DNA from: an uncultured Pelagibacteraceae bacterium
GTDB lineage: Bacteria; Pseudomonadota; Alphaproteobacteria; Pelagibacterales; Pelagibacteraceae
Direction of reading: 5' to 3'
Assembly: GCA_902564265.1 (NCBI GenBank)
Contig: CACFAI010000004.1
Coordinates: forward strand, 27,501-91,500
DNA: 64,000 nucleotides
How positions within the stretch are numbered: the first letter of the stretch is position 1; every line of letters begins with the position of its first letter. Both the position numbers and the translations under genes were made by a program. Shown here piece by piece: positions 1 through 64,000 of the stretch. The notes below the pieces were generated by a model. It did not search any database. It was not told where the DNA came from and saw only the letters and a program-made list of their open reading frames with translations.

Positions 1-1569
1 ATACCTTTAGTAAGTTTAATCTTAGACAAAGAAAATTTTCTAAATATTGTTCAAAATTATAATATTTTTAAAGATTTAAATTTTCTCAACAAAGATAGTA
101 TTTTGCCAATTGGTCTGTTGTTTTTAATTTCTGTTTTTTTAATAAAAAATTTATACTTAGCTTGGTTTTCATATATTAAGTCCAAATATGTTTTAAACAT
201 ACAGGTGCAACTATCAAAAAATTTATTAAAGTCTTATTATAGTCTTGAGTATATTAATTTAATCTCAAGAGATTCATCTATTATAATAAGGAATTGTCTC
301 AAAGAAGTTGGAATTTTTTCTAAGACATTTCAGGAGTATATAAATCTTTTTATCGATTGTTCCATTATTCTTTCAATATTAATTTTTATGCAAACACAGT
401 TACCCTTTGTTACCCTGGGCGTATTTTTAGTTTTATCTTTTGTAATTTTAATTTATTTTTTGTTTATAAAGAAATATTTGTATGAACTAGGTCAAAATAG
501 ATTAAATTCTTTAGGCTCAACTATAGAAAAACTCAATCAATTTATTTTTAGCTTAAAAGAAATAAAAATATTTAATAAAAAAGATAAATTATTCAAAGAC
601 TTCAATGATAATAATTTTAAAGCTCAGAATTTTGCCAGAATTAAAATGCTGATTACAGAGACAACGCGTTATTTTTTAGAGATATTTGTAATTGGACTAA
701 TTATTTTGATCATATATTTTTATACATTTAGCTCTAAATCACCCAACGAAGTTATAATAGCACTGTCTTTTTTGGTAGCGGCCTCTTTTAAAATATTTCC
801 ATCTATGAATAAGATCAACGGAGCTTTGCAAGCAATAAGATACAACTCACCATCAACTGATGTTTTATATAACGAAATATCTTATTTTAAAAAATTAAGA
901 AAAAATGAGAAAAAAGTTTTTCCTTTCAACTCGATTGAGACCATTGAAGGAAAAAATATTTTTTTTAATTATGAAAAAAACAATAATGTCTTAAATGATA
1001 TTAATTTCAAATTTGATAGTGGGCAAACAATTGGTGTCTATGGGAGTAGCGGTAAAGGCAAAACTACGTTATGTAACATTATAGTTGGTTTAATAAAACA
1101 ATCTTCAGGTAAAATATTTTTAAACTCAAAAGAAGTTGATCTCACAGAATATGATATGACAAATATTGTTGGATACGTGCCTCAAAATTCATTTCTAATA
1201 AATGACTCTATTTTGAATAATATTGCTCTAGGGGAATTTGAAAACAAAATTGATTTAAACAAGGTACACGAAACAATCAAAGAAACTCGCCTTGAGCCTT
1301 TAATCAAAAGTCTTAAAAACGGTATTTACACTTATGTAGGTGAAAATGGAATAAAATTATCAGGAGGTCAAAAGCAAAGGTTATGTATAGCAAGAGCGCT
1401 TTATAAAAAACCTCAAATTCTGATATTTGATGAACCTACAAGTTCCTTAGATACTCAAACTTCAGAAGAGGTAATGAAAAACATTCTTAATATGAGAAAA
1501 ATTTTAAAAATTATTATTACTCATAAAGAACAAGACTTAAATTATTTTGACAAAATAATTAAAGTCTAA
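1..1569 (+). CDS. ABC exporter, fused membrane and ATPase domains (5' partial)
   Basis: The frame is open to base 1, so the start lies upstream; the first methionine-like codon (TTG at 103) is internal. The visible 522 residues hold several hydrophobic membrane segments, then an ATPase domain with Walker A GSSGKGKTT (visible residues 348-356), signature LSGGQ (453-457) and Walker B ending in DE (477-478). Layout and size fit MsbA/PglK-type half-transporters that flip lipid-linked sugars or lipid A and work as homodimers. It lies just upstream of the nonulosonate genes, so export of the local glycan or its lipid carrier is the likely role. The substrate cannot be read from sequence. Confidence 0.85.
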   Translation: MPLVSLILDKENFLNIVQNYNIFKDLNFLNKDSILPIGLLFLISVFLIKNLYLAWFSYIKSKYVLNIQVQLSKNLLKSYYSLEYINLISRDSSIIIRNCLKEVGIFSKTFQEYINLFIDCSIILSILIFMQTQLPFVTLGVFLVLSFVILIYFLFIKKYLYELGQNRLNSLGSTIEKLNQFIFSLKEIKIFNKKDKLFKDFNDNNFKAQNFARIKMLITETTRYFLEIFVIGLIILIIYFYTFSSKSPNEVIIALSFLVAASFKIFPSMNKINGALQAIRYNSPSTDVLYNEISYFKKLRKNEKKVFPFNSIETIEGKNIFFNYEKNNNVLNDINFKFDSGQTIGVYGSSGKGKTTLCNIIVGLIKQSSGKIFLNSKEVDLTEYDMTNIVGYVPQNSFLINDSILNNIALGEFENKIDLNKVHETIKETRLEPLIKSLKNGIYTYVGENGIKLSGGQKQRLCIARALYKKPQILIFDEPTSSLDTQTSEEVMKNILNMRKILKIIITHKEQDLNYFDKIIKV

Positions 1570-1586
1570 CCTAACAATAAAACTAA

Positions 1587-2705
1587 ATGAAAAAAAAGGA
1601 AATTTTAATATTCATTTCAGATGAGGGGTTTGGTCATGCAGTCCGACAAAGAGCTTTGATTAAGTCTTTACTAAAAAAAAATAAAGGGTTGTCAATAAAA
1701 GTTATCACTTCAAAAAAGATAATTCTTTTAAAAGAAACTTTTAAAAATCGTATAAGCTATTTCCATCACCATAATCTTATTGAGACAATTAAAAATGATG
1801 ATGGATCTATCAATAAAGTTAAAACAAAAAAAATGTTTCTGAATTGGTATAAAAAAAAGAAAATTTGGGTTAAAACAATGAAGGAAAAGTTCCCAAAACC
1901 AAATTTTATTGTCTCAGACTCTGTTCCCCAAGCCTTTGATTTGGCAAAAGAGTTAAATGTAAAGTCGATAAACATTTCCCATTTCACTTGGGATTGGTTT
2001 TATAAAAAACATTTTTTAGAAAAGAAAAAAAAAGATTTTGTTTTTAAGGAGCTTATGAATAGTTACAACCTAGCCAAAAAATTTTTAATACTTCCGTTAA
2101 CACCTTCTGAAATTATAAAAAATTTTGAGAAAAAATGCATAAATATAAATTTAATCATAAGTGATTTTAAAATTATACAAAAGAAAAGATATAAAAATTT
2201 TGTTTGTGTAATAATGGATAATGGAACCAATACTCTCTCAAAATTAATCAAAGAGTCAGTTCCATACCTAAATAAAATTAAAAATGTGGATTTTTATGTT
2301 GGAATTAAAGATTATGATAATAAAATAAAAAAACACATTTCTTTATCAAAAAATATTTACCCAATTCACGGATTAAAAAAAATTCACCATACTATTCCTT
2401 ACGCAGATTTTGTAATTGCACGGGCTGGGTTTAATACTATTACTGAAACCTTAGTCCTCAATAAACCTTCAATTTTTTTTAATGAAACAAAAAATGAAGA
2501 AACATCACATAATATTAAAATGTTGCAGAAGTTTGGTATCGCAAGTATAATTAAAAAAAATGAATTTAAAAAAAAAATTGTTAAAAAAATTAATTATTTC
2601 ATAAAAAACGATTATAATATTTTACGTCAAAAAATAATTAATGCTAAATTTTTATCAAATGGGTCTGAAAATGCCTCAAACTTTATATTAAAAGAACTCA
2701 AATGA
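1587..2705 (+). CDS. GxGH-type GT-B fold protein (PseG/MurG-like), possibly nucleotide-sugar hydrolase or glycosyltransferase
   Basis: A 372-residue protein. Residues 12-29 carry DEGFGHAVRQRALIKSLL, the glycine-rich loop with His and Arg shared by PseG (UDP-sugar hydrolase of pseudaminic acid synthesis) and MurG-type transferases. Near the C-terminus, ARAGFNTITE resembles the donor-sugar binding segment of MurG relatives. Its stop overlaps the NeuB-like start in an ATGA, so the two are probably translationally coupled. No separate NeuC or PseG gene is visible, so this protein could supply the NeuB substrate; a glycosyltransferase role is equally possible. A second member of this type lies at 17311. 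Confidence 0.6.
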   Translation: MKKKEILIFISDEGFGHAVRQRALIKSLLKKNKGLSIKVITSKKIILLKETFKNRISYFHHHNLIETIKNDDGSINKVKTKKMFLNWYKKKKIWVKTMKEKFPKPNFIVSDSVPQAFDLAKELNVKSINISHFTWDWFYKKHFLEKKKKDFVFKELMNSYNLAKKFLILPLTPSEIIKNFEKKCININLIISDFKIIQKKRYKNFVCVIMDNGTNTLSKLIKESVPYLNKIKNVDFYVGIKDYDNKIKKHISLSKNIYPIHGLKKIHHTIPYADFVIARAGFNTITETLVLNKPSIFFNETKNEETSHNIKMLQKFGIASIIKKNEFKKKIVKKINYFIKNDYNILRQKIINAKFLSNGSENASNFILKELK

Positions 2706-3667
2706 CAGATATAATAGCGGAGTTATGTCAAAATCACCAAGGTGATAAAAAAATATTAGATGAGATGGTTGCTGCAGCCGCAGAATCGGGTGCTGATTTT
2801 GCGAAGATACAATCGATGCAATCTAGTGAAATTACGAAAAGAGATAGATTTGAGAAAGGATTAATTGAGGGTGGAAAAACAAAAGTGATAAAACGACCAT
2901 ATCAAGATGAGTTTAATAGACTAAAACCACTAGACCTAAGTGATGACGACCATCATTTTTTTATTGAAAAATGTGGAAAATATAAAATTAAACCTTTAAC
3001 AACTATTTTTACAAGACAAAGGCTTAAATTCTTAAAAACTCTTGAATTCAAAACTATAAAAGTGTCAAGTTTTGATTGTGCATCATTCAAGTTAGTTGAT
3101 GAGTTGGCAAATTCAAATTTTGATAGATTAATAATATCTACAGGTGCAACATACGATCGGGAAATAGAGAAAACAGTAAATATTCTTAAAAAAAGAAATC
3201 AAAAATTTACACTTTTACATTGTATATCAATATATCCGACCCCTCTCAAAGAAGCTCATTTAAGTAGAATAGCTTATCTTAAAAAGCTGAACAATGATGT
3301 TGGAATTAGTGACCATTCAAATTATGATCTAGACGGCCCAAAACTCTCCTTAGCCGCAGTTTATTTTGGGGCAACTACTGTAGAAAAACATTTTACATTA
3401 TTAGAAAAAAGTAAAACAAAAGATGGAGTGGTTTCAGTAAATCCTTCGGAATTAAAAGAACTTGTGAAATTGTGTAAAGCTTCAAAGAATGATCAAAAAA
3501 AATATATTGAAGACAATATACCAGAATTAGAAAAAATAATGTTAGGATCGTCTAATAGAGAATTATCCGACATAGAATTATTAAATCGGGACTATTATCA
3601 AGGTAGATTCGCAAGCTTTAACAACAAAGGCGTTCCAATTTTTAATTGGGAAGATACAAAATTTTAA
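2702..3667 (+). CDS. N-acetylneuraminate synthase family protein (NeuB/PseI/LegI-like)
   Basis: A 321-residue TIM-barrel synthase that would condense phosphoenolpyruvate with a six-carbon amino sugar to give a nine-carbon nonulosonic acid. Family marks are AELCQNHQGD at the N-terminus, a DFAKIQ strand, ISDHS and EKHFTL. It is slightly short: after the barrel there is only a brief tail where sialate synthases usually carry a SAF (antifreeze-like) domain, so that domain looks absent or much reduced. The start overlaps the upstream gene by four bases. The partner cytidylyltransferase is at 15615. The exact nonulosonate (Neu, Pse, Leg or another) cannot be told from sequence. Confidence 0.85.
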   Translation: MTDIIAELCQNHQGDKKILDEMVAAAAESGADFAKIQSMQSSEITKRDRFEKGLIEGGKTKVIKRPYQDEFNRLKPLDLSDDDHHFFIEKCGKYKIKPLTTIFTRQRLKFLKTLEFKTIKVSSFDCASFKLVDELANSNFDRLIISTGATYDREIEKTVNILKKRNQKFTLLHCISIYPTPLKEAHLSRIAYLKKLNNDVGISDHSNYDLDGPKLSLAAVYFGATTVEKHFTLLEKSKTKDGVVSVNPSELKELVKLCKASKNDQKKYIEDNIPELEKIMLGSSNRELSDIELLNRDYYQGRFASFNNKGVPIFNWEDTKF

Positions 3668-3695
3668 AAATATTTTTTTTGATATCCAATTACAA

Positions 3696-4997
3696 ATGAA
3701 TAATCAATTTTTGTATATAAGCATTGAAAACTCTAATAGAGAAATTCTTCCAAAATTGTTAGTTGTCAAGGAAGCGTTAAAAAAAAATTTTAATATAGTT
3801 ATAGGGAATAGAAATGTATTACACTCGATCATGAGATACTTGCCAGAAGGTGCGCTTTTAGAGAAAAGTTTACATTACACTTATGAGCCTTTTTTTAAAG
3901 ATATATCAAAAATTGGTTTCAAGATTTTCGCGCTTGACGAGGAAGCGTTAACAATAGCTTCAATTGAACAGTATATGAAACTTAATTATTTTAAAAATAA
4001 TGAAAAGTATCTGAATACCTTTTTTTTAAGTAATTTTAAACAACAAGAAATGTTAATGACTTCTAATGTAAATAGTTCAAAGCTTTATTTAACTGGAACT
4101 CCAAAATTCGAAATATATAAAAAAAAATATAGGAATATTTTTGAACAAGAAACAAATAAAATTAAAAAAAAATATGGTAAATTCATTTTAGTGACATCAC
4201 GTTTTGCACACATAAATCCAAATATGAGCTCTCTTGATGATGTTGATAAACTTGACCCAGTATATCTAAGCACGAGTAGGGAAATTTTTAAAAAATTAAT
4301 AAAACTTACAACTGATCTATCTGAAGAATTTAGTGGCATTAACATAATTTATAGACCTCATCCAAGTGAAAATGTAAATAATTTAAAAAAAATTTTTAAA
4401 AATTATAAAAATATAAAAGTTGTTTATGAGGGAAACGTAGCTCCTTGGATATTAGGATCAATTTTAATAATTCATAATAGATGTACAACAGGATTAGAGG
4501 GAATTTTATTGAATAAACATGTAATTTCTTTTGACCCAGTTGACTACAAAAGTATACATTCAAAATTTTTCAAAATTCTAGGTCATAGATGCAAAACTTC
4601 AGATGATGTAATTAAATTAACAAAAAAAATTATTAAAAAAAAAAAAGTAAAATACAAATATGATAAGCAGATTATGGAAAAGTATATTTATAAATTCGAT
4701 AGCAATAAACCACATAAAAAAATTATAGATTTAATTGAAAAAAAACTAGAAAAAAAAAGATTGTACCTGAGTAAATTAAAAAGGTTTTTTTTACTTCTAG
4801 TTGGAATTAAAAAAAATCTGGCCTTTAATTTACGATTGATTTTAAAAAAAAAAAGGACTGTTTATCAATATCAAAAATTTGGAAAACTTAATAAAAAAAT
4901 TTTGGAAAATAAAATGAATCTAATTTTTAAAAATGAAAACAGACAAAATTATAAAATTTATAATTTATGTAGACAATTATTTTTAATCAAAAAATAA
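3696..4997 (+). CDS. surface carbohydrate biosynthesis protein, putative GT-B transferase (copy 1)
   Basis: A 433-residue paralogue of the protein at 10451. Shared blocks include FALDEEAL, FILVTSRFAHINPN, a YRPHPSE motif and CTTGLEGILLNK. The RPHP plus TTxLE pair is typical of CDP-glycerol glycerophosphotransferase, polysialyltransferase and KpsC-like Kdo transferase folds, where it lines the nucleotide-phosphate pocket. With NeuB- and NeuA-like genes nearby, transfer of a CMP-activated sugar is plausible but unproven. The last 100 residues are Lys-rich, suggesting membrane or nucleic-acid-like charge contacts; I see no membrane helix. Confidence 0.6.
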   Translation: MNNQFLYISIENSNREILPKLLVVKEALKKNFNIVIGNRNVLHSIMRYLPEGALLEKSLHYTYEPFFKDISKIGFKIFALDEEALTIASIEQYMKLNYFKNNEKYLNTFFLSNFKQQEMLMTSNVNSSKLYLTGTPKFEIYKKKYRNIFEQETNKIKKKYGKFILVTSRFAHINPNMSSLDDVDKLDPVYLSTSREIFKKLIKLTTDLSEEFSGINIIYRPHPSENVNNLKKIFKNYKNIKVVYEGNVAPWILGSILIIHNRCTTGLEGILLNKHVISFDPVDYKSIHSKFFKILGHRCKTSDDVIKLTKKIIKKKKVKYKYDKQIMEKYIYKFDSNKPHKKIIDLIEKKLEKKRLYLSKLKRFFLLLVGIKKNLAFNLRLILKKKRTVYQYQKFGKLNKKILENKMNLIFKNENRQNYKIYNLCRQLFLIKK

Positions 4998-5000
4998 AAA

Positions 5001-6026
5001 ATGGCGCAAAAATTTACTGATAGATATGGAAATACCTTTAAAGTTGATGTTAAGAATCATTTAATTAAATTTTTAAATCCTACATCACGGGGAACAAAAT
5101 ATTACGATGTTCCACCTGACAAAAATATTACCAAAATTCAATATGGGAGAATTTTGTTACAAATACATCAAATTTTACATTTGTTTAAATCTTTAAATGT
5201 AAGTTTAAAAAATAAAAAGTTTTTAGATATAGGAACTGGAAATGGAATGATCCCAAAAATAATTTCATTAATAACCCCCATTAAATTAGCCGTAGGAATA
5301 GATCCATTTTTAGATAAAGAACATAAAACAAGTTGGCAAAAGCATAGCCATCTTGTTGCACAAAAATATATTTTAAAATTTATAAAAAAAAATAATTTAG
5401 ACTTTCATACATATTCTAAAAAATTAAAGTTTGAAAATTTTTCGTTGGTGCCATCAAAATTAAAAGTTAAACTTAATTGCAAGGAAAAATATCAATTTTT
5501 TAAACTTTCAGCCCATTCTGCAAACAAAATTAACCACAAGTTTGATTTTGTATATTTAAAATCTATAGAGCATTTTAATAATTGGGAAAAAATGTTTAAA
5601 ATTTTATCCAAAATAACAAAAAAAAAATCCTTAATCTTATTCAAACACAGATCATTTTTTTCTTATTTAGGACCTCATCGATATTCAACTTCTGGTATTC
5701 CTTGGGGGCATGTTTTGTTAAAAGATAATGATTACGAGAAATATATAAAAAAATTTCATAAAAATAGGTCTAAAGAAATGATAAATTTTTTTTATAATGG
5801 ATTATCTTATCCAAGAATTTCAGTAAACGAACTTTTAATCCTAGCCGCAAAGAATGGATTTAAGTCCAAACTTATTATTAATGAGCCTCCAAGATATCTA
5901 AAAAAAATTTTAAATTTTTCAAATAGCATAAAAAACTTTTGGAACATTGTGAATAAAAATTATCCAAAAGTTTCCTCTGACGAGGTCTTTAGTGGCATGT
6001 ATCATATTGTTTTAGAAAGAGTGTAA
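5001..6026 (+). CDS. class I SAM-dependent methyltransferase
   Basis: A 341-residue protein with SAM-binding motif I at FLDIGTGNGMIPKI (near residue 74), an acidic strand end in GIDPF, and a post-core FDFVYLKSIEHFNNWEKMFKIL segment typical of Methyltransf_11/25-type Rossmann enzymes. It has no membrane segment, so it is probably cytoplasmic. It sits three bases after the surface-carbohydrate gene and eight bases before an AsnB-like gene, so a sugar or lipid-linked glycan intermediate is the likely acceptor. The acceptor specificity is unknown. Confidence 0.7.
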   Translation: MAQKFTDRYGNTFKVDVKNHLIKFLNPTSRGTKYYDVPPDKNITKIQYGRILLQIHQILHLFKSLNVSLKNKKFLDIGTGNGMIPKIISLITPIKLAVGIDPFLDKEHKTSWQKHSHLVAQKYILKFIKKNNLDFHTYSKKLKFENFSLVPSKLKVKLNCKEKYQFFKLSAHSANKINHKFDFVYLKSIEHFNNWEKMFKILSKITKKKSLILFKHRSFFSYLGPHRYSTSGIPWGHVLLKDNDYEKYIKKFHKNRSKEMINFFYNGLSYPRISVNELLILAAKNGFKSKLIINEPPRYLKKILNFSNSIKNFWNIVNKNYPKVSSDEVFSGMYHIVLERV

Positions 6027-6033
6027 TTTTATC

Positions 6034-7827
6034 ATGTGCGGTTTTTTTTTGAATACTCACAAAAATCAAAGTTTCGATAAATTTAAACACTTGGCTAGTT
6101 TAATTAATAAAAGAGGCCCAGATTTTAATAAGATTATAAATTTAGAAAATATAAAGTTAGCACACTTTAGGTTAAAAATATTAGATACTAACAAAAGATC
6201 CAACCAGCCATTTTGTGACAAGAATAAAAGATATTTTTTATTATTTAATGGAGAAATTTATAATTATTTAAGTCTAAAAAAAAAATATTCTTTAGTATGT
6301 AATACTTCCTCAGATACCGAAGTTTTGTTTTTATTATTGATAAAAATTGGTTTAAAAAAAACATTAAAAGAAATTGAGGGAATGTTTTCGTTTGTTTTCC
6401 TTGACACTAAATTAAAAAAAATCTTATGTGCAAGAGATCATTTTGGTCAAAAACCATTTTATTATTTTTACAATAAGTCTGGCTTAATATGTTCCACGAA
6501 TTTAAAACCAATTGTAAAGTCTCTCGAAAACATATCTTTCAATAAAAAAAATGTTTTCAAATACTTATGTTCTTCAGGAATATTAGAAAGCAATCAAACT
6601 ATTTTTAAAAATATTTATGCTCTAAAAGCGGGACACTTTATGATTTATAAAAAAAACAAGCTAATTATAAAAAGATATTTTCATCCAGCAGATCTTTTTG
6701 ATATTAAATTATACAATAGACTTAAAAAAAATTCTTTTTCAGAAATTACAAAAAAAATGTCTCAAAATATTAATAATTCTATTAATAAACACTTAATAAG
6801 CGATGTACCTATCGGTGCTTGTTTGAGCGGGGGTATCGACTCGTCTTTAATTACTTATTATGCGTTAAAAAATAATAAGTACGTAAAAATATTCTCAGGA
6901 TTTTCAAAAAAAATTGAAAAAATTCCTAAAAAGGTAATACCAAGACTTTTAAAGAAATTAAGTACAAAAAAGTTTTATAAAATTAATCATAGTCATAAAG
7001 ATTATTTAGTAAACTTACAGAAACTTTTACTCTTTTCATATACACCTAGTCGGTGGGGGGGTGGTGTACCAATGAGTAAAATATGTGAAGTTGCTAAAAA
7101 AAAAGGGGTAAGTGTTTTATTAAGTGGGGATGGAGTAGATGAGATATCCGGAGGTTATAATACTATTAATCAAATTTTCAAAAATCCTCAATTAAAAGAA
7201 TTTCATTCAATAATATCTTTAGATAAGAAAAATATTTTTTATACTACAAAAATTGATAATGATTTTCGAAGATATCTTTATAAAGAAAAAAGATACATAT
7301 TAGAAAAATTGAAAAAAATAAAAAATAAAACAGAGCAATTTAAACAGCTTACTATGTTACTTGATATGAGTATTTTTTTACAATCATGTACCCTTCCTCA
7401 TAGCGATGAATATTCGATGTTTAAATCAGTGGAGTTAAGGAATCCGTGGCTAGACATAAAATTAGTAGAATTTGTTATTAATTTGCAAAGCAATCTTAAA
7501 GTTAGCCAAAAAAAAAATAAACCTGTTAATAAATATGTTTTTAAAGAATTAGCAAAAAAAACTATTGGTAAATTTATTGACCAACCAAAAGAAGGAACTA
7601 GGAACTACTCAAAAAAAATATCAAATCTTAAGTTTTGGGATTTCAATAAATTTGAATTAAGGAAAATATTAAATGATTTAAAAAAACCAAATATTTTTTG
7701 TAAATTTGATTATAAAACTATATTTAAATTAGTTAGTTTAGAAATAATTTATAGAGATATGAAAAATATTAGATATTCTATTTTAAAAAATGGTATTACC
7801 AAGGAAGGATATAGAAATTTATTATGA
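6034..7827 (+). CDS. glutamine-hydrolysing asparagine synthase family amidotransferase (copy 1)
   Basis: A 597-residue AsnB-type enzyme. Cys2 follows the initiator Met (MCGFF) as the glutaminase nucleophile. FNGEIYN and the following segment belong to the N-terminal Ntn domain. The synthetase domain has the pyrophosphate loop SGGIDSS (from Ser265) and SGDGVDEISGGY. E. coli AsnB has about 554 residues. In glycan clusters such enzymes often amidate sugar carboxylates instead of making free asparagine. With a UDP-sugar dehydrogenase at 12630 and nonulosonates here, sugar carboxylates are available, so I favour that role. A diverged second copy is at 13829. Confidence 0.8.
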   Translation: MCGFFLNTHKNQSFDKFKHLASLINKRGPDFNKIINLENIKLAHFRLKILDTNKRSNQPFCDKNKRYFLLFNGEIYNYLSLKKKYSLVCNTSSDTEVLFLLLIKIGLKKTLKEIEGMFSFVFLDTKLKKILCARDHFGQKPFYYFYNKSGLICSTNLKPIVKSLENISFNKKNVFKYLCSSGILESNQTIFKNIYALKAGHFMIYKKNKLIIKRYFHPADLFDIKLYNRLKKNSFSEITKKMSQNINNSINKHLISDVPIGACLSGGIDSSLITYYALKNNKYVKIFSGFSKKIEKIPKKVIPRLLKKLSTKKFYKINHSHKDYLVNLQKLLLFSYTPSRWGGGVPMSKICEVAKKKGVSVLLSGDGVDEISGGYNTINQIFKNPQLKEFHSIISLDKKNIFYTTKIDNDFRRYLYKEKRYILEKLKKIKNKTEQFKQLTMLLDMSIFLQSCTLPHSDEYSMFKSVELRNPWLDIKLVEFVINLQSNLKVSQKKNKPVNKYVFKELAKKTIGKFIDQPKEGTRNYSKKISNLKFWDFNKFELRKILNDLKKPNIFCKFDYKTIFKLVSLEIIYRDMKNIRYSILKNGITKEGYRNLL

Positions 7828-8546
7828 AAAAGAACCGGTATAAAGTGGACAAATCCATCGTTGCAAAAAATTCATCATGGACCTTTTCTGGAAATGTTGC
7901 AAAAAATTTTGATAAACATATAGACAAATCTGTACCGTTATATGGTTGGTCCCACGATTTAGGCCTTAAAATCTCTGATTTTTTTGTTAAAAAAAACTCC
8001 AAAATTCACGATTTAGGATGTTCCACGGGTACTTTTATAAAAAAAATAAATTTAAGACATAATAATAAAAAAATATTTATAAACGGCTACGATATTGAAA
8101 AAAAAATGGTGGCATTAGCAAAAAAAAATAATAAAAAAAGTAAAAACGTTAAAATTAAATTTGAAAACATAAGTGGAGCAAACTTTAAAAATTCTGACTT
8201 TATTACTAGTTTTTATACTATTCAATTTATACATCCGTCTCAACGTCAAAAAATTTTTAACAAAATCTTCAATGAGTTAAATTGGGGAGGTGGATTTCTT
8301 TTTTTTGAAAAAGTTCGAGCTCCTGATGCCAGATTCCAAGATATGATGGGACTTATTTACAACGATTTTAAATTGGATAATAATTTTTCTCCAAGCGAAA
8401 TTATCGCTAAGTCAAGAAGCCTTAAAGGTGTTTTAGAACCCTTTTCATCAAAAGCAAATATAGATCTTCTTAAAAGAGCAGGTTTTAAAGATATTACAAC
8501 TGTTTTTAAATTTATTTGTTTTGAAGGTTTTCTGGCAATTAAATAA
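7824..8546 (+). CDS. CmoA-like methyltransferase family protein (carboxy-SAM synthase homologue)
   Basis: A 240-residue protein that can be aligned from memory with E. coli CmoA over nearly its whole length. Shared features are WTFSGNVAKNFD with SVPLY near the N-terminus, SAM motif I HDLGCSTG, the QFIHPSQRQ and DFK segments, and a terminal GFLAIK. Arg198 aligns with CmoA Arg199, which I recall contacting the extra carboxylate of carboxy-SAM, and Tyr40 aligns with CmoA Tyr39. CmoA normally works with CmoB in tRNA wobble modification, but this gene is embedded in a glycan cluster and overlaps the AsnB-like gene by four bases (ATGA). It may make carboxy-SAM or use it on sugars. Confidence 0.7.
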   Translation: MKKNRYKVDKSIVAKNSSWTFSGNVAKNFDKHIDKSVPLYGWSHDLGLKISDFFVKKNSKIHDLGCSTGTFIKKINLRHNNKKIFINGYDIEKKMVALAKKNNKKSKNVKIKFENISGANFKNSDFITSFYTIQFIHPSQRQKIFNKIFNELNWGGGFLFFEKVRAPDARFQDMMGLIYNDFKLDNNFSPSEIIAKSRSLKGVLEPFSSKANIDLLKRAGFKDITTVFKFICFEGFLAIK

Positions 8547-8553
8547 AATTATT

Positions 8554-9561
8554 ATGCTACTTCGGGAATACCCTTACTGTGTTTTTTGTGGAAACAAAAA
8601 TTTCAAAAAAACTAAAAAACAAAGTTTAAAATCAAATTTTTACCTTGATGCAATTATTGAAGACCTAAATTTATCTAAAAATATTTTTAAAAAAATTAAA
8701 ACTTTTCAATGCAAAAATTGTTTCATTCTACAAAACAGTCCTTGGTTCGAAAAAAAAATTGCAAAAAAAATATATTCAAACATTTATGGTCAACACAATA
8801 GAAGTTGGAGCAATGTTTTGAATTTTTTAAAATATGGCAAAGTCCCATATCATGGAGAACTATTCGAAATGCTTAATAAGAATATTAAAATTAAGAATTA
8901 TGGTGAATTTAATAGCCCTTTTATGGGAATTTTTTTGAACTATTTTCTTAAAGAATTACCTTATAACAAAAAGAAATATTTGAACTTATATTTTAATTTA
9001 ATCAAATACCTCAGTTCAAGACAAGTCGCAGGTAAAACAAAAAATCAACAAAAAAAAGATTCTGCCAAAAGTGCCAAATCTTTAAAAATTGTAAATAAAA
9101 TAAAAGGGAATTTAAAAAGAAAGGTTAATAAATTTTTGATTACTGATAACTCATCTTTAATTTGGGGTCAAAATGATAATCATAAATCTGTTAACAGTAA
9201 ATCTTTTGCAAATGAACTATTAGACGTCGAGATAATGAATATTGAAGAAAAAATAGAAATAAAATTCGATTTGTTTGGTATTTTCCATACTCTTGACCAC
9301 ACATACCATCCACAGAAAATTCTTAATTATGCACTAGAAAAAAGTAAATTTGTTGTAATTTATTGTCACGTTAATAAAGAGGTAGAAAAACAACACCTTT
9401 TTTCTATCACTAATGAATTTTTAAATTATCTTAAAAATAAAAAAATTTTTTCAGTTGATCTTACTAAAATTATAAATAAAAAATATAAATCTCCGGAGCT
9501 TTATTTTTTATGCACCAAACAAAAAAACTTAAAAAATATAATTGATAAATTTCATGTTTAA
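8554..9561 (+). CDS. zinc-ribbon protein with degenerate methyltransferase-like domain
   Basis: A 335-residue protein. I chose ATG 8554; an upstream TTG at 8521 would overlap the previous gene and add an unconserved-looking leader. The N-terminus has CVFCGNKNF and later CKNCF, a CxxC...CxxC zinc site like the Methyltransf_13 domain of sugar C-methyltransferases. The C-terminal half has FDLFGIFHTLDHTYHPQKIL, the usual region after the SAM domain. The expected glycine-rich SAM loop is replaced by GEFNSPFMG, so SAM binding is doubtful. It overlaps the next gene by eight bases. Probably a diverged relative of sugar C-methyltransferases. Confidence 0.5.
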   Translation: MLLREYPYCVFCGNKNFKKTKKQSLKSNFYLDAIIEDLNLSKNIFKKIKTFQCKNCFILQNSPWFEKKIAKKIYSNIYGQHNRSWSNVLNFLKYGKVPYHGELFEMLNKNIKIKNYGEFNSPFMGIFLNYFLKELPYNKKKYLNLYFNLIKYLSSRQVAGKTKNQQKKDSAKSAKSLKIVNKIKGNLKRKVNKFLITDNSSLIWGQNDNHKSVNSKSFANELLDVEIMNIEEKIEIKFDLFGIFHTLDHTYHPQKILNYALEKSKFVVIYCHVNKEVEKQHLFSITNEFLNYLKNKKIFSVDLTKIINKKYKSPELYFLCTKQKNLKNIIDKFHV

Positions 9562-10450
9562 TAAAAATTTCATTAATAATATAGATAATTTTTTGGGAAA
9601 ATTAATTTTTAAAAGCTTTAATTCTTTTAGATACTGTATATTTGACTCAATAATTTACCATAAAAGTTTAAAAAAAAATTTGAAGAACAATGAAGTTATT
9701 ATGAATTTTAATAATAGAGGCTTTTGTAAAATTAAATCAATTGACAATGATGACATTACTGAATTAAAAAAAATTTTCTTAGATGATAATAATGCATCCT
9801 ATAAGGAAAACAGCTATACATTCAAGCCTTCCCTGAATTCAGAAAAAAGTAAAAATCTAATCAAAAATATTATTCAAAAAAATTTAAGTGAAATATTAAA
9901 AAATTTGAAGTCTTACTATAATAAAAACATATACTTGACCAACGTAGAATTAAAAAAAACATTTCATATTAATAAGGAGCATGAAGAAAATGAGTATTTT
10001 AACAATTTTTTTCATATAGACTCATATCTTAGAACCCATTTTAAAATATTTGTTAATGTGAGCGATATCGAAGAGAAGAATGGGCCCACAGAGGTTTTTG
10101 ATCTTTTAAAAACAAAAAAAATAAGACAATTTAATATTTTTGAAAACAAGAGGGGGAATTTACAGATTCCTTCCAAAATTCGTTCGTACTTAAACACCGG
10201 AAAAGCAGGAGAGGTTTTATTATGTAACACATCTCTTTGTCTTCATAGAGCAACAAATCCAGAAAAAGGAAATACAAGAGAAAATTTAATATTAACCTTT
10301 GTTTCATATCCCGGTCCATCAGATGATTTATTTCATTATGAAAAAATTGACCCAGACTCGATATGGACAAATAAAAACTCTATTACTAAAACATTAGCAA
10401 AACCAAGGCGATATTCAGAAGTCATATCTTTACTGAAAAAATTCGTATAG
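9554..10450 (+). CDS. phytanoyl-CoA dioxygenase (PhyH)-like Fe(II)/2-oxoglutarate oxygenase
   Basis: A 298-residue protein from ATG 9554; a TTG at 9542 is in frame but less likely. The metal triad is visible as His154-x-Asp156 (FFHIDSYL) and His231 (SLCLHRATNP), followed by Arg242 (NTRENL), placed to bind 2-oxoglutarate. These are the expected positions for PhyH-family hydroxylases. It overlaps the preceding gene by eight bases and ends directly before the next start, so it belongs to the same operon. Hydroxylation of a sugar or lipid intermediate of the surface glycan is inferred from context. Confidence 0.7.
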   Translation: MFNKNFINNIDNFLGKLIFKSFNSFRYCIFDSIIYHKSLKKNLKNNEVIMNFNNRGFCKIKSIDNDDITELKKIFLDDNNASYKENSYTFKPSLNSEKSKNLIKNIIQKNLSEILKNLKSYYNKNIYLTNVELKKTFHINKEHEENEYFNNFFHIDSYLRTHFKIFVNVSDIEEKNGPTEVFDLLKTKKIRQFNIFENKRGNLQIPSKIRSYLNTGKAGEVLLCNTSLCLHRATNPEKGNTRENLILTFVSYPGPSDDLFHYEKIDPDSIWTNKNSITKTLAKPRRYSEVISLLKKFV

Positions 10451-11821
10451 ATGAGAATTTATTTTCCAATCGAAGTTAAAAACAGGGAGCTAATTGCACG
10501 CGTTTACTTTGCTTTAAGGTGCGCGCTTAAAGGAGCCTCTGTAGTAATAGGTACAAAAAATGTTCTCTTAAGAAAAATGAACTTAATGAGAAAAGGAATA
10601 ATTTTTTTTAAAAGTATACAACCAAATCAATATCAACATATTAAAAAATTTAGAAATTGTGGTTTTAAAATTGCAAGTCTTGATGAGGAGGGTTTAATGT
10701 TTTTTACTAATGAAAATTACGTTAGAAGATTTAGAGAAGAAAATTTTCAATTAACAGATATATATTTTTCTTGGGGAGAAAAAGAGAAAAAAGCTCTTTT
10801 ATCTAAATTCAAAAAATACGAGAAATGTATTAAAGTTGTTGGAAATTCGAGACTAGACATACTTAAAAGACCTATATCAAAAATATTTTCTGATGAGGCA
10901 GAAATTTTGAGAAAAAGATATGGTGACTTTATTCTATTAACCACTAAATTTGCTAGACATAATCCAATTAGACGAGGATGGTCAACATACTATATAGGTC
11001 AATTGAGAGCAGGATACGTGGCTTCAGAACATAATAAACAATATGCAATTTTAAGTGAATATCACGAGAAAAGGAATTTGAAAGAATTTATTAATTTCAT
11101 AAAAATATTTTCTAATAAATTTCCAGAAAAAAAACTTGTTGTACGTATTCATCCTGCTGAAGATAGATCTATTTGGATTAAAAACGTTTCAAAACTAAAA
11201 AACGTTTATTTAAGTTACGATAATCTTTCAACAAATTCATATATTTTAGCTAGCAAATTTGTAATACAATCAAATTGTACTACATCCTTAGAATCATTTT
11301 TGTTAAATAAGCTTTCAGTAAATTTTTTACCTTATAACAATGATAAGGTTGAATATACTGTCCCAAAATTAGTTTCAAAAAATATTTTTAGCCAACATGA
11401 GATGGTAGAATTTATTAAAAATTTTGAAGATTGTGAAAAAAGACAATTATCTGAAATTGATAACAATAATTTAAAAGATCTTGCTTATAATGTATTTACT
11501 GATAATTGTATTGACCAAATGTACGAGGAATTAGAAAAAATCTTTCATCCTAAAAAAGATAAGGATAGATTTTCTAATATCTTCTCGTTCCTTTTTTTCA
11601 AAATAGAAAATATACTTAAAAACTTTTACTTTACCCTTACGCAAAGAACTGATTTTGATAAGGGATTACGAAAATTACAGAAACAAAAAATACCAAGTCT
11701 TTCTTTAAAAGAAATTACATTACTAAAAGATGAAATATGCAAAAAAATTGATGTTAATCCTCAAACAATAAAAGTCCTTGAGAAATATCCTGCATTTTAT
11801 GAATTCAGCTCAAGTAACTAA
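10451..11821 (+). CDS. surface carbohydrate biosynthesis protein, putative GT-B transferase (copy 2)
   Basis: A 456-residue paralogue of the protein at 3696, with matching blocks ASLDEEGL, FILLTTKFARHNPI, VVRIHPAED and CTTSLESFLLNK. Divergence is high, so the duplication is old or the copies were acquired separately. The HPAE and TTSLE motifs occupy the nucleotide-phosphate binding positions of CDP-glycerol-transferase-like and KpsC-like folds. The start codon begins at the base after the PhyH-like stop. Transfer of a charged sugar is the most plausible role; a direct enzymatic assignment is not possible from sequence. Confidence 0.6.
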   Translation: MRIYFPIEVKNRELIARVYFALRCALKGASVVIGTKNVLLRKMNLMRKGIIFFKSIQPNQYQHIKKFRNCGFKIASLDEEGLMFFTNENYVRRFREENFQLTDIYFSWGEKEKKALLSKFKKYEKCIKVVGNSRLDILKRPISKIFSDEAEILRKRYGDFILLTTKFARHNPIRRGWSTYYIGQLRAGYVASEHNKQYAILSEYHEKRNLKEFINFIKIFSNKFPEKKLVVRIHPAEDRSIWIKNVSKLKNVYLSYDNLSTNSYILASKFVIQSNCTTSLESFLLNKLSVNFLPYNNDKVEYTVPKLVSKNIFSQHEMVEFIKNFEDCEKRQLSEIDNNNLKDLAYNVFTDNCIDQMYEELEKIFHPKKDKDRFSNIFSFLFFKIENILKNFYFTLTQRTDFDKGLRKLQKQKIPSLSLKEITLLKDEICKKIDVNPQTIKVLEKYPAFYEFSSSN

Positions 11822-11824
11822 CTT

Positions 11825-12625
11825 ATGAATTTTAAGATAAAATTTCCACCAAAAAAAAATAAAAAATATATCAAGAATTTTTTTAAAAAAAAAGGTCTAC
11901 ATGAATTTATAAGATTTTCAAAAAAAAGAGAACAAAAAATTAATGAATTAGAAATGCAAGAAAGTTTTAAACCTGAACTTGACGATCTATATAGATTATA
12001 TCAATTTATCAAACTAAATAATAGAACCACAATTTTAGAATTTGGCTCTGGTTGGTCATCTTTATTATTTGCGCTCGCTTTAAGTGAATTAAAAAAAGAG
12101 AAATTTTCAAAAACAAAAAATTTAAGAAGAAATAATTTATTTGAATTATTTGTACTCGAAAATGAAAAAAAATATCTAAAAAAAATCAAAAAAAAATTTA
12201 TGGAAAAAAAATATTCTACTTTTACATCAAAAGTGCATTTTCATTTTTCAAATGTGAAAATGACAAATTATCAAGGGAATATTGCCACTGAATATGAGAA
12301 ACTTCCTCTATGCAACCCTGACTTTATTTATATTGATGGTCCTGGTCAATTTAACGTTAAGGGTAATATTAATGGTATATCCACTAGACATTATGACATG
12401 ATGCCAATGATTTGTGACATCCTTAAAATTGAGTATTTCTTAATTCCAGGAACAATTATTGTTGTAGATGGCAGAACTGCTAATGCAATTTATTTAAAAA
12501 ATAATTTAAAAAGAAAATGGCAGTATTTTAATGATAGAAAAAATGATCAACATATATTTTGTCTTAGAGATAAATCATTAGGATATGTAAATGATAGGCT
12601 TATAAGTTTCTATAAATCAAAATAA
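11825..12625 (+). CDS. putative class I methyltransferase-like protein
   Basis: A 266-residue protein. The motif TILEFGSGWSSLLFALAL (around residues 60-77) resembles a SAM-binding loop, and PDFIYIDGPG and IIVVDGR resemble the acidic strand ends of Methyltransf_24-like Rossmann enzymes. The smaller protein at 21536 shares FEFGSGSSSIL, DLILVDGR and a closing ILLDD segment, so the two are probably distant paralogues. Activity on a sugar is inferred from position only. Confidence 0.5.
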   Translation: MNFKIKFPPKKNKKYIKNFFKKKGLHEFIRFSKKREQKINELEMQESFKPELDDLYRLYQFIKLNNRTTILEFGSGWSSLLFALALSELKKEKFSKTKNLRRNNLFELFVLENEKKYLKKIKKKFMEKKYSTFTSKVHFHFSNVKMTNYQGNIATEYEKLPLCNPDFIYIDGPGQFNVKGNINGISTRHYDMMPMICDILKIEYFLIPGTIIVVDGRTANAIYLKNNLKRKWQYFNDRKNDQHIFCLRDKSLGYVNDRLISFYKSK

Positions 12626-12629
12626 TAAA

Positions 12630-13814
12630 ATGGTTGATAACAGAAAAATTTCAATAATAGGTGGTGGTGGACATATTGGTTTACCATTATCAGTATTACT
12701 ATTCAATCAAGGCTATAAAGTAAATTTAGTTGATATTAACAAGCAAAATCTTCAGTTGATTAAAAAGGGCAAGGCACCTTTTTATGAAAAAGATATTGAA
12801 AAACATTTAAAAAAAACAATTCAAAATAAACGTTTTGAAACAAGTCATGTGTTAGAGACAATTAAAGATAGTAAATTTATTTTTATTTGTATTGGAACAC
12901 CTATAAGCAAAAAATTAAGACCAGATCTCAAAAAATTTTTCAATTTAATAATTTCAGTTAAAAAAATAATGAATAATAATAGTCATTTGATTATAAGAAG
13001 TTCAATTGCACCTGGAACATTTAGGAAAATTTTTAAAGCTCTTAATAAAAATAATACTTTTACAAATTTGTCTTATTGCCCAGAAAGAGTCCTTCAGGGT
13101 CAATCGATGATTGAACTTTCTAGAATTCCTCAGATAATTTCGAGTTATAATCTGAAAACCCTTAAACATGTTAAAAAACTATTTAGCAAGCTATGTAAGA
13201 CCGTACTAGTTTGCAAACCTGAGGAAGCAGAAATGGCTAAAATCTTGTCCAATGCTTATAGATACATGAATTTTTCAATTGCTAATCAGTTTTTTCAAAT
13301 TTGTGATCAAAATGATTTAAGTTTTGAAAAAATAAGACGATTAATGAGTTTTAACTACAGCCGAGCCAGTGGATTGGCTGCTTCGGGATTTGTTGGTGGA
13401 CCTTGTTTAATGAAAGATACTATGCAACTTAATTATCTAGCTAAAAATAAAAAGAACCTTCTAAAACTCTCGTATGAAGTTAATGAAAATCTACCCAAAT
13501 ATATAGTAAGCAAAATTAAAAAAATTAAGAATTATAAATCAAAAAAGGTTTGTATTTTAGGAAAAACTTTTAAAGCAAATAACGATGATTTGAGAGGATC
13601 TAAGTCTTTGGATTTAATACGAATTTTAAAAAAAAATAAAATTAAACATGAAGTTTATGAGCCCAATCTTGAAAAAAAATCAAAAAAAAAAATAAATTCT
13701 ATGATTGATTCAAGTCACATAATAGTTTTAGCTACCCCTCATAAAGAATTCAAAAAAATTAAGATAAGTAAAAACAAAGTTTTAATTGATACCTCTGGAT
13801 TTTTTCTTAAATAA
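12630..13814 (+). CDS. UDP-glucose/GDP-mannose dehydrogenase family protein (nucleotide-sugar dehydrogenase)
   Basis: A 394-residue NAD-dependent enzyme making a nucleotide-activated uronic acid by two-step oxidation. It shows the N-terminal dinucleotide loop IIGGGGHIGLPL, a middle domain with SSIAPGT and YCPERVLQG, the catalytic Cys259 in GGPCLMKD, and the C-terminal UDP-binding domain starting at CILGKTFKANNDDLRGS. The GPCLxKD form is closer to WecC/TviB-type (UDP-ManNAcA or UDP-GalNAcA) enzymes than to UDP-glucose dehydrogenases, but the substrate is not certain. Its carboxylate product is a logical substrate for the neighbouring AsnB-like amidotransferases. Confidence 0.8.
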   Translation: MVDNRKISIIGGGGHIGLPLSVLLFNQGYKVNLVDINKQNLQLIKKGKAPFYEKDIEKHLKKTIQNKRFETSHVLETIKDSKFIFICIGTPISKKLRPDLKKFFNLIISVKKIMNNNSHLIIRSSIAPGTFRKIFKALNKNNTFTNLSYCPERVLQGQSMIELSRIPQIISSYNLKTLKHVKKLFSKLCKTVLVCKPEEAEMAKILSNAYRYMNFSIANQFFQICDQNDLSFEKIRRLMSFNYSRASGLAASGFVGGPCLMKDTMQLNYLAKNKKNLLKLSYEVNENLPKYIVSKIKKIKNYKSKKVCILGKTFKANNDDLRGSKSLDLIRILKKNKIKHEVYEPNLEKKSKKKINSMIDSSHIIVLATPHKEFKKIKISKNKVLIDTSGFFLK

Positions 13815-13828
13815 AATTTTTCTAATTT

Positions 13829-15610
13829 ATGTGTGGCTTTAGCGGTTATTTTTCGATTAATAAAAAAAATAAATTTACAAATATTTCCCAATATCATTCT
13901 TTAAAACATAGAGGACCTGATGAATATAATATTTTTAAAAATGATAACTTTTATTGTCGATTTTATAGATTAAATATCATTGGTGGTACCGATGGGAGAC
14001 AACCAATGTTATCCAAAAACAAAAGATTTTTAATGGTTTTTAATGGAGAGATTTATAATTTTAAAGAATTATCAGAGGAATATTTGTCCTCAAAACAAAA
14101 TTATAAAAGTGACACTAAAGTTCTACTAGAGCTTTTTTCAAAATATGGATTGGAGATTATTGAAAAGATCAATGGTATGTTCGCAATAGTTTTATATGAC
14201 TTAAGAAAAAAAAAGATTTACTTAATTAGAGATAGACTTGGAACAAAACCATTATATTATGCATTCAAAAATGGTAACTTATATTTTTCTTCAGAAATTA
14301 AAGGGATTCCTTTATCGAAAAACATTAACAATGGCGTCATAAAAAACTACCTCAATCTGGGTTATTATCCTATTAAAAAAACATTTTTTTCAAATATTTA
14401 CAATTTGAGTGCATCTTCAATTCTAGTTTATTCAAAAAACACGTATAAGATCAGTAAATATTTTGATTTGAAGAAACAAGTTTTATTAAAAAAAAAAATA
14501 GATAAAGAAAAGACAAATGATTTTAAAGAAAAATTTTACTACCTTCTTAATAATTCAATAAAGATAAGGCAAAGAGCAAATAGAAAATTAAATTTCCATT
14601 TAAGTGGCGGAATAGACTCCATTTCTTTACTTATTTTAACTAAAAAATTATGGAAGAAAAATTATGATTTAACTTCAAATACATATTTTTACAAAGGATT
14701 TTCAAATAATGAGAATCATATTTCCAGTAAAATTTGTAAAAAATTGAATATTAAAAATTATCAAGTAGAAATAAATCCAAAAGAAATTCCCAAATTAGCT
14801 GAGGATTTACAATTTTATCAAGATGAACCTTATGGTGGTTTAGCAGCAGTTTCAGAATACAAACAAAACTTAGAGCAAAAAAAACTTGGAAATATTGTAA
14901 GTTTTGAAGGAATAGGAGGTGATGAAATTATAGGGGGTTATAATTCACATTTGTATCTACTTATATGGGATCTGTATCATAATAAAAAAAATAATATATT
15001 ATTAAAAAAATTGATTAAGTTTTCAGGAAAAAATCTTAAACACATATTAAACATAGCCAAGAATTTTATTAGTTCTGGATTAAATGGTAATACTGATTTA
15101 AGTAAAATAAGAAAACTTTATAAATCAAAAAAAATTATTAAAAACAACAATTATTATAATACTATAAATTATAAAGAAATTTTGGATGGTTCTTTGTTTA
15201 GAACTTTGAGATTTAGAGATAGATCTAGTGCAGCATGTGGAAGAGAGCTTAGATTTCCATATTTAGATCATAATCTATTAATACACAGTCTTTCTATGCC
15301 GGCCCATCTAAAGTTTGAAAATGGTTTTACAAAATCTCCATTAAGATCCATAGTTTATAAGGTTGATAAGAATTTATCTATTCAAAAAAAAAGAAGTAAT
15401 AATTCTGCACAAACTACTTGGTTTTTAAATGAGTTAAAAGAATGGGTTCTGGACAATATTAATTCACTATATAACAAAGATGTGATTGAAAAAAAATATT
15501 TTAAAAATATGGAAAAACATTTCAGTTTAAAGACAAAAAATAGTTTTTATCTTTGGCAACTAGTAAACTTAAATTTATTCTTGGATAATATTAAAAAAAA
15601 TTTCTACTGA
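13829..15610 (+). CDS. glutamine-hydrolysing asparagine synthase family amidotransferase (copy 2)
   Basis: A 593-residue AsnB-type enzyme with nucleophile Cys2 (MCGFSGYF), HRGPDE and FNGEIYNF in the glutaminase domain, and pyrophosphate loop SGGIDS (from Ser259) in the synthetase domain, then EGIGGDEIIGGY. Both half-reactions therefore look intact. It follows the uronate dehydrogenase by 14 bases and precedes the NeuA-like gene by four. Amidation of a uronic or nonulosonic acid carboxylate is the favoured role. Divergence from the copy at 6034 suggests a different substrate. Confidence 0.8.
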   Translation: MCGFSGYFSINKKNKFTNISQYHSLKHRGPDEYNIFKNDNFYCRFYRLNIIGGTDGRQPMLSKNKRFLMVFNGEIYNFKELSEEYLSSKQNYKSDTKVLLELFSKYGLEIIEKINGMFAIVLYDLRKKKIYLIRDRLGTKPLYYAFKNGNLYFSSEIKGIPLSKNINNGVIKNYLNLGYYPIKKTFFSNIYNLSASSILVYSKNTYKISKYFDLKKQVLLKKKIDKEKTNDFKEKFYYLLNNSIKIRQRANRKLNFHLSGGIDSISLLILTKKLWKKNYDLTSNTYFYKGFSNNENHISSKICKKLNIKNYQVEINPKEIPKLAEDLQFYQDEPYGGLAAVSEYKQNLEQKKLGNIVSFEGIGGDEIIGGYNSHLYLLIWDLYHNKKNNILLKKLIKFSGKNLKHILNIAKNFISSGLNGNTDLSKIRKLYKSKKIIKNNNYYNTINYKEILDGSLFRTLRFRDRSSAACGRELRFPYLDHNLLIHSLSMPAHLKFENGFTKSPLRSIVYKVDKNLSIQKKRSNNSAQTTWFLNELKEWVLDNINSLYNKDVIEKKYFKNMEKHFSLKTKNSFYLWQLVNLNLFLDNIKKNFY

Positions 15611-15614
15611 ATTA

Positions 15615-16313
15615 ATGATCAGAAATAAAAAAGTAATTTCAATTATACCAGTCCGTAAAGGTTCAACAGGTATAAAAAATAAAAACTTAATACTCATAAA
15701 CGGTAAATCGTTACTAGAAAGGACGATAATATTATCAAAAAAAAACTTTTTAATCGATAAGACTATAGTGAGTACAAACTGTAAAAAAATGTGGAAAATT
15801 GCTAGAAAATATAATTGTACATCGAAAGATTTAAGACCAAAAAATTTATCAACAAAGTATGCTTCTACTATTGATGTAATAAAACATGAAATTAAAAAAA
15901 ATAAACTTAACGATTGTTACATATTACTTCTACAAGTAACATCACCTTTAAGAACATCAGAACTTACTTATAAATTTCTCAAAAGTTTTGAAAAAAATAA
16001 AAATTATAAATCTGCAGCGAGTGCAACTTTTTTTGATCATCCTCACCCATTTAAGGTGCAAATTATTAAAGATAAAAAACTTAAATCATTAATGAATAAA
16101 GAGTCGATGGTTCCAAGACAAAAATTGCGCAGGGTTTTAAAATTAAATGGAATGTTTTATATCGCCTCTAAAAAAGACATAATGAAACAAAAATCATTTT
16201 TTACTAAAAGCACTATGCCATTCATAGTCAATGATGAACATAGTTTAAATTTAGATAATGAATTCGATCTTGTTATGCTTAAGTATTTAAAGAAAAAAAT
16301 TAGGTTTCGATGA
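15615..16313 (+). CDS. acylneuraminate cytidylyltransferase family protein (NeuA/PseF-like)
   Basis: A 232-residue enzyme that would activate a nonulosonic acid with CTP to its CMP form. It has the family N-terminal nucleotide loop IIPVRKGSTGIKNKN and the LLLQVTSPLRTSE block that lines the CTP site, plus LNGMFYIAS late in the domain. The length fits the single-domain enzymes (about 230 residues). Together with the NeuB-like synthase at 2702 it supports nonulosonate use by this locus. It overlaps the next gene by four bases. Confidence 0.85.
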   Translation: MIRNKKVISIIPVRKGSTGIKNKNLILINGKSLLERTIILSKKNFLIDKTIVSTNCKKMWKIARKYNCTSKDLRPKNLSTKYASTIDVIKHEIKKNKLNDCYILLLQVTSPLRTSELTYKFLKSFEKNKNYKSAASATFFDHPHPFKVQIIKDKKLKSLMNKESMVPRQKLRRVLKLNGMFYIASKKDIMKQKSFFTKSTMPFIVNDEHSLNLDNEFDLVMLKYLKKKIRFR

Positions 16314-17314
16314 TCTTAAATAAATATACAAAAAGGATAGTCAAATCAAAAATATTTGACATCAATGTAAAAGAATTACGTGGGAAAGATTTTCATTCAA
16401 ATTTGATTTCCAGAAAAAATTTTATATACAAAAAATTAAAAAAATATTTAACTACAAAAAAAAATATAAAGTGTCTCCTTTGTGGAAGTAAATTAAGTCA
16501 TAGAAATATTTTTAATAAATGGAAAAATTATAAACTTTTCAGTTGTCCTAAATGTGGTTGTGTGTGCACAAATATAGACTTTCAAACTTTTAAACCAGAA
16601 TTTTTTCACGATCTTGAATATAAAAAAAAATATATAAAAAAAAGTATAGGAAAAAATTTTAAATACAGACTAAGTAAATTTGGCAATGAAAGAATAAAAT
16701 ATATTTTCGATAATATAAAATTTAAAACTAAAAAGCCGAATATTCTTGATTTTGCATGTGGTTACGGGGCATTTCTTTATGCTTTAAAAAAAAAGAAAAT
16801 CCGTTCTAAAGGAATTGATTTTGATGACGATAGTGTTGAATTTTGTAAAAAACTTAATCTTAACGTATCGAAAGAAACAATCAGTAAAGAAAAAGACTCT
16901 TCGTTTGATTTAATTACGCTTTTTGACGTTATTGAACATTTACATCAACCAAATGTTTTTCTCAAAAATGCTATTAAAAAACTAAAAAATAAGGGGCATA
17001 TATTACTTTTCACACCTAACATTAATTCCCTATCAAATATTCTTATGGGACACGAACATAACAACTTTGCAATTTTTGACCATGTTTGTTTTTATAATGA
17101 GAAGTCGATCAAATATATTTGTAAGAGGTATGGACTCAAACTTATAAAGTTTGATTATTATGGTCTAGATATTAAGGACTACTTTCAAAAAGTTGAATAT
17201 GAAAATAAAAATTTTAATCAAGATATTTTGAACGATTTTTCTAATTTGACTCAATCTTTTATAGATTTCTCAAAAGCCTCTAACTCAATGAGAATTATTC
17301 TTCAAAAAAAATGA
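16310..17314 (+). CDS. class I SAM-dependent methyltransferase with N-terminal zinc ribbon
   Basis: A 334-residue protein. The N-terminal CLLCGSKL and CPKCGCVC pairs form a probable zinc site. The SAM domain follows with motif I ILDFACGYGAFLYAL, acidic GIDFDDDS, and FDLITLFDVIEHLHQPNVFL, then LFTPN. This architecture is common in sugar methyltransferases of polysaccharide clusters. Start and stop overlap both neighbours by four bases, so it is part of one tightly coupled operon. The zinc-ribbon layout is shared with the degenerate protein at 8554. Confidence 0.75.
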   Translation: MILNKYTKRIVKSKIFDINVKELRGKDFHSNLISRKNFIYKKLKKYLTTKKNIKCLLCGSKLSHRNIFNKWKNYKLFSCPKCGCVCTNIDFQTFKPEFFHDLEYKKKYIKKSIGKNFKYRLSKFGNERIKYIFDNIKFKTKKPNILDFACGYGAFLYALKKKKIRSKGIDFDDDSVEFCKKLNLNVSKETISKEKDSSFDLITLFDVIEHLHQPNVFLKNAIKKLKNKGHILLFTPNINSLSNILMGHEHNNFAIFDHVCFYNEKSIKYICKRYGLKLIKFDYYGLDIKDYFQKVEYENKNFNQDILNDFSNLTQSFIDFSKASNSMRIILQKK

Positions 17315-18306
17315 AAAAAATAGCAATAATAGCAAGCAATAATGGGTTAGGACATATAAGGAGATGTGTAGCTTTAGCAAATAATTTATCTAATAAATTT
17401 GTTGTCTCTATTTATTGTTCTGCAGAAAAAGTAAAAATTTTTAAAATAAAAAGAAATATTAAAATTTTTGATTTTAACATTAATTTTTATAAAAAAAAAA
17501 TGTTGATAAAAAAGAACAATATTCACACTTATTTTAATTTTAAAAGAAAATATGATCTTTATTTAAGCGATAACTATCCTGAGGTAGCATTAAAAAATAA
17601 AAAAAGTGTAATTTTATCAAATTTCTTTTGGCACGATATTTTGAAAATAAATACAAACTATTATAAAAAAATTGAAAAAAAAATTTCTAATAGGCCAATA
17701 ATCCCAAACTATCTTTTTTGCTCAAAATATATCAAAAAAAGATTCAAAATTCATCCAGTTGGTTTTTATGGAAAATTTGAAAACAAAAAATTTAACCCAA
17801 AAAAAAAGGGTATTTTAATTAGTTTTGGAACCTCAAAATTTAAAATGGATGATGAGATAAAAAATCTTCAGGTCAAACTTCAAAATAGACCAAATAAACA
17901 ACTTCCTATTTATTTGGAACCAACTCTTTATTCTAAAACACTTAATGTTCACAATGTTTTAGAAGCTAAATATGACAGAGAAATGTATTCCAAAATTGCA
18001 GTTGCAATAATAAAACCTGGTCTAGGAACAATCACAGATTGTTTAATGAGAGGAATTACAATTTTAACTTATATAAAGGGTCAAAATAAAGAGTTTATAG
18101 AAAATGCAAATATTTTAGAACAAAATTTGATTGGCGTTAATTTTACTTATCTTAATTCGGCCTTAGATTTTGCTACTAAAATTACTTTTGAAAAAAGGTT
18201 TTTAAAAAACAAATTTGAACTTGCAAAAAACTTACGCTGGAATGGTGAAAAAGAAGTAATTAAAATAATTGAAAGAATATTTAAAAATAAACTATTAATA
18301 ACTTAA
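17311..18306 (+). CDS. GxGH-type GT-B fold protein (MurG/PseG-like), copy 2
   Basis: A 331-residue protein opening with KKIAIIASNNGLGHIRRC, the same glycine-His-Arg loop as the protein at 1587. The C-terminal half has LISFGTS and VAIIKPGLGTITDCLMRG, matching the donor-binding half of MurG-like enzymes. It is a second, shorter member of this class and may act as a glycosyltransferase or nucleotide-sugar hydrolase in the nonulosonate route. It overlaps the methyltransferase upstream and abuts the epimerase downstream. Confidence 0.6.
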   Translation: MKKIAIIASNNGLGHIRRCVALANNLSNKFVVSIYCSAEKVKIFKIKRNIKIFDFNINFYKKKMLIKKNNIHTYFNFKRKYDLYLSDNYPEVALKNKKSVILSNFFWHDILKINTNYYKKIEKKISNRPIIPNYLFCSKYIKKRFKIHPVGFYGKFENKKFNPKKKGILISFGTSKFKMDDEIKNLQVKLQNRPNKQLPIYLEPTLYSKTLNVHNVLEAKYDREMYSKIAVAIIKPGLGTITDCLMRGITILTYIKGQNKEFIENANILEQNLIGVNFTYLNSALDFATKITFEKRFLKNKFELAKNLRWNGEKEVIKIIERIFKNKLLIT

Positions 18307-19269
18307 ATGAAGATACTTGTTACAGGATCGGCAGGATTTATTGGTTTTAGTTTTTGTAAATACCTTCTTGAAAATAAAAAAATTAAAATAATTGGTGTCG
18401 ATAATTTGAACAATTATTATGACCCAAAATTAAAAAAGGAAAGACTTCAAATATTAAAAAAATATAATAGTTTTAAGTTTTATAAAGTTGACATATGCTC
18501 TAGAAAAAAAATTAAAAATCTTTTTAAAACTAACAAGTTTGATTTTGTTTTTCATTTTGCTGCTCAAGCTGGTGTTAGATATTCTATTAATCACCCAAAA
18601 GAATATATAGATACTAATGTTTTGGGTTTTTTTAATATTATTGAAAATTGCAGTAATTATAATGTAAAACGTCTTTTTTATGCATCATCAAGTTCAATAT
18701 ATGGAGAAAATAAAAATTTTCCACTTGATGAAAAAGAAATTGTAAAACCAAAAAATATCTATGCTTTATCAAAAAAAATAAATGAAGATATAAGTTTGAT
18801 ATTTAACAAATATTATAAACTTAAATCTACTGGATTAAGATTTTTTACTGTTTACGGAGAATGGGGAAGACCAGATATGATGCTCTTGAAATTTATAGAA
18901 AGTTTTTATCAAAAAAAAACTTTTTATCTCTATAATTTTGGAAAACATTCAAGAGATTTTACATACATCGGAGATGTCGTAAAAATACTTTATTTACTTT
19001 TAAACAAACATAGATCTTTAGGAACTAATGATATATTTAATATCTGCTCTAATAAATCTATCGACTTAGATAAGATAATATTTTTCTTCAAAAAAAATAA
19101 TATAATTCCAAAAATAAAAAAAATATCGATACAAAAAGCAGATATTATAAAAACACATGGTGATAACAGTAAATTATGCAAAACTATAAATTATAAAAAG
19201 TTTTCTGATTGGAAAATATCACTTTTAAAATTAATCAAATGGTATAGAGTTTTCTACAAATTTAAATGA
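18307..19269 (+). CDS. NAD-dependent epimerase/dehydratase, UDP-glucuronate 4-epimerase-like
   Basis: A 320-residue extended short-chain dehydrogenase. The NAD loop is VTGSAGFIG at the N-terminus. The catalytic pair is Tyr152 and Lys156 (YALSK), with the supporting serine block ASSSSIYGE before it. FHFAAQAGVRYSI and LRFFTVYGEWGRPDM match CapI-type UDP-glucuronate 4-epimerases, which convert UDP-GlcA to UDP-GalA. It has no membrane segments. It pairs naturally with the nucleotide-sugar dehydrogenase upstream. The final ATGA overlaps the radical SAM gene. Confidence 0.8.
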   Translation: MKILVTGSAGFIGFSFCKYLLENKKIKIIGVDNLNNYYDPKLKKERLQILKKYNSFKFYKVDICSRKKIKNLFKTNKFDFVFHFAAQAGVRYSINHPKEYIDTNVLGFFNIIENCSNYNVKRLFYASSSSIYGENKNFPLDEKEIVKPKNIYALSKKINEDISLIFNKYYKLKSTGLRFFTVYGEWGRPDMMLLKFIESFYQKKTFYLYNFGKHSRDFTYIGDVVKILYLLLNKHRSLGTNDIFNICSNKSIDLDKIIFFFKKNNIIPKIKKISIQKADIIKTHGDNSKLCKTINYKKFSDWKISLLKLIKWYRVFYKFK

Positions 19270-20366
19270 TGAATGTTAAAAAAATTATATCTACTTTTAA
19301 AAAAAAAATTAGAGAAATAAATAGTAAGAAAAATTATTTACTAAAGAAACAATATATCCCAGATATATTAAATTCAATAAATATTGAGGTCACGAATATA
19401 TGTAATTTAAAATGCAAATTTTGTGCATATGACAAGAGAGACTTAAGCAAAGTTCCTTTAAAAACAATGGATATGAATTTATTTAAAAATGTAACTAATC
19501 AATGCATCAAGCTTGGATATAAAAATTTTGGCCTTACTCCAGTTACCGGCGATATTTTTATGGATAAAGACGTAGAAGAGAAAATTAAATATTTAGAAAA
19601 TCTAGACGGTCTTAATGGGTATTACTTTTACACCAACTTTATACCTATCAAAGAAGAAAAAATTAGCAATTTATTTAACTATAAAAAACTTACACATTTA
19701 GGCTTAAGTATTTATGGACATGATGAGAGTACGTTCATAAAATTTTCAAAAGGTACAACCAATTCATATAGAATTTTACTTAAAAATTTAGAATTTCTAT
19801 ATTCAAAATTAAAGACGCATGACTATGAATTTCAAATAGAGATTGGTCATAGAACTAGCAAGGATTATTTGTTAGATGCTTCAAGCAGTGATTTGTCACT
19901 TGTATTGAAAAAGCTTAGATCTCTAAAAAATGTGGTATATGACAAAAATCATAGTTTTAATAACTGGGGCGGAATGATCCAAGAGAATGATGTTGCAGAT
20001 TTAAATATAAAATTTCAAAAAGGTTTAACAAAAAAAAACGGGTCTTGCTCATTAATATATTCTAGATTATCAATTGGGGCTAATGGTGTTGTAAATGCTT
20101 GTGCATGCAGGGACGCAAATTTTAGTTTGCAAATAGGTAATGCATCTAATGAAAATTTATCAAACATTATATCTTATAACAACAAACGTTATTCAGATTT
20201 GATTGAGTCTCAGGAAAAAAATAATTTTCCAAGTGTGTGCGAAAGTTGTGATTTTTACAAAAGTATATATGAGAAAACTTTTCCAACATGGGCTTTTAAA
20301 AAAAAGAGAGTTGCGTATCAAAGTTTAAATGAGGTTGTAGATCGCTTAAAAAAAAGACAAATTTAA
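19266..20366 (+). CDS. radical SAM protein with SPASM-like C-terminus
   Basis: A 366-residue protein. The CxxxCxxC cluster motif is Cys46, Cys50 and Cys53 (CNLKCKFC), which binds the [4Fe-4S] cluster that cleaves SAM. The C-terminal region has CSLIYSRLSIGANGVVNAC, then CACRD and CESCDFY, a cysteine set like the SPASM auxiliary-cluster domain. Radical SAM/SPASM enzymes in glycan clusters carry out epimerisation, dehydration or methylation-related chemistry, but the reaction here cannot be named. It overlaps the epimerase by four bases and its 3' end overlaps the convergent glycosyltransferase by four. Confidence 0.75.
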   Translation: MMNVKKIISTFKKKIREINSKKNYLLKKQYIPDILNSINIEVTNICNLKCKFCAYDKRDLSKVPLKTMDMNLFKNVTNQCIKLGYKNFGLTPVTGDIFMDKDVEEKIKYLENLDGLNGYYFYTNFIPIKEEKISNLFNYKKLTHLGLSIYGHDESTFIKFSKGTTNSYRILLKNLEFLYSKLKTHDYEFQIEIGHRTSKDYLLDASSSDLSLVLKKLRSLKNVVYDKNHSFNNWGGMIQENDVADLNIKFQKGLTKKNGSCSLIYSRLSIGANGVVNACACRDANFSLQIGNASNENLSNIISYNNKRYSDLIESQEKNNFPSVCESCDFYKSIYEKTFPTWAFKKKRVAYQSLNEVVDRLKKRQI

Positions 20367-21466
20367 ATTTTAGCAAACTCTTTTATTTTTTCTATTCTCA
20401 TTAACCAACTATATTTTTTTGCAGTATTAATGGCATTTAACTTGAGAATTTCAAAATTATTTTTTTCGTTTATTAACTCCAGTATCAAGTCACTCCATAT
20501 TTTTGGACTTGTAGAGTCTATCAAAAAACAATTGAACTTATCTTTAAGTATATGATCATAAACTTTTTTTTTTGAGGCAACGATCAGCGACCCAGATGCA
20601 AGATAATCGAATAATTTTAAGGGAGAAATATAGTCAGATACATCTAACCCTTTGATTAAAACTCCTATTTCATTTTCATATGGCATCAACAGGACTTTAT
20701 TTTTTGCTAATATCTTTGTAATTTCATTGTAAGATTTAAAGTCATTTAAATTTATATTACTTATTTTTTTTATCTGATCTTTTAATGACTCGTCTAATGT
20801 TTTAATATTTCCGTATAGATTAAATTTAATTTTTGGTAATTGTTCTGCAATTTTAACGATAGTTTCAATTCCTTTTCCTTTTACATAGCTTCCTGTATAT
20901 GCGCATGAACTATCTTTTTCATGACTTTCTTCAAAATCTCTAAAGTCAACGCAATCATCAAGCACAATAAAATTCGAATTATCTAAACTTAATTTTTTAT
21001 TTAAATTTTTATGAATTAAAATGAACTTAACATTTTCAAGAAATTTAAATTTTTTAAAAACAAAAAAAAATAATCTAGTGATACCTCTTGGTTCAGTGTG
21101 TAATTCTAGAATTATTTTATGCTTAAAAAGAGAAAGAAAGAGGGCAGGCAAAACACTTCTTGAAATTATTAGAGATGGTTTTTGTTTATTTAAAAACTTA
21201 AGAATTTTAAGAGAATATAGTAAAAAAAAAAAAATATTTCTATTGTGTTTTTTTTCAAAAAATTTCTTGATCTTAAAAAAACTTTTTAATAAATATTCTT
21301 TTTTTGTCTTTGTAAAATCATAATCTTTTTCAACAAATGGTAATAGCAAATTTACATAGAATTGTTTTTCTGAAAAAGCATCACACATTTTCAAAACATG
21401 TAAAGTGTATGCAGACATATTCGGCAATGAAAAATCAGCGATATAAAAAATATTTTTTTTGTTCAT
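20363..21466 (-). CDS. glycosyltransferase family 4-like protein
   Basis: A 367-residue protein from ATG 21466. An in-frame ATG at 21511 would leave only 24 bases to the divergent gene at 21536, so the inner start is preferred; it also aligns with the start of the relative at 22168 (FYIADFSLPNMSAYTLHVLK versus ICYISNSAAPSMNASSLQTS). The C-terminal half has AYTGSYVKGKGIETI and SPLKLFDYLASGSLIVAS, with the acidic PLK(L/I)FDY motif of GT4 nucleotide-sugar donors. It is cytoplasmic and membrane-associated at most. The sugar and acceptor are unknown. Confidence 0.7.
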   Translation of the reverse strand: MNKKNIFYIADFSLPNMSAYTLHVLKMCDAFSEKQFYVNLLLPFVEKDYDFTKTKKEYLLKSFFKIKKFFEKKHNRNIFFFLLYSLKILKFLNKQKPSLIISRSVLPALFLSLFKHKIILELHTEPRGITRLFFFVFKKFKFLENVKFILIHKNLNKKLSLDNSNFIVLDDCVDFRDFEESHEKDSSCAYTGSYVKGKGIETIVKIAEQLPKIKFNLYGNIKTLDESLKDQIKKISNINLNDFKSYNEITKILAKNKVLLMPYENEIGVLIKGLDVSDYISPLKLFDYLASGSLIVASKKKVYDHILKDKFNCFLIDSTSPKIWSDLILELINEKNNFEILKLNAINTAKKYSWLMRIEKIKEFAKI

Positions 21467-21535
21467 AATTTTTGTAAAATAGTTTTTATTTGAATAATTT
21501 TTATAAATCAATTAATTTCAGATAAACTAAATTTT

Positions 21536-22168
21536 ATGATGTATCCAAATCAGTTTTACAGAATAAAGCAGTTTTTAAAAAATAAGATTTTATTCAAATC
21601 AATTAATTTTAAAGATAAAATTAATTTTGGAAGCTTAAGATCAAATCTATTTTTTTCTGAACTTTTAAAGAAGTCTGTTTTTTATTTTGAATTTGGTTCA
21701 GGTTCCTCTTCAATTCTTGCAAAAAAATTAGGAAAAAAATTTATTTCAATAGAATGTGACAAAAGTTTTTTTAATTTTATGGTTAAAAAAAAAAAAATCA
21801 AAAACATTAATTTTGAATCAATTGGTCTAACTTTAGAATACTCTTACCCACTATATATTTCAAAAAATAAAGTGAAGAATTATATTTCTTCGGTGAATAA
21901 GCATTTTAAAACAAACAATGTACCCGATTTGATTTTGGTTGATGGAAGATTTAGAGTTGCTTGCTGTTTAAATTTACTTAATTTTTTAGAAAGAATTAAT
22001 CAAAAAAAAACTATAATTTTGCTAGACGACTATACTAAAAGATCTCATTATAGAATTTTAAAATCATTCTTTTTAATAAAAGAAGAGGGAAGAATGGCAA
22101 TTTTAAAACCAAAGAATAAAAAAAACTTTAGAAATCATTTAATTAATTTTTTGTCTGATCCAAGATAA
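21536..22168 (+). CDS. putative class I methyltransferase-like protein
   Basis: A 210-residue protein with FEFGSGSSSILAKKLGKK (SAM-loop-like, about residues 50-67), FISIECD and PDLILVDGRFRVAC. It resembles a reduced Methyltransf_24-type fold, and the larger protein at 11825 shares these blocks. The start is a double ATG. The stop and the next start share one base (TAATG), so it is coupled to the glycosyltransferase that follows. The acceptor is unknown. Confidence 0.5.
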   Translation: MMYPNQFYRIKQFLKNKILFKSINFKDKINFGSLRSNLFFSELLKKSVFYFEFGSGSSSILAKKLGKKFISIECDKSFFNFMVKKKKIKNINFESIGLTLEYSYPLYISKNKVKNYISSVNKHFKTNNVPDLILVDGRFRVACCLNLLNFLERINQKKTIILLDDYTKRSHYRILKSFFLIKEEGRMAILKPKNKKNFRNHLINFLSDPR

Positions 22169-23274
22169 TGAAAATTTGTTATATTTCAAATTCAGCTGCT
22201 CCATCTATGAATGCAAGTAGTCTACAAACCTCTAAATTATGTGAAAGTTTGTCTAAACTCGGTCATGAAGTAAAACTTATATTGCCAGATACTGGTTATA
22301 AAAAAAATTATTTTAAATTTTATCGAATCAAAGAAAAATTTGAAATCAAAAGACTTAAATTTTTTAAAACCTTTCCAGTTGGAATAAATTATTATTTATT
22401 CTCTTTTTTTTCAATTTTCACTTCAGAGATTAAAGAAAATGATATTTATATCACAAGAAACTTTTTTACTTCATTAATCTTATCTATCTTAAAAAAAAAA
22501 CATATCCTTGAGATACATGACGATATAAATATTGAAGGTAAAATTGTAAAATTTCTTGTAAAAAATTTTAAAATTTTAAATCTCAAATACCTCAACAAAA
22601 TTATTACAACTACACATGCATTAAAAAAAGCATATGTTACAAAGTACAAAGTTTATTCAAACAAAATACAAGTGTTGCACAACGCTTCTTCTTTAAAACC
22701 AAGATTTAAAGCTTCGAGTAAAATTAAAAAAAAACTTAATATTGGTTATTTTGGATCTCTGTTTAAGTCCAGAGGGATTAATCTAATTATTAAACTTTCA
22801 AATTTGGATAAGAAAAATCAATATTTTATTTATGGAGGCTCAAAAGAACAAATAAACATTCTAAAAAAAAAATATAAAAATAAAAATCTAAATTTTTCAC
22901 CTTATGTGCCGTATTCTCAAATTGAAAAAAAAATTAATAAAATTGATTTATGTTTATTACCCTATACTTCAAAAATAACTGTGTCTGGAAATGTAGGAGA
23001 TATTTCACAATATACATCACCCTTAAAAATTTTTGATTACATGATCACTGGCAAACTTATAGTTTGCTCAAACTTAAAAGTTATTAAAGAAATTTTGAAA
23101 GACAAAAAAAACTCATTGCTAATTAAGGAATATGAAAAATCAGAAAACTGGTTAAGAATAATTAAAGTCATTTCAAGTAATTATTCAAAATATGACAAAA
23201 TTAGATTAAATGCACATAAGTACGCAAAAAAATATGATATTGATTGGAGAATAAATAAACTTTTACTTTTTTAG
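22168..23274 (+). CDS. glycosyltransferase family 4-like protein
   Basis: A 368-residue protein related to the minus-strand GT at 20363: N-terminal ICYISNSAAPSMNAS, later IGYFGSLFKSRGINLI and TSPLKIFDYMITGKLIVCS, the donor-site PLKIFDY motif. It uses a nucleotide sugar to extend the surface glycan; the donor is unknown. It is translationally coupled to the gene at 21536. Its last 12 bases overlap the convergent methyltransferase gene. Confidence 0.75.
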   Translation: MKICYISNSAAPSMNASSLQTSKLCESLSKLGHEVKLILPDTGYKKNYFKFYRIKEKFEIKRLKFFKTFPVGINYYLFSFFSIFTSEIKENDIYITRNFFTSLILSILKKKHILEIHDDINIEGKIVKFLVKNFKILNLKYLNKIITTTHALKKAYVTKYKVYSNKIQVLHNASSLKPRFKASSKIKKKLNIGYFGSLFKSRGINLIIKLSNLDKKNQYFIYGGSKEQINILKKKYKNKNLNFSPYVPYSQIEKKINKIDLCLLPYTSKITVSGNVGDISQYTSPLKIFDYMITGKLIVCSNLKVIKEILKDKKNSLLIKEYEKSENWLRIIKVISSNYSKYDKIRLNAHKYAKKYDIDWRINKLLLF

Positions 23275-23940
23275 TACAAAATTATAACCACTGCACTGCA
23301 AACTATTGATTTTGTCAGTTGAAAATTTGTCTAATAATATATTAATTTTTGTTTTTTCAGCATACTTTTTCCATTTGTTTCCAAAAAAACTATTTAAGGA
23401 ACTGGATACCCTGCCACGAACAGGAAATAATTCTATATATGAAAAATCTTTAAACAAATATGCCAATGCATCTCTAGAAAATCTAAAATAGTCCTGAAAC
23501 TTTAAATCATTTGGTGCATGATAAGGATATAAATATGGTGCATATCCAAAAATTGTTCCACCTGGCTTTAACATTAATTTTAAATTTTGAACCGCCTTGA
23601 AAGGATTGTATACATGTTCCAAAATAGCTAGACAAATAATTTTGTCAAATTTGTCTTTTAAATTATCATCTACTTCGTCACAAATATCAAAAATTATATC
23701 TGGATAATCTCCAAAGTCATTATTGTCTAATGTAATTAATTTTTTTGATTTAATTTTGTCATAAAACTGTCTTGATGATTTTCCAATGTCCAACACATCG
23801 TCTTCAACATTGATTGAATTAACTATTTTAATTCTAAAGTCTTCTTGATTTTTAATGTAATAATTATTTATTTTTATTTTATTAATGATTTTGATGTTTT
23901 TATTGTTTTTTTCCTCTGGATTTCCAATAATTTTCTTCAT
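23263..23940 (-). CDS. class I SAM-dependent methyltransferase
   Basis: A 225-residue protein with a somewhat altered motif I (VLDIGKSSRQFYD in place of GxGxG), an acidic TLDNNDF and FDKIICLAILEHVYNPFKAV followed by LKPGGTIFGYAPY, typical of Methyltransf_11-type enzymes. It is the only minus-strand gene between the two glycosyltransferases at 22168 and 24062 and overlaps the 3' end of the former by 12 bases. It may modify the glycan; the acceptor is unknown. Confidence 0.65.
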   Translation of the reverse strand: MKKIIGNPEEKNNKNIKIINKIKINNYYIKNQEDFRIKIVNSINVEDDVLDIGKSSRQFYDKIKSKKLITLDNNDFGDYPDIIFDICDEVDDNLKDKFDKIICLAILEHVYNPFKAVQNLKLMLKPGGTIFGYAPYLYPYHAPNDLKFQDYFRFSRDALAYLFKDFSYIELFPVRGRVSSSLNSFFGNKWKKYAEKTKINILLDKFSTDKINSLQCSGYNFVLKK

Positions 23941-24026
23941 AATTCAATTGTACCATAAAAAAACCACCTTAACTATTCATAAATTATTCATTATAAATAT
24001 ATTAGAAAATAAATTACCAGAATGTT

Positions 24027-24048
24027 TATAATCTATTCTTTAGAATAG
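24027..24048 (+). promoter_or_regulatory. possible promoter -10 with adjacent inverted repeat
   Basis: A perfect TATAAT (24027-24032) is directly followed by the 6-bp inverted repeat CTATTC-TTTA-GAATAG (24033-24048), ending 13 bases before the gene at 24062. The -35 region is poor (TTAGAA-like). The repeat would overlap the transcription start and could be an operator or a 5' hairpin. Such strings arise easily in AT-rich DNA, so this is tentative. Confidence 0.3.
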
Positions 24049-24061
24049 CACTTCAATTAAA

Positions 24062-25210
24062 ATGAAAAAAAAAATATTTTTTTGGTCCCCCTGCCTAAAT
24101 CCAGTTGGTACAATTAAATCAACTCTTAATTCAGCCCTATCATTAAAAAAATATAATAACACAAATGACATTTTTATGATTGACGTTTGTGGGGAGTGGA
24201 CAAAATATAAAAAATTTTTAGCAGATAATTCAATAAGTTTGATAAATTTGAATTTTCAATATTTTAAATTTTTACCGAAAAAAGGGTTTTTTTTAAGCAG
24301 ACTCTCTTATACAATAATATTCGTGTTATCTTTCATACCTCTTGTGAATTTATTGAGATATCATAAACCCGATACTATATTTTTACACCTGATTACTTCA
24401 TTACCTTTAATTATTTTGAAATTCTTTAATTTTAAAACTGATTTTATATTAAGAATTTCTGGGTATCCAAAACTTAATATTTTAAGAAAGATATTATGGA
24501 AATCAATTTCGAATAAAATAAAACTTGTTACTTGCCCCACTTCTGATTTAAAAAAAACTCTTGAAAAATATGAAATATTTGAGTGTAAAAAATTATTTTT
24601 CTTACCTGATGCTATAATCAGAGTCGATGAATTGAGAAAGAAGAAAGATAATTTTATAGATGAAAAAATTCCAAAAGATAAAAAAATAATTTTAACTGCT
24701 GGAAGATTAACAAAACAAAAAAATCATAAATTTTTAATACAGGAATTTATCGAATTTTTAAAAATTAATAACAAATACATACTGGTCATTCTTGGAGACG
24801 GAGAAAAAAAAGTCGAATTGTCTCAATTGATAAAAAAAAAAGGAGTAGAAGATAGAGTTTTTCTTTTGGGACACAAAAGCAATATTTACGATTATATGAG
24901 AGTTAGCGATGTTTTCGTTTTATCTTCATTGTGGGAAGAGGTAGGATTTGTAATTGTCGAGGCAGCTCTCTGTAACTCTTTTATAATTTCAAGTGATTGC
25001 CCAAATGGCCCAAGAGAATTTTTAGATAATGGAAAAAAAGGAATATTATTTGAGAGCAATAAAAAAAAAGCGCTATTAGATAGCTTTAACAAGTTTGTTA
25101 ATATGGATAAAAATGTAATATTCCAAAATAAAGTTAGTCTTAAAAAAGGTGTAAAAAAATATACAATATTCAGACACAGTCTTGAACTTGAAAAAATCCT
25201 AAAAATTTAA
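24062..25210 (+). CDS. glycosyltransferase family 4 protein
   Basis: A 382-residue protein. The N-terminal GT-B domain has hydrophobic segments; the C-terminal half carries LTAGRLTKQKNHKFLIQEF, a strand block ILGDG, LLGHKSNIYDYMRVSDVF, then LSSLWEEVGFVIVEAALCNS and DCPNGPREFL. The ExxGFVIVEA segment with two acids is the GT4 donor phosphate site. It most closely resembles glycosyltransferases that use UDP- or GDP-hexoses. One base separates it from the convergent gene at 25212. A possible promoter lies upstream. Confidence 0.8.
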   Translation: MKKKIFFWSPCLNPVGTIKSTLNSALSLKKYNNTNDIFMIDVCGEWTKYKKFLADNSISLINLNFQYFKFLPKKGFFLSRLSYTIIFVLSFIPLVNLLRYHKPDTIFLHLITSLPLIILKFFNFKTDFILRISGYPKLNILRKILWKSISNKIKLVTCPTSDLKKTLEKYEIFECKKLFFLPDAIIRVDELRKKKDNFIDEKIPKDKKIILTAGRLTKQKNHKFLIQEFIEFLKINNKYILVILGDGEKKVELSQLIKKKGVEDRVFLLGHKSNIYDYMRVSDVFVLSSLWEEVGFVIVEAALCNSFIISSDCPNGPREFLDNGKKGILFESNKKKALLDSFNKFVNMDKNVIFQNKVSLKKGVKKYTIFRHSLELEKILKI

Positions 25211-25211
25211 C

Positions 25212-26306
25212 TTAAAATTGAGATCTTATTAAATTTTCATATTCTTTAAGATTTTTTTTGTAATCAAATCTTTTTAAAGATTTAAAAGCCCTGGTGGATA
25301 ATTTTTGACATTTTTTTTTATTAAAAAAATAGTATCTAATTTTACCTGCCAATTCCTTAAAATCTCCTACTTTAAATAATAATCCCCCCCTACCATTTAA
25401 CAATATTTCCTTTGGTCCGGTGTGACAATTACTGGAAATTACAAATTTTCTAAGAACTAGACTTTCAAGCAAAACGTTTGGTAAACCCTCAAATTTAGAA
25501 GTCAAAACAAATAAGTTTGATTGTTTAATTAATGGATAAGGATTATCCACAAAATCTAAAATCTTCACATTTTTTTGTAAGTTTTGATTATTGATATAAT
25601 TTTGTAATTTTTTTCTCAATTTGCCCCTTCCAACAATGCGCGCTTCAAATTCAAAATCATTTTTAATTAGATTAAGCGATTTCAAGAAAGTCAATTGGTC
25701 CTTTTGATCAGTGAACCGACCAATATTTAATATTCTTAATTTTATTTTTGTGTCAAAAATTTTCCTCGACTTTTGTCTTGTTTTTTTTAGAATTTCAATT
25801 TTATTAAGAGGGTTATATATAGTTTTTGCTTTTACATTAAATTCTTTTTTTAAATCGTTTTTAAATTGATAGCTATTTACGATGACTACATTTGATAAAT
25901 TTAAAACGATTTTAAAAATTTGTTTTTTTAAAAAATTTTTTGACCACCCAATTGGAGCAGAGTTTGATCTGGAAATAACTTTCACAGAAAATAATTTACA
26001 TATTACAATACAATAAAGATTTGCTTGGAAAGAAAAAACTACAATTTTTCTGTCTTTTAGAATTTCCTTAATTAAAAGGATTATAGAAAGTAAATACTTT
26101 ATTCTTCTGCTAAACTTGTCAAATAAATCAAACGAAAAAGTTATTACATCAATAGATTTATTAAACTTTTTTTTATATTTCTTTGATATAGTAATAATCT
26201 TAATTTTTTTAAATTTTTTCGATAGATAATTACAGACAAGAAAAAGATTTTTTTCTACACCACCACCTTCAATTGAAGGCATAAAAACAACAATTTTGCT
26301 ATTCAT
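25212..26306 (-). CDS. glycosyltransferase family 4 protein
   Basis: A 364-residue protein with the classical GT4 layout: N-terminal MPSIEGGGVEKNLFLVCNYL, donor domain start LNIGRFTDQKDQLTFLKSL, VKILDFVDNPYPLIKQSNLF and TSKFEGLPNVLLESLVL, then NCHTGPKEIL. The EGLPNVLLES motif is the donor phosphate site (ExxxxxxxE). It is on the opposite strand to its neighbours, so it is transcribed from the 26307-26415 intergenic region shared with the O-antigen ligase gene. Confidence 0.8.
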   Translation of the reverse strand: MNSKIVVFMPSIEGGGVEKNLFLVCNYLSKKFKKIKIITISKKYKKKFNKSIDVITFSFDLFDKFSRRIKYLLSIILLIKEILKDRKIVVFSFQANLYCIVICKLFSVKVISRSNSAPIGWSKNFLKKQIFKIVLNLSNVVIVNSYQFKNDLKKEFNVKAKTIYNPLNKIEILKKTRQKSRKIFDTKIKLRILNIGRFTDQKDQLTFLKSLNLIKNDFEFEARIVGRGKLRKKLQNYINNQNLQKNVKILDFVDNPYPLIKQSNLFVLTSKFEGLPNVLLESLVLRKFVISSNCHTGPKEILLNGRGGLLFKVGDFKELAGKIRYYFFNKKKCQKLSTRAFKSLKRFDYKKNLKEYENLIRSQF

Positions 26307-26415
26307 TAATCTATTTTGTTAATACCATATTGATAAAAGATGTTATATAAAATATTTATTTATATCTTAAATACAATAGTCAATTAAAAAAGAATAGCAT
26401 AAGAAAAATTAAAAT

Positions 26416-27693
26416 TTGATGATTAATAAAAAAAAAATAAACCTACCCATAATTTTTTTCTCAATTTTGCCAATTTCAATTATTTTAGGTTCAAGTATTT
26501 CCCTTTTAAATGTAGTTTTACTAGGATTATCTTACATATTTATTTATTTCACTGACAGAGACATTAAAATTCATGATTCTAAACCTGTTATTTTATTAAT
26601 AATTTTATTTTTATATTTAATATTTAATTCATTCATTTCCGTAGATATTACGTCAGGAATTTACAGAAATTTTGGTTTCATAAGATTCATTTTTTTCTTC
26701 TTGATGATAAATTATATATTTCATAATGAAAAAAATATTGGGCTCCTTAAAATATGGTCAGCTATTTTTTTTATAGTTCTAATAGATATTTACATAGAAA
26801 GATTCACAGGAAGCAATATTTTAGGTTTTGGTAAATTAGAAATTGATGGAATTTTACAGAAGGATGGTCCAAGAGTAGTAAGTTTTTTTAGAACAGAACC
26901 TATTTCAGGGGCATTTATTTGTGGTCTTTCCTTCTTGGTCTTGGGATATATCTTCAATTTTTTAGAAACAAAAAAAAAATTTAAGATAATTGGATTTATT
27001 TTAATTTTATTTTGTCTAGCTGGAATAATTCTGACAGGCGAAAGATCTAATGGTTTAAAGGCCTTAATTGGTTTTCTAATTTTTATCTCTATAACTGATT
27101 TTGTAAAATTAAAAACGAAAATTATATTTTTTTTTACAATCTTTTTAATTTTTTTCCTTACTATTAACTTTTCGGATTATGTGAAACACAGATATATTGA
27201 TCAGTTATATAGTAAAATGTTATCAAAAGACGACAGGGAAAAGTTCGTGAAAAAAAGTCTTTATCTAAAGTTATACAAATCAGGAATATTTGTATTTAAA
27301 AACAATCCATGGTTTGGTGTGGGGAATAAAAATTATAGAGTTGAAACTTGTGATAATAGTAAAAATTCAGTTCATAAGGAGTATTATTGTTTAACTCATC
27401 CGCATCAAATTTACATAGAGATGCTATCTGAACATGGTATAATTGGTGCAATAACAATAATATCTATAATCTTTTATTTAGCGTTTAGAATTATTCGGAA
27501 AATAATTGATAGTAAAAATTATATTCAAGCTGGTTGTTTTATTTTTTTAATTATTAATTTTATGCCCTTATTACCAAGTGGATCATTTTTTAATAATTTT
27601 AATATAACTTTATTTATGATTAATTTTTCATTAATGTATGCTGTAAATAAAAAAACAAATATTTTTTCAAAAAAAAATGTTAAGCATATTTAA
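26416..27693 (+). CDS. O-antigen ligase/polymerase family membrane protein (WaaL/Wzy-like)
   Basis: A 425-residue polytopic inner-membrane protein with about ten hydrophobic segments and a large loop between residues about 250 and 330. Members transfer or polymerise undecaprenyl-linked O-antigen at the periplasmic face. The loop has a GVGNKNYRVE block and an HPHQIYIEMLSEHGIIGAI segment, the latter matching the conserved HNxYLexLaexGliG region of the Wzy_C/WaaL family, with its His residue. It is the last gene of the surface region, separated from tRNA-Val by ten bases. Polymerase versus ligase cannot be distinguished. Confidence 0.8.
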   Translation: MMINKKKINLPIIFFSILPISIILGSSISLLNVVLLGLSYIFIYFTDRDIKIHDSKPVILLIILFLYLIFNSFISVDITSGIYRNFGFIRFIFFFLMINYIFHNEKNIGLLKIWSAIFFIVLIDIYIERFTGSNILGFGKLEIDGILQKDGPRVVSFFRTEPISGAFICGLSFLVLGYIFNFLETKKKFKIIGFILILFCLAGIILTGERSNGLKALIGFLIFISITDFVKLKTKIIFFFTIFLIFFLTINFSDYVKHRYIDQLYSKMLSKDDREKFVKKSLYLKLYKSGIFVFKNNPWFGVGNKNYRVETCDNSKNSVHKEYYCLTHPHQIYIEMLSEHGIIGAITIISIIFYLAFRIIRKIIDSKNYIQAGCFIFLIINFMPLLPSGSFFNNFNITLFMINFSLMYAVNKKTNIFSKKNVKHI

Positions 27694-27703
27694 ATTTTAT
27701 TTG

Positions 27704-27778
27704 GGGCCGTTAGCTCAATAGTAGAGTACTGCATTGACATTGCAGGGGTAGTTGGAGCGTAACCAACACGGCCCACCA
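27704..27778 (+). tRNA. tRNA-Val (GAC), with encoded CCA and atypical elbow
   Basis: A full cloverleaf is drawable: acceptor GGGCCGT pairs with ACGGCCC (7 bp), then discriminator A and encoded CCA. D-stem is GCTC/GAGT with a 7-base loop AATAGTA. Anticodon stem is CTGCA/TGCAG, loop TTGACAT, anticodon GAC at 27736-27738. T-stem is GTTGG/CCAAC with loop AGCGTAA. The D- and T-loops deviate from the usual GG and TTCRA patterns. It starts ten bases after the O-antigen ligase gene. Confidence 0.9.
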
Positions 27779-27828
27779 TTCTAATCACACTTGAATAGAA
27801 TAGAAAAAAGATATAAAGATGTTGCAAA

Positions 27829-27905
27829 GGGCCTGTAGCTCAGTTGGTTAGAGCAGTACACTCATAATGTATTGGTCCCAGGTTCGAGTCCTGGCGGGCC
27901 CACCA
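27829..27905 (+). tRNA. tRNA with CAT anticodon, probably tRNA-Ile2 (lysidine)
   Basis: The cloverleaf has acceptor GGGCCTG/CGGGCCC (one T-G wobble), D-loop AGTTGGTTA, anticodon loop CTCATAA (CAT at 27863-27865), T-loop TTCGAGT, discriminator A and encoded CCA. C4-G69 and C5-G68 are present, the acceptor pairs I recall as TilS determinants in E. coli tRNA-Ile2; elongator Met tRNAs lack them. An elongator tRNA-Met remains possible. Confidence 0.85.
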
Positions 27906-27939
27906 TAAGAATGTGGTTTAATTTCATTTAAGAAAAATT

Positions 27940-28218
27940 TTACTTATATTTATCGTAGCATTCTCGAGTAACCCTTAGAAATAATGGATCTTGTGTTACA
28001 TCTCTAGTTGTTTTCAAATAGTTATCTAGTTCGTTATCTGAAAATATTTCAGAGAAACTATTTACGAAACAAGTGCAATACTGTCTAAAAAATTTTGATT
28101 TATCACTTGAATTATAACAACCTCCATAGACTTGATTCCAAGCAGTATTACTTAGTTTTGCGGTTGAAATGTTGGTATAGAGAAAAGATAAAATTATAAA
28201 TGTTAAAATCTTATTCAT
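27940..28218 (-). CDS. small secreted cysteine-containing protein of unknown function
   Basis: A 92-residue protein from ATG 28218; an upstream ATG at 28260 would add 14 residues before the signal peptide and is less likely. The N-terminus MNKILTFIILSFLYTNISTA is a typical signal peptide with a cleavage site after NISTA. The mature part has four cysteines (GCYNS, QYCTC, ECYDK), suggesting two disulfides in the periplasm. It is the last gene of the mlaA-mlaC minus-strand group. I do not recognise the family. Confidence 0.65.
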   Translation of the reverse strand: MNKILTFIILSFLYTNISTAKLSNTAWNQVYGGCYNSSDKSKFFRQYCTCFVNSFSEIFSDNELDNYLKTTRDVTQDPLFLRVTRECYDKYK

Positions 28219-28316
28219 CCAAAATTTTATTATAAAAGTATCAATTAAACAAGATCTCAATAAGTGTAAATATCTGAGTAAATTCTTTTTGATTTATGCT
28301 TAAGGTTTGTAAGTTG

Positions 28317-29015
28317 CTAAAATCTTATAATCATAAATTTCCTTATAATCATATAAATAAGATGTAACAAGATTTTTAAATTCATTTTGCTTTTGCCTTC
28401 CATCCTACTATCAAAATCTATATTGACATCGATGACGTGGATTTTTTGATTTTTGTTATAAAGAAGATCAAGAAGTATTTTATAGCCTCTTTGAATTAAT
28501 CCCTTACGAGATTTTAAAAAAACCTTTTTTTTAAACATAAAAAAACCACTCATTGGATCAGAAGTTTTTTTACCAAGTAATAAATTTACTTTTAAAATTA
28601 GCAATCTAGAGGCAAAAAGTCTTAAAAAATTTAGATTATGTTTTTTTTTTCTTAATAATTCTCGACTACCAACAACAAAATCAGGTTTTTTTTTGAAAAA
28701 AATGTGTAAAATTTTTTTTATATCACTAGGTTTGTGCTGTAAATCACCGTCCATAACAATAATATTTTCGTATTTTGCCTTTTGAAAGCCTAATAAGCAA
28801 GATTTCGATAAATCTCTATCTGCTTTTCGAATTATGTGACGAAAATTTTTTTTTTTAAATTTGTTTAAAATCTTTTTAGTATCATCTTTGGAATCGTCAT
28901 CTACTATAAGAAGCTCAAATTTTTTTTTTTTAAATTGATTGTAGATTTTTGGTATAAGAATTTTTAAATTTTTCGCCTCATTGTATACAGGAATTACAAT
29001 TGTGAATTTATCCAT
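28317..29015 (-). CDS. glycosyltransferase family 2, polyprenol-phosphate mannosyltransferase-like
   Basis: A 232-residue GT2 enzyme with VIPVYNEAKNL at the N-terminus, LLIVDDDSKDDT, the donor/metal motif VMDGDLQH and PMSGFFMFKK, all in the order of DPM1-type dolichol- or undecaprenyl-phosphate hexose synthases. A hydrophobic terminal stretch (IYMIIRKFMIIRF) may bind membrane. It is soluble or peripheral, with no GtrA-like membrane domain. It lies 17 bases after mlaC in the same strand group. A polyprenol-phosphate sugar made here could feed the glycan pathway. Confidence 0.8.
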   Translation of the reverse strand: MDKFTIVIPVYNEAKNLKILIPKIYNQFKKKKFELLIVDDDSKDDTKKILNKFKKKNFRHIIRKADRDLSKSCLLGFQKAKYENIIVMDGDLQHKPSDIKKILHIFFKKKPDFVVGSRELLRKKKHNLNFLRLFASRLLILKVNLLLGKKTSDPMSGFFMFKKKVFLKSRKGLIQRGYKILLDLLYNKNQKIHVIDVNIDFDSRMEGKSKMNLKILLHLIYMIIRKFMIIRF

Positions 29016-29032
29016 TACATAAAAATTAATGA

Positions 29033-29626
29033 TTAATTTTCTAAGAATTTGTTTAGATTTTCAAACAAAGCTTCAATATTTCCATCATTATTGACAATTA
29101 TAGAATTAAACTCTTCTTTCTGTGTTCGAGCTAAACTTAATCCTTCAATAATCAGGTCTCTAACTAAAGGATTTTCTGGATTTTTTGTATATACTCTCCA
29201 ATCTATCTTAACCTCTGGTCTATCAGAGGTGCCAATTAGTTTTGTAAAAACAATTGTATATTTTTCATTTTTTATTTCCTCTGATAAAACTGCTATCTTT
29301 GCATCAGAATATCCCACCAAACGACCCGAGAAACTTTTTAAAAAATAATTTTTGAAAAGTTCATTATATTGCTTTTTTTGATTATCAGTAAGTAGTTTTC
29401 TGTGTTTTCCTAAGGTATATAAACCCACCCCCTCAATATCTACTGTTCTTTCCCCAATTTCTTTTAACCTTACAATTTTTTCCTCATCTGAGAGCTTACT
29501 AGATAAAATATCAGATGCTTCTGTAGTTAATGAGCTTATAAATTCCGAGGAACTTATGGACCAAGAATTGCTCGTTAAAATGATAAAGAAAATTATTGAT
29601 ACAAAAATATTCCTCAAAAACATCAT
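29033..29626 (-). CDS. mlaC: MlaC/Ttg2D family phospholipid-binding periplasmic protein
   Basis: A 197-residue protein with a signal peptide (hydrophobic FVSIIFFIILTSNSWS, cleavage near SWS). The mature part shows SxFISSLTTEASDIL, then LGKHRKLLTDNQKKQYNELFKNYFLKSF and a strand-rich C-terminus with IDWRVYTKNPENPLVRDLIIEG. These blocks match MlaC, which shuttles phospholipids between the outer-membrane MlaA complex and the inner-membrane MlaFEDB transporter. It is directly downstream of mlaA (11-base gap), as in many alphaproteobacteria. MlaFED are not in this window. Confidence 0.85.
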   Translation of the reverse strand: MMFLRNIFVSIIFFIILTSNSWSISSSEFISSLTTEASDILSSKLSDEEKIVRLKEIGERTVDIEGVGLYTLGKHRKLLTDNQKKQYNELFKNYFLKSFSGRLVGYSDAKIAVLSEEIKNEKYTIVFTKLIGTSDRPEVKIDWRVYTKNPENPLVRDLIIEGLSLARTQKEEFNSIIVNNDGNIEALFENLNKFLEN

Positions 29627-29637
29627 ATTTTATTTTT

Positions 29638-30411
29638 TTATTGATTTTCTAGTGTGTTCCAGTCACCATCATCCATGGCTTCAGTATTGCTTTTAGAATT
29701 TTTAATTTTTTTCTTTCTATCTTGTAGATATAAACTTCTTACAGTTGCATACAAATCAATGGAGTTATTTTCCATACTTTCAAATGCTTCTAAATTTTTA
29801 GCTCTGAAATCTACGCCTTCTAAAGCTCTTGACGTCCAATAGTCTGACTCTTTGAATTCTTTCACATACTCTTCATCGTCTCTAACAGTAATATTATGCC
29901 ACGTATCCCCTCCGTTCATTGAAATCAAACTTCCAACTGAATCTCTTACTGTAGATGGACCTAATACCGGCAAAACAAAATAACAACCTTCTTTAACTCC
30001 CATTACTCCTAGTGTTTGTCCAAAATCTTCTTTTTCTCTCTTCTCAAATCCAAGTGAATTAGCTGGATCAAAAATACCCAAGATACCAATAGTAGTATTT
30101 ATAATTAGCCTTGCACTATTATTTGCAGCCGAACCTAAATCACCCTGTAGGATGTTGTTAGGAATTGTAATTAAGTTTGATAGGTTATTTAAAGCTTTTC
30201 CAGTTCCAGTTCTAATTGGAGATGGTATTTTTCTATAACCCTTTGATACGGGTTTAAAAATTACTTTATCCAATCCTCTATTTAACGCAAAGGTAGCTCT
30301 ATTGAGTTTTTCAAAACAATCTTTAACTTCATCTTCGTTTCCGTAAGACTTATTTACAACCATTAATTGAATTAACAATATTGTAAAAAAAGTTGTTAAT
30401 ATTCTATTCAT
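29638..30411 (-). CDS. mlaA: MlaA/VacJ family outer-membrane phospholipid transport protein
   Basis: A 257-residue protein matching MlaA: FEKLNRATFALNRGLDKVIFKPVSKGYR, ILQGDLGSAANNSARLIINTTIGILGIFDPA, then EDFGQTLGVMGVKEGCYFVLPVLGPSTVRDSVG. MlaA removes mislocalised phospholipids from the outer leaflet of the outer membrane. A signal peptide is present, but no lipobox cysteine follows it; the sequence after the hydrophobic core is VVNKSYGNEDEVKDC, which fits signal peptidase I cleavage better than lipidation. It pairs with mlaC downstream. Confidence 0.85.
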   Translation of the reverse strand: MNRILTTFFTILLIQLMVVNKSYGNEDEVKDCFEKLNRATFALNRGLDKVIFKPVSKGYRKIPSPIRTGTGKALNNLSNLITIPNNILQGDLGSAANNSARLIINTTIGILGIFDPANSLGFEKREKEDFGQTLGVMGVKEGCYFVLPVLGPSTVRDSVGSLISMNGGDTWHNITVRDDEEYVKEFKESDYWTSRALEGVDFRAKNLEAFESMENNSIDLYATVRSLYLQDRKKKIKNSKSNTEAMDDGDWNTLENQ

Positions 30412-30486
30412 TCAAAATCTGTATAATATATCTTAATGCAAAGTAAATCAGAAATTTGTTTAAAAAACCCTTAAAAATAGGTGAAA

Positions 30487-31215
30487 ATGAAAAATATTAA
30501 ACCCATTTACTCAATAAACTTTGATAAGACTGCAAGACCTCGAAAGGAAATTATTTATCTTATCTATCATTATACTGGAATGATCTCTGAAAAAAAAGCG
30601 ATAGATAGATTAATCAGCAAAAAGTCAAAAGTAAGCTGTCATTATTTCATTAAAAAAAATGGTACAGTCATTAATATGGTGCCTGATAAATTTATAGCAT
30701 GGCACGCAGGCGTTTCATGTTGGAAGGAACATAAAAACTTAAATAGTAAATCAATCGGTATTGAAATTCATAATTCTGGTCATTTTAATAGATTTGAAAA
30801 ATTTTCAATAAGGCAGGTGAAAAGTTTATTATTTTTGACAAAAATTTTAAAAAAAAAGTATAATATTAAATCTAATAATATTTTAGGTCATTCTGATATT
30901 GCGCCTAATAGAAAAAAAGATCCCGGGGAAAAGTTTCCTTGGGAGTATTTAGCTAAAAATAAAATAGGTTTATGGTACAACTTTCCTAAGAAAGCTATTA
31001 AATTTAAGGAAATTAATGTTACAAAAAAAGATGAGAAGATTTTTTATTTTTATTTAAAAAAAATAGGCTACTGTCTTAAAAAAAAACAGCCTAAATATTC
31101 GAAGGCTGTTATTAAAGCTTTTCAAAGAAGATATAGATCAAAAACAATTAATGGAAAAGTCGACAAAGAGTGCTTCGAAATAGCAAAAAACCTTGTAAAA
31201 CGTGGATTAAATTAA
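30487..31215 (+). CDS. N-acetylmuramoyl-L-alanine amidase, AmpD/PGRP type
   Basis: A 242-residue protein. I chose ATG 30487; GTG 30481 is two codons upstream, where AGGTG could instead serve as ribosome binding site. The amidase_2 domain has IYHYTGM, CHYFIKKNGTVINMV, AWHAGVSCW and LGHSDIAPNRKKDPGEKFPW, containing the zinc histidines and the DPG of AmpD-like enzymes. A C-terminal stretch with YSKAVIKAFQRRY fits a peptidoglycan-binding domain. There is no signal peptide, so cytoplasmic muropeptide recycling is likely. It is preceded by a divergent mlaA. Confidence 0.85.
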   Translation: MKNIKPIYSINFDKTARPRKEIIYLIYHYTGMISEKKAIDRLISKKSKVSCHYFIKKNGTVINMVPDKFIAWHAGVSCWKEHKNLNSKSIGIEIHNSGHFNRFEKFSIRQVKSLLFLTKILKKKYNIKSNNILGHSDIAPNRKKDPGEKFPWEYLAKNKIGLWYNFPKKAIKFKEINVTKKDEKIFYFYLKKIGYCLKKKQPKYSKAVIKAFQRRYRSKTINGKVDKECFEIAKNLVKRGLN

Positions 31216-31250
31216 GATTGTAAAATCACTAAATTGCTGTAAAAAAAAAG

Positions 31251-31604
31251 TGCTAGATAAGTGACTTATCGCTTTAATGTATTTAAAGAGGAAAGTCCGG
31301 GCTCTACAAAGACACAGTGCCAGTTAACGACTGGCGGGGGAAACCCTAGGGATAGTGCCACAGAAAATAAACCGCCTCATCAAGGCAAGGGTGAAAAGGT
31401 GTGGTAAGAGCACACCGGTTGTCTGGTAACAGATAACGCATGGAAAACCCCACTGAGAGCAAAACTGAGTAGAGATGACATTGTGAAAACTAAAAGCAGT
31501 CTTTGGCTAGTCATCTGGGTTAGTTGCTTGAGCCTTAAGGCGACTTAAGGCCTAGATAAATGATAAGTTTAAATGACAGAACCCGGCTTATAGCTTATCT
31601 AGCA
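31251..31604 (+). ncRNA. rnpB: RNase P RNA
   Basis: About 354 bases of the bacterial type A RNA that matures tRNA 5' ends. Diagnostic blocks are GAGGAAAGTCCGGGC near 31288 and ACAGAACCCGGCTTA at 31576-31590, which form the conserved catalytic core. The ends pair: TGCTAGATAAG at the 5' end with CTTATCTAGCA at the 3' end, giving the P1 helix. It fills most of the 512-base gap between the amidase and mraZ genes. Ends are set by P1 and may be off by a few bases. Confidence 0.95.
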
Positions 31605-31665
31605 AATTACTAAAAATTATGTTTCTCAAATGTTCCCATTAGATATTGGGCTAAAATTATAAGTA

Positions 31666-31694
31666 TTGACGGTTGCATTAAAAACCCATATATT
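31666..31694 (+). promoter_or_regulatory. sigma-70-type promoter of the mraZ/dcw cluster
   Basis: TTGACG (31666-31671) is followed by a 17-base spacer and TATATT (31689-31694), close to the consensus -35 and -10 boxes at ideal spacing. It lies 34 bases upstream of the mraZ ATG. The -10 box is overlapped by the MraZ operator repeats. Confidence 0.65.
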
Positions 31695-31708
31695 CCCATA
31701 AATACCCA
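31684..31708 (-). promoter_or_regulatory. MraZ operator: three TGGGN repeats with 5-base spacers
   Basis: The plus strand reads ACCCA (31684-31688), N5, TCCCA (31694-31698), N5, ACCCA (31704-31708), i.e. TGGGT, TGGGA and TGGGT on the minus strand with exact 10-bp spacing. This matches the MraZ box described in E. coli. It covers the -10 box of the predicted promoter, so MraZ would repress its own operon. TGGGC at 31647-31651 and TCCCA at 31634-31638 are possible extra half-sites. Confidence 0.8.
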
Positions 31709-31727
31709 AATGGGTTAATTATGGATT

Positions 31728-32180
31728 ATGTTTCTATCGACGTACGAAAACAATATAGACAAAAAAGGAAGGGTATCTGTGCCTGCACAATTTAGATCAA
31801 ATTTGTCCAGTTTGGGATTTAATAGTATAATTTGTTTTCCTTCATTTAATCAACAATGTTTAGAAGCTTGGCCTCAAGATCGAATTGAAAAAATATCAGA
31901 TGCAATTGATAACTTAAATCCATTTGAAGAAAAAAAGGATTATTTTGCTACTTCAATTTTATCTGAAAGTGTGAATTTAATTTTTGATACAGAGGGAAGG
32001 ATATCTTTAACAAAAAAACTTCTTCAACATTCGAAAATTAAAACAAAAATTTTATTTGTTGGTTTAGGCAAGACCTTCCAAATTTGGGAACCAACATTAT
32101 TTGAAAAATTTAAGACAAAAGCTATTAAAAAATCAAACTTAAACAGGGCAAGTCTTAAATGGGAAAAAAAGATAAATTAA
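31728..32180 (+). CDS. mraZ: MraZ, transcriptional regulator of the dcw cluster
   Basis: A 150-residue protein with two AbrB-like halves: the N-terminus has FLSTYENNIDKKGRVSVPAQFR, the typical GRVSVPA(x)FR DNA-binding block, and the second half has NLIFDTEGRISLTKKLLQHSKI. MraZ forms dodecameric rings and binds tandem TGGGN repeats ahead of its own gene. The expected operator is present just upstream. It is first in the cluster and is followed after 15 bases by ftsZ, which is an unusual neighbour. Confidence 0.9.
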   Translation: MFLSTYENNIDKKGRVSVPAQFRSNLSSLGFNSIICFPSFNQQCLEAWPQDRIEKISDAIDNLNPFEEKKDYFATSILSESVNLIFDTEGRISLTKKLLQHSKIKTKILFVGLGKTFQIWEPTLFEKFKTKAIKKSNLNRASLKWEKKIN

Positions 32181-32195
32181 TAAAGAGGGGGAATA

Positions 32196-33635
32196 ATGAC
32201 AATTAATTTTAAAACACCAGAGATAAAAGAGCTCAAACCTAGAATACTGGTTTTAGGTGTAGGTGGCGCTGGAGGAAATGCGATTAACAAAATGATTGAG
32301 AGTGGACTTCAAGGGGTTGAATTTGTTGCAGTAAATACAGATGCACAAGATTTAATCCATAGTAAAGCAAAAGCAAAAATACAAATTGGTTTAAATTTAA
32401 CAAAGGGCCTTGGAGCTGGGGCAAAAATTGATATTGGTCAAGCTGCTGCAGACGAGTCATTAAATGAAATAGTAAATTGTTTGCAAGGAGCAAACATGGT
32501 TTTTATAACTGCAGGAATGGGTGGTGGAACAGGAACTGGTTCTGCTCATGTAATTGCTCGAGCTGCAAAGGAACTAAATATCTTAACAGTAGGTGTTGTA
32601 ACTTTGCCCTTCCTATATGAGGGGTCATCTAAAATGAGAAGGGCTCAGCAAGGTCTTGAGGAATTAAGAAAACATGTGGATACTATTATAGTAGTTCCTA
32701 ATCAAAATTTATTTAAAATTGCAAATGAGCACACAGGTTTTGAAGAAGCATTTGAACTCTCAAATGATGTTCTTTTACAAGGTGTTCAAAGTGTTACAGA
32801 TTTAATGGTACGTCCTGGTCTAGTAAATCTAGATTATGCTGATGTTGAAACTATCATGAGTTCAATGGGTAAAGCGATGATGGGCACAGGAGAAGCAGAG
32901 GGTGAGGGCAGAGCTTTAAAAGCCGCAGAGCAAGCTATGACCAATCCTCTTATCGATGATTATTCTTTGAAAAGTGCGAAAGGTTTACTTATCAATATAA
33001 CGGCAAAAAAACCTACACTTTTTGAAGTTGATGAGGTTGTTAAAAAAATAACTTCTGAGGTTGATGCAGAAGTTGAATTTATTAAGGGCTGTATAATTGA
33101 TCCATCATTAGAGGAAAAATTTAGAGTATCTATTGTTGCAACTTCATTAGATGGTCAACAACCTGAGTCAAAATCAGTTATCAATATGGTGCATAGAATT
33201 CAAAACCGAAATCCTGGTTATTCAGATTTCTCAAACATGAAAACTAATCACTCTTTTGAAATCAATAAAGGATTATCCACAAGTGGCGCAAATGCCTTAA
33301 AAATAGAAACAAATGATATTAAAGTTTCAGAAAAAGATTTGATTTCTTCTATGATAGATGAAAAAATGGCAGTTGAAAATCCTGTATTAAGTGAAGATGA
33401 AAGTGTGGAGAACTCTTTAGAAGAAAAACTTATACTTAACGATAATGATGTAAATACATCGGGCGATGAATCTAATGGACTTGAAAATTTTAATTTAGAT
33501 GCACAGGATCCTCAACTATTTGATGATAATCACAGTATAATCTCTGATCACGAGACAAATATAAATGAAGATAGTGATACAGATGAGGAAGATGAACTGG
33601 AAATACCAGCATTTTTAAGAAGACAAAAAAATTAA
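32196..33635 (+). CDS. ftsZ: FtsZ, tubulin-like division GTPase
   Basis: A 479-residue protein that builds the cytokinetic Z-ring. The N-terminal domain has GVGGAGGNAINKMI and the tubulin-signature GTP loop GGGTGTG (residues 109-115), plus VVPNQNLF and DLMV. After the GTPase core comes a long acidic linker, then the conserved tail EIPAFLRRQKN that normally binds FtsA. A strong ribosome site (AGAGGGGG) precedes the ATG, rare in this window. Its position between mraZ and rsmH is unusual; it is usually downstream of ftsA. Confidence 0.95.
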   Translation: MTINFKTPEIKELKPRILVLGVGGAGGNAINKMIESGLQGVEFVAVNTDAQDLIHSKAKAKIQIGLNLTKGLGAGAKIDIGQAAADESLNEIVNCLQGANMVFITAGMGGGTGTGSAHVIARAAKELNILTVGVVTLPFLYEGSSKMRRAQQGLEELRKHVDTIIVVPNQNLFKIANEHTGFEEAFELSNDVLLQGVQSVTDLMVRPGLVNLDYADVETIMSSMGKAMMGTGEAEGEGRALKAAEQAMTNPLIDDYSLKSAKGLLINITAKKPTLFEVDEVVKKITSEVDAEVEFIKGCIIDPSLEEKFRVSIVATSLDGQQPESKSVINMVHRIQNRNPGYSDFSNMKTNHSFEINKGLSTSGANALKIETNDIKVSEKDLISSMIDEKMAVENPVLSEDESVENSLEEKLILNDNDVNTSGDESNGLENFNLDAQDPQLFDDNHSIISDHETNINEDSDTDEEDELEIPAFLRRQKN

Positions 33636-33653
33636 TGGTCTTCGAAAAAATAA

Positions 33654-34658
33654 ATGAGTGCCACTATTTCACCGGAAAAAATTTTTCATTATCCGGTACT
33701 TCTAAATGAAGTAATAAATATTATAACCCCTCAAAATGGTGGCACTTTTATAGATTGTACTTTTGGTCAAGGTGGTTACTCAAAAAAAATATTGGAATAT
33801 CCAAACACTAAAGTCATAGCTATTGATAGAGATAAAAATTCGATTCAAATTGCATCAGACTTAAAACAAAAGTTTAAAGGGAGATTTTCTTTTCATAACA
33901 TTAAGTTTAGCCAAATAAAAGATTTGAAAATTGATGACGAGGTAAAAGGTATAATTTTTGATTTTGGGTATTCTCTCAATCAAGTTAAAAACCATTCAAC
34001 AGGTCTATCATTTGAAAGTACTGGTGAGCTTAATATGAAAATGGGCTTAAACGATTTTTCTGCGAAAGACGTTATAAACAAGTTAGATCAAAGAGAACTA
34101 GAGCAAATTTTTAAATATTTTGGTGAGGAAAAAAATTCAAAGCTAATCTCTAAAAAAATTGTTTTTGAACGAAAAAGGAGAAATTTAAATACTCAGGATT
34201 TGGTTAATATAGTTAAAACTGCAAAAAAAAAATATTATACAAAAACTAACCCAGCAACCAAAGTGTTCCAAGCTTTGAGAATTTTTGTAAACAAAGAAAT
34301 AAGTGAACTTACAAAAAGTTTGAAAGAATCTGCAAGTATTGTAAGTCAAAATGGAATTATAATAACTGTATCGTTTCATTCTTTAGAGGACAAGATTTGT
34401 AAATTTTTTTTTAATAATCTTTCAAAACAAGATAAAGGTTCTAGGTACTTACCGGAAAAAAAATCATTAAAAAAGCCATTTATTTTTGTTACGAAAAAAC
34501 CTATCAAGCCAACTCCTCAAGAATTAAAATTAAATCCGCCATCAAGATCTGCAAAATTAAGAGCAATAAAGAAAATTGGTACATATGAAAATGATAGTAA
34601 TGTATTTTCAAAATATGAAGATTTATTAAACATTGAAAAATTTTCTGAAAAATTATGA
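33654..34658 (+). CDS. rsmH: RsmH (MraW), 16S rRNA m4C1402 methyltransferase
   Basis: A 334-residue SAM enzyme that methylates N4 of C1402 in 16S rRNA. Marks are HYPVLLNEVI at the N-terminus, DCTFGQGGYSKKIL (SAM loop), IFDFGYSLNQ, and the later ATKVFQALRIFVNKE and VSFHSLEDKICKFFF blocks. It is normally directly after mraZ; here ftsZ intervenes. The stop overlaps ftsL by four bases (ATGA). Confidence 0.95.
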   Translation: MSATISPEKIFHYPVLLNEVINIITPQNGGTFIDCTFGQGGYSKKILEYPNTKVIAIDRDKNSIQIASDLKQKFKGRFSFHNIKFSQIKDLKIDDEVKGIIFDFGYSLNQVKNHSTGLSFESTGELNMKMGLNDFSAKDVINKLDQRELEQIFKYFGEEKNSKLISKKIVFERKRRNLNTQDLVNIVKTAKKKYYTKTNPATKVFQALRIFVNKEISELTKSLKESASIVSQNGIIITVSFHSLEDKICKFFFNNLSKQDKGSRYLPEKKSLKKPFIFVTKKPIKPTPQELKLNPPSRSAKLRAIKKIGTYENDSNVFSKYEDLLNIEKFSEKL

Positions 34659-34921
34659 AAAAATATATAATCTTTTTTTGTATTGTTTCTCTGATTATCA
34701 CTACATCAATTGTTAAATCTTCCACGAGACAACTAGAAAAAAACGTATTTATACTCGAAGAGGAAGTGGGAATTTTAGAAGAAAAATTAAATTTTTTGAT
34801 TCTTGAAAATGATTATTTAAGTAATCCAGAAAGATTAAATGGATTTAAAGAAAAATTGTTTAAAGATAAATTTTTTCCAATAGATCCAAACAATATTAGA
34901 AAGATAGATACTAATGAATGA
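34655..34921 (+). CDS. ftsL: FtsL-like divisome protein
   Basis: An 88-residue bitopic protein: a short cytoplasmic N-terminus, a membrane helix (about residues 4-20, IIFFCIVSLIITTSIVK), then a predicted coiled coil with EEEVGILEEKLNFLILEN. Size, topology and position between rsmH and ftsI identify FtsL, which with FtsB and FtsQ activates FtsW/FtsI. The sequence of FtsL is poorly conserved, so identity relies mainly on position. It overlaps ftsI by eight bases. Confidence 0.75.
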   Translation: MKKYIIFFCIVSLIITTSIVKSSTRQLEKNVFILEEEVGILEEKLNFLILENDYLSNPERLNGFKEKLFKDKFFPIDPNNIRKIDTNE

Positions 34922-36572
34922 TAATAAAAAAAGATTATACATAATCGAAAATGAAAATAGTTTTAAATTTTCTGAAAAAAAAAGGGTAGTTTCCTTTAAT
35001 AGAGTTGCATTTTTATTTTTTTTCATTCTTTTCATGTTTTTACTTTATTCAACTAAGATTGTATATTTAGGGTCTAGCAGTCCAAAGCAAAAATTTCAAA
35101 CTACTAACAAAATTAATAACCATCGTGCTGATATTATTGATACCGATGGAAGGTTTATCGCTAAATCAGTAACTACTTATAATGTTGGAATTAAACCAAA
35201 TTTAATTAATGATAAAAAAAAATTTTTGTTGAAATTAAAATATTCATTTCCTGAATTAGACTTTAAAAAAGTAGAAAGTAATATTGATAAGAAAAAGTTT
35301 TTTTATTTAAAAAAAAAACTTACACCTCAAAAATCAGAAGAAATAAAATTATTAGGTGAAAAGTCTATAATTCTTGAACCAAAAATTACAAGAATTTATC
35401 CTGATAACAATTTATTTTCACATACAGTGGGTCAGATAGACGATGAAAATTTTGGAGTGTCAGGTATTGAGAAGAGCTTTGATAATTACCTCAAAACAAA
35501 CACAGAACCTCTTACTATGACTTTAGATAAAGAAATTCAATTTTTAATCAGACAAGAACTACTTAATTCTGAAGAAATTTTCAAAAATGTTGGAAGTGCA
35601 AGTATCTTAATGAATATTAATAGTGGGGAGATACTATCATTAGTATCTTTACCTGACTTTGACATAAATAAACGTAAAAATATTTTTGATAAAAAGTACA
35701 TAAACAGGGTAACTAAAGGAGTTTATGAATTTGGATCTGTTTTTAAGACATTTACAATTGCAGCAGGATTTGATGAAAAATTAATTGAACCTGAGGACAT
35801 GTTCAATAATCTTGAAAAAAAAATTAAATGTGGTGGCAGAACAATTTCAGAGTATGATGAAAGTTTATCACAAAATTTGTCTGTTGAGGAAATTTTGATT
35901 AAATCTGGAAATATAGGATCGGTCAAAATAGGTCAAAAGATAGGTGTTGATAAGATTAAAAATTTTTTAAATCGTATTGGCATACTCGGCGATATTAAAT
36001 TTGATATTACAGAAATTGGAACGCCGATCCCTTTTAATTGGGGAAAGTGTAAACTTTTTACTGTTTCTTTTGGTCATGGTATTACAACGACACTTCTGCA
36101 GCTTGCTAAAGGTTATGCAATAGTATCAAACGGTGGCTACGATATAACACCGACTTTAGTTAAAGGTAAGAATATAAATTATGAAAAAAAAAGAAGAGTA
36201 CTAAGTAATGATGTAAGTTTGAAAATAAATCAAATTTTGAGAAGAGTCGTTACAGATGGAACTGCAAGCTTAGCTGATGTGAAAGGATATGATGTTGGAG
36301 GAAAAACTGGTACTGCACGAATGGTGGAAAACGGAGAGTATACTAAAAAAAAAATAAATACCTTTGTATCAATTTTTCCAACAAATGAGCCAAAATATGT
36401 TTTAATTGTCATGTTGGAAGACACTAAACTATCCAAAGACTATGTTTATAAGTATCGAAACAAACCAGGTTCATTTGTTGGTACACCCTTTAATACTGCC
36501 GGATGGACTTCAGTAGAAGTGGCTGCAAAAATAATAGAAAAAATAGGACCTATTTTAGCCACAAAATACTAA
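34914..36572 (+). CDS. ftsI: FtsI (PBP3), septal peptidoglycan transpeptidase
   Basis: A 552-residue class B penicillin-binding protein with one N-terminal membrane helix (about residues 28-45) and a periplasmic transpeptidase domain. The active-site motifs are Ser275-x-x-Lys278 (SVFK), Ser331-Gly332-Asn333 (SGN) and Lys464-Thr-Gly466 (KTG). ADIIDTDGRFIAKSV is the pedestal start. FtsI cross-links septal peptidoglycan made by FtsW. Length is near the usual 550-590. Confidence 0.93.
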   Translation: MNDNKKRLYIIENENSFKFSEKKRVVSFNRVAFLFFFILFMFLLYSTKIVYLGSSSPKQKFQTTNKINNHRADIIDTDGRFIAKSVTTYNVGIKPNLINDKKKFLLKLKYSFPELDFKKVESNIDKKKFFYLKKKLTPQKSEEIKLLGEKSIILEPKITRIYPDNNLFSHTVGQIDDENFGVSGIEKSFDNYLKTNTEPLTMTLDKEIQFLIRQELLNSEEIFKNVGSASILMNINSGEILSLVSLPDFDINKRKNIFDKKYINRVTKGVYEFGSVFKTFTIAAGFDEKLIEPEDMFNNLEKKIKCGGRTISEYDESLSQNLSVEEILIKSGNIGSVKIGQKIGVDKIKNFLNRIGILGDIKFDITEIGTPIPFNWGKCKLFTVSFGHGITTTLLQLAKGYAIVSNGGYDITPTLVKGKNINYEKKRRVLSNDVSLKINQILRRVVTDGTASLADVKGYDVGGKTGTARMVENGEYTKKKINTFVSIFPTNEPKYVLIVMLEDTKLSKDYVYKYRNKPGSFVGTPFNTAGWTSVEVAAKIIEKIGPILATKY

Positions 36573-36586
36573 GAATTTAAAAAAAG

Positions 36587-39415
36587 ATGTTATTGGGTAA
36601 ATTAATTAAAAATATAAAGCCAGCCTATAAATCTATTAAATTTAATAATATTAGATTTAACAGCAAAGATTGTAAAACAAATGATATTTTTTTTTCTATT
36701 CAGGGAAATAAAATAAATGGAAATAGTTATATTGAAGAAGCTATAAGAAATGGCTCAAAAATTATTGTTTCAAACTTAAATTTTGAGGGATTTAATAAAG
36801 AGAAAATTTTATTTATAAAAAGTAAAAATCCAAGAAAAACATTAGCAGAGGCCGCAAGTAATCTCTATACAAAAAAACCTAAAAATATTATCGCTATAAC
36901 TGGTACAAACGGCAAAACTTCAATAGCGAATTTTTTCTATCAAATATTGTCTCTCAGCAAAAAAAAAGCTGCCGCTGTTGGAACTTTGGGGGTTTTATCA
37001 AAAAAAATTAAGTTAAAGACAAATAATACAACAATAGACCCCCTTAAGATGCATTACATTCTTCAGAAATTAAAAAATTTTAAAATCGATAACGTAATTA
37101 TAGAGGCATCAAGTCATGGTTTAAGACAAAATAGATTGGATGGAATAGATTTTAAAACCGCATTGTTTACAAACTTGTCAAGAGATCATCTTGATTATCA
37201 TAAAACATTTAAAAATTATTTGAATTCTAAACTTATTCTTTTTAATAAATTATTACTTTATAAAGGAAATATAATTTTTGAAAATGGAATATCTCAAGAA
37301 AAAGAACTTAAAAAAATTTCAAAAAAAAAAAGGTTGAAAATCTTTAAAATAGGTAGTGAAAATTCCTTCATTAACTTAAAAAAAATACAAAAAATCAACG
37401 ATAAAAAAAGAATTAATTTTAGTCTTTTTAAGAAGGATTATACATTTAATTCCTATCTAATTGGAAGTATTCAGATAAAAAATTTACTTTTTGCGGTTTT
37501 GGCTGCATATTTATCAGGCATAAAGATTGATACCATTCTTAAGAATGTAAGTAAGATTAAACCTGTCAAAGGAAGATTAGAACAGATTGGTAAATTAAGG
37601 AATAAATCAAGAGTAATACTTGATTATGCACATACTCCAGATGCTTTAAAAACAGTCATATCAAACATAAAAGAAGATTACCCATTAAGTAAAATTTCAT
37701 TAGTATTTGGATGTGGAGGGGACAGAGATAAAACCAAGAGACCTTTAATGGGCGGTATTGCAAATAAGTATTGTGATAAAATATATTTAACAGACGATAA
37801 TCCAAGATTTGAAAACCCTAAAGCAATAAGAGATCAGATAAAGAGGAAAATTAAGAAAAAAAAATATGTCGAAATTTCTTCGCGGGCCGATGCTATTTCA
37901 AAAGCTGTTAACGAATTAAATTCAGGTGATGTTTTAATTGTTGCTGGGAAGGGACATGAAAATTATCAAGAATATAAAAATAAATCTTTTTTCTCAGACA
38001 AATTTGAGATTATTAAGGCTATTAGAAAAAAAAATAATTTGTTATCGAATTCACTAAAAACAAATATTTTAACAGAAACTTTCAACAAAAAAGTTTTAAA
38101 TAAAAAAATTCATATAAATTCGGTGTCTTTAAACTCTAAAGAAGTTAAAAAAAATTCAGTTTTTTTTGGAGTGAAAGGTCAAAAATTTGATGGAAACAAG
38201 TTTGGAATTGAGGCGATAAAAAATAATGCAATTATTGCAATTACAAATAAAAAATCTGAAAATTCTAGAAATATATTTAGTAAAAATCCTCTTGGGAAAC
38301 TAAATAAATTTAGCTCAGTTTATAGAAAGTCTTTAGACAGTAATTACATTGCAATAACAGGATCTGCTGGAAAGACATCGGTAAAAGACTTAACTGGATT
38401 TTGTCTCAATAAATTAGACAAAACATATTACTCAAAAAATTCATTTAATAATAAATATGGTGTGCCTTTAAGTATAATAAATTCACCTCAATCAACAAAG
38501 TTTTCAGTTTTAGAGGTAGGAATGGATAAAAAAGGAGAAATAGACAGTTTAACAAAGTTAATAAGACCCAATCTTGGTTTAATTACAAATATCTCATACG
38601 CTCATATTAAGAATTTTAAGAAATTAGATGAGATTGCAAAAGCTAAGGGTGAAATAATAAACAATATTTTTCCCTCAGGCACAATGATTCTAAATAGAGA
38701 CGATAAATACTGTAATTATTTTATTTCAAAGACAAAAATGAGAAATTTAAATATTATTACTTTTAGCAAAAAAAATAAATCAGCCGACATTACCTACCTT
38801 GATAAAAGAAAAAAAAATAAAAATGAATTTCTATGTAAATTTTTGATAAATAATAAAATTAAATTTTTTATAATTCCCAATTATTTAATAGATTTCAAAG
38901 AAAATATTTTATCTACACTAAGCATTATAACTAATTATTTTAATATAGATGCATTGCCTGAAAATTTATTTTTAAATTTCAAAATTTCGCAAAGTAGAGG
39001 TTCTGTAATTAAATATAAAAAAGGAAAAAAAAATTTAACTATTATTGATGAAAGTTATAATTCAAATCCACTTTCGTTTAAATTTGCATTAGAAAGATTT
39101 GATAAAAGTTATAAATATAGTAAAAAAAAATTTATCTTAATTGGAAATATGCTTGAATTAGGAAAATTTTCAAAAAAACTTCATATTAAAATTGCGAAAT
39201 ATATTAATAAATCTAAGATAAATAAAACTTTTGTTTATGGCAACTATACAAAACATACATTTAACAAATTAAAACCACAAATGAGAGGCAAAATATTGAA
39301 CAATAAATTAGAGATTTTGAATTTGATAAAAAAACAATTACCTAATAACAGTTTTTTAATGATAAAAGGATCTAACTCAACTGGATTAAATAAGATTATT
39401 AAAAATTTAAAATAA
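36587..39415 (+). CDS. murE-murF: MurE-MurF fusion: UDP-MurNAc-tripeptide and pentapeptide ligase
   Basis: A 942-residue fusion in one open frame. Residues 1 to about 483 are MurE, with ATP loop GTNGKT from Gly106, and DNPR at residues 404-407, the motif that selects meso-diaminopimelate. Residues about 490-942 are MurF, with ATP loop GSAGKTS (592-598) and SFNNKYGVPLS. MurE adds meso-Dap and MurF then adds D-Ala-D-Ala, so the two consecutive steps sit on one chain. There is no stop or frameshift between the halves. The stop shares one base with mraY (TAATG). Confidence 0.93.
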   Translation: MLLGKLIKNIKPAYKSIKFNNIRFNSKDCKTNDIFFSIQGNKINGNSYIEEAIRNGSKIIVSNLNFEGFNKEKILFIKSKNPRKTLAEAASNLYTKKPKNIIAITGTNGKTSIANFFYQILSLSKKKAAAVGTLGVLSKKIKLKTNNTTIDPLKMHYILQKLKNFKIDNVIIEASSHGLRQNRLDGIDFKTALFTNLSRDHLDYHKTFKNYLNSKLILFNKLLLYKGNIIFENGISQEKELKKISKKKRLKIFKIGSENSFINLKKIQKINDKKRINFSLFKKDYTFNSYLIGSIQIKNLLFAVLAAYLSGIKIDTILKNVSKIKPVKGRLEQIGKLRNKSRVILDYAHTPDALKTVISNIKEDYPLSKISLVFGCGGDRDKTKRPLMGGIANKYCDKIYLTDDNPRFENPKAIRDQIKRKIKKKKYVEISSRADAISKAVNELNSGDVLIVAGKGHENYQEYKNKSFFSDKFEIIKAIRKKNNLLSNSLKTNILTETFNKKVLNKKIHINSVSLNSKEVKKNSVFFGVKGQKFDGNKFGIEAIKNNAIIAITNKKSENSRNIFSKNPLGKLNKFSSVYRKSLDSNYIAITGSAGKTSVKDLTGFCLNKLDKTYYSKNSFNNKYGVPLSIINSPQSTKFSVLEVGMDKKGEIDSLTKLIRPNLGLITNISYAHIKNFKKLDEIAKAKGEIINNIFPSGTMILNRDDKYCNYFISKTKMRNLNIITFSKKNKSADITYLDKRKKNKNEFLCKFLINNKIKFFIIPNYLIDFKENILSTLSIITNYFNIDALPENLFLNFKISQSRGSVIKYKKGKKNLTIIDESYNSNPLSFKFALERFDKSYKYSKKKFILIGNMLELGKFSKKLHIKIAKYINKSKINKTFVYGNYTKHTFNKLKPQMRGKILNNKLEILNLIKKQLPNNSFLMIKGSNSTGLNKIIKNLK

Positions 39416-40500
39416 TGCTCTATAATATACTCACAAGCTATTCGGATACATATACATTCCTAAATTTTTTTAATTTTTTAACTGTGAGAACAGGACTAGC
39501 CGTGATTACTGCAATGATCATAGTTTTTCTAATTGGAGACAAGTTTATAAAATTTTTTTCTTTAAAACAAATTACAAATCCCATTCGCTCTGACGGGCCT
39601 GAAGATCATTTAATCAAAAAAATTGGAACACCTACTATGGGTGGAGTTTTAATATTAATAGGTTTATTTACTGGTGTTTTTTTGTGGGCAGATTTATTAA
39701 ATCCATATAATTGGTTATTGATATTCATCACTTTATCCTTTGGAATTTTAGGAGCATTCGATGATTACAAAAAGATTAGAAATAATAACTCAAGTGGAAT
39801 TTCTTCAAAATTAAAAATATTGATTCAAATTTTTCTTTGTCTAATTTCATTAATTATTTTTTATAAATTTATAGACTCTGACATTAAAACTAATTTGTAT
39901 TTTCCATTTTTTAAAAATTTAGTAATTAACTTAGGATGGTTTTTTATACCTTTTTATTTGTTTGTAATTGTTGGATCCTCTAATGCAGTAAATCTAACAG
40001 ATGGTTTGGATGGATTAGCCACCGTTCCCGTTATACTTGTTGCGGGCTGTTTTGGTTTTATAAGTTATGTGTCAGGAAATGTTATTTTTGCAGACTATTT
40101 ATTAATTCCTTACATAGAGGGTGTTGGAGAAGTTGCGGTTTTTTGTGGAGCAATCATTGGAGCCTCAATTGGTTTTTTATGGTTTAATGCACCACCTGCT
40201 AAAATATTTATGGGGGATACAGGTTCATTGGCTTTAGGAGGGTCTTTAGGTGCGGTTGGAATAACAACAAAACATGAGATAGTGTTAGCTATTACCGGTG
40301 GACTATTTGTATTAGAGGCAATTTCAGTGATTGTACAAGTTGTTTCATTCAAACTAACAGGTAAAAGAATTTTTATGATGGCACCAATTCATCATCACTT
40401 TGAAAAAAAAGGTTGGGCTGAGTCTACAATAGTCATAAGATTTTGGATTATATCTCTTATTTTGGCGATGATTGGTCTAGCCACTTTAAAACTTAGATGA
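39415..40500 (+). CDS. mraY: MraY, phospho-MurNAc-pentapeptide transferase
   Basis: A 361-residue polytopic membrane enzyme that transfers phospho-MurNAc-pentapeptide to undecaprenyl phosphate (lipid I). Conserved blocks: TPTMGGVLIL, AFDDYKKI (acidic cytoplasmic motif), NAVNLTDGLDGLA, FMGDTGSLALGG and PIHHHFE. All catalytic Asp and His positions known in the family are visible. It overlaps murEF by one base and murD by four. Confidence 0.95.
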   Translation: MLYNILTSYSDTYTFLNFFNFLTVRTGLAVITAMIIVFLIGDKFIKFFSLKQITNPIRSDGPEDHLIKKIGTPTMGGVLILIGLFTGVFLWADLLNPYNWLLIFITLSFGILGAFDDYKKIRNNNSSGISSKLKILIQIFLCLISLIIFYKFIDSDIKTNLYFPFFKNLVINLGWFFIPFYLFVIVGSSNAVNLTDGLDGLATVPVILVAGCFGFISYVSGNVIFADYLLIPYIEGVGEVAVFCGAIIGASIGFLWFNAPPAKIFMGDTGSLALGGSLGAVGITTKHEIVLAITGGLFVLEAISVIVQVVSFKLTGKRIFMMAPIHHHFEKKGWAESTIVIRFWIISLILAMIGLATLKLR

Positions 40501-41804
40501 AATCTACAAAGATATTCTTTCAGAATAAAAAAATTTTAATTTATGGATATGGTAAAACTGGCAAATCGGCCTTTAACTTTTTGAAAAAAAAAAATGATTT
40601 AAAAGTGTTTGATGATAATTTACCTTTGACAAGTCTTCCTTATAACAAAAAGTTTACCATAGGAAGTGATAGGGTAAGCAACTTTGATTATGTTTTATTA
40701 AGTCCTGGGATAAATTATAGAAATTGTTTATTATCAAATGAAATTATAAAAAATAAAGAAAAAATCATATCCGATTTGGATGTATTTTATAAAAGTTTTC
40801 CAGAAAATTTTTTTATCACAATTACAGGAACAAATGGAAAATCAACAACTTGCAAACTTTTATATCAAGTTCTTAAATCTCAAGGAATTCATACAAAATT
40901 GGTGGGCAATATTGGAAAATCGATTTTATCAAAATATCATTTTTCTAAAAAAACATTATTTGTAGTTGAGACTTCTTCTTATCAAATCGAATATAGCAAA
41001 TATTATAAAACAAATTTAGCAGCGATTTTAAATGTTTCGATAGATCATCTAGAAAGACATGGTAATTTCAAAAATTACGTCAGAAGTAAAATCAAGCTTA
41101 TTTTAATGCAAAATAAAAGTTCTAGTGCTTTTATTGAAAAAAAAAATAAAATTATTGATAAAATCTTAAACAAAAAAAAAATAAATTCAAAAGTTTTAAA
41201 AGTTGATGAGAAAATTTATTTAAAATTTCAAAGATTAATTAAAAATAATTATCTTAATAATAGTGTTAATCAAAAAAATCTTATCTTTATTTTTAATATT
41301 TGCAATTTTTTAAAAATTAATTTGATAAAGATTATACCTACATTAAATAAATTTAAGGCTTTAAGATTTAGAAATGAAATTGTGCTTAATAATAAAAATA
41401 TCAAAATAATAAATGACTCAAAATCAACCTCGTTTTCTTCCACACAAGAATTAATAGACATTAAAAGGAAAACTTTCTGGATTTTAGGAGGATTACCAAA
41501 AAAAGGAGATAAATTTACGTTAAGTAAAAAAGATTGCTTTAATTTAAGAGCCTATATATTTGGAAAAAATGCTGATTTTTTTGCAAAAAGACTTAAAGAT
41601 AAAGTCTATTATCAAAAGTTTAATAATATGACTTCTGCAATAAAGAAAATTAAAATTGACTTAAAAAAAGTACATAAGTCAAAAGAAAAAATTATTCTTT
41701 TTAGTCCTGCTTCAGCTTCTTTCGATAATTTCAAAAATTTTGAGGATAGAGGAAGATATTTTAATTCTCAATTAAGAAAAATCCGTATTAATGGGAAAAA
41801 TTAA
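40497..41804 (+). CDS. murD: MurD, UDP-MurNAc-L-Ala:D-Glu ligase
   Basis: A 435-residue Mur ligase with N-terminal UDP-MurNAc-binding domain (ILIYGYGKTGKSAFNFL), ATP loop ITGTNGKSTT and VETSSYQIE, plus NVSIDHLERHG and the C-terminal NDSKSTS and FSPASASFDNF segments. It adds D-glutamate in the second stage of peptide stem assembly. It is in the usual dcw position between mraY and ftsW. Confidence 0.93.
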   Translation: MKSTKIFFQNKKILIYGYGKTGKSAFNFLKKKNDLKVFDDNLPLTSLPYNKKFTIGSDRVSNFDYVLLSPGINYRNCLLSNEIIKNKEKIISDLDVFYKSFPENFFITITGTNGKSTTCKLLYQVLKSQGIHTKLVGNIGKSILSKYHFSKKTLFVVETSSYQIEYSKYYKTNLAAILNVSIDHLERHGNFKNYVRSKIKLILMQNKSSSAFIEKKNKIIDKILNKKKINSKVLKVDEKIYLKFQRLIKNNYLNNSVNQKNLIFIFNICNFLKINLIKIIPTLNKFKALRFRNEIVLNNKNIKIINDSKSTSFSSTQELIDIKRKTFWILGGLPKKGDKFTLSKKDCFNLRAYIFGKNADFFAKRLKDKVYYQKFNNMTSAIKKIKIDLKKVHKSKEKIILFSPASASFDNFKNFEDRGRYFNSQLRKIRINGKN

Positions 41805-41807
41805 GAA

Positions 41808-42914
41808 ATGAATTTTTCATTGTACAATTGGTGGAAAAATATTGATAAATTTCTATTTTTTTTAATTATCCTGTTAATTTCTTTAGGTATTTTTTTCTCT
41901 CTTGTTTCAACTTCTTTAATTGCCTCTACGAAACTTGAAACAACAAGTTATTATTTTTTTTTTAAGCAATTTATTTATACTTTATTAGGAATTTTCACAA
42001 TTTTCTTTTTTTCCTTACTCGAAGAAAAAACCTTTTATAAACTTTCATTAATTTCTTTTATGATAATATTTTGTACCTTAATTTTAGTACCAATTATTGG
42101 TGTGGAGATTAAAGGCTCCAGAAGATGGATAGATATATTCTTTTTTCCAAGGTTTCAACCAATCGAAATCCTTAAACCATTTTTGATAATTATATTATCG
42201 ATGATATTAACATCTGAAAAATATTCTAATAAGTATGTAAGATATCTTTTTAGTTTGATTGCAATCATCCCAATTATTCTTTTGCTTTTTTTTCAGCCAG
42301 ATATTGGTCAAACATTACTGGTAGTATCTGTATGGTTAAGTCTCATATTTGTTTCAGGTATTAATCTTATTTTTTTGACACTTTTTATTTTAATTGGTTT
42401 ATTTATTCTGTTTCTGATGATTAATTTTATCCCAAAATTGAGTTATATAAAATTTAGGATTGAATCGTTTTTTGATGTAACCTCGAAAGGAAATTATCAG
42501 TCTGAGAGAGCATCAGAAGCAATTATGAATGGGGGTTTTTTCGGAAAAGGTATTGGAGAAGGCACCTTGAATGTTAGAGTCCCGGAGGCTCACACAGATT
42601 ACGTTATTGCCGTAATAGCTGAGGAATTTGGAATAGTTTCAATTATGGGAATTATTTTTATATTCCTATGTATTGTCTTTAGAGTTTTTAAAAAAGTATC
42701 ATCTATAGAAGATGAACGTTTCAAATTAATACTTGTAGGCTCTGTAATGTTAATTCTTTTTCAAGTTTTAGTTCATATTGGAGTAAATATAAGATTTTTA
42801 CCTACAACTGGAATGACTTTGCCATTTCTTAGTTATGGAGGTTCCTCTATAATTGGTTCCTCAATATTGATAGGAATAATTTTTAATTTAACAAAGAGAA
42901 AAATAAATAAATGA
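41808..42914 (+). CDS. ftsW: FtsW, septal peptidoglycan glycosyltransferase (SEDS family)
   Basis: A 368-residue polytopic protein of the FtsW/RodA family with about ten membrane helices. Family marks are GSRRWIDI with PIEILKP, the QPDIGQTLLV loop, and the C-terminal LPFLSYGGSS. It polymerises lipid II at the septum with FtsI. Dcw location identifies FtsW and not RodA. The stop overlaps murG by four bases. Confidence 0.92.
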   Translation: MNFSLYNWWKNIDKFLFFLIILLISLGIFFSLVSTSLIASTKLETTSYYFFFKQFIYTLLGIFTIFFFSLLEEKTFYKLSLISFMIIFCTLILVPIIGVEIKGSRRWIDIFFFPRFQPIEILKPFLIIILSMILTSEKYSNKYVRYLFSLIAIIPIILLLFFQPDIGQTLLVVSVWLSLIFVSGINLIFLTLFILIGLFILFLMINFIPKLSYIKFRIESFFDVTSKGNYQSERASEAIMNGGFFGKGIGEGTLNVRVPEAHTDYVIAVIAEEFGIVSIMGIIFIFLCIVFRVFKKVSSIEDERFKLILVGSVMLILFQVLVHIGVNIRFLPTTGMTLPFLSYGGSSIIGSSILIGIIFNLTKRKINK

Positions 42915-43975
42915 GTTCTATGATAATAAGCACTGGCGGAACAGGAGGGCACGTTATACCAGCAAAGGTATTTTATGATTATTTTAAGGAAAAATTTAAT
43001 GTTAAGATCATTTCAGATAAAAGGGGTCTAAATTTTATTGAAAAAGAAAATTACAATGTAAATGAAATTCATATCCCACAATTTAAAAAAAATTTAGGTT
43101 TTCTTGTATTTCCCCTTTTTTTTATTGCTTCATTTTTAAAATCTTTATTTTTCCTAAAGAAGGAAAATCCAAAATTTTTACTATCCACAGGTGGGTACAT
43201 GAGTATTCCACATTGCCTTGCAGCAAAAATTTTAAATATTAAAATATTCTTATTTGAACCAAATTTAGTAATTGGAAGATCTAACCTTTTATTATTAAGA
43301 TTCTGCAAAAAAATATTTGCGTATGAAACTAGTATAAAAAACTTACCCCCAAAATTTAAACATAAACTTAAAGTAATTAAACCCATAATAAGAAAAGAAT
43401 TCTTGAAACAAAAAAAAACTTTACCATCTAATAAAGAATTTAAAGTTTTAATAATCGGAGGAAGTCAAACAGCGAAAAAACTAGATACTATTTTTCTTAA
43501 AGATATTTTAAAAATCTCAAAGATTATAAACCTAACCATATACCACCAAACTAGCAAATCTAACCAAGAGTATCTAAAAAATTTTTATCAACAAAATAGC
43601 ATTACAAATAAAGTTTTTACTTTTGACAATAAATTAAGTGAAACGATGTCATTATGTGATTTTGCGATCACACGTGCAGGAGCATCTACTTTATCAGAGC
43701 TAGTCTCTTTAAAGATCCCATTTTTGGCAATTCCATTTCCATTTTCAAAAGATGATCATCAATATTTTAATGCAAAGTTTTACGTGGATAAAAGTTTTGG
43801 TTGGCTTACTAATGAACATGAAATTTTCGAAGATTATTTATATAAATTTTATATTGAAAATATTCATAACAAACAAACGTTAGTTAATAAGGTAGAAAAG
43901 ATGAGCAATTTTATTTTTGAAGAATCGTGGTTTGAAAATTTTAATATGATAGAACAAGCTTTTTATGAAAATTAG
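42911..43975 (+). CDS. murG: MurG, lipid II-forming GlcNAc transferase
   Basis: A 354-residue GT-B enzyme that adds GlcNAc to lipid I. The N-terminal STGGTGGHVIPA loop, the FLLSTGGYMSIPH block, VLIIGGSQTAKKL in the donor half and ITRAGASTLSEL with IPFPFSKDDHQ are all present. It is peripheral at the inner membrane. It overlaps murC by 11 bases. Confidence 0.95.
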   Translation: MSSMIISTGGTGGHVIPAKVFYDYFKEKFNVKIISDKRGLNFIEKENYNVNEIHIPQFKKNLGFLVFPLFFIASFLKSLFFLKKENPKFLLSTGGYMSIPHCLAAKILNIKIFLFEPNLVIGRSNLLLLRFCKKIFAYETSIKNLPPKFKHKLKVIKPIIRKEFLKQKKTLPSNKEFKVLIIGGSQTAKKLDTIFLKDILKISKIINLTIYHQTSKSNQEYLKNFYQQNSITNKVFTFDNKLSETMSLCDFAITRAGASTLSELVSLKIPFLAIPFPFSKDDHQYFNAKFYVDKSFGWLTNEHEIFEDYLYKFYIENIHNKQTLVNKVEKMSNFIFEESWFENFNMIEQAFYEN

Positions 43976-45362
43976 TCTAGGAAAAAAAGAGATAATTCAT
44001 TTCATTGGTATAGGTGGGATTGGCATGAGTGGACTGGCATTAATAATGAAACAACTTGGTTTTAAAATTCAAGGAAGTGATATTTCAACAAATAAAAATA
44101 TAGAAAGATTAAAAAAAAGTAAGATTAAAATTTTTACAAATCATAAAATTTCTAATCTAAACAAAGCTAATATTGTGGTGACATCCTCAGCAATTAAAAA
44201 TAATAATATTGAGTTAAACTCAGCTAAAAAAAAAGATTTACCTATTTACAAAAGAGGGGACATGCTCGCACACATGACCTCCTTAAAAAAAAATATTGTT
44301 GTTGCAGGTTCACATGGAAAAACTACCACAACATCGTTGATTGCAAGTGTTTTTTCAAAAGCAAAATTAGATCCAACAATAATTAATGGGGGTGTGATAA
44401 ATTCAATTAACAATTCAGCTAAACTAGGTAAGAGCGAATGGTGTATACTCGAATCTGATGAGTCTGATGGTAGTTTCATTAAAGTTCCATTTACTTATTC
44501 TATAATTACTAACATCGATAGAGAGCATATGGATTTTTATAAATCTGAAGATAATTTAAAAAAGTATTTTGAAAAATTTATTTCAAACGTACCATCTTTT
44601 GGTAAAACATTTTTGTGTATTGATGATGTCAATAATAGAGATTTACTTAAAAAAAATCTTGTTAAAAACTATTTTACTTACGGTGTTAACAAAAGTTCTA
44701 ATTTTAGAATTACAAATATTAAGTACAAATTAAATAGATCAATTTTCGATCTAATTATAAAAATACCTAATAAAAAAAAGATTAATATTAATAATATAGA
44801 AATTCCTTTGATTGGATTTCATAATATAAGTAATGCGGCCGCAGCATTCGCATTAACTTCTCATATTGGAATATCAACAGGTCTAATAAAAAAAAGTCTC
44901 AAAGATTTTCAAGGGGTCGAAAGAAGGTTTAATAAAGTTTTTGAGTTCAGTGGTGTAACTTTTTTTGATGATTATGCTCATCATCCAACTGAAATTAAAG
45001 AAGTTTTAAATGGCGTGAAAAAAAGCTTTTCGAATAAAAAAGTTGTATCTATTTTTCAACCCCACAGAATTTCAAGACTAAATGATTTAAGTAAAGAGTT
45101 TAGTGAATCTTTTAAAAATTCGGATCAAGTTTTGCTATGTCCTGTTTTTAAAGCGGGGGAAAAAATTAAATTAAAATTCAATTATGAAAAATTTGCTAAG
45201 GATATATCGAAAAATTCAAAAGTATTAGTAGTCATGGTTTATCATAAAAAAGATCTTGTTAATTTTTTCAAAAATAATTTAAAAGGGGATGAAATTGTAA
45301 TTGGAATGGGCGCTGGATCTATATCTAGTTGGTTAAAGGAACTTAAAAATTATCTCAAATAA
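43965..45362 (+). CDS. murC: MurC, UDP-MurNAc:L-Ala ligase
   Basis: A 465-residue Mur ligase adding the first residue of the peptide stem. FIGIGGIGMSGLA is the N-terminal UDP-binding loop, SHGKTTTTSL the ATP loop, LESDESDGSF the carbamylated-lysine/metal region and YAHHPTEI the late MurC signature. It is coupled to murG (overlap) and shares one base with murB. Confidence 0.95.
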   Translation: MKISLGKKEIIHFIGIGGIGMSGLALIMKQLGFKIQGSDISTNKNIERLKKSKIKIFTNHKISNLNKANIVVTSSAIKNNNIELNSAKKKDLPIYKRGDMLAHMTSLKKNIVVAGSHGKTTTTSLIASVFSKAKLDPTIINGGVINSINNSAKLGKSEWCILESDESDGSFIKVPFTYSIITNIDREHMDFYKSEDNLKKYFEKFISNVPSFGKTFLCIDDVNNRDLLKKNLVKNYFTYGVNKSSNFRITNIKYKLNRSIFDLIIKIPNKKKININNIEIPLIGFHNISNAAAAFALTSHIGISTGLIKKSLKDFQGVERRFNKVFEFSGVTFFDDYAHHPTEIKEVLNGVKKSFSNKKVVSIFQPHRISRLNDLSKEFSESFKNSDQVLLCPVFKAGEKIKLKFNYEKFAKDISKNSKVLVVMVYHKKDLVNFFKNNLKGDEIVIGMGAGSISSWLKELKNYLK

Positions 45363-46267
45363 TGAATATACAAGAGTTTAAAGTATTTAAAGATCAAAAC
45401 AATTCTAATCTCAAATTTGATTTTTCTCTTAAAAATTTAAATTGGATGAATATTGGTGGATCGGCAAAGGTTTTTTTTAAACCAGAAAACTTAAAAGAGC
45501 TAATAAGCTTTCTTAAAATAACACCTAAATATAAAAAACATATTTTAGGGGCAGGATCTAATCTTTTAATTAGTGAAAATTTGGGGGAAAAAATTTTTAT
45601 TAAGTTGGGCAAAAATTTTAGTAATATATCATTAATTAGTAATAATAAATTAATTGCTGGCTGTTCATCTTTAGATAAAAATGTTTCTGAGTTTGCTTGT
45701 GAAAACGGTTTATCTGGTTTAGAATTTTTGTCCTGTATACCAGGCTCTGTAGGAGGTGGTATTAAAATGAATTCTGGATGTTTTGGGTCTGAATTCAAAG
45801 ACTTTTTAGTTTCAATTCAGGTAGTAGATTTCGAAGGAAAGGTAAGTTCGATTAGAACAAGGGATATTATTTTTGGTTATAGAGAGTGCAATTTGCCTGA
45901 TAATTTGATCTTTTTAAGTGCAACATTTGAATGTAAAAAGAGTAGCAAGGAATTAGTAAGAAAAGAAATTGAAAGATTAAAAAAATTAAAAGAATCATCT
46001 CAACCTCTAAGAGTCAAAACTGGAGGGAGTACTTTTAAAAATCCATTAAAAAACAGTGAAAAGAAAGTTTGGGAACTTATTCGTGAAAGTGTACCTGAAG
46101 ATATTAGTTTTGGAGATGCTAAAATTTCATCTAAACACAGCAATTTCTTTGTTAATTCAAAAAATGCCACTTTTTCTGAAATGAACAAGTTGATTAATTA
46201 TGTAAGAGATGAGGTTAAAAAAAAAACAGGCATATCTTTAGATCTTGAGATAGAAATAATAGAATAG
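45362..46267 (+). CDS. murB: MurB, UDP-N-acetylenolpyruvoylglucosamine reductase
   Basis: A 301-residue FAD enzyme that reduces enolpyruvyl-UDP-GlcNAc to UDP-MurNAc. It has LGAGSNLLIS for FAD, GLSGLEFLSCIPGSVGGGIKMN with the catalytic region, and the TGGSTFKNP segment carrying the active-site serine. The type IIb form, lacking the extra domain of E. coli MurB, fits this length. Confidence 0.93.
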   Translation: MNIQEFKVFKDQNNSNLKFDFSLKNLNWMNIGGSAKVFFKPENLKELISFLKITPKYKKHILGAGSNLLISENLGEKIFIKLGKNFSNISLISNNKLIAGCSSLDKNVSEFACENGLSGLEFLSCIPGSVGGGIKMNSGCFGSEFKDFLVSIQVVDFEGKVSSIRTRDIIFGYRECNLPDNLIFLSATFECKKSSKELVRKEIERLKKLKESSQPLRVKTGGSTFKNPLKNSEKKVWELIRESVPEDISFGDAKISSKHSNFFVNSKNATFSEMNKLINYVRDEVKKKTGISLDLEIEIIE

Positions 46268-47179
46268 ATGAAAAAAAGAATTCTTATTCTTGGAGGTGGT
46301 ATCTCAGGAGAAAGATCTATTAGCCTCAAAACTGCAAAAGCAGTGAGTAATTGTATTAAAAAAAAATATAATTGTAGAATAGTTGAACCTGATGAGAATT
46401 TAACTAAAAATATTGATAGATTTTCTCCTCATGTTGTTTTTAACGCTTTACATGGAAGATTTGGTGAAGATGGTTTCATCCAAACTTATTTAGAGAGCAA
46501 AGGAGTAAGGTACACTCATTCAGGCGTTTTATCTTCTATGATGGCAATGGACAAAGAAATTTCAAAAAAAATATTTATAAAAAATAAAATCTTAACACCA
46601 AAATTTCAAAAAATAAGAACAAATTTAAATAAAAAAGAAGTTATTAAATCATTGAAAAAAAAAATCAAGTTTCCTGTAGTTATCAAACCTATAAACGAAG
46701 GATCAAGTTTAGGTGTTTATATTTGTAATGAAAAAAATATTATTCAAAATTTAAATAAGCTTAAATTTTATGATGAAATTTTAGTAGAGGAATTTATACC
46801 AGGTCGAGAAATTCAAGTTGCAATTCTTGGTAAAAAAAAACTAGGAGCCATAGAGTTAAAACCAAAAAGAAAGTTCTATGATTATAAAGCTAAGTATAGT
46901 TCTAAAGCAAAAACAAAACATATTATTCCAGTAAAAATTAAAAAAAAAGAATATCAGAATGTAATGAACATAGCGCTCAAAGCTCACAAAGTATTAAATT
47001 GCAGGGGCATTACCAGATCTGATTTTAAATTTTATAACGGAAAGTTTTATCTTCTGGAAACTAATACTCAGCCAGGAATGACAAATCTTTCATTAGTTCC
47101 AGAAATAGCATTATATCATGGAATGAACTTCTTTTCATTAATAAATTGGATTATTAAAGATGCTTCAAAAAATAGGTAG
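46268..47179 (+). CDS. ddl: D-alanine-D-alanine ligase
   Basis: A 303-residue ATP-grasp enzyme making D-Ala-D-Ala for MurF. It shows ILGGGISGERSISLKTA, NALHGRFGEDGFIQTYLE, VIKPINEGSSLGV and LLETNTQPGMTNLSLVPE with metal-binding residues. It starts at the base after the murB stop and overlaps ftsQ by 20 bases. Confidence 0.94.
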   Translation: MKKRILILGGGISGERSISLKTAKAVSNCIKKKYNCRIVEPDENLTKNIDRFSPHVVFNALHGRFGEDGFIQTYLESKGVRYTHSGVLSSMMAMDKEISKKIFIKNKILTPKFQKIRTNLNKKEVIKSLKKKIKFPVVIKPINEGSSLGVYICNEKNIIQNLNKLKFYDEILVEEFIPGREIQVAILGKKKLGAIELKPKRKFYDYKAKYSSKAKTKHIIPVKIKKKEYQNVMNIALKAHKVLNCRGITRSDFKFYNGKFYLLETNTQPGMTNLSLVPEIALYHGMNFFSLINWIIKDASKNR

Positions 47180-47837
47180 GAAAAAATATATTTTTTTTTA
47201 TTTAATTATTTTCCTAATTTTATCCTCGATACATAACTCAAATTTTAAATATAACAATTTTTTCTCTATAAAAAAAATAGGTGTGGTTGGGTTGAACAGA
47301 TCTAACAATCTTCTTTTAGAGAAAAAATTTAAAGATTTTGTTGGATATAATATTTTTACTCTGGAAAGGGAGTCATTTCAATTTATTAACTCTATTAATT
47401 TTATAAAAGATTATAACGTAAAAAAGATTTACCCAGATCAGCTTAAAGTTTATTTAGAACCAGCTAAAGCAATCAGTGTAGTGAAACATTTTGATAAACT
47501 AGTAGTATTAGGTAATAATGGAAAAATAATTGATTTAGAAAATTTACCAACAAATGTACCACAAGTCACTGGAACGAATGATATTAAAAAAGTTTTTCAA
47601 ACTTTGAAAATGATCGATAAATCGAATTTTGATATTGGAAACATAAAAAGAATAGAATTTTTTCTAAGTGAGAGGATAGATATTGAATTTAAAAATAAAA
47701 AAAAAATTAGGTTTCCAATAAATTATACAATCGATAACTTAAATTTTGCTCTGAGACTTTTTAATGATGATGAATACAATAAATCAAAAATTTTAGATTT
47801 AAGAATTCCTAATAAGGTAATAACTTATGACCAATAA
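47160..47837 (+). CDS. ftsQ: FtsQ-like divisome protein
   Basis: A 225-residue bitopic protein: N-terminal membrane helix (about residues 10-23), then a POTRA domain starting FSIKKIGVVGLNRSNN, followed by a DPFS-type strand region ending in RIPNKVITYDQ. FtsQ connects early and late divisome proteins. It is shorter than E. coli FtsQ (276). Identity rests on POTRA layout and position between ddl and the ftsA-like gene, which it overlaps by 11 bases. Confidence 0.85.
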   Translation: MLQKIGRKKYIFFYLIIFLILSSIHNSNFKYNNFFSIKKIGVVGLNRSNNLLLEKKFKDFVGYNIFTLERESFQFINSINFIKDYNVKKIYPDQLKVYLEPAKAISVVKHFDKLVVLGNNGKIIDLENLPTNVPQVTGTNDIKKVFQTLKMIDKSNFDIGNIKRIEFFLSERIDIEFKNKKKIRFPINYTIDNLNFALRLFNDDEYNKSKILDLRIPNKVITYDQ

Positions 47838-48531
47838 GGATTCCCAATCTTTTTATTTTGCAATAGTCGGGCATGACCTTCACATAAATTATTTTAGCTC
47901 CGAAGACAACAATTTAGATCATCAAAAAAAATATTTAATGCCAGATAACTTATATAACAATTTAAATTTGACTATTTTAACAAAATTCATTTTAGAAAAA
48001 GTAAAAGATTTTGAAAAAGATGTAGGAAGTTTAATTGAAAAAGTAAACATAATTACAGATGCTAAGTATGATCAATTCTCTTTAAGTTTAAAAAATAAAT
48101 ACAATTCCAATCAAATAAAAAAAGCTGATGTTGTTAGATTAATAAGTGATGCTAAACAACTTATTATAAGAAATAATAGAAACCACCTTATATTGCATAT
48201 ATTAATCGATAAATATGTTATTGATGGCAAAGAATATTTTGAGTTTCAGGAAAATCTTGGCTTTAAAGAATTTATTATAGACGTAAGTTTCATTACTGTT
48301 CAAAATTCGATTGTAAAAACATTAAATAAAATCTTAAAAGATTGTAATATTGAGGTAAAAAAAATAATCAGTCATCAATATTCAAGTAGGTTTGCAGGAA
48401 AAAGTGATTTAAGTCCTTGTATTGCTGGAAAAAAAGTAGTCGATGGTGTTAACCCTTCAGAGGTAATGATGCACAATCCTTATACTAAAAAGCAAGGTTT
48501 ATTTGAAAAAATGTTCAATTTTTTTAGTTAA
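47827..48531 (+). CDS. ftsA: truncated FtsA-like protein (1A half plus SHS2/1C domain, no ATPase half)
   Basis: A 234-residue protein in the ftsA slot. NHLILHILIDKYVIDGKE and DVSFITVQNSIVKTLNKILK (residues 119-171) align with E. coli FtsA EHRVLHVIPQEYAID and HLITCHNDMAKNIVKAV, i.e. the SHS2/1C domain. FYFAIVGHDLHI at residues 9-20 matches the first 1A strands, but the phosphate loop is degenerate. The match ends near E. coli residue 195, just before the second phosphate motif, so domains 2A and 2B are absent. The end, KKQGLFEKMFNFFS, resembles FtsA's amphipathic membrane anchor. No frameshift is visible and only 67 bases separate it from lpxC. Confidence 0.75.
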   Translation: MTNKDSQSFYFAIVGHDLHINYFSSEDNNLDHQKKYLMPDNLYNNLNLTILTKFILEKVKDFEKDVGSLIEKVNIITDAKYDQFSLSLKNKYNSNQIKKADVVRLISDAKQLIIRNNRNHLILHILIDKYVIDGKEYFEFQENLGFKEFIIDVSFITVQNSIVKTLNKILKDCNIEVKKIISHQYSSRFAGKSDLSPCIAGKKVVDGVNPSEVMMHNPYTKKQGLFEKMFNFFS

Positions 48532-48598
48532 ATCTTGTATTGTTTTGTAACATAACTTGTTTTTTCTTTAATTTAACTGATGAATATAAGCTTATCTG

Positions 48599-49519
48599 AT
48601 GTCAATTTTAAAACAAAAAACATTAAAAAAAAAAATCACTTTTGTTGGTGTTGGTCTTCACTCAGGTAGGAAGGTTAACGTTAAGTTAGTTCCTCAGAGA
48701 CCAAATACTGGAATATATTTTAAAAGGACTGATTTATCTTCGAACAATATTATTTATCCAAGCGTTTTTAATGTTTCAAGCGCATCATATTGCACAAAGA
48801 TTTCAAATGAGTATGGAATATCTGTTTCAACTATCGAACATTTGATGGCAGCATTATATGGTAAAGGAGTAGACAATTTGTTAATAGAAATTGACTCAGA
48901 AGAGGTCCCAATACTCGACGGATCTTCAAAAAATTTTGTTGAAGCAATCGAATTAGCAGGTCTAGAAATAAGTGATCAACCAATTAAAATTATAACTATT
49001 GATAAAGAAGTAGTTTACGAGGAGGGTGAAAAATCAATTTCCTTTAAGCCTAGTAAAATAAGTCTAGAAATCGATTTTGAAATAAACTTTAAAAATGAAC
49101 TTATCAAGACTCAAAAAAATAATATCAATATCTATATGGATGATTTATCTGATATGTATAATTCAAGAACATTTTGTTTATACGAGGATATAGAAAAACT
49201 AAAAAACTTAAATTTAGCTAAGGGTGGTTCCTTAGATAATGCAATTGTTGTTAAACAAAACAAAATATTAAATAAAGAAAAACTTAGAAATAAAAAAGAA
49301 TTTGTTAATCACAAAATATTAGATTGTCTTGGAGACCTCTACTTGTCAGGTTTCAAAATGGTTGGCAAAATCACATCTTGTCAAGGCGGACATAATATTA
49401 CCAATCAAGGCTTAAGAAAATTGCTTAGTAAAAATGAAAATTTCTCAATAATTGAGCTAAAAGAAAAAAATATTCCGCATTCCTTTTTGAACAAGAATAT
49501 TCTAAAATCTATCGCATAA
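48599..49519 (+). CDS. lpxC: LpxC, UDP-3-O-acyl-GlcNAc deacetylase
   Basis: A 306-residue zinc enzyme for the committed lipid A step. Zinc and catalytic ligands are visible: TIEHLMAALYG, HKILDCLGDLYLSG and GGHNITNQ, plus EVPILDGSS. Presence implies LPS, in line with the surface glycan region. It is at the usual place at the end of the dcw cluster, but ftsZ, which normally precedes it, is not there. Confidence 0.95.
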   Translation: MSILKQKTLKKKITFVGVGLHSGRKVNVKLVPQRPNTGIYFKRTDLSSNNIIYPSVFNVSSASYCTKISNEYGISVSTIEHLMAALYGKGVDNLLIEIDSEEVPILDGSSKNFVEAIELAGLEISDQPIKIITIDKEVVYEEGEKSISFKPSKISLEIDFEINFKNELIKTQKNNINIYMDDLSDMYNSRTFCLYEDIEKLKNLNLAKGGSLDNAIVVKQNKILNKEKLRNKKEFVNHKILDCLGDLYLSGFKMVGKITSCQGGHNITNQGLRKLLSKNENFSIIELKEKNIPHSFLNKNILKSIA

Positions 49520-49555
49520 GACTAATTTTATAATTTATCTTAAAGTTACTTACTT

Positions 49556-54094
<4,539 letters not shown>

Positions 54095-54098
<4 letters not shown>

Positions 54099-56122
54099 TT
54101 TAATCTCTTTTGATATCTGATCCATCCCGGGCTTCTGAAATTCTCATTATCATTATCTATATCTTGATTAAATTCAAAATCTTGATTGTCTACTTCTAAA
54201 TTGTTATTTTTTTCAATGAATTTTTCTGGAAGCTCATCTAAAAATCTTGATGACAGACTATCTATCCAATCACCTTGATAAAATCTATTTAAAGAAAAGG
54301 ATATAAAGCTTAAATCTTTTGCTCTCGTTATACCTACATAAGCAAGACGTCTTTCCTCTTCTAAACCTTTTTGACCTTCTTCATCTATAGATTTTTGGTG
54401 AGGAAACATACCTTCCTCCCAACAAGGCAGAAACACGGCGTCAAATTCCAAACCTTTTGATGCATGCATGGTCATTAAATTTATCTTCTCACCTTCCCAT
54501 TGTTGATCAATAGAGGTTGCTAAAGAAACATGCTCAAGAAAACTTTCTAAATTATCAAATTCTTTCATTGCACTTAAAAGTTCTTTAATATTTTCAAGTC
54601 TGTTTTCATTTTCTAAATCTTTTTTATCTTTTAAGGAGGCGGAATAACCAGATTCATCTAATATGACTTGTAAGAGTTTGACATGATTTATCTTCTTAGT
54701 TGCGTGATCATTTCTCCATTTCTTGACCATATTTAAAAATGATAAAAGTCCTAATTTAGTCTTAGGTTTAATTAAATTTTGATCAATTAAATTTTGTGAG
54801 GCGGTTTCGAGTGATAGGTTATTTTTTTTTGCATATTCATTTATTTGTTTTAATGAACTTTCCCCTATAGATCTTTTAGGGACGTTTACTATTCTTTCAA
54901 AAGCAAGATCATCTTTCTCATGTTGAATGATACGTAAATAGGAAATACAATTTTTAATTTCAGCCCTTTCGTAGAATTTGGTCCCACCTAGGATCCTGTA
55001 TGGAAGGCCTATCTTTAAAAATCTTTCCTCAAATTCCCTTGTTTGGAATATTGCCCTTACAAGAATAGCAATGTTATTATATGAATATTTTTTTTTAAGC
55101 TGTTCAATTATATCCGATACACCAACAGCTTCATCCTTACCATTTCTAAAACAGTTTAATTTAATTTTCTCACCTTCTGTTTTATTGGAATTTAATTTTT
55201 TTCCTAATCTATTTTCATTATGTGAAATTAAATGAGACGCTACATTTAGAATGTTTTGGGTTGATCGATAATTATCTTCAAGTCGTATTATTTTTGTATT
55301 CTTGTACACCTTATCAAATTCCAAAAAATTTTTTATTTCCGCACCTCTCCAACTGTAAATCGATTGATCATCATCTCCAACACAGCAAATATTATTATGC
55401 AACAATGTTAGATGTTTTAGCCATTTACTTTGTATATAATTTGTGTCTTGGTATTCATCTACTAAAATATATTTAAATTTTTTTGAATAAATTTTATTTA
55501 TATCTGGATTTTCCTCAAAAATTTTAACACAATGGAGAATTAAATCTCCAAAATCGCATGCATTAAGACCAGTAAGCTTTTCTTGATATACTTTGTAAAC
55601 CTCTAACATATTTTTTTCTAAAATCTGTCCTCTAGGAATTTTAACATTTTTTGGATACCACCCAGAATTTTTCCATTTATTAATCAAAGCTAATATAAAA
55701 TTTGGAGAAATTTTTTTGATATCAATATTATTACTTTTACAAATATTCTTAATTAATCTTTGCTGATCGTCTTGATCTATTATTGTGAAATTTTGAGTTA
55801 GATTGACTGCTTTGGCATGTTTTCTTAATATTTTTGCACAAATGGAATGAAAAGTTCCAAGCCATGGTAATCCAACCGCCTTCTTTTTAAGTATAAAACC
55901 AATTCTATTTTGCATTTCTCTTGCTGCTTTATTTGTGAAAGTAACAGCTAGTATTTCGTTCGGAAAAGCGAGATTTTTTTCAACAATATTGGCAATTCTT
56001 GACGTAATGACCTTTGTTTTTCCTGAACCAGCTCCAGCAACAATTAAGAGCGGTCCCGATGTATGCAAAACTGCCTCTTTTTGAAAATTATTTAATTTTT
56101 CTAGATATTCGGAGTTTATCAT
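54095..56122 (-). CDS. UvrD/PcrA/Rep-type DNA helicase (SF1)
   Basis: A 675-residue helicase, slightly shorter than E. coli UvrD (720). It has LNNFQKEAVLHTSGPLLIVAGAGSGKTKV (Q motif and Walker A), LVDEYQDTN (Walker B), DDDQSIYSWRGAE, DNYRSTQNIL, LMTMHASKGLEFDAVFLP and EERRLAYVGITRAK. SF1 helicases of this type act in excision repair, mismatch repair or removal of RecA filaments. It overlaps the peptidase downstream in an ATGA. Whether it is UvrD or PcrA is not decidable. Confidence 0.93.
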
Positions 56123-56157
56123 TTATTTAAAATCTTTATAAGTCATTTTATACGATA

Positions 56158-57723
56158 ATGAAAAAATTTAAAATTCAATCATTCTTTCAAAAAAATTTTT
56201 TTAAGAAAAATATACTAAATAAAATATTTAGTAAATTTATCACATTATTCAATGCAACTAAAAGCACATGGAGGATTAGTCTCAATCAATTTAAGAAAAA
56301 AAACATTGAAAATTATATTATTGACAAATTTCAACTAAATTATGCTCTATTTGCACTAAGTATAGTTTTCTTTCTATATCTTGTTTATCTCTCAATTCCA
56401 GGAATCATAATGAATGAAACTATTCAAAATGAGCTAGAAGAAAAATTAAAAAAAGAATACAACTTAGACTTTGCACTTAGTCCTGATATTAATTATTCGA
56501 TTCTGCCAAAACCCCATTATGTCGTAAACGATGTTGTAATATTTACCGATAAGATGGGTTATCAGAAAGAGTTTAGTCAGATAAAAAAATTAAAAATTTT
56601 TATTAATCAAAATAATTTTTTCAAAATGAATAATGTTATTAAAAAAATTGAAATAAAAAATGCTAATTTTTTTATTGAAAAATCTGATTTTAACTTCATT
56701 GATAATTTTTTAAATAATAGATTTTCAAAGAATTCAATTAAGGTTTCAAAAAGCAAAATTTTTTATAAAAGCGATGAAGGTCAGATTGTTTCATTTTTTA
56801 CTCTTGAAAATATTTTGATTTTTTACGATGAATTAAAGAAAGAAAATTCCTTAACTTCCAAAGGAAAAATTTTTAATATACCATTCACTTTTGATTGGAA
56901 ACATGATGAAATCTCAAAAGAAAAAATTACTAAAGCTAAGTTTAATCTTCTAAAACTTAGTTTTTTAAATAAATCAAAAGAAGGTGAAAAAACTAAAAAT
57001 TTAAAAATAAATTTTAAAAGATCTAAATTAAACACCGATTATTTTCTTAAAGAAGACTCTGTCATCTTAGAGTCTAAAAATTCATTTCTTGGCACAAACA
57101 AGTTTAACTACAGTGGGAAAATAAATTTAGATCCATTTGATTTTAAAATTAAGTCAGAAATTCAAAGAATTGACTTAAAAAAAATTTTACCAAATGAGAA
57201 TTTATTAAATGAAATTTTTTCTCAAGAATTCTTATTAAATGAAAATTTTAACGGAAGATTTACTATTCAAAGTAATAATTTAAATAATGGAAACTTTTTC
57301 AATGAAATCTTGATAAACTCAAATTACGTAGGAGAAAAAATTGAATTAAGCAATTCAAAATTAATTAACAAAAAAATTGGAAGTTTAAATTTAGATTACG
57401 GAAATATCTATCTTGAAGAAAGTGACATACTTTTTAAAGGAAAATTTAATTTTGAGATTTTTGATAAAAAGAGATTTTATAGAAAGTTTTCAGTTTCAAA
57501 AAAAAACCAAAAGGATATAGATAAATTTTATTTTGGATTAATTTATAATTTTTCAAATCGTAATGCTAAAATATTTTTTATGTCATTGGATGAAGATAAA
57601 CAAGATACAAATGATAATCTTGATAATTTAATCTATAGTTTTAATAATAATTCTATTACAATAAATAATTGGATTAGTTTAAGAAGCTTTGTTAATAAAA
57701 TTTTATCCAGTTATTCCGGATAA
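56158..57723 (+). CDS. AsmA-like protein
   Basis: A 521-residue protein with a cationic N-terminus, one membrane helix (about residues 60-85, LFALSIVFFLYLVYLSIPGIIM), then a long periplasmic part. The start of that part, QNELEEKLKKEYNLDFALSPDINYSILPKPHYVVNDVVI, matches the AsmA N-terminal pattern. The rest is beta-strand rich and low in cysteine. AsmA-like proteins bridge inner and outer membranes and affect lipid or LPS transport. The 3' end overlaps fumC by 13 bases. Identity is moderate. Confidence 0.6.
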   Translation: MKKFKIQSFFQKNFFKKNILNKIFSKFITLFNATKSTWRISLNQFKKKNIENYIIDKFQLNYALFALSIVFFLYLVYLSIPGIIMNETIQNELEEKLKKEYNLDFALSPDINYSILPKPHYVVNDVVIFTDKMGYQKEFSQIKKLKIFINQNNFFKMNNVIKKIEIKNANFFIEKSDFNFIDNFLNNRFSKNSIKVSKSKIFYKSDEGQIVSFFTLENILIFYDELKKENSLTSKGKIFNIPFTFDWKHDEISKEKITKAKFNLLKLSFLNKSKEGEKTKNLKINFKRSKLNTDYFLKEDSVILESKNSFLGTNKFNYSGKINLDPFDFKIKSEIQRIDLKKILPNENLLNEIFSQEFLLNENFNGRFTIQSNNLNNGNFFNEILINSNYVGEKIELSNSKLINKKIGSLNLDYGNIYLEESDILFKGKFNFEIFDKKRFYRKFSVSKKNQKDIDKFYFGLIYNFSNRNAKIFFMSLDEDKQDTNDNLDNLIYSFNNNSITINNWISLRSFVNKILSSYSG

Positions 57724-59099
57724 GTCATCTTTTTTGGATCGACAATTTTATCAAACTCTTTCTCAGAAATAAGACCGGTTTTTGTAGCTTCAAACTTAAG
57801 TGTAGTTTTATTTTTAAGTGCTGATTTTGCAATTTTAGCTGCATTGTCGTACCCTATCTTAGGAGCTAAGGCTGTTACCAGCATTAAAGAATTTTTTAAG
57901 TCATCATTTATTTTTTTTAAATCAGCCCTAATACCTTTAATGCAAAATTGTGAAAAATTTTTTGAACTATCTGATAAAAGATCTATAGATTGAAGTATAT
58001 TATGTGCGATGAGAGGTTTAAAAACATTTAACTCAAATTGTCCTTGAGAACCTGCTAGTGTTATACCTGTGTGATTACCAATAACTTTTACACATACCAT
58101 AGTTACAGCTTCACATTGAGTTGGGTTTACTTTTCCTGGCATTATTGAAGAGCCTGGTTCATTTGCAGGTAATATTAATTCCCCATAACCTGCTCTAGGA
58201 CCTGAACCTAAAAAACGGATATCATTTGCAATTTTCATTAGGCAAACTGCAGTAGTGTTTAAAGTGCCTGAAAAATTTACCACTGCATCATGCGCTGCAA
58301 GAGCAGCAAATTTATTTTTCGCAGGATAAAATTTTATTTTTGTTATTTTGCTTATCTCTTTACAAATTTTTGTGTCAAAATTCTTTTTTGAATTAATTCC
58401 TGTACCGACTGCGGTTCCACCTTGAGCAAGATAGTAGATTTCTTTCAATGAAGTTTCAATTCTTAAAATACAATCGTTTAATTGTGAATAATAGCCAGAA
58501 AATTCTTGTCCTAAAGTCAGAGGCGTTGCATCTTGAAGATGCGTCCTACCTACCTTAACAATATTTTTAAATTTTTTAATTTTTGCTTTTAATTCCTTGC
58601 TAAGACTTTTCAAAGAAGGGAGTAATTTTTTTTTTGTCTCCATAGCGATCGCAATATGCATTGCTGTGGGAAAAACATCATTAGTTGATTGTGATTTGTT
58701 GACATGATCATTAGGATGAACTGGTTTTTTAGAGCCCATTTTCCCACCTAATATTTGAATTGCTCTATTTGCTACTACCTCATTAACATTCATGTTTGTT
58801 TGTGTCCCAGATCCTGTTTGCCAAACTTTCAACGGGAAATTTCCGTCAAGTTTACCTGAAATTATTTCTTTCGAAGCTCTTTCAATTGCATTACAAATTT
58901 TAGAATCAATTTGTTTATTTTTTTTATGTACGTAAGCAGCGGCAAGTTTTACAGTAGCAATAGCATTTATAAGTGTTTTACTTACTAATATTTTTCCTAT
59001 ATCAAAGAATTTTTTAGATCTCTCCGTTGAGGCGCCCCAATATTTATCATCAGAAACGTTAATGGTTCCCATACTGTCGTTTTCTTTTCTAAATTTCAT
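57711..59099 (-). CDS. fumC: fumarate hydratase class II
   Basis: A 462-residue enzyme that hydrates fumarate to L-malate in the TCA cycle. The family signature is GSSIMPGKVNPTQCE. Also seen are KVWQTGSGTQTNMNVNEV, HPNDHVNKSQSTNDVFPTA and GRTHLQDATPLTLGQEFSGY, which supply active-site residues. It is the iron-independent class II form, as expected for cells with limited iron. Divergent from the MazG-like gene. Confidence 0.95.
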   Translation of the reverse strand: MKFRKENDSMGTINVSDDKYWGASTERSKKFFDIGKILVSKTLINAIATVKLAAAYVHKKNKQIDSKICNAIERASKEIISGKLDGNFPLKVWQTGSGTQTNMNVNEVVANRAIQILGGKMGSKKPVHPNDHVNKSQSTNDVFPTAMHIAIAMETKKKLLPSLKSLSKELKAKIKKFKNIVKVGRTHLQDATPLTLGQEFSGYYSQLNDCILRIETSLKEIYYLAQGGTAVGTGINSKKNFDTKICKEISKITKIKFYPAKNKFAALAAHDAVVNFSGTLNTTAVCLMKIANDIRFLGSGPRAGYGELILPANEPGSSIMPGKVNPTQCEAVTMVCVKVIGNHTGITLAGSQGQFELNVFKPLIAHNILQSIDLLSDSSKNFSQFCIKGIRADLKKINDDLKNSLMLVTALAPKIGYDNAAKIAKSALKNKTTLKFEATKTGLISEKEFDKIVDPKKMTYPE

Positions 59100-59156
59100 T
59101 TGGATAATGTATTAGATATTATACATTAAAAGCTATTAGAATCATATAGGAGCATT

Positions 59157-59528
59157 ATGACAAATTTTGAAAAAGTAGGTTTATTTATGAAAACATTTGG
59201 CCAAGAAGTAAAAACAAATGCTAGTTTTTCTACAGACAAGATTAATAAATTAAGAATTGATCTTATTGAGGAGGAGCTTGGAGAACTTAAAGATGCAATA
59301 AACAATAAAGATCTAAAAGAAACAATAGATGCTTTAACTGATATTCTTTATGTTACATATGGTGCGGGACACGCATTCGGGGTTAATTTAGACAAATGTT
59401 TCGAGGAAGTTCAAAATTCTAATATGAGTAAGTTAGGTGAAGATGGCAAACCCATATATAATGAGAATGGTAAAGTAATGAAAGGTCCTAATTATTTTAA
59501 ACCTAATTTAAATAAGTTTTTAAAATAA
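59157..59528 (+). CDS. MazG/HisE-like nucleotide pyrophosphohydrolase
   Basis: A 123-residue all-alpha protein with the metal-binding motif set EEELGELKDA (about residues 40-49) and DALTDILYVTYG, typical of the MazG/PRA-PH fold that cleaves nucleotide triphosphates or phosphoribosyl-ATP. Similar short proteins occur in phages and alphaproteobacteria. A ribosome site TAGGAG is seven bases upstream of the ATG. The substrate is unknown. Confidence 0.75.
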   Translation: MTNFEKVGLFMKTFGQEVKTNASFSTDKINKLRIDLIEEELGELKDAINNKDLKETIDALTDILYVTYGAGHAFGVNLDKCFEEVQNSNMSKLGEDGKPIYNENGKVMKGPNYFKPNLNKFLK

Positions 59529-59529
59529 A

Positions 59530-60207
59530 TTAAATCTTTTTAAACAACACATCTTGGTAATGTAGCGTTGGAAAAATAAATTTTTTACAAATTTTGAAAT
59601 TTCGTTTTGAAAGTAATTTAATAATGTCTTTGAAATTGTTATTTTTATAATGATTTCCGAATTGATTTTCAAGTAGAATAAATGGAATTTCATTTAGTTT
59701 TATCTGAGATCCCTCGATAACATTCATTTCAAAACCCTCTACATCAATCTTTAGAAGTGCTTTTTGCAAACTAATATTCTCAAAAATCTTATCTACTGTG
59801 TTAGTTTGAATTTCATATTCGCTTTCAAAATTCGGTCTTGAAAATGTTAAAAAATTTTTAATTTTAAGGTATAATGATTTTTCATTAATTTCTGCTAAAG
59901 ATGATGTCATACTGAGTTTATTTATCTTCAATTTTTTATTTGTAATTTCTTTATCCATCGCAAAATTGAATAATGTAATCTTTTCATTTTTTGAAAATTT
60001 GTCGTTTAGCTCATTAAAGATATTCTTTTGAGGCTCAAACGCATAAAAAGAATTTACTTTCTCAATTTTAAGCATATTTTCAAGAAATTCACCCTTATGA
60101 GCACCAATATCAATTATCTTTTCAATATCCAATTCATTTAAGTATCGGAAAATTCTCTTGTGATGAAAATTACTTATAGGATTAAATATTTTTTCAATTA
60201 GAGCCAT
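59530..60207 (-). CDS. FkbM family methyltransferase
   Basis: A 225-residue enzyme from ATG 60207, the only plausible in-frame Met; a start at 60243 would run through the ssrA terminator. FkbM-type features: IIDIGAHKGEFLENML (SAM loop), FYAFEPQKNIFNEL, the TNTVDKIF strand, ALLKIDVEGFEMNVIEG and FILLENQFG. FkbM methyltransferases modify sugars and lipids at O positions. The ATG begins one base after the nine-T tract of the terminator, leaving no normal leader. Confidence 0.8.
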   Translation of the reverse strand: MALIEKIFNPISNFHHKRIFRYLNELDIEKIIDIGAHKGEFLENMLKIEKVNSFYAFEPQKNIFNELNDKFSKNEKITLFNFAMDKEITNKKLKINKLSMTSSLAEINEKSLYLKIKNFLTFSRPNFESEYEIQTNTVDKIFENISLQKALLKIDVEGFEMNVIEGSQIKLNEIPFILLENQFGNHYKNNNFKDIIKLLSKRNFKICKKFIFPTLHYQDVLFKKI

Positions 60208-60241
60208 AAAAAAAAAGGGGCGTTCTGTTGCCAGGTGCCCC
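60208..60241 (-). terminator. intrinsic terminator of the tmRNA gene
   Basis: On the minus strand, GGGGC pairs with GCCCC around an inner CTG-GCAA-CAG helix capped by a GNRA tetraloop, followed by nine T's (60216-60208). It closes the coding piece of ssrA. The FkbM start codon follows immediately. Confidence 0.8.
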
Positions 60242-60474
60242 AAAACCCCGTTACTTAATTAATAAATTAATTAAGCAGCAAGAGCAAATTTATCATTTGC
60301 AATTATAAATAGCCCGTTACGGTGGAACAATTCCGAACGAAAAAATAGCCTTTAGACATCCGTCGATCCTAGTTCACCCCCATAAGTTGTAAATGGTGGA
60401 GGTGGTGGGTACTGCCCCCACGTCCGTAATGTTTATTACGAAATTCGTTTATCGTCATAGTTGGAAAACCAACT
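60217..60474 (-). ncRNA. ssrA: tmRNA, circularly permuted two-piece form, tag ANDKFALAA
   Basis: Minus-strand gene order is acceptor piece (from about 60474 to the ACCA at 60397-60394), a 12-base intervening segment (60393-60382), then the coding piece from 60381. The acceptor stem CACCTCC pairs with GGGGGTG at the coding-piece 5' end, and CTAGGATCGACGG matches the conserved 5' tmRNA core. The tag reading frame GCA...TAA (60300 to 60271) encodes ANDKFALAA. This permuted form is typical of alphaproteobacteria. The acceptor piece opens with a GTTGG/CCAAC hairpin. The 5' end is uncertain. Confidence 0.9.
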
Positions 60475-60515
60475 CTATTAATATAAAAGTTATATATAAA
60501 GATTCAATAAAATTC

Positions 60516-61463
60516 ATGAAACTTACTAAGGAACAATCTCAAGAAATTCGTGATCTTCAATCACAAAAAAATGAAACGAAAAGAGTAACAGCTCCTAATT
60601 TAGAAAAAATTTTATATGAAGCAATACCAATATTGGATCATGGATTTATAAGAGTAATAGATTACATGGGTAACGATACATCAATAGTCCAAGCAGCTCG
60701 TGTATCTTATGGCAAAGGGACAAAACAAGTTTCTACAGACAGTGGTTTAATTAAATATTTAATGAGGCATTGGCACAGCACACCTTTTGAAATGTGTGAA
60801 ATAAAATATCATGTGAAATTACCAATCTTTATTGCCAGACAATGGATTAGGCACAGAACCGCAAATGTTAACGAATATTCAGCCAGATATTCAATTTTAG
60901 ATAAAGAATTTTACTTACCAAGAAAAGAACATCTAGCAGCCCAATCAAAAAATAATAGACAAGGAAGGGGAGAGGTGCTGGAGGGGGAACAAGCCAATAA
61001 AGTTTTATCCTTATTAAAAGATGATGCAGAAAGAACTTACGATAATTATGAAACAATGCTTAATGAAAGATATGATGGATCAGTTGTCGATGAGAATGAA
61101 CCTGGTCTTGCAAGAGAGTTAGCAAGAATGAATTTAACACTAAATACTTATACCCAGTGGTATTGGAAAACTGATCTACTAAATCTAATGAATTTCTTGA
61201 GATTGAGAGCAGATAGCCATGCACAATATGAAATAAGAGCTTATGCTGATGCAATGCTTGATACTTTAAAAAGTTGGGTACCAATTACTTATGATGCTTT
61301 TTTAGATTATAGAGTTGGAGGAACTGAAGTTTCATCAAAAGGAAAACTTTTAATACAAAAACTGATCAAAGGAGAAAAGATCGATATGGAAAGCTCCGGG
61401 CTTTCTAAAAGAGAGTGGAATGAATTAATGGAGGCTTTTAATTTAAAAGATAAATTGATTTAA
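60516..61463 (+). CDS. thyX: ThyX, flavin-dependent thymidylate synthase
   Basis: A 315-residue enzyme from ATG 60516; an upstream in-frame GTG/ATG at 60393 would read antisense through ssrA and is rejected. The ThyX motif [14 protein letters not shown] (RHRX7S) is present, with FARQ-like FIARQWIR and a DNALEL-like late segment. It converts dUMP to dTMP with FAD and methylene-THF, replacing ThyA. Its 3' end overlaps the convergent mrp gene by 26 bases. Confidence 0.93.
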
Positions 61464-62235
61464 TTTTGGAAGCTAATTCTAAATAAATCTTTGCTACTTC
61501 ATTGTCTGGATTACTCTCAACAATAGGTATTCCTTTATCACCTTGTTTACCTACTTCTGGATCGAGTGGTATCTCACATAAAAAATCTTTTTTAAATTCT
61601 TCCGCAGTTTTTTTAACTCCACCTTCTCCAAATATGTGATATTTTTTCCCATCATCCCCTTTAAAAAAACTCATATTATCAATTAATCCAATTATTTTTG
61701 TTCCAAGCTTATCAAACATTTTTATACCTCTCTTTACATCTTGTAAGGCTATCTCTTGGGGTGTTGAAATTATTATTACTCCATCCATTTTTACTTCCTG
61801 TGTAAAAGTAAGTTGGGTATCACCAGTACCTGGTGGCATATCGACAATAATAAAATCTAGATCTTTCCAAGCAACTTTTTGAGTAAATGTTTTTATTGCA
61901 CTGGTGACCATTGGACCCCTCCAAATCATAGGTGTTTGTTCATCTGTTAGAAATCCAATGGACATACATTGAATATCATATTTTAAAATTGGTATTAATT
62001 TTTGGCCATCGCTTTCTGGTTTATCTCCTATATCGAATAATTTTGGTAATGAGGGACCATAAATATCAGCATCTAATAAACCAACTTTGCATCCTTGTTT
62101 TTTCAAAGCTAAAGCAAGATTCGATGCAAAAGTAGATTTACCAACTCCACCTTTCGCGCTTGATACAGCTATTGTGAATTTGGTCCCAATTATTGGGTTT
62201 TTTATAAAGGTTTTTGCTCTTGGTTTTTCAATCAT
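61438..62235 (-). CDS. mrp: Mrp/ApbC family P-loop ATPase, Fe-S cluster carrier
   Basis: A 265-residue protein with the deviant Walker [36 protein letters not shown] and [15 protein letters not shown], all typical of Mrp/ApbC/Nbp35. It helps load Fe-S clusters onto target proteins. The N-terminal DUF59 domain of longer forms is absent. Divergent from hflK. Confidence 0.9.
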
Positions 62236-62282
62236 TGCTTCATTAAGTCCACTATTTATAACGATGTTTTAGCATACTTAAC

Positions 62283-62310
62283 TTGTTTTTCACATTAAAG
62301 ACACTATATA
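62283..62310 (+). promoter_or_regulatory. possible hflK promoter
   Basis: TTGTTT (62283-62288), a 16-base spacer and TATATA (62305-62310) lie seven bases ahead of the hflK ATG. The spacing is usable and the -10 resembles consensus, but such a short leader would give an almost leaderless message. Tentative. Confidence 0.3.
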
Positions 62311-62317
62311 CATTGTC

Positions 62318-63418
62318 ATGGTCGATGATTTTAGAGGTAGGGGCGGAAGTCCTTGGGGATCACCCCCAGGAGGTGGTTCAGGAAATGGATCTGGCAGAAA
62401 AGGTCCAACTCCACCGAATATAGATGAATTAATAAAAAATCTTCAAGATAAAATAAATAAATTTCTTCCTGGCGGAAGTTCTGGCGGAGGAAAACCAATT
62501 ATTTTTGGTCTTACAATTTTAGTCATTGTATGGGCATTAAGTGGGCTATATAGAGTTTTACCAGATGAACAAGGTGTAGTTTTAAGATTTGGAAAATTTG
62601 TTTCTACGACACAACCTGGATTAAATTACCACATACCTTTTCCGGTAGAGAGTGTATTAACTCCAAAAGTAACAAAAGTTAATAGAATTGATATTGGATT
62701 TAGATCAGAAAGAGACACGGGTTTTTCATCAGGTGTAGTTGCTGATGTTCCTGAAGAAAGTTTAATGTTAACGGGAGATGAAAATATTGTAAACATAGAT
62801 TTTTCAGTTTTTTGGGTAATAAAAGATGCAGGAAACTTTTTATTTAAGATCCAAGATCCTGAGGGAACAGTTAAAGCCGCTGCAGAGACAGCAATGAGAG
62901 AAGTAATTGCTAGAAGTGATATTCAACCAATTTTAACTGAGGGAAGATCACAAATAGAAATTGAAGCAAGTGAGATAATTCAAAATATTTTAGACGAGTA
63001 TCAGAGTGGAATACAAATTACACAAGTTCAAACACAAAAAGCTGACCCACCAGACCAAGTAATCGATGCCTTTAGAGATGTACAGGCTGCAAGAGCTGAC
63101 ATGGAAAGATCTAAAAACGAAGCTGAGGCCTATGCTAACGATGTAATCCCAAGAGCAAGGGGTGAAGCTGAAAAAATTTTACAAGCAGCTGAGGCTTATA
63201 AAAAAGAAGTTGTTGCAAAAGCAGAGGGTGAAGCAAGTAGATTTTTAGCAATCTTTAATGAATACAAAAATGCAAAACAAGTTACACAAGAGCGTATGTA
63301 TCTTGAGACAATGGAAAAAGTTTTAGCTGATATAGATAAAGTAATAATAGAGAAAAATGCAGGCTCAGGAGTTGTTCCTTACTTGCCTCTTCCAGAATTA
63401 AAAAAGAAAACAAACTAA
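62318..63418 (+). CDS. hflK: HflK, membrane protease modulator
   Basis: A 366-residue SPFH/band-7 protein. It has a glycine-rich cytoplasmic N-terminus (GSPWGSPPGGGSGNGSG), a membrane helix (about residues 62-80), YRVLPDEQGVVLRFGKFV and an SPFH core with coiled-coil AEAYANDVIPRARGEAEKIL. HflK and HflC form a cage around FtsH and control its proteolysis. hflC follows after two bases. Confidence 0.93.
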   Translation: MVDDFRGRGGSPWGSPPGGGSGNGSGRKGPTPPNIDELIKNLQDKINKFLPGGSSGGGKPIIFGLTILVIVWALSGLYRVLPDEQGVVLRFGKFVSTTQPGLNYHIPFPVESVLTPKVTKVNRIDIGFRSERDTGFSSGVVADVPEESLMLTGDENIVNIDFSVFWVIKDAGNFLFKIQDPEGTVKAAAETAMREVIARSDIQPILTEGRSQIEIEASEIIQNILDEYQSGIQITQVQTQKADPPDQVIDAFRDVQAARADMERSKNEAEAYANDVIPRARGEAEKILQAAEAYKKEVVAKAEGEASRFLAIFNEYKNAKQVTQERMYLETMEKVLADIDKVIIEKNAGSGVVPYLPLPELKKKTN

Positions 63419-63420
63419 AT

Positions 63421-64000
63421 GAAAAAAATTATACTTCCAATAATCGGCGTTCTAGCTTTGACAGCATTTTTCTCAATATTTATAGTAAAAGAGGTAAATC
63501 AAGCGATAGTACTTCAATTTGGTGATCCAAAAAGAATTATACTTAAACCTGGTTTAAACTTTAAACTACCATTTATACAAAACGTAGTTTTTTTAGATAA
63601 GAGAATTTTAAACCTAGACGCTCCACCTGAAGAGGTAATCGCATCAGATCAAAAAAGATTAATCGTTGATGCTTTTGCAAGGTTTCAAATTGTAGATCCA
63701 TTAAAATTTTATATCTCTGTTGGAAATGAAAGAGTTGCAAGATCCAGGTTATCAACAATTATTAACTCAAGAATTAGAAGTGTATTAGGTACTCAAGAAC
63801 TTCAAACTTTATTATCAGAAGATAGAAACAAACAAATGGCACTTATTCAAGAGGGTGTTAATAATGAAGCACAAAACTTTGGTATTAAAATAGTTGATGT
63901 TAGAATTAAAAGAGCAGACTTACCCCAAGCAAACAGTGATGCGATTTATAGAAGAATGCAAACTGAAAGAGAAAGGGAAGCAAAAGAGTTTAGAGCAAAG
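63421..64000 (+). CDS. hflC: HflC (3' partial)
   Basis: ATG 63421 opens MKKIILPIIGVLALTAFF, a membrane helix, then VNQAIVLQFGDPKRIIL with the band-7 core (DAFARFQIVDPLKFY, RVARSRLSTIINSRIRS) and coiled-coil QTEREREAKEFRAK at the window end. No stop codon is reached in 193 codons. HflC pairs with HflK around FtsH. Position and sequence leave little doubt. Confidence 0.93.

Follow-up and report, generated by a model that had tools for sequence, protein, structure and literature searches.

A CmoA-like protein encoded in a surface-glycan operon of a Pelagibacteraceae genome and its proposed part in carboxymethylation of a surface sugar

Carboxy-SAM is a rare cofactor; in the literature searched, it was found to serve in the modification of tRNA and of phage DNA and in the making of two natural products. 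In CmoA, Arg199 forms a salt bridge with the carboxylate of carboxy-SAM (Byrne et al., PMC3663124). An earlier note on the DNA analysed here stated that the cofactor is used only by CmoB; this statement is out of date, since TglF and MccB (PMC10491745) and phage CmoX (PMC12783734) also use it. In the published descriptions of 3-thiaglutamate (TglE/TglF) and Bacillus microcin C (MccS/MccB), carboxy-SAM from a CmoA homologue goes to a dedicated transferase other than CmoB, with peptides or nucleotides as acceptors (PMC10491745). The third described system is the CmoA–CmoX–CmoY DNA hypermodification of Synechococcus phage S-B43, in which CmoX is a DNA cytosine-C5 methyltransferase homologue and SpCmoA was shown to make carboxy-SAM, at about ten times the rate of E. 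coli CmoA; phage CmoAs are often paired with asparagine-synthetase-type ligases, one cluster of which has a glutaminase domain (PMC12783734).

The locus and the proposed pathway

The 917-kb genome that contains the window (the whole 64 000-nucleotide stretch of DNA that was analysed) consists of 32 contigs, is AT-rich and is taken to be SAR11 (Pelagibacteraceae). The genes discussed are listed below.

1587..20366, plus strand: surface-glycan operon around the CmoA-like gene, with all genes on the plus strand
2702–3667, plus strand: NeuB-family synthase, in the glycan operon
3696–4997 and 10451–11821, plus strand: two surface carbohydrate proteins, in the glycan operon
5001..6026, plus strand: methyltransferase-fold protein (341 aa; Methyltransf_23), proposed carboxymethyltransferase
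6034..7827, plus strand: AsnB-like protein (597 aa), a glutamine-dependent amidotransferase with a proposed role in amidating the carboxymethyl group
7824..8546, plus strand: CmoA-like protein (240 aa, ORF intact), proposed carboxy-SAM synthase
13829–15610, plus strand: second AsnB, in the glycan operon and not adjoining the CmoA-like gene
15615–16313, plus strand: cytidylyltransferase-like protein, so named only because its sequence resembles the CTP_transf_3 genes found in relatives

The CmoA-like gene was confirmed to be embedded in a glycan cluster directly 3' of the AsnB-like gene, as had been noted before, and the two overlap by 4 bp. The AsnB-like gene itself lies 7 bp downstream of the methyltransferase-like gene. 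Genes for tRNA-Val and tRNA-Met (27704–27905) are located where the glycan island ends on the right and may mark an insertion hot spot.

The arrangement resembles the phage CmoA–CmoX–CmoY system in that asparagine-synthetase-type and methyltransferase-fold enzymes directly adjoin CmoA, and in that both have the type of CmoA that lacks Arg199 and carries a basic residue at position 203. The AsnB of the window has a glutaminase domain, unlike SpCmoY and like the second phage ligase cluster. Unlike CmoX, the 5001–6026 protein matches Methyltransf_23 and its setting is a bacterial glycan operon; no match to a DNA methyltransferase family was found among the ten proteins scanned.

Three steps are proposed. 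The 7824–8546 protein would convert SAM and prephenate to carboxy-SAM as CmoA does, with Lys201 binding the new carboxylate instead of Arg199. The 5001–6026 protein, rather than CmoB, would then place the carboxymethyl group on a surface-glycan precursor, at either a hydroxyl or an amine, a role suggested by gene linkage, and the AsnB-like protein would turn the carboxylate into an amide to give a carbamoylmethyl-decorated sugar. The pathway as a whole (carboxy-SAM made, glycan precursor carboxymethylated, product amidated by AsnB) is given a probability of about 0.5. A glycan rather than tRNA is the likely acceptor. In the Tgl and Mcc pathways TglE and MccS supply carboxy-SAM for a small-molecule or peptide natural product (PMC10491745), and the present operon might do the same, but no gene of such a pathway was recognised nearby and the flanks, unlike those systems, hold glycan-synthesis genes (NeuB, glycosyltransferase-like and surface-carbohydrate genes); a product resembling 3-thiaglutamate or microcin C is considered very improbable.

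If the pathway is correct, glycan use would constitute a new acceptor class for carboxy-SAM and a new route to carboxyl and amide groups on surface sugars, which in bacteria are recognised by phages and grazers. Against the pathway, the open-access literature searched yielded no account of bacterial O-antigens with carboxymethyl or carbamoylmethyl sugars, although earlier reports may have been missed in it.

CmoA identity and the basic residue at position 203

The 7824–8546 protein scored 133.5 bits (E = 1e-38) against the TIGR00740 profile, the curated cut-off of which (193.3 bits) was not reached, and matched E. coli CmoA (PDB entry 4gek) over residues 11–240 with E = 8e-25. The nearest solved structures by sequence were the CmoAs of E. 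coli and Haemophilus. An AlphaFold model (pLDDT 85, with low confidence at residues 200–204) gave CmoA as its top structural matches (Z 29.8 and 29.6, 2.2–2.3 Å, 221 residues), the next family following at Z 26.8. The match to CmoA along the whole length, claimed in the earlier note, thus holds by profile, sequence and structural comparison, and so does the alignment of Tyr40, which falls on CmoA Tyr39. The CmoA residues Tyr39, Asp62, Gly64, Ser66, Asp89, Phe137 and Glu164 are kept in the alignment, and Asp117 is altered. Fold, length and most SAM-binding residues are therefore common to the protein and to canonical CmoA (E. coli 4gek/4iwn, H. influenzae 1im8). Unlike the canonical enzymes, it has Ser197 for Arg199, Lys for Glu at 203 and Phe for Asn132, falls below the TIGR00740 cut-off and comes from a genome without a detected CmoB.

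In the tree, a further Pelagibacteraceae record (L041) grouped with the protein of the window. A close relative was not found among viral contigs, and the phage relatives were 28–38% identical.

The assignment of Arg198 as the equivalent of CmoA Arg199 was one residue off and was ruled out by the alignment, in which Ser197 occupies that column. The Arg198 column is variable among the 61 clade members (Arg 28, Lys 14, Gln 5, Asn 4, Leu 4, Ser 3, Gly 2, Ile 1). The codons concerned are as follows.

8412..8417, plus strand: two codons, for Ser197 in the column of CmoA Arg199 and for Arg198 in a variable column
8424..8426, plus strand: Lys201 codon, equivalent to position 203 of E. coli CmoA; this residue is the candidate binder of the carboxylate

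Arg at position 199 was found in 0/61 clade members, while position 203 is basic in 61/61 of the aligned sequences (Lys in 50, Arg in 11); all four canonical CmoA sequences in the comparison have Arg199 and Glu203. SpCmoA has Glu199 and Arg203 and fell on this clade's side of the tree with a support of 94/91, although its branch is long and its exact place unsure. The protein of the window shows the pattern of these Lys/Arg203-type CmoAs, namely no Arg199, a basic residue at 203 and a position on SpCmoA's side of the tree. On the simplest reading of the alignment, the basic residue has moved by one helical turn from 199 to 203 (Lys201 here), where it may replace the Arg199 salt bridge. Because Arg199 appears to have been exchanged for Lys/Arg203, as in a proven enzyme, homologue screens keyed to Arg199 would overlook many proteins, a large family, that probably make carboxy-SAM. 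Among phage CmoA homologues both types occur: those of Erwinia and Alcaligenes phages (L097, L099) are of the Arg199/Glu203 type, and those of Staphylococcus, faecal and Synechococcus phages (L096, L098, L100, L095) have Arg203 without Arg199.

In four relatives (L009, L010, L021, L024) the clade CmoA lies directly between putative trhO and cmoB genes and is the only CmoA found in the genome; trhO is close to cmoA in cyanobacteria (Sakai et al., PMC6599085). CmoB was found over the cut-off in 10/45 relatives' genomes, eight of which have clade-type CmoA only. Given the same residue pattern in SpCmoA and the four relatives flanked by trhO and cmoB, the CmoA-like protein of the window is quite probably a carboxy-SAM synthase, placed among members for which this activity is shown or strongly implied. 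The genome of Sulfuricurvum (L044) has a canonical CmoA with CmoB and, in addition, a clade CmoA within a NeuB-bearing cluster, immediately upstream of a zinc-ribbon methyltransferase; this speaks for a separate function of the clade CmoA in that genome.

The loss of Arg199 could instead mean that carboxy-SAM synthesis has been lost and that the protein is an ordinary SAM-dependent methyltransferase acting on a sugar or its precursor. The profile score below the TIGR00740 cut-off would accord with this, as would a fold that is common to ordinary methyltransferases and the frequency of sugar methyltransferases in glycan clusters. SpCmoA, however, is equally devoid of Arg199 and has proven activity (PMC12783734), and the invariably basic position 203 and the clade members between trhO and cmoB also speak against an ordinary methyltransferase, which is regarded as unlikely.

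CmoB, TrhO and the candidate user of carboxy-SAM

The search for a separate cmoA/cmoB pair, which had been suggested as a check, gave neither a CmoB over the cut-off nor a second CmoA in the genome of the window (79% complete; incompleteness of the genomes weakens any single absence). Across 397 Pelagibacteraceae genomes, CmoB over the cut-off and canonical CmoA were each found in none, and the CmoA-like gene was found in 24. TrhO, the tRNA U34 hydroxylase, is encoded outside the window in the same genome (C1:132305–132583) and was found in 160/197 Pelagibacteraceae genomes.

The best candidate for the user of carboxy-SAM is the 5001–6026 protein, because of its co-occurrence and linkage with the CmoA-like gene. 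Its family was found in four of the 397 family genomes, all of which are among the 24 with a CmoA-like gene (hypergeometric P = 1e-5, or 1.7e-4 with the genome of the window removed), and in all four it lies within ~3 kb of both AsnB and the CmoA-like gene; the counts behind such linkage tests are modest and the loci were selected for holding a CmoA-like gene. The order methyltransferase–AsnB–CmoA recurs in a Rhodospirillaceae genome (L006), and a fragment of a 5001-type gene lies near the CmoA-like gene in L041. Among 385 genomes sampled across the class, the family was detected only in the genome of the window. The presumed strand 4 of this family ends in an invariant Lys187, where the other methyltransferases compared have a non-basic residue; as a guess, this lysine may bind the carboxylate. 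The structure model of the 5001–6026 protein (pLDDT 49) was too poor for use. On balance the protein is somewhat more likely than not to be the carboxymethyltransferase.

A sole CmoA-like gene without a CmoB partner, in a genome that also encodes TrhO, the maker of hydroxyuridine 34, would also suit a tRNA module in which the 5001–6026 protein acts as a CmoB analogue on that nucleoside and AsnB amidates the product. Against this, TrhO is nearly universal in the family whereas the CmoA-like gene is confined to 24/397 genomes and the module sits inside variable glycan islands; the methyltransferase neighbours also differ from locus to locus, which is a better fit to varied glycan acceptors than to a single tRNA position. 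The tRNA module is accordingly rated as quite unlikely. Carboxymethylation of a surface sugar, as first put forward in the earlier note, is the best supported reading and is in keeping with the lack of a detected CmoB, while the residue argument originally attached to it was wrong and better partners exist than the zinc-ribbon gene.

AsnB, the amide step and other neighbours

The AsnB-like protein has Asn_synthase and GATase_7 domains, exceeds the TIGR01536 cut-off and carries a Cys2 nucleophile and an SGGIDSS loop. AsnB is at most two genes away from the CmoA-like gene in 8/21 independent SAR11 loci, and the link to AsnB drawn in the earlier note is borne out by its enrichment there: within the same islands, AsnB occupied 9/83 slots near CmoA-like genes versus 3/237 farther away (Fisher p = 4e-4). 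Pfam tallies agree, with AsnB in 9/70 near and outside the 25 commonest families far from the CmoA-like gene. The AsnB proteins of the SAR11 loci are mostly 22–45% identical to one another, so different AsnB lineages have been recruited repeatedly. Beyond SAR11, AsnB was found within ~3 kb of the CmoA-like gene in five loci (L006, L011, L016, L045, L048), and the Cys2 nucleophile of glutamine-dependent enzymes is present in every AsnB checked.

The enrichment of AsnB, its Cys2 nucleophile and the pairing of CmoA with ligases in phages together suggest, by analogy, that the carboxymethyl group is converted to a primary amide. The Asn_synthase and glutaminase domains and Cys2 are common to the 6034–7827 protein and to the AsnB-like amidotransferases of polysaccharide clusters in general; unlike these, it recurrently adjoins a CmoA-like gene, in five loci as a triplet with a 5001-type methyltransferase. 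It counts against the link that islands of this kind often hold AsnB and methyltransferase genes for unrelated reasons. Whether AsnB acts on the same carboxylate is put at even odds. Carboxy-SAM could serve the glycan while AsnB targets another carboxylate, such as that of a uronic or nonulosonic acid, with no substrate in common: besides a NeuB-family synthase, the operon encodes a second AsnB apart from the CmoA-like gene, and in many loci the CmoA-like gene lacks a nearby AsnB. The specific enrichment of AsnB of different lineages near CmoA-like genes within the same islands, and the pairing of CmoA with such ligases in the phage system, make separate substrates improbable. A broader proposal, that Lys/Arg203-type CmoAs feed varied carboxymethyltransferases of the methyltransferase fold in the surface-polysaccharide clusters of many phyla and that AsnBs cap the product as an amide, is advanced tentatively.

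The link to the zinc-ribbon gene (8554–9561), drawn alongside that to AsnB, did not hold: this gene does not follow the CmoA-like gene in relatives of the window locus and was rejected as lead partner. Its nearest homologue (in L123) lies four genes from the CmoA-like gene on the opposite strand. The 8554–9561 protein gave no Pfam or NCBIfam match, and its SAM-binding motif looks degenerate (ENSPFMG-like sequence). In other loci a CmoA-like gene adjoins a TIGR04371 sugar O-methyltransferase or, in six cases that include one near-identical pair, lies immediately upstream of a zinc-ribbon methyltransferase. TIGR04371 was rejected as an exclusive partner, being present in 17/87 SAR11 genomes of which only one (G092) bears a CmoA-like gene, and a general enrichment of Pfam methyltransferases near CmoA-like genes was not strong (6/70 near versus 6/129 far).

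Conserved neighbours of other kinds were seen in more distant genomes. In Xanthobacteraceae, Binatota and Chromatiaceae (L030, L032, L037, L040) a conserved gene pair, encoding a radical-SAM-like protein of ~500 aa and a protein of 610–871 aa, lies upstream of the clade CmoA, a different setting in which glycan genes were not noted. A canonical CmoA adjoining CmoB is also present in the Chromatiaceae genome. Two Flavobacteriaceae loci (L029, L034) have a conserved 437-aa protein, a candidate carboxy-SAM user, encoded 10 bp after the CmoA-like gene (10001–10687). In three filamentous cyanobacteria (L012, L014, L018), a common protein of 283–291 aa is encoded directly 3' of the CmoA-like gene.
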